Below are positions 1 to 33,242 of a stretch of DNA of 33,242 nucleotides, piece by piece. The translations under genes and the position numbers were made by a program. Source of the DNA: an uncultured bacterium. GTDB lineage: Bacteria > Bacillota_I > Bacilli_A > RF39 > UBA660. The notes under the pieces were generated by a model. That model was given only the letters and a program-made list of their open reading frames with translations. It did no database searches and was not told where the DNA came from. The stretch lies in assembly GCA_949296705.1 (NCBI GenBank), contig CASFOW010000077.1, positions 1 to 33,242 of the forward strand, given 5' to 3'. The stretch's first letter is position 1, and each line of letters opens with the position of its first letter.

Positions 1-69
1 TAATGTCTTTCACAATAAACAAAATTTAGTTTTTCATAGAAAATAAAGAAATTTTAGTAGAAAAATAAA

Positions 70-98
70 AAAAACTAATTCTATAATGATTAGTTTTT
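70..98 (-). terminator. Rho-independent terminator of the SWIM-protein operon
   Basis: Perfect 10-bp inverted repeat (70-79 and 89-98, AAAAACTAAT / ATTAGTTTTT) with a 9-nt loop, followed on the minus strand by a long T-run. It lies 19 nt after the stop codon of the SWIM gene and closes the operon that starts near 6900. The symmetry and flanking A/T runs would let it act on the plus strand too. Confidence 0.8.
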
Positions 99-117
99 GG
101 TAAATGGAGCATTTTTT

Positions 118-1758
118 CTATATCTTAGATAGTTCATCTTGCAAAGCGGGCTTATTCTTATACTGTTCTTTTATACTAGTATATAACTCATCATATTCTT
201 TACTACTATTTTTCATCTTTTTGATATGTTTCATATATTGAGCTAAAGTTTGATATTCATGTCTATTACTCGCTACTCTTACTAATCTTTTACAATAATC
301 GATATAGATTTTGATTAATTCTTTATTGTATTGAGGTAGAAGATACTCTTCATAATGGATAATCACATCCATTCCTTTTTCTTTAACAATTTCATAAATA
401 TATTCTTTTCTATCTTCTTCGATATAGATATCTAACATATCATCTGCTAAAGAGTTTTTCTTACTCTTGGATAAGGTACGAATAATTTCTTCTCTTACGT
501 TTAACCATTCTTGCTTAGGATATAACTCTTTTAACTTGCGATAGGCTTTAATATTATATTTATCTAAGTGATAGAGGATTTGATAAAGAATATCTTTATA
601 TTCATTGGCTTGGTGATTAGCTTGATATATTTCAGAAAGTTTCCAAGCATAGCTAGCTTCATTGGTTGTTTTTATTCTTTTCTTTAATAAGGATATAGCA
701 TCATCAATTTGATCAAGATTCAAGTATTCATCGACAAGTTGGAAGCAAATCTCTTGATTGGTAGAATATTGTTTTAATAACTTAAATTTCTTATCCTTTT
801 CTTGACGTTGTTGATAAATATCTAATAAATACTCTACGTATTCATTTTCATGCCAAAAGTATTTTTTGTTTTTTCCTTGTTCTAAGGCAGATAATAAGGA
901 TTTTTCGATTGTTTCTAAATACAAATTATTTTTAATATAAAAGTGAAATAATGTACATAGTTCAATTCCATAATTAGAAAGTCTATCTGTTACTACTTCT
1001 TCTAAAAGATAATCTAATATCTTTTTAGAAACTTCCTGATCACTAGTAGTAGCCATTAAAATTTCTTCAATGATTTCAATACAAGAATAGGCAATTTCTC
1101 CCGTTGAGCCATTAGAATCGTCAATTTCAGTATCAGGAATACTATCTAAAATTTCTTTGATAACAGAAAAAGCTAACTCGTTATGGCGCTTATCAACTAA
1201 GGTTTCTACTTCAGTTAATATCTTATACATGGCATTGGTATAGTCATATGCTTCCCTGTAATCAATAAAACCATCTCTTCCACCACTTGTTATTATCGCA
1301 TTACGAATTTTCTTTTTGTATTCTTCTAGGGATAATGGTGGAAAAATATGACTAAATTTTAATCTAAATTTATCAGAAAAACTTTTATCTGTAATCAATA
1401 ACTCTACTAAAAACTCTTGTAATTCATCATAATCTATCTTCTTTAACCATGTTTTTAATTCTTTCTCTTTGCTATGATAATTCTCTTCTTTTGTAATCGG
1501 ATTCTCATCTAGATAATATAATAGAGCTGCCATATGCTTACAATAATTGCCTTCATCTGCATAAGGGCAATCACAACTACCATCCACGAAAATATTATTT
1601 TCTATTTCTACTTGAACATTATAAAGTTCATTTCCTAATACTTTCGCATAAAAGATATTTCCTTTTTTCATTACATCTTCTACAAGATTATTTTCATAAT
1701 ATGTATATCCTCTATCTAATATCGCAGGAAAGAATTCGTCTTCAAATTTAATTTTCAT
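118..1758 (-). CDS. SWIM zinc-finger protein with C-terminal helical repeats
   Basis: Encodes 546 aa. Near the N-terminus (residues 62-75) is a CxC-x8-CxH cluster (CDCPYADEGNYCKH), the signature of SWIM zinc fingers, which bind DNA or proteins. The remainder (about 100-540) is helix-rich, charged, and resembles degenerate TPR-type repeats around residues 340-430. No membrane segment or enzyme motif is visible. I chose ATG at 1758 because GGAG lies 7 nt upstream; a TTG four codons earlier overlaps that ribosome site. It is the last gene of the MerR-led operon, 58 nt after the preceding stop, and ends at a strong terminator. SWIM proteins of this shape in other bacteria often accompany SNF2 helicases; none is present here. 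The family call is firm and the function unknown. Confidence 0.8.
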   Translation of the reverse strand: MKIKFEDEFFPAILDRGYTYYENNLVEDVMKKGNIFYAKVLGNELYNVQVEIENNIFVDGSCDCPYADEGNYCKHMAALLYYLDENPITKEENYHSKEKELKTWLKKIDYDELQEFLVELLITDKSFSDKFRLKFSHIFPPLSLEEYKKKIRNAIITSGGRDGFIDYREAYDYTNAMYKILTEVETLVDKRHNELAFSVIKEILDSIPDTEIDDSNGSTGEIAYSCIEIIEEILMATTSDQEVSKKILDYLLEEVVTDRLSNYGIELCTLFHFYIKNNLYLETIEKSLLSALEQGKNKKYFWHENEYVEYLLDIYQQRQEKDKKFKLLKQYSTNQEICFQLVDEYLNLDQIDDAISLLKKRIKTTNEASYAWKLSEIYQANHQANEYKDILYQILYHLDKYNIKAYRKLKELYPKQEWLNVREEIIRTLSKSKKNSLADDMLDIYIEEDRKEYIYEIVKEKGMDVIIHYEEYLLPQYNKELIKIYIDYCKRLVRVASNRHEYQTLAQYMKHIKKMKNSSKEYDELYTSIKEQYKNKPALQDELSKI

Positions 1759-1816
1759 AAACTTCTCCAATCAAAAATAATCTGTTTATTATCGTTTGAC
1801 TATAGTAAACTTTTTT

Positions 1817-2752
1817 CTATAATAATTTGCCAATAAATATCATGATAATAGATAGCATGATAATTGCTAATATTCCCATTGGAATATATTTACTATACTT
1901 TTCTTCTAAGCGAATAATTTCTTCACGATTTCGAATATTATCCACGTTCTTTCCGATAATAATTTCACTTGTTGTTAGGAATTTATCGATATCATCTTTA
2001 TAGATACTTTTGTGTTTATTGGCATCGTATCCAGCATATTTTTGTTCAGGAACAATTGTCTTATATAAACGATCTAATTTACCACCAAAGGCAGTATTTC
2101 CAATTAATAAAGCAAGTATCGAGACTACAATAGGAAATACTACATAAGTTGCCCCATAAACTTCTCTTACTGTTGGAATTAAAGCAAGTAAACTACAGAC
2201 AATTAAACTAGGAATTACGCCAACTGCAAAACCGATCTTATTTGTAATTGTTCCTTTTTTCTTAATTGTTCGATCATATCTTTCTGGTGCCTTTAAAATC
2301 TTTTCCTTAATTAATTGATAGATATCATTCATCTTCTGATCTTGGCTACTTAAACTAACATCAATTTCCATTTTATATTCATAAATATTCATATTGATTC
2401 TCTGACTTACTGATTGCATTTGTCTTCCTTCTACGATCAAATAGCTGTAACGATATCTTACCCACATGTCTTTTACATCTTGTAAACGATTGTTAAAAAT
2501 TGTCATAAATGAATTATAGTTATCTACGGTAATATTAGTATCATCATAAAAATCAAACGTACATAGGAATTCTCCTTCAAAATTTTTTACTGTCCAATGC
2601 TGATATTCCAGATCATACTTTTCGTTTTGAAGAGTTTCTTGACGGCATAATTGCTGATTTATCTTAAGTTCATCGTCCATTTTTTGAAAAATATCCAACA
2701 GATCAGTATCTGATATTATTTTATTTGCTACTTTAATGGTATCGTTATACAT
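1817..2752 (-). CDS. Membrane protein of unknown function, paralogous N-domain with the preceding gene
   Basis: 311 aa, not recognised. Residues 1-165 are soluble and charged. They are followed by two hydrophobic segments (about 171-192 and 198-220), a soluble stretch, and a C-terminal hydrophobic segment (about 290-310) ending GKLL, so three membrane spans are likely. The soluble N-domain resembles the neighbouring 177-aa protein in layout: a helical start, a D/K-Y-x-S-F motif, a basic beta-rich stretch, then an acidic helix ending in QIN/YQL-type residues. The start is supported by GGAGG 7 nt upstream. It lies 15 nt after the 177-aa gene in the same operon. My inference is that this is the membrane-anchored member of a paralogous pair. 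Function unknown. Confidence 0.7.
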   Translation of the reverse strand: MYNDTIKVANKIISDTDLLDIFQKMDDELKINQQLCRQETLQNEKYDLEYQHWTVKNFEGEFLCTFDFYDDTNITVDNYNSFMTIFNNRLQDVKDMWVRYRYSYLIVEGRQMQSVSQRINMNIYEYKMEIDVSLSSQDQKMNDIYQLIKEKILKAPERYDRTIKKKGTITNKIGFAVGVIPSLIVCSLLALIPTVREVYGATYVVFPIVVSILALLIGNTAFGGKLDRLYKTIVPEQKYAGYDANKHKSIYKDDIDKFLTTSEIIIGKNVDNIRNREEIIRLEEKYSKYIPMGILAIIMLSIIMIFIGKLL

Positions 2753-2767
2753 AAAAAGCCTCCCTAA

Positions 2768-3301
2768 TTATTCCTTATCACAAAAAATACTATTCATTAC
2801 TGGGAATTGTTCTAAAATTTGATTGATTTGGTTTTCAATATTATCCATATTTAAATCTTCATAATTGGAAGTTCTCACAGTAGTGATTTCGTAAGGTCGA
2901 AAAAGAATAGAAAAGGTATTTTCACAACTTTCTAAATTATTTCCTCTTCCTCTTTTAAAATGTAAACGTAAGTTAATGTCTAAACCAAGTACTTGTTTTA
3001 AATTTCCAGTTTGTACTGCGGATAAAAAGGATTCGTAATCTTTACAAGTAAGATTACGAAAGGTTTTTTCTCTAATATAAATTTCTAGTGGTTGATAATA
3101 ACTATCTTTATATTTATATTCTCTATATTCAAATTTGAACTGTTCATTCTTTTTTTCATCTTCTTCTATAAGGTTGGTTAATTGTTTAGTTAATTGATCA
3201 CAGTATTGTACTAAATAAGTTACTGCTTCAACAGTTGGTACACGATTAGAATAATCATGTTCGTGATTAATTACTTTTTTGGTAGAAAATTCATCCATCA
3301 T
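2768..3301 (-). CDS. Soluble protein of unknown function, paralogue of the 311-aa membrane protein
   Basis: 177 aa with no membrane segment, signal peptide or enzyme motif that I can see. An N-terminal helix (about 25-55, rich in Q/E/K) is followed by a beta-rich region with strongly basic strands (about 105-120, RLHFKRGRG) and a C-terminal acidic helix. The motif KDYESFLSAV (near residue 87) lines up with DNYNSFMTIF in the downstream 311-aa protein, and the following strands align in order. The start follows a weak purine-rich stretch; GAGGAG is about 13 nt away, so ATG 3301 or the adjacent ATG 3298 could be used. It sits inside the operon between the zinc-ribbon gene and its paralogue. Confidence 0.65.
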   Translation of the reverse strand: MMDEFSTKKVINHEHDYSNRVPTVEAVTYLVQYCDQLTKQLTNLIEEDEKKNEQFKFEYREYKYKDSYYQPLEIYIREKTFRNLTCKDYESFLSAVQTGNLKQVLGLDINLRLHFKRGRGNNLESCENTFSILFRPYEITTVRTSNYEDLNMDNIENQINQILEQFPVMNSIFCDKE

Positions 3302-3360
3302 AATTTTTCTTTACTCCTCACTTTCTTTAATACAATACCATTTTATCATGGAATTAATGT

Positions 3361-4044
3361 TTATTCATCTTTATATTTTCGTTTTTTATATAATTTTTCG
3401 ATAACAATTAATAGGTCGATAAAATCATTCCAATTATCTGGAAAGGCATCTGTTCCGTGAAGGATACGAACTCCGTTTATGTTGGTAATAAAGATATTCC
3501 AGTTTATTTTGTTTTTTGGAAAACGACTCCAATCTTCATTTTCAATATAACTATCTTTCCATTTATTCGTTAATGTATAAAAGTTTTCTATAAAATGTTG
3601 ATACTCTTCTCTTGAAATAATAACTGAAGAGGAGTAATTATCCTTTCCAAGTGCTAATTTATAACTATCACTAGAAAAATAATGGCCAATGATTAATTGG
3701 TAAGTCGTTTTCTCATTATTAAGTGAAACTGCTATCTCTTCTTTAGTTACTTTAAGTACATTATTATCAATCGTTTTTTCTGGATTGGCTTTAGGGATGC
3801 CATAAACTTCATATGGAATATTTTCTTCTGGATTTATATCGTATTTTTCTTGAAGAAAAATATCATTAGAAATATCCACCGCTTCATAACCGCAATTAGG
3901 ACATTTCTGTTTGTGATTCATTAGATCATCATTACTTTTCTTATCTCCTAATGAATAATTCACACTATATACAAATAGTTGTTCACTTTCTTTCCCACAA
4001 TTACAACACTTAACTACTCTTTTACTTACTTTAGTCACATGCAT
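3361..4044 (-). CDS. Zinc-ribbon protein of unknown function
   Basis: 227 aa. Two CxxC knuckles, C13-x2-C16 (CNCG) and C48-x2-C51 (CPNCG), form a treble-clef or zinc-ribbon module at the N-terminus. The remaining ~175 residues are predicted globular with alternating beta strands and a C-terminal helix ending in a basic KKRKYKDE tail. I recognise no catalytic motif. The ribosome site AAAGGAGTG lies only 3-4 nt before ATG 4044, so the GTG two codons later is an alternative. It lies 25 nt after the radical SAM gene, in the same operon. A nucleic-acid or protein-binding adaptor role is plausible but is inference only. Confidence 0.65.
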   Translation of the reverse strand: MHVTKVSKRVVKCCNCGKESEQLFVYSVNYSLGDKKSNDDLMNHKQKCPNCGYEAVDISNDIFLQEKYDINPEENIPYEVYGIPKANPEKTIDNNVLKVTKEEIAVSLNNEKTTYQLIIGHYFSSDSYKLALGKDNYSSSVIISREEYQHFIENFYTLTNKWKDSYIENEDWSRFPKNKINWNIFITNINGVRILHGTDAFPDNWNDFIDLLIVIEKLYKKRKYKDE

Positions 4045-4069
4045 ACACTCCTTTATTAATTTTACTTTA

Positions 4070-5170
4070 TCAATTATTTATATCTTTTTGATAAATCCTA
4101 TTTATACAAAAGTTAGGTTTACCGTTATCAAAATCAAAAGTATGAAATGAATCCCCTAAACAATATTTCCAATCTGGACAGTTTCTACACTGTTCTGATT
4201 TTGTTCGGTTATTATTTCTAAATAATTGGAATTTATTTTCCCATACTTCTACAAAATTATCATTTTTTATATTTCCTTGAATAAATTCTTTTCTTCTTTC
4301 GACATTAGGGCAGATAAAGATATCGCCATTACTTAGAATACTTGCGACATAGAGTCCGGCAACACAAGAAAAGTAAGTATCTCGTAATTCTTTTTCTAAA
4401 GAAAGACCTAAGTAATGACTACAGCCATATTCTACGTTGATGATATTTTCTGCGCGTTTTTCTTTAATAAAAGAAAATAAATATTGATATTCCTCTTTAT
4501 CTAATAGAATTTCTTGATTTTCTTTTGCTCGACCAATTGGATCTACATTAATTACTCGCCAAGAGACTACATTTAACTCTTTCATCAACTGATATAGAGC
4601 TTCTAGTTCATGAAGATTTTTCTTATTAGCAACAGTGGTGACTTGAACAATTTTAATAGAAGGGACTCGTTGTAATTTTTTTATGTTTGTAATAATTCGT
4701 TCAAAAGAGCCTGGTACTTGACGAAAGCTTTCATGCGTTTCTTTCAAGCCATCTAAACTAATAGAAATGGTCTCCATATTAGTTTGATTCATCTTTTCTA
4801 GAATCTCATCGGTAATTAACATCCCATTAGAAGTCATTCCCCAATGGAAACCTAAGTGGTTGGCATAATCCATGATTTCGAATAAATCTTTTCTAACTAG
4901 AGGTTCTCCTCCGGTAACATTTAATACAATATTAGTCGCGTTATAATGTTTAGAAATATTTAGTAATGTTTTTTTCAACGCTTCGGCACTTATTTCTTCT
5001 TCGGGAATAAAATCTCCACAACTACTTCCACAATGATGGCATCTAGCATTACATCTAGAAGTTACTTCTAAGAATAGATCTTTTAAAATAGGTTTTTCAT
5101 ATAGTTTTTGTCGATAGTCATATAATTGTTCTAAATTTTTCTTCTTGATTTCTTGGATTCTTTCCTCCAT
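4070..5170 (-). CDS. Radical SAM enzyme with SPASM domain
   Basis: 366 aa. The radical SAM cluster motif CxxxCxxC is C40-C44-C47 (CNARCHHCG), with one more Cys at 51; GGEP (87-90) is the SAM-binding motif. A C-terminal SPASM-type cysteine set for auxiliary Fe-S clusters includes C250, C269, C287, C328-x2-C331-x5-C337 and C355. Enzymes of this class generally modify peptides (thioethers, C-C crosslinks, epimerisation) or mature protein radicals. The start is supported by AGGTG 7 nt upstream. It is flanked at 21 nt by the VirD4-like ATPase and at 25 nt by the zinc-ribbon gene. I found no short precursor-like ORF in the operon, so the substrate may be a neighbour protein or encoded elsewhere. 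The ORF ends TGA TAA. Confidence 0.9.
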   Translation of the reverse strand: MEERIQEIKKKNLEQLYDYRQKLYEKPILKDLFLEVTSRCNARCHHCGSSCGDFIPEEEISAEALKKTLLNISKHYNATNIVLNVTGGEPLVRKDLFEIMDYANHLGFHWGMTSNGMLITDEILEKMNQTNMETISISLDGLKETHESFRQVPGSFERIITNIKKLQRVPSIKIVQVTTVANKKNLHELEALYQLMKELNVVSWRVINVDPIGRAKENQEILLDKEEYQYLFSFIKEKRAENIINVEYGCSHYLGLSLEKELRDTYFSCVAGLYVASILSNGDIFICPNVERRKEFIQGNIKNDNFVEVWENKFQLFRNNNRTKSEQCRNCPDWKYCLGDSFHTFDFDNGKPNFCINRIYQKDINN

Positions 5171-5191
5171 CCCTACACCTACTTCATTTAT

Positions 5192-6484
5192 TTACTCTTC
5201 AATTTTAAATTGTTCTAATTCTGATTTTTGGTCTTTATTTTGATAATAAGCTTCTTGCTTGGTTAACTCTTCAAGCTTATCATCTATTTTTTTTATCAAT
5301 TCTTGAGTATCAAAAGCTTCCATCATCTTATCATGACGAATCTGATGTACTTTTTCTTTTAAATCAAAACATTTAATGATTCTTTTTCCGTAACTTGGAT
5401 AAACAATTGAGGTTTGGGAAATAAGTACTTGTTCAAAATCTTTTTCGTATTTTTCTTCTTCATCTCCTATTTCTATTTTGATATCATGATTTCTAATCTC
5501 GATTATGTCTCCAACTCTTAACATATATTTTCCGTAAATAGAACTTAATTCTGATAAGGAACGGCTGGCAATATAGACTTTTATATTTCTAGCAATACAA
5601 GATGTTAAAATATTTACTAAATCTGGACATAGTTCAATACTATCGAAATTATCTAGTAGAAAATGAAATCTTGTATTTATTTTTTGGTCAATTAATCTAG
5701 AATATAATTGTTCAATAAACATAGTAGCTATTGTATTTAACAAACTATTTTCATCCCTAGCAATTACAATAAATGCAGTTGGTCTATTCACCAATGAATC
5801 AATATCAAAAGTTGTGTAATTCATCATTTGCGATAAATTCTCTCTAACTACATATACCCCTAATCGTTGTCTTGCGACTGATAGGATACTATCTCTCGTC
5901 TCTTTAGGCGCTAAAACTGTAGTGGATGCAAAAATATAGGCATTAGAAGTTTTACTTTTCGTATTAAAATACTCATTTAGGTAAACAGAACCCCCTATTT
6001 TTTCTACTGCTTGATTAAACATATTTGCTATACTATTGAAATTGATTTCTTCACTAGTACCATCCTCAAATAAACTAAGTGTCATTCCCGTAAATATATC
6101 TGATGCGGCATTATCCCAGAATGGGTCTTGAACTTGTTTTTCATAGAAACAAACTTTTCCAATTTTTTCTAAATATTCTTGAGCTTTATCTTTTTTTCCC
6201 GCTTGATATAGTTGATAAGGATACCATAAAGGATTCCATCCCTCACTCTTATCTGGTTCTCTTAAATTTAAGATGATTGTCTGATAACCATTTGCCTTTA
6301 ATTTTTCCTGATATTGATGTAAATACTCTTCTTTTGCGTCTAGAATCAATAGATTTTCTTTTTTCTCGATAATTTTATCTACCATAGGAAATAATACATT
6401 GGTTGTTTTTCCTGATGAAACATTCCCTTCGATAATTAAGTTTTGTTGGCGATTAAATAATTTTTCTAATATTTCCTTTTTCAT
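5192..6484 (-). CDS. Soluble VirD4/TraG-like ATPase
   Basis: 430 aa. Walker A is at 20-28 (GNVSSGKTT), followed by LLILDAKEEY, and by WNPL and DPFWDNAASDI, all characteristic of the VirD4/TraG coupling-protein family of type IV secretion. The Walker B strand reads FHFLLDNFDS (273-281): the usual DE is DN, so the catalytic glutamate appears replaced by Asn279. LSELSSIYG (310-318) matches the family's sensor-like region. There is no N-terminal transmembrane pair and the C-terminus is short and acidic, so it is probably cytosolic. ATG 6484 overlaps the MerR gene by 32 nt. No relaxase, VirB4 or other conjugation gene is nearby, arguing against a role in conjugation. Family assignment is good; function unknown. 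Confidence 0.75.
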   Translation of the reverse strand: MKKEILEKLFNRQQNLIIEGNVSSGKTTNVLFPMVDKIIEKKENLLILDAKEEYLHQYQEKLKANGYQTIILNLREPDKSEGWNPLWYPYQLYQAGKKDKAQEYLEKIGKVCFYEKQVQDPFWDNAASDIFTGMTLSLFEDGTSEEINFNSIANMFNQAVEKIGGSVYLNEYFNTKSKTSNAYIFASTTVLAPKETRDSILSVARQRLGVYVVRENLSQMMNYTTFDIDSLVNRPTAFIVIARDENSLLNTIATMFIEQLYSRLIDQKINTRFHFLLDNFDSIELCPDLVNILTSCIARNIKVYIASRSLSELSSIYGKYMLRVGDIIEIRNHDIKIEIGDEEEKYEKDFEQVLISQTSIVYPSYGKRIIKCFDLKEKVHQIRHDKMMEAFDTQELIKKIDDKLEELTKQEAYYQNKDQKSELEQFKIEE

Positions 6485-6863
6485 AATTTCTTCTTAATAC
6501 TCTCTCCTTTTTTCTTTCTTTTCTCTTGATGTAACTTTGATTATTTTGCATATCTCTTTGCATTTGATTTACTTTAGCGATTTTTAAATTCAGTAAATAT
6601 ATTTTTTCTTTGAATTCTACTTTTTTCTTTTCTAGGATCTCTTCATCTAAATTATCTTTATACTCTATAATTTCATCGAGAGTAAAGTCTAATGTTTTCA
6701 ATAACTTAATGACTTTGCATTCTCTTATATTATCTTCGCTGTAATATTTATAACCAGTCCAAGCATCGATTTCACTAGGGACTAATACACCATATTCCGC
6801 ATAATATCTAAGTGTTCTAACCGGAATATCTACGATTTTGGAAAACTCACCAATTTTATACAT
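6453..6863 (-). CDS. MerR-family transcriptional regulator, short form
   Basis: 136 aa. Residues 1-70 are a classic MerR winged helix-turn-helix: YKIGEFSKIVDIPVRTLRYY, then a wing with GYKYYSEDN and the following helix. Residues 75-110 form the antiparallel dimerisation helix. After that there is only a basic tail (RKERKKERVLRRNYEKG) and no effector-binding domain such as GyrI-like, so ligand sensing must use the dimer helix, the tail or a partner. Two ribosome sites (AAGGAGG and AAGGAGTG) precede ATG 6863. It is the first gene of the operon, and its own promoter has the 19-bp spacer and dyad typical of MerR targets, so autoregulation is expected. Confidence 0.88.
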   Translation of the reverse strand: MYKIGEFSKIVDIPVRTLRYYAEYGVLVPSEIDAWTGYKYYSEDNIRECKVIKLLKTLDFTLDEIIEYKDNLDEEILEKKKVEFKEKIYLLNLKIAKVNQMQRDMQNNQSYIKRKERKKERVLRRNYEKGNIRKII

Positions 6864-6904
6864 GTTTATCCACTCCTTTTTCTAGACTCCTCCTTTCTGT
6901 TAAG

Positions 6905-6935
6905 AGTTTAACAAAGCAGTCAACTGCCGAGTCAA
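6905..6935 (-). promoter_or_regulatory. MerR-type promoter with operator dyad
   Basis: On the minus strand, TTGACT (6930-6935) and TAAACT (6905-6910) are separated by 19 bp, longer than the normal 17. A dyad GCAGT-TG-ACTGC (6916-6927) sits almost centrally in the spacer. An overlong spacer with a central palindrome is how MerR proteins control transcription, by twisting promoter DNA. It is placed about 40 nt before the merR start and would drive the whole 118-6863 operon. Confidence 0.8.
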
Positions 6936-6998
6936 TAGAAAATTAAATTTTTTTATCTTTCTATACAAATTGTACTAAATTTTTTTCCATAATAAAAG

Positions 6999-7031
6999 AT
7001 TATGAGAAACTTTTTTCCTGATTCTCATAAT
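6999..7031 (-). terminator. Hairpin after the PP-loop gene, probable weak terminator
   Basis: A perfect 10-bp inverted repeat (6999-7008 and 7022-7031, ATTATGAGAA / TTCTCATAAT) with a 13-nt loop, 26 nt downstream of the PP-loop gene's stop. The trailing minus-strand sequence is only moderately T-rich (CTTTTATT), so termination may be leaky. Confidence 0.5.
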
Positions 7032-7057
7032 TATTTTGGCGCTAAATAGTAACTTTT

Positions 7058-7773
7058 TTAATAAAGTTTGCCCGTAGGATCTAATGGAATATTTTCACTC
7101 ATTTTAATTAATTTTAGACATTTAGGTTTTTGTTCTTCTTGATATAGATGAGAAACTTCTAACTCTTCTTCTTTAGTAAGTGGTTTTTTCATCGGAATGC
7201 CAAAATGACATTGAGGTTCTATGACAGTGGGATTAATCCCTCTAATTAGTAGTTCAATTTTTCTATCGTAATCGCTTTCTAATTCTAATAAGGGCGTTAC
7301 TAGTTCGATTCCATATTCTTGTAAAAGGCTTTTATATTCTTTTAACATACTTGGCTGTTCTATTGCAAATAATTGACTAATCCTAGCACCTTCAGCAACT
7401 ACTTTAATATTTAATTTTTTACATAATAAAATTGTGTAAATATACATCGCACTTCGACAAGCTAGACAGTTAAATTGAGATAAATTAAAGTAAGGGTATT
7501 TTTTTATAATTTCTTGTATTTCTAAACTATAGATTTCATCTCGTAATGCTTTAAAATAACCTACTGTTAACCGTATCCCCAAAATTTTACTTTATTCTCC
7601 CCATAACGTCTTACTAATCTCTTGGCTGTTTCCACAACGGTTTCACAACCACTACTACTCCCATTATCATAATGGACTAGTGTTACTTGATAGCCATTCT
7701 CAATCATTTTACAACTAGTAAGAAGAGAATCTAACCCGCCAGAAAATAAAATTAATGCTTGTTTTTCTTCCAT
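7058..7773 (-). pseudogene. PP-loop ATPase (ExsB/QueC-like), frameshifted
   Basis: Two overlapping reading frames together make one PP-loop protein of about 238 aa. The N-terminal part (7567-7773, ATG with AGGGGG upstream) carries the ATP-pyrophosphatase loop SGGLDS near residue 11 and ends after KVKFWGYG. The downstream frame (7058-7582) continues with GIRLTVGYFKALRDEI, then CLACRSAMY (CxxC) and a conserved tail. The shift falls in minus-strand AAAATTTTGGGG (about 7575-7586), a run of three homopolymers. A one-base indel, real or from sequencing, is therefore the simplest explanation. PP-loop enzymes adenylate substrates in tRNA modification or deazapurine synthesis; the exact substrate is unclear. 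It is not clearly co-transcribed with the MerR operon, since a hairpin and a new promoter lie between. Confidence 0.7.
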
Positions 7774-7859
7774 AAATTTCCCCCTGCTCGTTTTATTTTA
7801 GCTTATATTTTTTCTTTTTGCTATTTTTTAGCTAAATTTATTTTGGCAAAAGCAAATAA

Positions 7860-7902
7860 GAAAACAAGATGAGCTATTATAAAAGAACTCGCTCTTGTTT
7901 TC
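7860..7902 (-). terminator. Terminator after valS
   Basis: Inverted repeat GAAAACAAGA / TCTTGTTTTC (7893-7902 and 7860-7869) with partial further pairing inside (GAG/CTC), 12 nt downstream of the valS stop and followed by T-rich sequence on the minus strand. Confidence 0.75.
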
Positions 7903-7914
7903 TATTTTTCTACT

Positions 7915-10332
7915 TTATTCTTCTTCTAAATCCAATTCTATTTTTTCCACTTCATAGTCTTTATCAATTAACTGCATGGTTAAATTATCAATAAACAAAG
8001 TAGCCTTAAAATCTTTTATTGAGTCATTAATGGCTTCTTTTAATTCTTTATTTACTTTTATTTCTAAATTTTTAATTGGTGTTTTTAATGACACATTATG
8101 ATTGGTTTTTACACCGCGAGCTTGGCTAATGATATTCATCATGAGATCCCCATTCTTGATTTCCTTTTCAAAAGAATAATTTAACTCTTTGATTTCTGTT
8201 AGATGAATAGACTTATCTTCGTGATACAATTCTTGATAAATTTCTTCGGTAATGAATGGGAAGAAAATACTAAAATCTTGTAGTAATTTATAAAGTAATG
8301 TATAGACTGTCTTTTGACCAGAATAGCGAGGAGTTTCTCCGAATTCCTCAGGGCGGTACAACCGATGTTTGACAATTTCAATGTAGTTATCACAGAAATT
8401 CCAGAAGAATTTTTCTAAAGTATTTAGAGCAAGTCCCACTTCGTATTCATCTAGATAGCGGAGAAAGTTTTTCTCCATTTCTTGGAAGCTTCCTAAGATC
8501 CACTTATCAATATATTCATATTCTGTGAACGGTTTATCTGTATAATCTGAAAGATGCATCTCAATAAACTTAGCGACATTCCAAAGTTTATTAATAAGTT
8601 TCTTGCCCCGTAATAACGTTTCTTCACTAAAGACAATATCGGTTCCTAATCTACCGGAAGCTGCCCAGTAGCGAATGACATCCGCAGAATATTGGTCGAT
8701 TAGGGCAAGTGGTTCCACTTTACTGTTTCCTTTACTCTTACTGATTTTTTCACCTTTACTTGCCATAACGAATCCAGAAATCATTACATTATCCCAAGGC
8801 CTCATACCAAAATGATAAAAACTCTTTACGATGGTGTAGAAATCCCATGTTCTAATAATCTCTGAAGCATTAGTTCTTAAACTCATCGGTTTTAAAAGAG
8901 CTTCATAATTGTCTTTTTCTCCATAGTGCATGTTGATTAATGGTGTTACGGATGAAGTTGCCCAAGTATCCATAACATCACTTTCTGGAACAAACTCCTG
9001 GCACCCACATTTTGGACAACAATTAACTGGAGGTTTATCCGTTAATGGATTGACTGGTAAATCTTCCTGTTTAGCAAGAATTACCTCACCACATTCTTTA
9101 CAATACCAAACTGGAAATGGTACACCAAAATATCTTTGTCTAGAGATACACCAATCCCAGGCGACATTATTTACCCATTCATCATACCTAGCATGCATGT
9201 AATCAGGATGCCATTTTATTTCATTTCCAATTCTAATAAAGTCCTCTTTATGATTCATAATATCGATGAACCACTGATTCATTACCGCATATTCTACTTC
9301 TTTACCACAGCGTTCATGCGTTTGTACTTCATGCTCTAGTTCTTCGATTTTTTCAATATAGCCACCATTTTGTAGATCTTCGATAATCTTCTTTCTTGCC
9401 TCTTTTATTTTCATACCACCGTAATTAGGAACAGAATCAATAATTCTTCCATCATCTGTGAAAATATATTTTAATGGGAGATTGTATTTTTTCCACCATT
9501 CAATATCGGTTTGATCGCCAAAAGTACAACACATAACGACACCGGTTCCCTTATCAATAGCGACTTTTTCATCTGCCATGATAGGTACTTCTACATCAAT
9601 TACCGGTATGTGAGCAGTTTTTCCAATTAAAGATTTATGTTTTTCATCTTCTGGATTCACAAAGACACATACAATAGCTGGTAATAATTCTGGTCTCGTT
9701 GTCGCAATAGTAAATTCTTTACCATCCTCTACCGTTTTAAATTTAACATAATTGAAGGTCGTTTTAATGGTTTTTGTCTCTAGTTCAGCTTGCGCAATTG
9801 AGGTTAAACATTCATTACACCACAAAGCTGGACTTTCTTTATGATAACAATGTCCTTTATTAATTAAATCTAAGAACGATAATTGGCTTACTTTTATAGT
9901 TGATGGACTTACTGTTTTATAATGAATAGCCCAATCAGTACTGACCCCCATCTTACTAAATAATTCTTGGAATTCTGCTTCATATTTATCTGTTGTATCA
10001 TAGCATAATTTTGAGAATTCTTCTCTTCCTATTTCAGCGGCTTTTTTTCCTTGTTCTTTTTCAACTAGACGTTCACTAGGTAACCCATTATCATCAAAAC
10101 CAAACGGATAGAAAACATTATATCCTCGTAAACGTTTATATCTTGCAATCATTTCTGTCTGTGAATAAGAGAAAATATGACCAATATGAATACTACCACT
10201 TACTGTTGGAGGTGGGGTATCAATGGAGTATATTTTTCTTTTATCTGGTTTAAACGCATAGATTTTATTTTCTTGCCAGTAGTTTAACCACTTAGCTTCT
10301 TTTTCATTTGCATTATATTTTTTATCTAACAT
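7915..10332 (-). CDS. valS: Valyl-tRNA synthetase, archaeal-type
   Basis: 805 aa. Charges tRNA-Val in the cytoplasm. The class I motifs are present: HIGH as HIGH at 49-52 (SGSIHIGHIFSY) and KMSKS as KISKS near residue 530. The CP1 editing domain carries ATTRPELLPAIVCVFVNPED; zinc-type cysteines occur as CNEC and as CKEC...CPKC. The motif after HIGH reads FDDNGLPSER where common bacterial ValRS has a DHAGIATQ-like sequence, and the protein lacks the C-terminal coiled coil of bacterial ValRS (about 880 aa). Both features match the archaeal/Rickettsia-type enzyme, suggesting ancient transfer. It is the last gene of the valine T-box operon, 16 nt after the broken small gene. The ribosome site is weak (GTGAAGAAAT), suggesting some coupling. 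Confidence 0.95.
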   Translation of the reverse strand: MLDKKYNANEKEAKWLNYWQENKIYAFKPDKRKIYSIDTPPPTVSGSIHIGHIFSYSQTEMIARYKRLRGYNVFYPFGFDDNGLPSERLVEKEQGKKAAEIGREEFSKLCYDTTDKYEAEFQELFSKMGVSTDWAIHYKTVSPSTIKVSQLSFLDLINKGHCYHKESPALWCNECLTSIAQAELETKTIKTTFNYVKFKTVEDGKEFTIATTRPELLPAIVCVFVNPEDEKHKSLIGKTAHIPVIDVEVPIMADEKVAIDKGTGVVMCCTFGDQTDIEWWKKYNLPLKYIFTDDGRIIDSVPNYGGMKIKEARKKIIEDLQNGGYIEKIEELEHEVQTHERCGKEVEYAVMNQWFIDIMNHKEDFIRIGNEIKWHPDYMHARYDEWVNNVAWDWCISRQRYFGVPFPVWYCKECGEVILAKQEDLPVNPLTDKPPVNCCPKCGCQEFVPESDVMDTWATSSVTPLINMHYGEKDNYEALLKPMSLRTNASEIIRTWDFYTIVKSFYHFGMRPWDNVMISGFVMASKGEKISKSKGNSKVEPLALIDQYSADVIRYWAASGRLGTDIVFSEETLLRGKKLINKLWNVAKFIEMHLSDYTDKPFTEYEYIDKWILGSFQEMEKNFLRYLDEYEVGLALNTLEKFFWNFCDNYIEIVKHRLYRPEEFGETPRYSGQKTVYTLLYKLLQDFSIFFPFITEEIYQELYHEDKSIHLTEIKELNYSFEKEIKNGDLMMNIISQARGVKTNHNVSLKTPIKNLEIKVNKELKEAINDSIKDFKATLFIDNLTMQLIDKDYEVEKIELDLEEE

Positions 10333-10348
10333 ATTTCTTCACTACTTT

Positions 10349-10792
10349 CTATTTATTTTTTAAACCGCTTTTTCCTACTAGATATTTACGGTTTATTTCC
10401 TTTTTTATTTTATCCATTCCATAGAAGTTTTCCCATTTAACTTCATCACTTATTTTTTGTAAATTATACGCTCCAATCACACTATATTTACTAAGTATCA
10501 TTTCATTTTGATAAACCCATTCTAATTGTCTATCGGTTATTCTTTCTGGTAAATAGAAAATGACAAGTCCAGATGAATCTTCACTTTTTACTACCATGTG
10601 ACCAAGTTCTGCTATTTTACATGGGGCTTCTTGATAATCATCGGATTTAAATTGAAAACCCTACTGATACATATCCGAAAACTCTTGAATCTTTTTGGTA
10701 TGATTCTCACCGAGAGCTACTTCTTTTTCAAATAGTGGCTGAATTATCTGGCCTTCATCGGGAATTATCCATAATTTTCCTCTATAATTCAT
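10349..10792 (-). pseudogene. Small gene of unknown function interrupted by an amber codon
   Basis: A 147-codon reading frame starting at ATG 10792, overlapping the HD gene's end by 11 nt (ATGAATTATAG), which is typical of translational coupling. It reads MNYRGKLWIIPDEGQI... for 43 codons, hits TAG at 10661-10663, then stays open in the same frame to 10349. The downstream part contains HMVVKSEDSSGLVIFYLPER and a W-E-N-F-Y-G-M motif. TAG is a genuine terminator elsewhere in the window (the HD and SWIM genes end in it), so this is a nonsense mutation, a read error, or a gene now surviving only as an 82-aa internal-start product from ATG 10597. I do not recognise the family. Confidence 0.6.
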
Positions 10793-11531
10793 GATGAACT
10801 CCCTCATTAATCGTATCGTAACAAACCTCTCTTACTTTTTGCCACAACTTCTCACTATCTTCTGATACCTCAATTGTACTAATAAACAAGTCAAAGTTAT
10901 CTGTCTCTACTAATATATCCAAGCTCTCATCAAAATTAAAATCAAAGATAAAAGCTAAAATGGATAATACCGCATCAGATTTACTTTTATTTTCTTTGAT
11001 ATCCAAAGGTTTTCTTTCCTTGAAGTTCTTTAATACCGTCTGGGTTACTTCCTCTGCTTTAAATACATAGTGATAATGTGTAGCATATTGTTTAAAGATA
11101 TCGACTTTATCCATATCTCTAATCATTGAGACAAATAATTTTTCCTTCCCCGTTAATGAAGGAACTTCTAACTTATTATGATATTTTATCGCTAATTCCA
11201 TGATTTTATCATACTTATCTTCTTCAATAAAATCTCGGATATGACCCTCTTCAAACAAATAGATACAACTTTGATCGGCATGGTCAACGGTTTTCTTATC
11301 TGATAATTTTCCATAAATCCTAAATTGCTCAAAACGACCAATATCGTGTAAGAGTCCAATTATCTTTGCTAGAATAATTTCTTCCTTGGATAAATTAAGC
11401 CGAAAAGCAAGTTCTGCCATTAAATTCGCAACTTCTAAACTATGTTTCTTCTTAAGAATAATCATTTCTTCTTTTTGATCATAATTTTCTACATATTGAT
11501 TAAACACTTCTTTTGCTCGTTCATAATCCAT
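10782..11531 (-). CDS. HD-domain phosphohydrolase
   Basis: 249 aa. An HD metal-dependent hydrolase: H30 (KKKHSLEVA), H62-D63 (LLHDIGRFEQF) and a later aspartate (RDMDKVD) give the canonical H...HD...D set. HD proteins hydrolyse nucleotides or other phosphate esters; the substrate here is not evident. It is the first gene behind a valine T-box. The ribosome site AAGGAGG lies within the T-box terminator stem, and the T7 run of that terminator abuts ATG 11531. Its placement in a valine-starvation-controlled unit with valS suggests a link to tRNA or nucleotide turnover, which is inference. Confidence 0.85.
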   Translation of the reverse strand: MDYERAKEVFNQYVENYDQKEEMIILKKKHSLEVANLMAELAFRLNLSKEEIILAKIIGLLHDIGRFEQFRIYGKLSDKKTVDHADQSCIYLFEEGHIRDFIEEDKYDKIMELAIKYHNKLEVPSLTGKEKLFVSMIRDMDKVDIFKQYATHYHYVFKAEEVTQTVLKNFKERKPLDIKENKSKSDAVLSILAFIFDFNFDESLDILVETDNFDLFISTIEVSEDSEKLWQKVREVCYDTINEGVHHEL

Positions 11532-11573
11532 AAAAAAACTCCTCCTTATCTTTTATTCTTAATAAGGACGAGT
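11532..11573 (-). terminator. T-box intrinsic terminator overlapping the HD-gene ribosome site
   Basis: Minus-strand arms ACTCGTCCTTAT (11562-11573) and ATAAGGAGGAGT (11538-11549) pair with one G/G mismatch and are followed directly by seven T residues and then the ATG. The 3' arm contains the AAGGAGG ribosome site, so folding would both stop transcription and hide the start signal. The 5' arm shares TCCTT with the antiterminator. Confidence 0.8.
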
Positions 11574-11779
11574 TAAACCCGCGGTACCACCTTAATTTAC
11601 TCTAAAAAAAGAGTACCCTCAATTTTAGAACTAACGTATCTTTTCTACGGAATTACCTACTTATTGTTCAATAATTCTACTCCATCGCTACCTTCCAAAG
11701 ATAATTCTATTCATTTTCACCAACCATGAATTCTCTAGCAAAATTATACTTTGTACTCCTCGACTTCTTTGTATTTCGT
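11538..11779 (-). promoter_or_regulatory. T-box riboswitch leader, valine-specific (GUA specifier)
   Basis: The T-box core AAGGTGGTACCGCGG is at 11579-11593. Upstream, stem I has the conserved AGTA before helix CAAAG, the AGAGA element, a GGTTGGTGAAAA distal region, then CTTTG-GAA-G-GTA-G. Placing the specifier after GAA-N, as in known T-boxes, gives GTA, a valine codon (11689-11691), consistent with valS downstream. The antiterminator pairs AAGG with TCCTT and competes with the terminator at 11532-11573. It controls the HD gene, the broken small gene and valS. Specificity rests on pattern placement; reading one base earlier would give GGT (Gly). Confidence 0.9.
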
Positions 11780-11785
11780 GTTTTT

Positions 11786-11814
11786 ATTATAGACTAATTT
11801 TTTTACTTTGTAAA
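11786..11814 (-). promoter_or_regulatory. Sigma-A promoter of the T-box operon
   Basis: TTTACA (11809-11814), 17-bp spacer, TATAAT (11786-11791) on the minus strand. The predicted start, near 11779, is just ahead of the T-box stem I, as expected. The region from here to 12080 (about 265 bp) holds no gene or structure I can support. Confidence 0.8.
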
Positions 11815-12089
11815 TAAGTTATCTGTAGTTCCTTAATTTAAAAGGATAGATATTGACTATCTATTCCTTCTAACTTACAATTAATTCAAATTATAATTTT
11901 TATTTTTAGGTGAAAAATCTCCGCACTTATTCTACACTAACCACTATTTATGAGAACTTAATTTTTAAAAGTTTTAATTTTTCTACTACCGGAAACTTAC
12001 TTTTTAATTCAACCATTCATTTTATTTTCATACAAAGAAAGGCCTATACAGATACTTAATTTTTTCATATGATACTATAGGTGAAAATG

Positions 12090-12311
12090 ATGTTTAAAAA
12101 AGGACAAGGGCATGGTTTTTTCTGCCGATGTGAAGCTTGTAAATTTAAAAGAAAATCTAGTATTTTTTATATGGGCTGTCTTCTTAGTTTATTAGTTATT
12201 TTATTCTATCAATGTCTTTTTGCGATATTCGTTGTTTCCCGATTTAATTCTTTTTTATGCTTTTTATTTTTAATACTAGTTATTATTGGCTTCATCCGGA
12301 TTATCTTTTAA
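12090..12311 (+). CDS. Small membrane protein with a CxCxxC motif
   Basis: 73 aa, and the only plus-strand gene I support. Start ATG 12090 (or the adjacent ATG 12087) is preceded by AGGTG at 12079-12083. The N-terminus is basic and contains CRCEAC (CxCxxC), which could bind metal. Two hydrophobic segments follow (about 27-49 and 53-73), so a two-span membrane protein is likely. Real-gene evidence: a proper ribosome site, a coherent signal-like layout, and a 17-bp perfect hairpin terminator starting at its stop. A -10-like TATGAT (12068-12073) with TATACA 17 bp upstream is possible but would leave almost no leader. Family unknown. Confidence 0.55.
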   Translation: MFKKGQGHGFFCRCEACKFKRKSSIFYMGCLLSLLVILFYQCLFAIFVVSRFNSFLCFLFLILVIIGFIRIIF

Positions 12312-12368
12312 AAAACTAAATAGAATGTTTAGGTTTAGAATTTACCTTATTCATTCTATTTAGTTTTT
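12311..12368. terminator. Bidirectional terminator between convergent genes
   Basis: A perfect 17-bp inverted repeat (12311-12327 and 12352-12368, AAAAACTAAATAGAATG and its complement) with a 24-nt loop and T-runs on both strands. It follows the plus-strand small gene directly and also contains the last codons and TAG stop of the ysxE-like gene, so it can end transcription from both sides. Confidence 0.85.
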
Positions 12369-13215
12369 CTTGTAATTGGTAGGCAGTATCGGTAATCGTA
12401 AATACTTGTTTAATTTTTTGAATCTCTGTTTTTTTCATTTCTAATTTTTCTGGTAATAGAGTTAGGGCTAGAAAAAGATCAATTTCTTCTTCTTTTAAAC
12501 TGTACTTGGTTTGATAGATATCTAACAGATCAAAGATATCAATTTTTTCTTTATTATTTTGATAAAGACTTAATAGATCATAGACTGGCAAATTAATTTT
12601 TGCTTTACCCCAACTAATTAGATATAGATCATGATTTTCAATTAAATGTTCTTTTTCTAACGCACCATGAGTCATCGCATAACGAAGTTTCTTACTTATT
12701 TTTACTTTTTGATACCACGACTCGATTCTTTTTTTACTTTCTCTAATATTTTGATATAAAGTAGAAATGTTTCTGATTAATAAGTAATGACTAGGTGACA
12801 TATAAACTTCGCTTTCAATCATGTTCTGTAACCCAGAATAATAATTATATAGATAATCTTGGCGATCGATGATTTCTTCATAGATCTTTTTTATTTGATC
12901 AATATCTACGTTTTTATAAAATGTGGTCTTGGTATGTAATAAACTGACAAGGTAGATTAAATCTTCTATTCGTTGTTCAACTGGTACTTCAAAGTCATCG
13001 ATATATTCAGTTATTTCGTAAGGATCGGAATTATTAGTTAAAGTAGAAGGAAAATTATGGAAATTACGTGTTTTTAGATATTCATAAATATTGGTGTTGT
13101 TTTCTTCTTTTAGGCAATAGCGATTATTCTCGGTAGAGATAATATCTACTTTTTTCTTTTTTTGATAACGTAAAGCCTTTAAATTGTATTTTTCTAATTC
13201 TTGTCGTTTATTCAT
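12316..13215 (-). CDS. Spore-coat kinase-fold protein, YsxE/CotS-like
   Basis: 299 aa. The layout resembles the CotS/YsxE/YutH branch of aminoglycoside-phosphotransferase-fold proteins: an N-lobe, a LLHTKT segment at about 92, then THGALEKEHL near 180 where active kinases have HGDxxxxN, and LISWGKAKINLPVYDLL where kinases have an xIDxD motif. The catalytic Asp, Asn and metal-binding Asp are thus missing, so it is probably a pseudokinase. It starts at ATG 13215, overlapping the SpoVID-like gene by 8 nt without its own clear ribosome site, so translation is likely coupled. In B. subtilis ysxE directly follows spoVID and precedes valS, as here. Sequence similarity alone is weak; context carries much of the call. 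Confidence 0.65.
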   Translation of the reverse strand: MNKRQELEKYNLKALRYQKKKKVDIISTENNRYCLKEENNTNIYEYLKTRNFHNFPSTLTNNSDPYEITEYIDDFEVPVEQRIEDLIYLVSLLHTKTTFYKNVDIDQIKKIYEEIIDRQDYLYNYYSGLQNMIESEVYMSPSHYLLIRNISTLYQNIRESKKRIESWYQKVKISKKLRYAMTHGALEKEHLIENHDLYLISWGKAKINLPVYDLLSLYQNNKEKIDIFDLLDIYQTKYSLKEEEIDLFLALTLLPEKLEMKKTEIQKIKQVFTITDTAYQLQEKLNRMNKVNSKPKHSI

Positions 13216-14119
13216 GTTGACAAGGTATAATTACTTTACTACCAATTTTTATATTTTCTAGATCGTTATACGGGACTAAGTCATCACGAGTAGTTTTATA
13301 CTTTTCGATAATGGAATCTACGGTATCATTTTCTCTAACGATATAAACATGATAGGTAACGAAAGTCTCATCACTAGATGCGATAGCATTAAAGATAGAA
13401 CTCATTTTAGATTCTTCTTTAGGAGCTTCTTTTTTCGGCATGGAAGATTGATGAATTTCTTCTTTTGATTGTGTAGAAGCAGTAATTATATCACTTGAAG
13501 TTTGTTGATATTTTTTTCCTTCTTGATCATAAATTTCTTTATTTTTAGAAATTTCTTGGGTTAATTTAGCCTCGATTTCTTGTTCTAAATCGCTTTTATT
13601 GGCTACTCCCGGAAAGTCTTCTTCTCCACCAATCGTATCTGATATATTAGATAGTTCCAATTCGTCGATTGCTTCTTCTTTTTCTAACGGTTCGATTTCT
13701 ATTTTTTCTTTCTTTTCTTCTAGTTCGATTGGAATTTTTTCTACTGTCTTACGAATAACTTCTTCATCTAATGAAATATCTTCTTTAGGTAAAGGCTTTT
13801 CTAAAACATTACTGATTTCTAATTCTATATTAATTTTTAAATCTTCTTCGTTAATAATTTCAAAATAAAAGTCATCAATCGTAATCGTGCAGTTGGAAAT
13901 ATCGTATTTATTATCTACTTCTATGGTAAATGGTAAATTATAGTGAAACTCTTCCTCTATTTGGCTTGCTTCATGCATTTTATATTTACCATCAAGTAGG
14001 ATGTCTCCTTCGATAGTATTTCCTTCCACTTCAAGGTTGTGTTTGGTTTCAATATCGGTGATCTCGGCGATCATCGTTTTAAATTTAATTGTCTTCGTAA
14101 AAGGTATTATTTTTTTCAT
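13208..14119 (-). CDS. spoVID: SpoVID-like spore-coat morphogenetic protein with LysM domain
   Basis: 303 aa from ATG 14119, chosen because GAGGG lies just upstream; a 24-codon extension is hydrophobic and overlaps the promoter region. The N-terminal ~120 residues form a beta-rich domain (IPFTKTIKF..., TIEGDILLDGKY..., FTIEVDN...) like the SPOCS-type domain of SpoVID/SipL. The middle (about 120-250) is acidic, low complexity and Glu/Lys/Ser rich. The C-terminus is one LysM module (about 257-301: VYIVRENDTVDSIIEKY ... GSKVIIP). SpoVID encases the forespore in coat and binds via LysM. Next come the ysxE-like gene and, further, valS, the B. subtilis order. A sigma-E-like promoter lies upstream. 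A generic LysM protein is the alternative. Confidence 0.72.
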   Translation of the reverse strand: MKKIIPFTKTIKFKTMIAEITDIETKHNLEVEGNTIEGDILLDGKYKMHEASQIEEEFHYNLPFTIEVDNKYDISNCTITIDDFYFEIINEEDLKINIELEISNVLEKPLPKEDISLDEEVIRKTVEKIPIELEEKKEKIEIEPLEKEEAIDELELSNISDTIGGEEDFPGVANKSDLEQEIEAKLTQEISKNKEIYDQEGKKYQQTSSDIITASTQSKEEIHQSSMPKKEAPKEESKMSSIFNAIASSDETFVTYHVYIVRENDTVDSIIEKYKTTRDDLVPYNDLENIKIGSKVIIPCQHE

Positions 14120-14140
14120 CTTATCCCTCATTTCTATTTC

Positions 14141-14170
14141 ACTATATGAGAATAATGAAAAAAACATGCA
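14141..14170 (-). promoter_or_regulatory. Possible sigma-E-type promoter of the spoVID-like gene
   Basis: Minus-strand GCATGTT (within 14163-14170) and CATATAGT (14141-14148), 14 bp apart, resemble the sporulation sigma-E elements KMATATT and CATACAMT with three mismatches in total. It sits between the upstream gene's terminator and the ribosome site of spoVID, giving a leader of about 15-20 nt. No good sigma-A promoter is visible there. Suggestive only. Confidence 0.35.
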
Positions 14171-14177
14171 CAATGAA

Positions 14178-14210
14178 AAAAGAAAATACATTCAATTCAT
14201 ATTTTCTTTT
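14178..14210 (-). terminator. Terminator after the DUF285 surface-protein gene
   Basis: Perfect 11-bp stem AAAAGAAAATA / TATTTTCTTTT (14200-14210 and 14178-14188) with an 11-nt loop and a following T-run, 6 nt past the stop at 14216. It separates this gene from the spoVID-ysxE unit. Confidence 0.8.
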
Positions 14211-14215
14211 CCCTT

Positions 14216-16331
14216 TTAAGCACTAACAACAACACTACCAGACGCAAGTTTATCTTGTAACCACGAAATAGCATCACTATTTGTAATCGTTATAACAATA
14301 TCAGCATTAACTCCACCAAACATGGCTTCAGAATCTACAATACTAGAATAATTAAAATTACCAAAATTAATCGCTTTTAAATTTCTACAAGCAGAAAACA
14401 TCCACTTTGTATTTTGTACTTTAGACATATCAAAATTACTCAAATTAACACTGACTAAATTCCAACAAGAATCAAACATTGTCTGCATATTAGTCACTTC
14501 AGGTGTACTAAAATTAGAAAGATCAAGATTAGTTAATGCTGTACAATGACTAAACATCCCATTCATATTCGTTACATTTGTAGTCATAAAGCTACTGACA
14601 TCAAGGGATGTTAAGGAAGTACAATAAGCAAACATAAAACTCATATCTGTCACATTTTCTGTATTAAAATTACTTAGATTAAGGGAAATTAACGATTGGC
14701 AATAATCAAACATACGAGTCATATTTAGTACTTGCGATGTATCAAAATGACTAAGGTCTAATGTTAATAAGCTATTACAATCATAAAACATCTCCGTCAT
14801 ACTAGTTACATTGGAAGTTACAAAGTTAGAAATGTTTAATTCCTTTAAGGCATAACATCCGTAAAACATACGGTACATTGTATTTACACTAGAAGTGTTA
14901 AAACTAGATAGGTCTAAATTTTGAATAGATGCACAACCTGAAAACATACTATCCATTCTTAGTACTTTTGAAGTATTAAAACTACTTACATTTAAATTCA
15001 ATAAGTTCGTACATCCTGAAAACATGGCACGCATATCCGTTACTACAGTAGTATTAAAGTTCGCCAAATTCAAGTTCTTTAATTGAACACAGTTGTTAAA
15101 CATTTGCTCCATATTTTCTACTTTAGAAGTATCAAAACTGGAAATATCTACCCATTCTAATACTGAATTATTGTAAAACATTCCACTCATATCGGTAACT
15201 TGACTAGTATCAAAATGAGAAAGAGCAATTCCTGTTAAACCGGTATTTTCAAACATCCAAGCCATTCTCGTTACTTTGGAAGTATCAAAATTACTAATGT
15301 TTAAATCCGATAACTTACTACACTGAGCAAACATCCCCCACATGTCATTCACATTAGAAGTATCAAAACTAGACAAATCCAAACTAGTCAGCTCTCCGCA
15401 TCCCGCAAACATATTCCACATACTCGTTACTTGAGAAGTATTTAATACTCCTATATTTTCAATTTCTCTTAATTTAATAAAACCTTGAAAGAACCTAATT
15501 CCTTCCTCTAACCAAATTTCGTCATTTCCTTGAAAGTAAACCGTATAAGTTCCCGCTTCATCTTGGTTTTCCGCTAAATAAACCATACAGCTACCATCCT
15601 GATTAGGAGAAAAGTCCAATGATGCTTCCGCACCTTCAATAGGAGTTATTCGATTTTGTAAGATGATTTTTGTAACTGATGCTTTCTGTTCATCGGTTTT
15701 TACAGGACTTTCTCCTTCCTTATAATGATAAATAGACTGCTTACTAACAGCTTCTACCCGGTCGTATGTATCGACTTGAATCTTAAAAGACAAATCGCTT
15801 CCCAGCATCTCTATTTTGAATACCACCACTTTCTAGTAGCCCTACTCTTAAAATGAAGCTTTGACTTTCTCCCTTTTTTAAAGGAATATCGGTCTTAATC
15901 ACTAATTCTTTATCTCCAGATAAAAAACCGCTTAGTGAAGAAAAACTACCTGATTTTAATAATGTTTCATTTTGATAACTAGAATCTGTTTGATAAATGG
16001 CTCAGACTAAATCATTAGAAAAGGTATCTTGATTTTCTTTCGTTAACGATATCTCACTAAAAACCATATTATAATTTATGTCTTGATTACTGGTGTTTCT
16101 AACTGTAAATTGATGACCAGGCGAGGATTCTAATGATTCTAGTGGTTGTGGTAAAGCATTTTCTATTAGAATATCTTGGCCTGTCTCATAAGTAATCTCT
16201 AATGTATCTAACATCACAATTTGTGGTTCAGAAGTAACAGAAACCGCAAAATAGGCATAACTTCCACCCATAATAAAAGTAATACCAAGTAAACTTAAAA
16301 CTAATATCCATATCTTTGTACTATTTTTCAT
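14216..16331 (-). pseudogene. BspA-like DUF285 surface protein, broken by a stop and a frameshift
   Basis: One gene in three pieces. From ATG 16331 (ribosome site GAGGTG) comes an uncleaved signal/anchor (WILVLSLLGITFIMGGSYAYF) and a TasA/camelysin-like beta domain, as far as TGA at 16002-16004. The same frame stays open after the TGA (AIYQTDSSYQNETLLKSG...) to about 15800. There, one base must be skipped to join the 14216-15829 frame at MLGSDLSFKIQVDTYDRV. That frame, 537 aa, holds 15 DUF285 repeats and a short C-terminal cap. No cell-wall sorting motif is visible, so the N-terminal helix would anchor it. The intact protein would be a surface or adhesin-like protein of about 690 aa. The repeat part has no signal of its own, so it is probably not made or exported now. 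Confidence 0.75.
14306..15472 (-). repeat. Array of 15 DUF285 (BspA-like leucine-rich) coding repeats
   Basis: Fifteen imperfect repeats of 24-26 codons with consensus L-x-x-L-D/N-L-S-x-F-D/N-T-S-x-V-T-x-M-x-x-M-F-x-x-C-x-x (residues about 120-508 of the repeat ORF). The MF...C spacing is regular in most copies; the first and last copies are the most divergent. Such arrays in Mycoplasma and related gut bacteria make solenoid surface proteins and can expand or contract by recombination. Confidence 0.9.
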
Positions 16332-16363
16332 ACTTCACCTCGTATTCTTATCATCCTATTATT

Positions 16364-16392
16364 AGTATACCAAAATCTAAATTACTTTTCAA
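16364..16392 (-). promoter_or_regulatory. Sigma-A promoter of the surface-protein gene
   Basis: TTGAAA (16387-16392), 17-bp spacer, TATACT (16364-16369), followed by a short leader and GAGGTG ribosome site ahead of ATG 16331. Confidence 0.7.
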
Positions 16393-16411
16393 AATCTTTA
16401 TATTTTGAAAA

Positions 16412-16439
16412 AAGAATGAGTTTTTATCTTCTCATTCTT
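16412..16439 (-). terminator. Terminator of the lon transcription unit
   Basis: AAGAATGAG (16431-16439) and CTCATTCTT (16412-16420) form a perfect 9-bp stem with a 10-nt loop and T-tail on the minus strand. It begins at the stop codon of the gene downstream of lon. Confidence 0.8.
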
Positions 16440-17125
16440 CATCTTTTCAACAAGCGTACTAAAGTTTTTCCATGTTCTAAATTTTTTAATCGCTGAATCG
16501 TTTTCTTAGCTTTTTTCTTTACCCAGTCTCTCATCTTTGCGTGGTATACTAATAATTCATTTATACTCTCTATTAGAAAATTGCGATACTCTTCTTGTTC
16601 TTTTAATATATCCGGATATTCATTTAGTAATAAATTTATAGTAGAAAGAAAATAGGCTATATTCATAATTGGTAATTCTTTATTTTGTTCGAAAATTACT
16701 TTTAAATAATAAGGATCCCACTCAACAGTAGCCATTACTTCTTCGACAGTATTGCCAAAAGTTTTTGAAAATAACAACTCATGTTTTCTTCCTTCTTCTT
16801 TTAGCCAAATATTTCTTCTTTTCAATAACTCAAACTCTTCTAAATTTTGATAGGTATCGGCATGATGAGTAATATGTTGTTTCATCGCAAATAAATCTTT
16901 ATTTTCGTAGTAACAAAATCTTATGGCGCAGATGACTTCAAGTAGCTTTTGATTTAATTCATCTGTCATTAAGAAGAAATCTTCATGATCAATTACTTGA
17001 CATAGTGCTTTACACATCATAATTTGTTGATGTTCTTCTTGATTTTGTTCTAAAATCTCACTACTAGATAAGAAAAGAAATTGATTTTTAATCGAGTAAT
17101 AATTGAATATTTCTTGGATCGACAT
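16439..17125 (-). CDS. Helical protein of unknown function downstream of lonA
   Basis: 228 aa from ATG 17125 (MSIQEIFNYYS), preceded by GAGGGAAGAAG; an in-frame start 12 codons earlier overlaps lon further and has no better ribosome site. It overlaps the lonA end by 38 nt, so the two are co-transcribed and probably coupled. The protein is mostly alpha-helical and charged, with aromatic-rich segments and a strongly basic C-terminus (about 200-228, WVKKKAKKTIQRLKNLEHGK). No membrane segment, metal site or catalytic motif is visible. In B. subtilis the gene after lonA is ysxC, a GTPase; this is not one, as it lacks a P-loop. Function unknown. Confidence 0.65.
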   Translation of the reverse strand: MSIQEIFNYYSIKNQFLFLSSSEILEQNQEEHQQIMMCKALCQVIDHEDFFLMTDELNQKLLEVICAIRFCYYENKDLFAMKQHITHHADTYQNLEEFELLKRRNIWLKEEGRKHELLFSKTFGNTVEEVMATVEWDPYYLKVIFEQNKELPIMNIAYFLSTINLLLNEYPDILKEQEEYRNFLIESINELLVYHAKMRDWVKKKAKKTIQRLKNLEHGKTLVRLLKR

Positions 17126-19457
17126 ATTTCTTCTTCCCTCTTTTTTCTTTGAATAAGACATGTTGAATATCTAGGTATCGATCTACTAAGATAAAATGAA
17201 TGTCTGCTGTTACTTCTTTCGGAATTTCATCGAGGTCTTTTTCATTCTGACGAGGAATAAAAATTGTTCTAATCCCATTACGATGAGCACCGATTACTTT
17301 TTCCTTTAAGCCTCCAATTGGTAGTACTTTACCTCTTAAAGTCATTTCCCCTGTCATCGCAATATTGGTTTGAATCGGGGTGTTTGTTACTAAAGATAAT
17401 AGTGTTGTAGTTAGTGTTACTCCCGCACTTGGACCATCCTTTGGTACTGCTCCTTCCGGAACATGAATATGAATATCATTTTTTTGAAATACTTCAGAAT
17501 TGATTTTAAATTTTGCGCTATTCGATTTTAGATAATCTAAGGCTAAATGAGCGGATTCGCGCATGACATCTCCTAAACTACCGGTTAAGATAATATCCCC
17601 TTTTCCTGGAAACATTACGGCTTCAATCGCTAAAATATCACCACCAAACGGTGTATATGCTAAGCCGTTCACAATACCTACTCTCTCCATAATATCATTT
17701 TCATTCCAAAAGTATTTTTGTTTCCCTAAATATTTTTCCAGATTATAAATCGTAATATCGTAGTTTTTTTCACTGATATTCATAATTTTATCAGTTACTA
17801 CTTTACGTAATATTGATGCAATGTTTCGCTCTAAGTCCCTAACTCCGGCTTCTTTTGTATAATTACGAATGATTTCTAGGAACGCTTCACGATCAAAATG
17901 TACAGTGTCTTTTTTTAAGCCGTGTTCTTTTTTTTGCTTAGGTAATAAATAATTCTTGGCAATATCTAATTTTTCATACTCAGTATAAGATGAAAGTTCG
18001 ATCATCTCCAAGCGATCCCTTAATTCAGTAGGGATTTGTTCATAATAATTGGCAGTCGTAATGAACATAACATTACTTAAATCATATTCTTCTTCAATAT
18101 AGTGATCGACAAAAGCTTTATTTTGTTCTGGATCTAACACTTCTAATAAACTACTAGCTGGATCTCCCTTGATGTCCTTAGTCATCTTATCAATTTCATC
18201 AATGATAAAGACAGGATTTTTAGTACCAGCTTTTTTCATTCCTTGGATAATTAAGCCTGGCGCAGCCCCGATATAAGTTCTTCTATGACCGACGATTTCT
18301 GCTTCATCGTTAATTCCTCCAACTGAAATCTTCGTACACTTTCGGCCTAAACTTTCGGCAATGCTTTTCGCCAAAGTCGTTTTTCCCACTCCCGGAGGAC
18401 CTACTAAACAAAGAATCGGACTTTTCAAATTATGGGTATTCTGCTTTACAGCTAAGTATTCAATTATGCGGTTTTTTACTTTGTCTAAGCCGTAATGAGA
18501 ACGATCTAATACTTTTTTTACTTTATGTAGATCTTCATTATCAACCGTTTCTATCTCCCAAGGTAAATCCAATAACCAATCGATATAGTTACGAATAATT
18601 CCGGCATCTGGGGCATTAGGGCTACAAGTTTCATAACGATGAATCTCTAGTTCTAATCGTTCTTCAATTTGTTTTGGATATTTTCCCGTTTTAATTTTTT
18701 CTCTTATTTTTTCTATCTCACTATCTTTATCGCTAATATCCCCTAATTCTTCTTTGATAATTCTAATTTTTTCGCGAAGCACATATTCTTTTTGATTTTT
18801 CTCCATTTCTAAGGATAACTTTTCATCGATTTTCTTTTCAATTTCTAAAATTGCTAAATCGTTTTGGATGTCTTCCATGATCATTTCGCTACGACGAATA
18901 GAATCTGTCTCCCAAATATAGCTTGCTTTTCGGTTATAGTTGACTGGTAAGGTTGGTGCGATTAAGTCGGTAATTTTCTCTAAACTATTTACACCAATTA
19001 AACTATGGATAATATTATTACTATAAGAATAATCATCAATATATGTTTCTAATAAATTCATAATCTTCCTGGAATAAGCAATTTCCTCTTTCGGATTATG
19101 ATTTTCTTTACTAATTTCTTCGATTGAGGCACTTAAAATTTTATCTTCTTCTTCAAGTTCTAAAATCTTTACCCGTCTTAAGCCATGCATCAATAGTCTA
19201 GTCTTCCCATTAGGCATATCCATTCTCATTTTTATTTGGGATACCAAGCCAATTTTAGGTAATTCTTTTATGGTATATGGTTCCCTACTATCACTACTAG
19301 GATTTATGATCAGGATATTACTATCAAAACAACCCTCTGCAACAGAAACAATCTGTTTTTCTACCAAGGTATCAAATTCAAGGCGTAACTCACTACCTGG
19401 AAAAAGAACCATATCTCTCAAAATCAAAATTGGTAATTTCTCTTGATTATTTTGCAT
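17088..19457 (-). CDS. lon: ATP-dependent protease LonA
   Basis: 789 aa, full length for LonA. Cytoplasmic AAA+ protease degrading misfolded and regulatory proteins. In order: N-terminal substrate-binding domain (1-200, beginning LPILILRDMVLFPG), a helical linker, the AAA+ module with Walker A GPPGVGKTT (about 354) and Walker B FIIDEIDKM, then the protease domain with the catalytic Ser in PKDGPSAGV (about 676) and Lys in KEKVIGAHRNG (about 718). The ribosome site is AGGAGG, 11 nt from ATG. It has its own promoter and follows tig, as in B. subtilis (where clpX and lonB intervene). No CIRCE element was seen in the short leader. Confidence 0.97.
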   Translation of the reverse strand: MQNNQEKLPILILRDMVLFPGSELRLEFDTLVEKQIVSVAEGCFDSNILIINPSSDSREPYTIKELPKIGLVSQIKMRMDMPNGKTRLLMHGLRRVKILELEEEDKILSASIEEISKENHNPKEEIAYSRKIMNLLETYIDDYSYSNNIIHSLIGVNSLEKITDLIAPTLPVNYNRKASYIWETDSIRRSEMIMEDIQNDLAILEIEKKIDEKLSLEMEKNQKEYVLREKIRIIKEELGDISDKDSEIEKIREKIKTGKYPKQIEERLELEIHRYETCSPNAPDAGIIRNYIDWLLDLPWEIETVDNEDLHKVKKVLDRSHYGLDKVKNRIIEYLAVKQNTHNLKSPILCLVGPPGVGKTTLAKSIAESLGRKCTKISVGGINDEAEIVGHRRTYIGAAPGLIIQGMKKAGTKNPVFIIDEIDKMTKDIKGDPASSLLEVLDPEQNKAFVDHYIEEEYDLSNVMFITTANYYEQIPTELRDRLEMIELSSYTEYEKLDIAKNYLLPKQKKEHGLKKDTVHFDREAFLEIIRNYTKEAGVRDLERNIASILRKVVTDKIMNISEKNYDITIYNLEKYLGKQKYFWNENDIMERVGIVNGLAYTPFGGDILAIEAVMFPGKGDIILTGSLGDVMRESAHLALDYLKSNSAKFKINSEVFQKNDIHIHVPEGAVPKDGPSAGVTLTTTLLSLVTNTPIQTNIAMTGEMTLRGKVLPIGGLKEKVIGAHRNGIRTIFIPRQNEKDLDEIPKEVTADIHFILVDRYLDIQHVLFKEKRGKKKYVDPRNIQLLLD

Positions 19458-19490
19458 ACCCAGCCAAGCCTCCTAGAAACTATGATTTTT

Positions 19491-19518
19491 ATTATAGCAT
19501 TTCCCATTAAAAAAGCAA
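19491..19518 (-). promoter_or_regulatory. Sigma-A promoter of lonA
   Basis: TTGCTT (19513-19518), 16-bp spacer, TATAAT (19491-19496), a short leader and AGGAGG before the lon start. Confidence 0.65.
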
Positions 19519-19588
19519 CCTATTTATACATATTTTGACATCTTCAAAGGTGGAAACTTTTGGTAATAAAAGTTACTTTTAAAAAGAA

Positions 19589-19613
19589 AAAAGTTCTTGT
19601 ATCAGAACCTTTT
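19589..19613 (-). terminator. Terminator after tig
   Basis: AAAAGGTTCT and AGAACTTTT pair (19604-19613 with 19589-19597) with one bulged G and a 6-nt loop, followed by a T-rich minus-strand tail, a few bases past the tig stop at 19618. Confidence 0.7.
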
Positions 19614-19617
19614 CATG

Positions 19618-20889
19618 TTATTTATTTTCTTCTTTTAACATTTCAATAGTCTTACGCATTTCAAGTTCGTACTTGATCATAGCTTTATCATGGAACATCT
19701 TGACTAATTCATCTTTTTCCATGTTATATTTCTTAGCCATTTCATCAAGTTCTTTTTCTACTTCTTCATCGGTTACTTCGATATGTTCAAGTTTTACAAT
19801 TTCTTCTAACATCAAACGATATAAAACACGTTGATAAGCATCTTTTTCCATTTGGTCACGAAGGGCTTTTTCATCAGATTGGGTAAATTTCAAGTACATA
19901 TCTAGACTGATTCCTTGCATTTCAAGTCTTTCTTTGAATTGTTCCATCATATGATCAATTTCTTCTTCTACCATTTCTTCAGGAATATCTACATCAACAT
20001 TCTTACCGATTTCTTCTAACAAGCGATCGATATGACTATTTTCTGCTTCTACTTCTTTTTGAGCAGAAATCTTTTCTTTAATTTCTTTTTCTAGTTTTTC
20101 TTTGGTATCAACACCTTCCATACCTAAATCGTCAAAGAAATCTTTATCTAATTCACGTTTTTGTTTTTGTTTAATTTCATTTACTTTTACTTTGAAAGTT
20201 ACTTCTTTTCCTTTTAAATCTTCAGCCATGTAATCCTCAGGGAAAGTTACTTGAATATCTTTTTCTTCACCTGTTTTCATTCCGACTAACTGTTCTTCAA
20301 AGCCTGGAATAAATATCCCACTACCAATTTCTAGGGAATAATTTTCTCCCTTACCACCGTCGAAAGCTACTCCATCTTTGAATCCTTCAAAATCGATAAC
20401 AGCGATGTCACCATTTTCTACTTCACCATCTTCTTTGGTTACTACTTCAATATATTTTTCTAATAAATGACCTAATTCATGTTCAATTTCTTCATTACTT
20501 ACTTCTACTTTATCTTTCTTTACTTTTAATCCTTTATATTTTTTAATTTTCACCTCAGGTGCGGTAATAATAGTAAATAAAAACTCTACTTTCTCATCAT
20601 CGATACTCTTGATATCGACTCTTGGTTGAACAACAGGAATTAAATCTTTATGTTCATCTAATAGCTTCTTGTAAGCATTTTGTAATAGGCTTTCTGCTCC
20701 ATCTATGTATAAAGATTCTTTACCAAACTTCTTCTCATAGATATCTCTTGGGCATTTTCCTTTACGAAACCCATCTACTGCTACAGTTTTTACTTTTTGT
20801 TTAAAGGTTTTATCTAAGGCATCTTGCCATTCTTTACCTTCAATTGTGATTGTAATTTCTAATTTATTGGTCTTTTCTTTTTTTGCCAT
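19618..20889 (-). CDS. tig: Trigger factor (ribosome-associated chaperone)
   Basis: 423 aa from ATG 20889 (MAKKEKTNKLEITITIEG); the frame is open 26 codons further but that stretch overlaps the leader and lacks family features. Order of domains: ribosome-binding domain with the FRKGKCPRDIYEKKFG signature (FRxGxxP loop, about 44-60), FKBP-type PPIase (about 150-240: GDIAVIDFEGF ... IPGFEEQLVGMKTGEEKDI), then a long helical chaperone domain with an acidic end. It binds at the ribosome exit tunnel and folds nascent chains. Its upstream position to lonA matches Bacillus. The purine-rich ribosome site (AAGGAAAGGAATG) is farther than ideal from this ATG, about 15 nt. Confidence 0.95.
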   Translation of the reverse strand: MAKKEKTNKLEITITIEGKEWQDALDKTFKQKVKTVAVDGFRKGKCPRDIYEKKFGKESLYIDGAESLLQNAYKKLLDEHKDLIPVVQPRVDIKSIDDEKVEFLFTIITAPEVKIKKYKGLKVKKDKVEVSNEEIEHELGHLLEKYIEVVTKEDGEVENGDIAVIDFEGFKDGVAFDGGKGENYSLEIGSGIFIPGFEEQLVGMKTGEEKDIQVTFPEDYMAEDLKGKEVTFKVKVNEIKQKQKRELDKDFFDDLGMEGVDTKEKLEKEIKEKISAQKEVEAENSHIDRLLEEIGKNVDVDIPEEMVEEEIDHMMEQFKERLEMQGISLDMYLKFTQSDEKALRDQMEKDAYQRVLYRLMLEEIVKLEHIEVTDEEVEKELDEMAKKYNMEKDELVKMFHDKAMIKYELEMRKTIEMLKEENK

Positions 20890-20988
20890 ATTTTTATTAA
20901 CATTCCTTTCCTTATTTTTTTCCATTTCAGGAAAATTCAAAAATTGATACGAAAAAGTAATAGCCACCTTTTCTCCAATACGTCTAAT

Positions 20989-21017
20989 ATTATAACCTAC
21001 TTTTATGTTTTGTACAA
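20989..21017 (-). promoter_or_regulatory. Sigma-A promoter of tig
   Basis: TTGTAC (21012-21017), 17-bp spacer, TATAAT (20989-20994), about 100 nt before the tig start. It lies at the end of the decayed coding region. Confidence 0.75.
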
Positions 21018-21029
21018 GCGCTTCTTAAA

Positions 21030-21480
21030 GTAAATGACGATAATTCTTCTAAAGCGAGAAGAATCTGATTACGCATAGTTTCATATTCTTTCAATAGAAT
21101 CTTTTCTCAATTCTTTTTCTTATTCACTTGGTTTTCATATCCTAGAAACAAGTCATTTTTTCTGATATATTCTACTTCTTCTAATATTTCGTATTTATGA
21201 CAAGTAGAAAATAAAACAGGATTTATTTAGATACGATAATTCATTGTTTTAATACCTGATTTAAATAAAGGCGAATTCACTTTTTATAGAAGTATTCATG
21301 GTGGCTACTTGAAAGAAAAAAATAGTATACATGGAAGTATCTTAGCAACTAATTCCCCCATTAGGTAGTACGATTGTTAGATTATGGTTACTTTTATCAG
21401 ATTCTAGTCGATATAAAAATATTAATTTTTGTTCACATTGATATTTATTTACTATATCTTCAAGTATTTTAATCCCTGTT
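21030..21480 (-). pseudogene. Decayed coding remnant of unknown family
   Basis: No intact gene lies between tig and greA, but the minus strand shows coding-like stretches cut by stops and frame changes. One (near 21360-21480) reads IKILEDIVNKYQCEQKL, then SNHNLTIVLPNGGISC and a TAA stop. A second frame (about 21030-21290) reads SPLFKSGIKTMNYRI, TAA, INPVLFSTCHKYEILEE, VEYIRKNDLFLGYENQV, TGA, EKILLKEYETMRNQIL, ALEELSSFTLRSACTKH. The composition and codon use look like those of real genes here. I could not name the family; it may be one ancestral gene with several lesions or two genes. Confidence 0.45.
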
Positions 21481-21484
21481 AGAA

Positions 21485-21517
21485 AAAGATAAGCTAAAGA
21501 ATTTCTAGCTTATCTTT
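21485..21517 (-). terminator. Terminator of greA
   Basis: AAAGATAAGCTA / TAGCTTATCTTT (21506-21517 and 21485-21496), a perfect 12-bp stem with a 9-nt loop and T-tail; its first arm includes part of the greA stop codon. Confidence 0.9.
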
Positions 21518-21992
21518 ACTTAATCTCTGTAATTTGTACTTGATAGCTTCCATTTGGACTTTCTACTGTTACGATATCGCCTACTTTACGATTAAGTAGC
21601 GCTTTAGCGATTGGACTTTCATTAGAAATCTTGCTGGCAAATGGATCAGCTTCCTGGCTACCAACAATTTTATACTCATCTTCTTCGTCATCGTCTTCAT
21701 CCATATATTTGATCACAACAGTACTTCCAAGATCCACTTTGTCTTTGGAAACTTCTTCTATAATCACGTAATTTTCAAGCATTTGTTCAATCTTCTTAAT
21801 TCTTCCTTCTAGTTGAGCTTGTTCATCACGAGCGGAATCATAATCAGCATTTTCCGATAAATCACCTAAAGCACGAGCTTCTTTAATCGCTTGAATATTA
21901 GCAGGACGTTTTACATTGATTAAATCATCAAGTTCATTTTTTAACTCCTCTAATCCTTCTTTTGTTAAATATACCGGTTTTTTATCGTTCAT
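21516..21992 (-). CDS. greA: Transcription elongation factor GreA
   Basis: 158 aa, standard length. The N-terminal coiled coil carries the signature GDLSENADYDSARDEQAQLE with the acidic tip (D44, E47 here) that enters the RNA polymerase secondary channel and stimulates cleavage of backtracked RNA. The C-terminal FKBP-like domain ends in DIVTVESPNGSYQVQI. An acidic run (about 97-105, MDEDDDEEDE) lengthens a loop in the C-domain compared with many homologues. GAGGTG precedes the ATG. Its own promoter has the -35 box inside the end of the upstream dGTPase gene. Confidence 0.97.
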   Translation of the reverse strand: MNDKKPVYLTKEGLEELKNELDDLINVKRPANIQAIKEARALGDLSENADYDSARDEQAQLEGRIKKIEQMLENYVIIEEVSKDKVDLGSTVVIKYMDEDDDEEDEYKIVGSQEADPFASKISNESPIAKALLNRKVGDIVTVESPNGSYQVQITEIK

Positions 21993-22022
21993 ATTATCAC
22001 CTCATTTAAAAATTCTTCTAAC

Positions 22023-22051
22023 ATGATACTATAAAACTATGACAATGTCAA
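22023..22051 (-). promoter_or_regulatory. Sigma-A promoter of greA
   Basis: TTGACA (22046-22051), 17-bp spacer, TATCAT (22023-22028). The -35 element lies within the last codons of the dGTPase gene. Confidence 0.75.
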
Positions 22052-23242
22052 GTTATTTTTGTTGACACATTTATTTTTTTCGTGTTCTTGTTTACTATAT
22101 GAAAATTCTTTTAAATGGTGAATACTATGTATGAAATATTCATCCGTCATTCCGGCAATAAAATCAATTACGATTCTCTCAGGTGAAGTGGTTGTTTGAT
22201 AAATTTTATCGGCATAATCAAGATAAATCGTAAAGATATCACTTGATTTATTTTTCATTTTAATATCGTTTAATAACTTTTTATAGAGTTGATTCATTCC
22301 TTGACGATAAAACTCAATTTGCTCTTTAGTATTTGCTTTGTTGTAAATATTTTCATAGTTGAAACTTTTTAAGGCTTTAATAGCTTGAAAAACTTCTTTA
22401 CTCATCTTTATATATGGTTTATCAAAACTATTTTTAATGATATCGATAATAATCGTATTAACAATTTCTTTATTAGTTACCCCTAATACTTTTTTTATCG
22501 ATTCAGGAATTTCTTCTCGTTTTAACACCCCAATATTAATCGCATCTTCGATATCTCTACCAATATAGCCAATGATATCACTAATTCGTACTACACATCC
22601 CTCTAAAGTCATTGGTCGCACCTTTTTTAAGGTTTCTTTATCGGTATAACATAATTCGTACTCTTTTAAAAATTCTTCAGTTGTTTTCTTCTTAGGACGA
22701 TAGACATTTTCTAACATTTCGCCATTATGGCACATGATTCCATCTAGAACTTGAATCGTTAGATTGATTCCTTGTTGATTCTTTTCTAAGTTCATATAAG
22801 TTCTTACACTTTGGATATTATGAGAAAAGAAAGTATTGGTTTCTTGATAAGAAATTTCATTTAACAAACTTTCCCCAACATGACCAATTGGGGTATGACC
22901 AATATCATGTCCTAAGGCAATAGCTTCGATTAAATCTTCATTTAAGTTTAAAGCTCGGCCAATCGTACGGGCAATTTTACTAACTAGTTGAACATGAACG
23001 ATTCTCTTACTGATATGATCATTTTGATTAAAGGAAAATACTTGGGTTTTATTCAAATACCTGGTATAAGATAAGGCATGAATAATTCGGTCAATATCGT
23101 GATAAAATTCCGGTCTAAATTCATCTAAGCGCACTTCTTTTTTTAGACGAATTCCCTCTTTACTTTTGGTGGCATAACGACTTAACTGTTTTTCTTTTAA
23201 TAGAAAATTTTCTCTTACTTGTTCTAACAATTCTTTATTCAT
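22037..23242 (-). CDS. dgt: dGTP triphosphohydrolase-like HD protein
   Basis: 401 aa. The N-terminal part reads like the dGTPase family: SRYATKSKEG, FRPEFYHDIDRIIHALSYTR, then H83 (RIVHVQLV), H112-D113 in LGHDIGHTPIGHVGE, and a later GYIGRDIEDA motif giving the last metal ligand. The family converts dNTPs to nucleoside and triphosphate and sets dNTP pools; some members also limit phage replication. Substrate preference cannot be read from sequence. ATG 23242 has AAGGAG 6 nt upstream. A 9-bp inverted repeat lies in its leader. The C-terminus is short and Lys/Asn-rich (ends NKNNLTLS). Confidence 0.88.
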   Translation of the reverse strand: MNKELLEQVRENFLLKEKQLSRYATKSKEGIRLKKEVRLDEFRPEFYHDIDRIIHALSYTRYLNKTQVFSFNQNDHISKRIVHVQLVSKIARTIGRALNLNEDLIEAIALGHDIGHTPIGHVGESLLNEISYQETNTFFSHNIQSVRTYMNLEKNQQGINLTIQVLDGIMCHNGEMLENVYRPKKKTTEEFLKEYELCYTDKETLKKVRPMTLEGCVVRISDIIGYIGRDIEDAINIGVLKREEIPESIKKVLGVTNKEIVNTIIIDIIKNSFDKPYIKMSKEVFQAIKALKSFNYENIYNKANTKEQIEFYRQGMNQLYKKLLNDIKMKNKSSDIFTIYLDYADKIYQTTTSPERIVIDFIAGMTDEYFIHSIHHLKEFSYSKQEHEKNKCVNKNNLTLS

Positions 23243-23260
23243 AACTTCTCCTTGTGATCA

Positions 23261-23297
23261 TAGTCAGTAATAAAATCTTTTTATCTAATACTGACTA
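23261..23297 (-). repeat. Inverted repeat in the dGTPase-gene leader
   Basis: Perfect 9-bp arms TAGTCAGTA / TACTGACTA (23289-23297 and 23261-23269) around 19 nt of A/T, about 20 nt before the start codon. It lacks a T-tail, so it is not an ordinary terminator; a regulatory hairpin or operator is possible. Confidence 0.5.
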
Positions 23298-23393
23298 ATT
23301 CTCTTCCTTTTTTTATCTATTTTTTTTCTAAATTCATAATTTATACTTCTTGTATGTCTACATCATATAGAATCTTTATGTTCACTTTATCCT

Positions 23394-24408
23394 TTACTCA
23401 CTTTCTGCCAATCTTTTCTCTATATCCTCAATACTTGGTAAAGTGTTTTCCAAGAATTCTGGTATTTCTGATAAGATTTTATATTCACTTACCCCAATAG
23501 GTTTATTAATATCTTTTAAAGCGAGTTCAGCAGTAACCCTTTTCTTATCTTTACAAAGAAGTATTCCAAACGTTGGATTACCGCTTTCTGCTTTAATATA
23601 CTTATCAATAGCACTTAAATAGAAATTTAACTTACCGGCATATTCAGGTTTAAATTCAGTTGTTTTTAATTCGATTACAACATAACTTCTAACTTTTAAA
23701 TTATAAAATAATAAATCAATATAATAATCTTCATTTTCTATTTCTAAGTGATATTGTCTTCCAACAAATGCAAAACCATTTCCTAATTCTAATAATAGTT
23801 TTGTTATATTGGCGGTTAGTTCTTGTTCAATATCTAACTTTTTTAACTCTTTATTTGCAGTTATAAAATCAAATATATAAGGATTTTTTAATAGTTCCTT
23901 TACATGTTCATTATTGGGAGATAGCAGTGTTTCATCAAAATTCGTTGTTTTATCTTCAAGTAGTGCTTGTCTTTCATATAGTGCTTGCTATTTGATGAAC
24001 GATTACAGGTCTTGACCAACCATTTTGGACAGATTCTTTAATATACCAATTTCTTTGTTCTTTATCTTTTACTTGATCCATTATTGTTGTTACAGAAGTC
24101 CAAGGTAATTTTGCAACATCGTGTTGCAAAAATTCATCGTTATCAAATTCTGTAGTAAATTTTTGCATATATCTTAAATTTCTTGCCGACATTCCTTTTA
24201 AGGTAGGAAACTCCATTTTTAAATCCTTTGCTAATGTATCGATAAAAGAAGAACCCCATTTATTATTTTCAATTAGTTTTAAGCCGAGGTTATAATACAT
24301 TAAAATTAAATCTTTATTTGCATTTTCTACTATCTTATTTCTAGTTACCATTAAGGTTTTCTTAATATCATGTAATACTTCAAAATATTTATCGTCATTT
24401 TCTAACAT
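23394..24408 (-). pseudogene. YhcG/DUF1016 nuclease-family protein, frameshifted
   Basis: The N-terminal frame (23974-24408, 144 aa from an ATG with GGAG upstream) is the DUF1016 N-domain: ARNLRYMQKF, LPWTSVTTIMDQVKD, GWSRPVIVHQIAS. It then meets TGA. One base away, a frame open from about 23984 to the TAA at 23394 continues the same family: ALYERQALLEDKTTNFDE, KNPYIFDFITANKELKK, then the PD-(D/E)xK-type nuclease core with IDLLFYN and VVIELK, ending RLAESE. Together this is about 338 codons, the normal length. A single-base loss near 23985-23990 explains both halves. YhcG-type proteins are often scattered accessory genes linked with restriction systems; none is adjacent here. Confidence 0.8.
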
Positions 24409-24568
24409 AAATTTCTCCTTTTACACCCATTCTTGCTCGTATTATACTATAAATTCTAGTAAATTCCTATATGTCTACTGATTTTGATTTAAAAATATTA
24501 AATTGGCTATTTATCTTTTAAGTATATTTTGTTTCAAGTAGTTCTAAACTTTTCTTTTAAATGTTAAA

Positions 24569-24598
24569 AAGCAATTAACGGTTAATCGCTAATTGCTT
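24569..24598 (-). terminator. Terminator of the ABC-F gene
   Basis: AAGCAATTA / TAATTGCTT (24590-24598 and 24569-24577) with a 12-nt loop and trailing T-run on the minus strand, 12 nt past the ABC-F stop. Confidence 0.85.
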
Positions 24599-24610
24599 CT
24601 TTACTTACTC

Positions 24611-26233
24611 TTAGTTTTTGTTCGTATATGCTTGTTCTCTTAATTTATTTACTTCTTTATTTTCTAGATATTCATCGAATGGTAAGCGTCTATCGATAAT
24701 GCCAGTTGGTAAAATCTCGATAATACGATTAGCGACTGTACTGGTAAATTGATGATCGTGAGAAGTAAATAAAACTTCTGAATCGTATTTTATTAAGCCA
24801 TTATTTAAGGCAGTAATGCTTTCCAAGTCTAAGTGGTTAGTTGGTTCGTCGAGAATTAAAAAATTACTTGCTTCTAGCATACATTTTGATAGCATACAAC
24901 GCATCTTTTCTCCACCCGATAAAACGGGAACCTTTTTAAATACTTCTTCACCAGAGAATAACATTCTACCTAGGAAACTACGTAGGACTGTCTCATCATC
25001 GACATGATAATATTTTCCCATCCATTCCATAATCGTCTCATCACTCTGGAAGTAATCCGTATTATCTTGAGGAATATAACTCTTGGTGATGGTCTTACCC
25101 CAAATCACTTCTCCCCTATCTGGTAATAATTCACCCATTAGAATTTTAAACAAGGTTGTTTTAGCGATATCGTCCCTACCTACAAACGCAATTTTATCGC
25201 CTTTTAATACCGTAAAAGAAACTTTATCTAATACTTTTCTACCTTCTATCGTCTTGGTTAAATTTTTTACGGTTAGAATTTCTTTACCTGATGGTTTTTC
25301 TGGTTTAAAGTCAATATATGGATATTTTCTAGAAGAAGGAACAATTTCCTCCAGTTCGATTTTTTCTAACATTTTCTTTCTACTCGTTGCTTGTTTACTC
25401 TTAGAAGCATTAGCTGAAAATCTAGCAATGAAATCTTGTAATTCTTTAATCTTTTCTTCTTTCTTTTTATTTTGTTCTTTCATCTGTTTTAACGCTAATT
25501 GACTAGATTCATACCAGAAATCATAATTACCAATGTATAATTTCATTTTACTATAGTCGATATCGACGATATGGGTACAAACTTTATTTAAGAAATGGCG
25601 GTCGTGGGAAACAACGATGACAGTATTTGGATAATTAATTAGGAATTCTTCTAGCCAATCGATAGCTTCCATATCTAAGTTGTTGGTTGGTTCATCTAAA
25701 AGAAGAATATCGGGGTTACCAAATAAAGCTTGGGCAAGGAGAACTTTTACCTTTAACTTGGCAGGAATTTCCTTCATCAAACTATAATGAAGCTCAACCG
25801 GAATTCCCAAAGCAGATAACAATTCTCCAGCTTCACTTTCTGCTTCCCAGCCATTCATCTCCGCAAATTCTGCTTCTAATTCAGCAAGGCGCATTCCATC
25901 TTCATCGCTAAACTCAGTTTGCGCATACATTTTTTCTTTTTCTTGCATAATAGAATAGAGTTTCGTATTTCCCATGATAACGGTATTAACAACCGAAAAT
26001 TCTTCATAGGCAAAATGATCTTGTTTTAATACCGAAATTCTCTCTCCCTTAGTAACAATAATCTCCCCACTTGTCGTATCAATCTCTCCACTTAATAATT
26101 TTAAGAATGTCGATTTACCGGCACCATTAGCTCCAATAATTCCATAACAGTTACCTGGTGTGAATTTGATATTGACATCTTCAAATAATGTTCTTTTTCC
26201 AAAACGTAATGTTACATTTTTTGCACTTATCAT
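24611..26233 (-). CDS. ABC-F family ATPase (YkpA/YbiT-type)
   Basis: 540 aa from ATG 26233 (MISAKNVTLRFG), preceded by AGGAATG; an in-frame ATG 12 codons upstream lies in the leader. There are two ABC domains joined by a lysine-rich linker (about 240-320) and no membrane domain, so it is a soluble ribosome-associated ABC-F protein. Walker A1 is GANGAGKST; the first signature loop is degenerate (EIPAKLKVKV) before LLLDEPTNNLD. In domain 2 the P-loop is degenerate too (GRDDIAKTT), while LSGGEKMR and LILDEPTNHLD are intact. Such deviations are usual in the YkpA/YbiT subfamily, which acts in translation rather than as a classic drug-resistance factor. Confidence 0.9.
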   Translation of the reverse strand: MISAKNVTLRFGKRTLFEDVNIKFTPGNCYGIIGANGAGKSTFLKLLSGEIDTTSGEIIVTKGERISVLKQDHFAYEEFSVVNTVIMGNTKLYSIMQEKEKMYAQTEFSDEDGMRLAELEAEFAEMNGWEAESEAGELLSALGIPVELHYSLMKEIPAKLKVKVLLAQALFGNPDILLLDEPTNNLDMEAIDWLEEFLINYPNTVIVVSHDRHFLNKVCTHIVDIDYSKMKLYIGNYDFWYESSQLALKQMKEQNKKKEEKIKELQDFIARFSANASKSKQATSRKKMLEKIELEEIVPSSRKYPYIDFKPEKPSGKEILTVKNLTKTIEGRKVLDKVSFTVLKGDKIAFVGRDDIAKTTLFKILMGELLPDRGEVIWGKTITKSYIPQDNTDYFQSDETIMEWMGKYYHVDDETVLRSFLGRMLFSGEEVFKKVPVLSGGEKMRCMLSKCMLEASNFLILDEPTNHLDLESITALNNGLIKYDSEVLFTSHDHQFTSTVANRIIEILPTGIIDRRLPFDEYLENKEVNKLREQAYTNKN

Positions 26234-26323
26234 ATTAAGATCATTCCTTTCCCTACATTCAAGACACATATAGCTACGAAAAAAATAATTTTCTTTCAGA
26301 TTATCCCTCTAAAACTATTCCTA

Positions 26324-26352
26324 ATTTTACTATATTTTTAGCGGATAATCAA
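26324..26352 (-). promoter_or_regulatory. Sigma-A promoter of the ABC-F gene
   Basis: TTGATT (26347-26352), 17-bp spacer, TAAAAT (26324-26329). The leader is about 85 nt and contains the short in-frame ATG TGT CTT... extension, which might be translated as a leader. Confidence 0.65.
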
Positions 26353-26368
26353 TAAAAACCCAAAGAAA

Positions 26369-26394
26369 AAAAGGAATAAGATTTTACTCCTTTT
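26369..26394 (-). terminator. Terminator after the coiled-coil gene
   Basis: AAAAGGAGTAA / TTATTCCTTTT (26384-26394 and 26369-26379) pair over 11 bp with one G-T wobble, a 4-nt loop and a T-run. Confidence 0.8.
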
Positions 26395-26402
26395 ATTATT
26401 TT

Positions 26403-27140
26403 TTATTTTGAGTTAGGAATTTGATTATTACTAGCAATTAAACTAGCATAATCAAGCCTAATAAGTGGTTCATTGATTAAATCGTAAGAAGTAGTAGTTC
26501 CTCTCATCACTAATCGTTGTTTACGTTCCAAAAAGTTTTTCATTCCTGCATCATAAAGGGTATTTACACCAATTTCTCCGAATTCTTTGGCAGCATGATA
26601 AAAAGTATCATAGATTTTAATCATTTCTTCTTTAATTTCTGATTTACTCTTTTCTTTTCTTGGTATTCTATCCGTAATTTGTTTTTCCATATCTAGATAC
26701 TCTTCTAAGTAAGAAACTACTTTATCTGTCATGATATTTAATGTTTCCATGTCAGCTTCTCCATTATTGATTTTTACAATGACACTTTTTCTTTCAATCG
26801 CATCCATTACATTAGCGATAGTATATTCATCAGTTGTTTGCCATAAAACTAATGGTACTCTTTTTAATTCTTCTACTTGTTGAATAGTTTCTCGTCTTAA
26901 ACGATCTATCTCTGCGATTTTTAAAGCATTAGCTTCATAATTTTCTAATAAAAGTTCTACTTCTTTTTCCTTCATTTCATTAATTTTTTGTTCTAATTTT
27001 CTAATTTCTAAATTTTTTTCTTGACCGGCTGTCATTGTAGCTGAAAATACCTTGCCATCTATTTGTTTTTTTGTATTAAAATAGTATTGCTTATCTCTTG
27101 TAGCCATATTTTCATAATAATTAAATACTCTTCTTAACAT
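26403..27140 (-). CDS. Coiled-coil cytosolic protein of unknown function
   Basis: 245 aa from ATG 27140 (MLRRVFNYYENMATRDKQYY), with AGGAAAGAG upstream. The open frame extends 48 codons further, but that part spans the -10 promoter element and cannot be translated from this transcript. Residues 35-90 are a charged coiled coil (KLEQKINEMKEKEVELLLEN). The rest is helical, with a basic patch DRIPRKEKSKSEIKEEM (about 160-176). No membrane, signal or catalytic motif is visible. I do not recognise the family. It has its own promoter and terminator, so it is monocistronic. Confidence 0.65.
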   Translation of the reverse strand: MLRRVFNYYENMATRDKQYYFNTKKQIDGKVFSATMTAGQEKNLEIRKLEQKINEMKEKEVELLLENYEANALKIAEIDRLRRETIQQVEELKRVPLVLWQTTDEYTIANVMDAIERKSVIVKINNGEADMETLNIMTDKVVSYLEEYLDMEKQITDRIPRKEKSKSEIKEEMIKIYDTFYHAAKEFGEIGVNTLYDAGMKNFLERKQRLVMRGTTTSYDLINEPLIRLDYASLIASNNQIPNSK

Positions 27141-27259
27141 ATTTATCTCTTTCCTTTCTGCTTTTCTTTTATTTAATGACGTGATTTTATCTTCTTGCCA
27201 ACTTAGAATCATCCAAGAAATATTTTGGTCATTTGTTTTCCTTTTTACTGCGTTCGTTA

Positions 27260-27265
27260 TTATAC
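27260..27265 (-). promoter_or_regulatory. Extended -10 promoter element of the coiled-coil gene
   Basis: TGGTATAAT on the minus strand (TATAAT at 27260-27265 with the TGN extension). No convincing -35 box lies at 16-18 bp, consistent with an extended -10 promoter. The leader would be about 110 nt. Confidence 0.5.
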
Positions 27266-27334
27266 CAATTAGTAGGAAAAACAAGTTAAATAAACTTCTA
27301 GTCAGGTAAAAATTTCTCGTTACTTTTGACTCAC

Positions 27335-27811
27335 TTATTTTCTTTTTTTCTTATATTCTAAATAATGATATTGATTGGTTAATTCAAAACCTGCTTGATC
27401 AGCTGCATAGATACTAGCTAAATTGGTGGGATTAACTCTAGCAATGATTTCAGAAAATTGTAATTCTTGTGGAGCTTTATCCGATAATAAATAGTCTGTA
27501 AATTCACGTACTAAATTTTTCCCAAAATCGTAATTACGATATCTTTTTTCTATCGCACACTCTATCTCAGCACTTTCAGAAAGACAAAATGGTACTTTCC
27601 ATACTTTGATGAATCCAATCTTATTGTTCCCAAAATAGGAAATGTAAGGATGAATATTACTTTTCACTTCTACTAAAGTTAAGATCATATCAGGTAGTAC
27701 TTCTTGAATAGAATTATCTTGATAAAGCCTACTTAAGTAATCCCAGTGGGATTGATTATTTCCATCTACTCTTTCTAAGCGATATGTTGGCAAAAAGATC
27801 TCTTTAGTCAT
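27335..27811 (-). CDS. GNAT-family N-acetyltransferase
   Basis: 158 aa from ATG 27811 (MTKEIFLPTYRLERVDG), with AGGGG 8 nt upstream. The GNAT fold is visible: IGFIKVWKV (beta4), ECAIEKRYRNYDFGKNLVRE containing the acetyl-CoA loop in variant form (R-Y-R-N-Y-D-F-G-K instead of R/QxxGxG/A), and the C-terminal IARVNPTNLASIYAADQAGFE, the family's NxxSxxxxxKxGF-type helix. It transfers acetyl from acetyl-CoA to an unknown amine acceptor. It is monocistronic by the look of its promoter; no strong terminator follows. Confidence 0.8.
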   Translation of the reverse strand: MTKEIFLPTYRLERVDGNNQSHWDYLSRLYQDNSIQEVLPDMILTLVEVKSNIHPYISYFGNNKIGFIKVWKVPFCLSESAEIECAIEKRYRNYDFGKNLVREFTDYLLSDKAPQELQFSEIIARVNPTNLASIYAADQAGFELTNQYHYLEYKKKRK

Positions 27812-27840
27812 TTTAGTTTCCCCTTTCAAAAGCGAGGGCT

Positions 27841-27869
27841 ATTATAGCATATTTTCTAACAAAAAGCAA
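27841..27869 (-). promoter_or_regulatory. Sigma-A promoter of the GNAT gene
   Basis: TTGCTT (27864-27869), 17-bp spacer, TATAAT (27841-27846). The element closely resembles the lonA promoter (TTGCTTTTT and ATGCTATAAT in both). Confidence 0.75.
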
Positions 27870-27892
27870 AAAAACTTCCTTTTAACTGCACA

Positions 27893-27930
27893 AAAAAACA
27901 ATATCCTTCTATCCGAAGAATATCGTTTTT
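27893..27930 (-). terminator. Terminator of the dedA-rmuC operon
   Basis: Minus-strand AAAACGATATTCTTC and GAAGGATATTGTTTT pair over 13-15 bp with two G-T wobbles, a 5-nt loop and a long T-run. It lies about 130 nt past the stop of the secreted-protein gene; the interval 27931-28064 shows no ORF. Confidence 0.75.
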
Positions 27931-28064
27931 ACAATTACCTAGTTATAGAATGATTTTAGTTATTTACAACAGTATAAGAATTTAAAAATTGCTTTAAAGT
28001 AGTCGCAGCTTATTATAACTTGCTTCACTCAGCTTTTTTACACCAAAGTTATAACATCTATTAA

Positions 28065-29261
28065 TTACCAACTTCCACAGGATAGCTGAAATCGTTCACA
28101 TATCTCTTTAGTTAGTGGTACACTAAGATCACCTGCTCTAGTATCAAAAATTAACTTCTGACCATTATAGTTAGCAGTAGTTAAAGTATCCTTGTAAAAA
28201 GTTAATGGTATAATTGGATTTAAATTAGAAGCTAAATGCTTAGTACAACGACTATCTCCAATACAAGTAGCATAATAAGTACCTTTTAGTTCAATGGAAT
28301 AAAATGAACCTAATGAATAGCTACTATCATTACAATAACTAATGCCATTAGAATCAGTCATTACTTGGCTTTCTGTACAATACATTCCAAAAGCAATACT
28401 ATATGTATCCGTATTAAGATTATAATCACTAATTCCTACCTTAATTATTTCATCAATTGGTTCCGAAATCACCACCTCATCCACCTTTTCTCTGGAGATT
28501 TCTTGACCTTTATCATCAAAAGTCAATAAATATTTTACACTCTTACTGCCATTTTGTCCTTTTTGAAATACTATTCTTGTTCCTCTTAAACTATTTATAT
28601 TTTCTTCTTCTAATATTTGATAAGGAATTTCTTCTTGAATAATTTCTTCTTTTGTCGTCCTATTTTCCTTTTTATTTACATCTTCCTTTTCCTCTTTATT
28701 ATTAACCTTAGTATCTTCCTGTTGATTGTTAGTATTTTGTATTTGAATATTACTGTTTTCTTTAATTTCAACTTTAATATAACCTAAATAATTCCCAGAA
28801 TCCTTTTGTAAAGCAATATGATGTTTACCTAAATCGATATCTGTTTTTTCCAAAGCTTCTTTTAAACCATCAATAAATCTTTTTCCATTTTCTTCTTTTA
28901 CAATAAAATATCCTAAAAATTTAGGTTCAGAATAAATCCATACCGCAATTTTTTCGCCTGTCTTAACGGCAATATCATTAGAAAATTCTATTTTGTCCTC
29001 ACTAATTACCGGATTGGTAATTTCTGATACATTATTCAATAATTCCATAGTGTTGTTATATTCATTAATTATAGGCTGTTCTGAGGAAGATGATGAATTT
29101 TCTTGAATCGGGTTAGTTTCTTCTTTTACTTGATTAGTTTCTGTTATTTCTATTTGTTCTGTTTTTACCATTGAACGATAATTATCTATCTTTAATCCTA
29201 CTAGGATAACTGATAAACCTGATAATAGAAATATTCCCGCTATATACCACAATTTTTTCAT
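28065..29261 (-). CDS. Secreted or anchored protein with a cysteine-rich C-terminal domain
   Basis: 398 aa from ATG 29261 (MKKLWYIAGIFLLSGLSVIL), 2 nt after the preceding gene's stop; an upstream TTG at 29297 lies inside that gene. It has an N-terminal signal anchor (4-24) without a lipobox. A Gln/Glu/Ser/Asn-rich linker follows (about 30-65), then a folded segment (about 75-170) and a second charged linker rich in N, E, K and T (about 175-215). The C-terminal domain (about 225-398) has six cysteines in pairs (CTES, YCND, ATCIGDSRC, KEICERF, LSCGSW) that could form three disulfides. This is unusual for a low-GC Gram-positive surface protein. Family not recognised. Last gene of the dedA-rmuC operon. 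Confidence 0.7.
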   Translation of the reverse strand: MKKLWYIAGIFLLSGLSVILVGLKIDNYRSMVKTEQIEITETNQVKEETNPIQENSSSSSEQPIINEYNNTMELLNNVSEITNPVISEDKIEFSNDIAVKTGEKIAVWIYSEPKFLGYFIVKEENGKRFIDGLKEALEKTDIDLGKHHIALQKDSGNYLGYIKVEIKENSNIQIQNTNNQQEDTKVNNKEEKEDVNKKENRTTKEEIIQEEIPYQILEEENINSLRGTRIVFQKGQNGSKSVKYLLTFDDKGQEISREKVDEVVISEPIDEIIKVGISDYNLNTDTYSIAFGMYCTESQVMTDSNGISYCNDSSYSLGSFYSIELKGTYYATCIGDSRCTKHLASNLNPIIPLTFYKDTLTTANYNGQKLIFDTRAGDLSVPLTKEICERFQLSCGSW

Positions 29262-29263
29262 TT

Positions 29264-29536
29264 TCAATCTTCTCTTTCTAAGCTCATTTTTAAGCAACTA
29301 CTTGCTAGTAACACAATAATAATCGCAAATACCGTAGGAACAACGATAAATAAAGCAATCGGTATTACTTGGTTCATTCCGGCAAATATAAAGCCTGGTA
29401 TCGAAAGGAGTTCTAAAATAAATAGAACGATTAGAACTCTTAAAAATAATTTCCGATGATCTTTTTTTACTTTTTCTTTCTTTGGTTTAGTTTCTTTTAC
29501 CTTTTTTTCTTTTTCTCTTTTTTCTTTTTTTACCAT
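29264..29536 (-). CDS. Small membrane protein with a lysine-rich N-terminus
   Basis: 90 aa. Residues 1-28 are almost entirely Lys/Glu (KKEKREKEKKVKETK...), followed by two hydrophobic segments (about 30-52 and 55-80) and an acidic end (LERED). AGGAGGAG precedes the ATG, so the gene is likely real. It lies 12 nt after the DUF2238-like gene and 2 nt before the secreted-protein gene. Function unknown; an accessory of one of its membrane neighbours is possible. Confidence 0.7.
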   Translation of the reverse strand: MVKKEKREKEKKVKETKPKKEKVKKDHRKLFLRVLIVLFILELLSIPGFIFAGMNQVIPIALFIVVPTVFAIIIVLLASSCLKMSLERED

Positions 29537-29548
29537 AATTTACTCCTC

Positions 29549-30157
29549 CTATAATACATGATCTAATTTTTTCATAAATTGATCTTTCTTTACTTTGACT
29601 TCAATAAAATAATAAATACAAAATAGAATGGATCCGAAAAACGCAATTAACATATCTCCCATTGTATCATCCACACCGGTTTCTTTCACCCACTGAGTAT
29701 CTCCTCCTAATATTTTATCGGATGCGAATTCAAAGAATTCCCAGAATGAAGCAATCATTAAGCCAAAGGCAATCATGAAGATAATATGAAACCACATTAA
29801 TTCTTTTCTTAATAAGTGATTCTTCTTCAAGATAATTAAGGCAACTACCATCATCACAATTCCTGAAATTAGATGGGCAAATAAGTCAAACCAACTAATC
29901 TTATAGTACCATCCTAAAATACTACCCAAGATAAGAGCAATCAGTACAAACAAGTAATAAAATATTTTTAAGGTTTCACTCATCTCATACTTTAAAATTT
30001 TCTTAATCAGAAAAGGTCCAGCAGTAACCGGAATAATCGCTAAAGTAGTTAATATCTTTGAAGTAGTCATCGTACTTCCATAATTCATTAGTTGAAAAAA
30101 CATAATTCCTATATATAAAACAATAAAACCGGTATTGATGATTTTTAATTTATTCAT
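29549..30157 (-). CDS. Integral membrane protein, DUF2238/YjdF-like
   Basis: 202 aa with about six membrane spans. Conserved motifs are WFDLFAHLISGIVMMV (about 89-104), FWEFFEFASDK (about 138-148) and DDTMGDMLIAFFGSILF (about 163-179). The D-H and W-E-x-x-E and D-x-M-x-D-M pattern is that of the DUF2238/YjdF family, whose function is not established. ATG 30157 overlaps the rmuC end by 8 nt, with GGAGG 9 nt upstream. Confidence 0.7.
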   Translation of the reverse strand: MNKLKIINTGFIVLYIGIMFFQLMNYGSTMTTSKILTTLAIIPVTAGPFLIKKILKYEMSETLKIFYYLFVLIALILGSILGWYYKISWFDLFAHLISGIVMMVVALIILKKNHLLRKELMWFHIIFMIAFGLMIASFWEFFEFASDKILGGDTQWVKETGVDDTMGDMLIAFFGSILFCIYYFIEVKVKKDQFMKKLDHVL

Positions 30158-31190
30158 CTTGTTTATCCTCCAATTTATTAACTTCTACTTGACTGATAGA
30201 ATCGAACTTTCTAGTAATTTTTTCGGTTGTGATATAAACATTTTCTACATCCTTATTCACCATCTGGATACTTTTTGCTAAATGATCCCATCTTTCCTTA
30301 TAACGAGAAAATTCGACACCTAATTTTTTTAACTCTTCGTGAATAATCGAAGTATACTGATCTCGTTCAATATTTTTTATAATCATCTGAATTACACTTA
30401 GAGTAGAAATCAAAGTGGTAGGAGAAGTAATCCAAACCTTTTTCTTGTAAGCATACTCCAATAAATCAGTGTGATAGGCATTGATCTCTGCGAATATCGC
30501 TTCAGCTGGTAAAAACATGATAGCCTGATCAGAGGTAATACCAGGAATAATATATTTACTACTAATCGCATCGATATGCTTTTTGACATCAATTTTAAAT
30601 TGTCTTTCATGAATTGCGCGATCCGTTTTTGATAAATTTCTATCTACCATTTGTTGATAATTTTCTAAAGGAAACTTCGAATCAATCGCAATCATTCCTA
30701 GGGGGTTAGGGGCATAGAGTATGCAGTCGGCAATCGTACCATTAGGAAGCGGGCATTGAAGTCGATATATTTTATCATTCTTTTCGCCAAAGACATTAGA
30801 AAGAATATGTTTTAGATTGACTTCTCCATATATTCCCCTACTCTTTTTATCCGTTAAAATACTCTGTAAAGAAACAATATCGGTCGATAATGTTTCGATC
30901 TTTTTCTGAGCTTCATCGATCCTACTTAACCGATCTAAGACATTTTGAAAGGTACGATTCGTTTTATCGAAATTCTCATTAATTCTTTCATTAACTTTAT
31001 GATTAATTTCCGTTAACTTCGTTTCTAATTTCTCATTTACTTGAATAAAGTTTTGGTTCATCTCTTTGATGATATCCACTTCAAATCGTCCTAATCTCTC
31101 TGTCATATCACTATTATCCTTTTTTCGAAATAAAAGAATCACTAATAAAATTAAATTACACACTAACAGTCCAACAATAATATACTCCAT
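30150..31190 (-). CDS. rmuC: RmuC-family DNA recombination protein
   Basis: 346 aa. An N-terminal membrane anchor (4-22) is followed by a long coiled coil (about 30-110) and then the RmuC nuclease-like core: GIYGEVNLKHIL, ADCILYAPN, MIAIDSKFPLENYQQM, AIMFLPAEAIFAEI and ITSPTTLISTL. RmuC proteins are predicted PD-(D/E)xK-fold nucleases that limit inversions between short repeats. It lies 2 nt after the DedA-like gene and overlaps the next gene by 8 nt, so it is in the middle of an operon. Confidence 0.93.
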   Translation of the reverse strand: MEYIIVGLLVCNLILLVILLFRKKDNSDMTERLGRFEVDIIKEMNQNFIQVNEKLETKLTEINHKVNERINENFDKTNRTFQNVLDRLSRIDEAQKKIETLSTDIVSLQSILTDKKSRGIYGEVNLKHILSNVFGEKNDKIYRLQCPLPNGTIADCILYAPNPLGMIAIDSKFPLENYQQMVDRNLSKTDRAIHERQFKIDVKKHIDAISSKYIIPGITSDQAIMFLPAEAIFAEINAYHTDLLEYAYKKKVWITSPTTLISTLSVIQMIIKNIERDQYTSIIHEELKKLGVEFSRYKERWDHLAKSIQMVNKDVENVYITTEKITRKFDSISQVEVNKLEDKQDE

Positions 31191-31192
31191 AA

Positions 31193-31774
31193 TTATCTAA
31201 CCTTCCATTTCTTTTCAATTTTTCTAGAGACAATAAACGTAATAGTTAAAAGAAGAAATATTTTGATCATAATCGTAATATCCGTTAAACTTTCTAATAG
31301 TGTGGTGCCAATATATCCCCAAAAATAAACCATGACTATTTTTCCAATCAATAAAGCCAAAAAGAATTTTTCTATTTTCATATGGGATATTCCCGATGCG
31401 ATATTGATTAAAAAGGCAGGAGAAAACGGTAAAGCAATCAAAGTAACTAAACTACTAAATTTCGCACTACTAATCTTTTTGGTTAATGTCTTTAGCGTTT
31501 CACTATCTTTTCTTTTGATAAAACGATACCATTTCTTTTGTAAGAAAAAGCGAAAGATAAGAAACGAAAGCATGCACCCAACTACCGTCGATAACCAAGA
31601 AATGATTAAACCAAAAACATTTCCATAGCTAACCATATTTAACGTAATAAATACTGATAATGGTAACATCGGAATAATAGATTCCGCAATAATTAAAAGA
31701 ACTCCCGCAATAGGACCATAACCGATTAAAAAACTAGTAGTACTAGAAACAAAGCCATCGACAAGTTCTTTCAT
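31193..31774 (-). CDS. DedA/TVP38-family (SNARE-associated) membrane protein
   Basis: 193 aa from ATG 31774; the GTG three codons upstream forms part of the ribosome site AGGTGAAGG. About five membrane segments; the conserved E-S-I-I-P-M-L-P-L-S (about 31-40) and ALPFSPAFLINIASGISHM (about 114-132) correspond to the family's E-x-x-x-P-x-P and F-x-R/S-x-x-P-x-x-x-x-N-x-x-A-G motifs. The arginine usual in the second motif is absent (ALPFSP). DedA proteins flip lipid carriers such as undecaprenyl phosphate or phospholipids. First gene of a five-gene operon. Confidence 0.85.
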   Translation of the reverse strand: MKELVDGFVSSTTSFLIGYGPIAGVLLIIAESIIPMLPLSVFITLNMVSYGNVFGLIISWLSTVVGCMLSFLIFRFFLQKKWYRFIKRKDSETLKTLTKKISSAKFSSLVTLIALPFSPAFLINIASGISHMKIEKFFLALLIGKIVMVYFWGYIGTTLLESLTDITIMIKIFLLLTITFIVSRKIEKKWKVR

Positions 31775-31792
31775 ATCCTTCACCTAGTATAT

Positions 31793-31798
31793 ATTATA
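31793..31798 (-). promoter_or_regulatory. -10 element of the dedA-rmuC operon
   Basis: TATAAT on the minus strand at 31793-31798, 10 nt before the AGGTG ribosome site. The leader would be very short. A -35 box is not convincing (TTTATA at 16 bp). The stretch 31799-31940 holds no gene. Confidence 0.45.
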
Positions 31799-31940
31799 CC
31801 TTGTTTTTATGGTTTATAAAAGTGAAATAAAAAACTAACTAAATTTTTACTTTAAAGAACAATCTTTATTTTGTATACTTAAATATTTTTATCTGCCTAT
31901 ACTTATATATGCTTCAAGAAATAATTCTTTCCAATAGAAA

Positions 31941-31977
31941 AAGACGTAAATTGTTTACTTTTTAAATTTTACGACTT
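31941..31977 (-). terminator. Terminator after the DUF4143 ATPase remnant
   Basis: AAGTCGTAAAATT / AATTTACGTCTT (31965-31977 and 31941-31952) pair with one bulge and one mismatch, and are followed by TTTTC on the minus strand, 11 nt past the ATPase stop. Confidence 0.6.
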
Positions 31978-31987
31978 CTCTATATTT

Positions 31988-32872
31988 TTATTTTTCTTTT
32001 AATAACCAATCTATAACATTGATTTTAGTAATTCCATCATAATCTGCTTCTAAATCCATATCCAAAGTTAATAAATATTTTGGATAATGATCTCCAGTTT
32101 TTTGTAGTGCACGTAATTCTCGTTCTAGAACCTTTTCTTCTCTTACGGTTAAAGCAACCTGATAGTACTTAAGTCCTTCCCTATTTTTCGCCACAAAATC
32201 TACTTCTAAATCATCTACTTTTCCAATATATACCGTGTATCCTCTTCTTAATAGTTCAAGAAAAACAATATTTTCTAAAATATGCCCCATATCACTATCT
32301 GCTTTTTTCCCTAATAAATAACTTCTTAACCCAGAATCTACTGAATAATATTTATAATCTCTAGCTAATAAGTTTTTTCCTTTAACGTCAAACCGCTCAA
32401 CTTTATAGATTAAAAAACTTTCTACAAAAGCACTAATATAATTTTCTACTGTATGATTACTGATTGAAAGACCACGACTAGTTAAAGTATCACTAATTTT
32501 TTTGGTTGATATAGAACTACCTATACTATCAAATATAAATTTTAAAATACTCTCTAAAATCATTTTATCTTTGATATTATTTCTGAGCATAATATCTTTA
32601 TATACTATAGTTGAAAAAATTCCATCTAAATATTTATCCAAATCATTGGGATTTGTTTTAATGATATCAATATTTCCTGGCATACCACCATTTTTCATGT
32701 AGTTTAAAAAAAGCTGATAATCATTTTTATCGCCAAATGCTGTTCGATATTCTTTAAAAGATAGTGGTAGCATTTTTATTTCTATATATCTTCCTGATAG
32801 AAGTGTTGCGAGTTCACCAGATAACAAATAAGCATTAGAACCTGCAATATATACATCTACATTCTTTTTTAT
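31988..32872 (-). pseudogene. DUF4143 (AAA_14-type) ATPase, 5' part removed by an IS
   Basis: The surviving about 295 codons begin IKKNVDVYIAGSNAYLLSGE, the sensor-1 strand (hITGSN) after Walker B of AAA_14 ATPases. They run on through ATLLSGRYIEIKMLPLSFKEY, NGGMPG and the winged-helix DUF4143 part (YKDIMLRNNIKDK, SNHTVENYISA) to the PD-(D/E)xK-like end (VFLELLRRGYTVYIG, EVDFVAKN). The N-terminal ~110 residues with Walker A and B are missing; the reading frame runs without a start codon into the IS sequence at about 32872-32885. An internal TTG at 32827 could restart translation, but the product would have no ATP site. The rest may lie beyond the IS, outside this window. Confidence 0.85.
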
Positions 32873-33242
32873 AGGCGTTGTCCAAAAATGAAAGTTACAA
32901 TTTTTAAATTAATGGGGTGATTAGAATACTCCATTTTTTTAACAAATTATTTCTATGAATGTTAACACCTTCATAATTATTCATGACTTCTTTTGTATAT
33001 TTGACCCCCTTTGGATATTCTTTGGTAATATATTTTACTTTTGCTTTTACGTTTTTCCAAGTAAGCGAAGACATTACTTTATTACATATATTATTGCTTA
33101 ATAGTAACATCCCATTCCACATTCTTTCTAATCTTGCCCATAATCTTTCTATAGGATTATATTTAGAATGATATGGTGGATAATAAACTAATTCGATTTC
33201 TATTTGATATTTATCAGATAAATCAACAAGTGATTTTAAAAA
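32873..33242 (-). mobile_element. ISAzo13-type insertion sequence, 3' end, cut by the window edge
   Basis: The element's transposase end and short 3' flank abut the truncated ATPase. The boundary lies between about 32860 and 32885 (minus strand GGACAACGCC); the terminal repeat and target duplication cannot be verified because the other end is beyond 33242. Confidence 0.7.
32904..33242 (-). CDS. ISAzo13-family DDE transposase, C-terminal part
   Basis: 113 codons open to the window edge, so the gene is partial at its 5' end. Reads DKYQIEIELVYYPPYHSKYN, PIERLWARLERMWNG, MSSLTWKNVKAKV, GVKYTKEVMNN and ends KKWSILITPLI. The YPPYHSKYNPIER block carries the last acidic residue (E) of the DDE triad; the following WNG, TWK and Y-x-x-G-V-K motifs match the ISAzo13 (DDE_Tnp_ISAZ013) family as I recall it, with IS630-like families less good. 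Ends TAA at 32904. Confidence 0.8.
   Translation of the reverse strand, partial: FLKSLVDLSDKYQIEIELVYYPPYHSKYNPIERLWARLERMWNGMLLLSNNICNKVMSSLTWKNVKAKVKYITKEYPKGVKYTKEVMNNYEGVNIHRNNLLKKWSILITPLI

Follow-up and report, generated by a model that had tools for sequence, protein, structure and literature searches.

T-box control is most widespread for ileS, leuS and valS (PMC2494555), and reviews divide T-boxes into a transcriptional and a translational kind with differing kinetic demands (PMC7583486). The translational kind mostly has a short Stem I (PMC7583486), and in the T-boxes of actinobacterial ileS a hairpin that sequesters the Shine-Dalgarno (SD) sequence is found "instead of terminators" (PMC1262725). 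For metabolite riboswitches, Barrick and Breaker (2007) predicted dual platforms that act on both transcription and translation, their criterion being that at most 10 nt separate the terminator hairpin from the start codon (PMC2258182). A two-level arrangement has also been proposed for the B. subtilis vmlR leader, where transcription attenuation is combined with SD sequestration in escaped transcripts through two separate hairpins (SL-3 and SL-4), with ribosome stalling as the input (PMC9226507).

The window analysed here, the whole 33,242-nt contig CASFOW010000077.1 of an uncultured RF39 bacterium (assembly GCA_949296705.1), contains what is probably a T-box riboswitch that responds to tRNA-Val and has a dual expression platform, placed ahead of an HD hydrolase-valS operon. 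The whole element, from T-box to HD gene, lies on the minus strand, which an earlier sequence-only reading of this DNA had left unnamed. Its parts, in the direction of transcription, are as follows.

11786 to 11814, minus strand: putative promoter-like site just upstream of the leader, TTTACA - 17 - TATAAT (consensus scan, 11 of 12 matches)
11561 to 11778, minus strand: T-box leader, Stem I to antiterminator (RF00230, 136.1 bits, model positions 1-219 of 219)
11689 to 11691, minus strand: specifier codon GUA (Val), at the specifier-loop position of the RF00230 alignment and invariant in 36 of 36 leaders
11586 to 11589, minus strand: T-box bulge UGGU, read from the sequence, pairing with a tRNA 3' end ACCA (discriminator A)
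11563 to 11594, minus strand: antiterminator, helices A1 (UAAGG/CCUUA) and A2 (GCGGGU/ACUCGU), from the fold of a 34-nt segment (-7.6 kcal/mol)
11537 to 11574, minus strand: predicted terminator and SD-sequestering hairpin, 13 pairs and one G.G mismatch, from fold and conservation
11541 to 11547, minus strand: SD sequence AAGGAGG, read from the sequence, within the 3' arm of the terminator (11550-11537)
11532 to 11538, minus strand: U7 tract, read from the sequence, with the start codon immediately after it
10782 to 11531, minus strand: HD-domain protein of 249 aa (PF01966, 37.1 bits), its ATG beginning at 11531
10349 to 10792, minus strand: small gene between the HD gene and valS, broken by an in-frame stop, its 3' part an 82-aa ORF
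7915 to 10332, minus strand: valine-tRNA ligase (NF009687, 1005.5 bits)

By each feature that can be tested computationally the leader is a T-box. The covariance-model search that the sequence-only reading had proposed assigned it to RF00230 above the curated cut-off (136.1 bits, gathering threshold 93, E 1.9e-30), and it shares with the valS and other synthetase T-boxes of Firmicutes the same aptamer, specifier loop, bulge and antiterminator/terminator switch. Unlike in those leaders, the first gene here encodes an HD hydrolase, the 3' arm of the terminator doubles as that gene's ribosome site, and the start codon adjoins the U-tract. Literature searches, judged on titles and the opening lines of abstracts, turned up no T-box with an SD embedded in its terminator and no HD gene under a T-box; earlier comparative surveys may mention one.

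The hairpin has the arms AACUC.UCCUUAUU and GAUAAGGA.GAGUU (11574-11537) and a predicted energy of -15.0 kcal/mol, against a mean of -5.76 for shuffled sequences (z -4.34; none of 200 shuffles was as good). Its base is closed by the first two U of the tract, with five U left over, and we predict that it is an intrinsic terminator with a U-tract, termination itself being part of that prediction. A simple consensus terminator scan, whose rule admits loops of 3-8 bases, did not report this hairpin, which has a loop of 10. The SD in the terminator's 3' arm and the T7 run directly before the ATG, both claimed in the sequence-only reading, agree with the coordinates, and the sharing of the terminator stem with the ribosome site is conserved across homologous leaders. 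As in the platforms of Barrick and Breaker, the hairpin ends close to the ATG, at 5 nt and thus within their 10; unlike theirs, which respond to small metabolites, this one has a tRNA as its ligand; their paper is confined by its title to metabolite-binding riboswitches, and the part consulted names no T-box (PMC2258182). As in the translational T-boxes of actinobacterial ileS, the alternative hairpin sequesters the SD; here it also bears a terminator U-tract, unlike those (PMC1262725). The likeness to vmlR would lie in attenuation followed by an SD-sequestering step for escaped transcripts, with the difference that one hairpin appears to serve both roles in place of the SL-3/SL-4 pair (PMC9226507).

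The strand ACUCGUCCUUA (11573-11563) can pair either upstream, in the antiterminator (-7.6 kcal/mol), or downstream, in the terminator (-15.0 kcal/mol); the two helices are mutually exclusive through this shared strand, and three-way changes affecting it are seen among homologues. We gathered 26 leaders with the composite layout, in which the SD lies inside the terminator: 15 by leader similarity, four by a scan of HD genes and seven by a pattern scan of the family. One (L231) was the same segment as another (L100) and was dropped as a duplicate, leaving 25 distinct homologous leaders, 23 with GGAGG and two (L101 and L102) with the weaker SD AAAGGA, which were left out of the pair counts (n=23).

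Most or all of the 23 leaders retain the A1 and A2 pairs. Seven positions of the terminator core (offsets -1, 0, 2, 3, 4, 5 and 6) are paired in every leader, and the G.G mismatch within the core is equally constant; in the antiterminator the mismatch G pairs with the C of GCG, again in 23 of 23. Compensatory changes in the terminator stem fall outside the core. Offsets -2 and -3 are paired throughout, changes on both sides included (C-G to U-A in two related loci at offset -2, A-U to U-A in one locus at offset -3), and the inner offsets 7 and 8, paired in 19 and 18 of the 23, alternate between A-U, U-A, C-G and G-U; the loop between the arms is variable. At two positions, three-way changes preserve both helices. 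The first has G-C-G in 19 leaders against A-U-A in two, with U-C-G, which does not preserve both, in two more; the second has U-A-U in 14 against A-U-A in two, with other kinds in seven. The ATG is preceded by T7 in 21 leaders and by T6 and T8 in one each; the SD lies 9 nt from the ATG in 20 leaders and 10 nt in three. GGAGG and the T-run are not independent features in the seven pattern-scan leaders, which were preselected for them. Runs of at least six T occur, judged by eye, in none of the 100 GGAGG-N(3-10)-ATG spacers listed from the 360 such sites in the window's genome. Because L101 and L102 keep the terminator with a weak SD, the hairpin may be more important than the SD.

The composite layout appears to be tied to the HD gene. 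The window's genome contains 13 T-box matches, and only the one in the window has its SD inside the terminator; in the other 12 the SD follows the terminator U-run. A pattern search of 386 family genomes (T-box motif, GGAGG, T-run, ATG) returned 39 rows from 35 of them, and none in the reversed control. On reading, 26 of these have their own U-run before the SD and 13 are composite, and all 13 composites precede the HD gene. The sequence-only reading had called the combination less usual than synthetase-only T-boxes, and within the family the canonical-SD composite is indeed seen only ahead of the HD gene. A slightly stricter pattern matched only the window among 392 genomes of the phylum, of which 373 lie outside the family, all in the same class and many of them small. 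A looser, class-wide pattern matched 48 of 296 genomes; these matches are mostly chance ATGs behind ordinary terminators, and among 30 loci that were read most have no long frame at that ATG, or have an SD-preceded start just downstream. The canonical-SD form is thus confirmed, on this genomic survey, only in this family.

Several other leaders deserve mention in their own right. At L173 (genome G233, outside the family) a GNAT-like frame directly follows a T-box terminator ending AAGGACTTTTTTTATG; this locus and a few others may be additional composite leaders whose SD is weaker. In G129, of the same family, GGAGGGGATTTTTTATG looks composite, and it is possible that this genome, like the weaker-SD composites elsewhere, adds to the cases. 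At L032 and L219 the gene behind the T-box encodes a membrane protein of only about 114 aa, and at L032 the T-box strand AACTCGTCCTTAA and the SD AAGGAGGAGTT are close to complementary, with a separate terminator between them. At L034 (G024), a family member, the T-box leads straight to valS, and a six-codon ORF after the U-tract overlaps the SD of valS. This ORF could be the remnant of a lost HD start.

A scan of the named genomes found 80 HD loci, 23 of them with a T-box motif within 700 nt upstream. Eleven of the 23 are composite and 12 have an ordinary, separate SD (at one of these, L119, a different gene comes first), and the dual layout is therefore not needed for regulation of the HD gene. 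From the T-box motif to the ATG the composites measure 48-63 nt; in 11 separate leaders the distance from the motif to the start of the match is 63-102 nt. A protein tree of 45 HD sequences places 24 of the 25 composites in one clade (support 96/96) and L101 outside it. The tree requires two layout changes, with 14% of bootstrap trees requiring one, and the 24 loci of the main clade may represent a single inherited event. Among HD orthologues the layout persists at protein identities as low as about 44%; the loop length and the outer pairs differ.

Folding predictions place the SD in pairs when the RNA is free (mean probability of being unpaired 0.19, mostly owing to the mismatch G; n=25) and more open when the antiterminator is forced (mean 0.59, range 0.14-0.98; n=25), with L024 (0.20) and L101 (0.14) predicted to stay closed even then. 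Because CGUCCUU, the T-box strand, is almost the complement of AAGGAGG, some pairing with any nearby SD is to be expected. The SD is predicted to be largely paired in free RNA in four of the 12 other T-boxes of the window's genome (L003, 0.18; L006, 0.36; L012, 0.20; L013, 0.20). Low values at L008 and L011 were discounted, the start codon having been wrongly chosen there, as also at L004 and L010; on direct inspection the SD follows the U-run in each of these four.

Sequence and comparison together establish the T-box class, the specifier, the exclusive helices, the SD inside the terminator and its conservation, and from this anatomy we infer how termination, translational repression and a tighter control of the HD gene than of ValRS could come about. 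When tRNA-Val is charged, ACUCGUCCUUA would pair with the downstream arm, and the hairpin and its U-tract would end transcription just before the AUG. Transcripts that escape termination would carry the same hairpin with the SD paired, leaving the HD gene untranslated. Uncharged tRNA-Val would bind the GUA specifier and the UGGU bulge and draw the shared strand into the antiterminator; RNA polymerase would then read through and the SD would be released. The transcriptional part of this scheme is proposed because it is the established T-box mechanism. Since valS has a separate start beyond the HD gene, the transcriptional lock alone would act on it, whereas the HD gene would be doubly locked. 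Control of both transcription and translation is the best reading of the anatomy, its translational half presumed. As anatomy, the dual T-box platform is well supported; its function is a prediction from that anatomy.

Alternatives to this scheme concern the tRNA that is sensed and the level at which the leader acts. The sequence-only reading had expected the valine codon GUA and set the glycine codon GGU against it; the RF00230 register gives GUA. We examined 36 leaders that precede HD genes, the 25 composites and 11 in which the SD stands apart, and a search for GTAGC succeeded in every one. A glycine T-box could be read from the GGU that is present in the window, where it overlaps GUA with the register off by one base, but the base preceding GUA varies (G in 24, T in nine and A in three of the 36), and GGU is therefore not conserved. 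In addition, the discriminator in the window's genome is A in tRNA-Val(GAC) and U in all three tRNA-Gly found, the latter a mismatch to the UGGU bulge, and valS lies downstream, its product ValRS in agreement with GUA. We accordingly rejected the glycine specifier on the leader comparison and give it almost no credence. The tRNA that reads GUA, tRNA-Val(UAC), was found by exact pattern in 11 of 17 genomes of the genus; it was not found in the window's own assembly (95% complete), perhaps through an assembly gap. The leader might instead be mainly translational, with an SD sequestrator as in actinobacterial ileS and a U-run that is a mere spacer. The SD does lie wholly inside the hairpin, at a spacing of 9-10 nt from the ATG in all 23 leaders. 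Yet T7 is kept in 21 of these, where none of the 100 listed SD spacers of the genome has six T in a row, and class II (actinobacterial) T-boxes are those in which a sequestrator replaces the terminator; here a tract of 6-8 T persists in 23 of 23. That the leader matches the T-box model over its whole length, long Stem I included, likewise fits the transcriptional kind described in PMC7583486. Because the U-tract is kept, we rejected a translational T-box as the main reading and regard it as very improbable.

The purely transcriptional alternative has more in its favor. It holds that, CGUCCUU and AAGGAGG being nearly complementary, shortening of the leader brought the SD into the terminator arm, and that in read-through RNA the tRNA always holds the antiterminator, such that the message is translated at once and the pairing of the SD has no regulatory effect. 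The separate layout is found in the ordinary T-boxes of the same genome and at 12 of the 23 HD loci; composite leaders are short (48-63 nt against 63-102 nt); 24 of 25 composites belong to a single clade; and the SDs of L101 and L102 are weak. Against it, the layout has been kept down to about 44% HD protein identity while loop length and outer pairs changed, and in the 386 genomes scanned it is seen before no other gene. We consider a purely transcriptional leader unlikely, if still to be reckoned with, and prefer the dual T-box platform.

The profile matches PF01966 and NF009687 bear out the claim of the sequence-only reading that an HD hydrolase gene lies upstream of valS under the leader, in an operon that still contains the synthetase. 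Intact copies of the small gene between the two, of about 147-150 aa, occur in G013, G001, G007, G003 and G006. The window's ValRS is of a short type that we take to be "archaeal-like". The types were compared on window positions 7915-10332 and on L046 positions 1591-4005 and 4038-6272: the archaeal-like type stands alone in the window's genome (G000), G013 and G001, G007 has both, one behind the other, in a single T-box operon, and the other genus members in which ValRS was found have the bacterial type alone. Within one genus, then, ValRS appears to have been exchanged for the other type at an unchanged position, and G007 looks like an intermediate of that replacement. The order at window 7915-19457 is Lon, then further genes, a LysM protein, a YsxE-like protein, the T-box, the HD gene and valS, which presumably resembles the B. 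subtilis order lonA ... spoVID-ysxE-valS. If the two orders are comparable, the HD gene would have been inserted behind the T-box, ahead of valS. Elsewhere in the window, positions 14216-15829 encode a BspA/PARCEL-type surface protein with DUF285 and TIGR02167 repeats, and positions 4070-6863 hold adjoining genes for a Radical SAM/SPASM protein, a VirD4-like coupling protein (NF045973, below cut-off) and an overlapping MerR regulator, possibly the remnant of a conjugative element.

The HD protein is predicted to fold with a pLDDT of 96.1. Against PDB sequences it gave no profile match at E <= 0.1, and Foldseek with the predicted model gave none at E <= 0.001, the best being 3ccg at E 0.031. 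Weak Foldseek matches among the top 13 rows include 2o08, 3ccg and 8jja, the last two of which we take to be YqeK-type structures. The best structural alignments are with other HD hydrolases such as 2pq7 (Z 13.7, 158 residues, 3.7 Å) and YpgQ (Z 12.6); no chain named YqeK is among the best 50 alignments listed, which we read as an absence only. The residues H30, H62, D63, H84, H118, D139 and D141 are invariant in 35 HD homologues, and the protein contains the H...HD...H...H...D motif of YqeK-type Ap4A hydrolases, which it resembles in this respect and from which it differs in length (249 aa against 187-195). This extended motif has been linked to a dinuclear metal site, for example in the Ap4A hydrolase YqeK, and 2o08 is named YqeK in the same paper (PMC8177086). 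The protein is likely to be a nucleotide phosphohydrolase, perhaps a dinuclear HD phosphohydrolase with an activity that is wanted only in valine starvation, which might be why the HD gene would be controlled more tightly than ValRS.

The single hairpin that apparently serves both levels would allow transcriptional and translational control, otherwise divided between kinds of T-box, to be separated by mutation within one leader. With its strand CGUCCUU almost an anti-Shine-Dalgarno, the leader would also show how a transcriptional T-box can acquire translational control by a small number of changes. It is tempting to speculate that one clade of gut Bacilli has evolved a gene-specific double lock, in which a single hairpin gives two regulatory ranges and the hydrolase perhaps clears Ap4A; this proposal is tentative, and we think it possible rather than probable. 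If the double lock is true, the response of the HD hydrolase to valine starvation would be steep and leak-proof and that of ValRS milder, both to the same tRNA signal, and the enzyme may serve to remove a by-product or alarmone, Ap4A for instance, that the synthetase makes when idle. A hydrolase linked in this way to valine starvation would offer a testable handle on its substrate.
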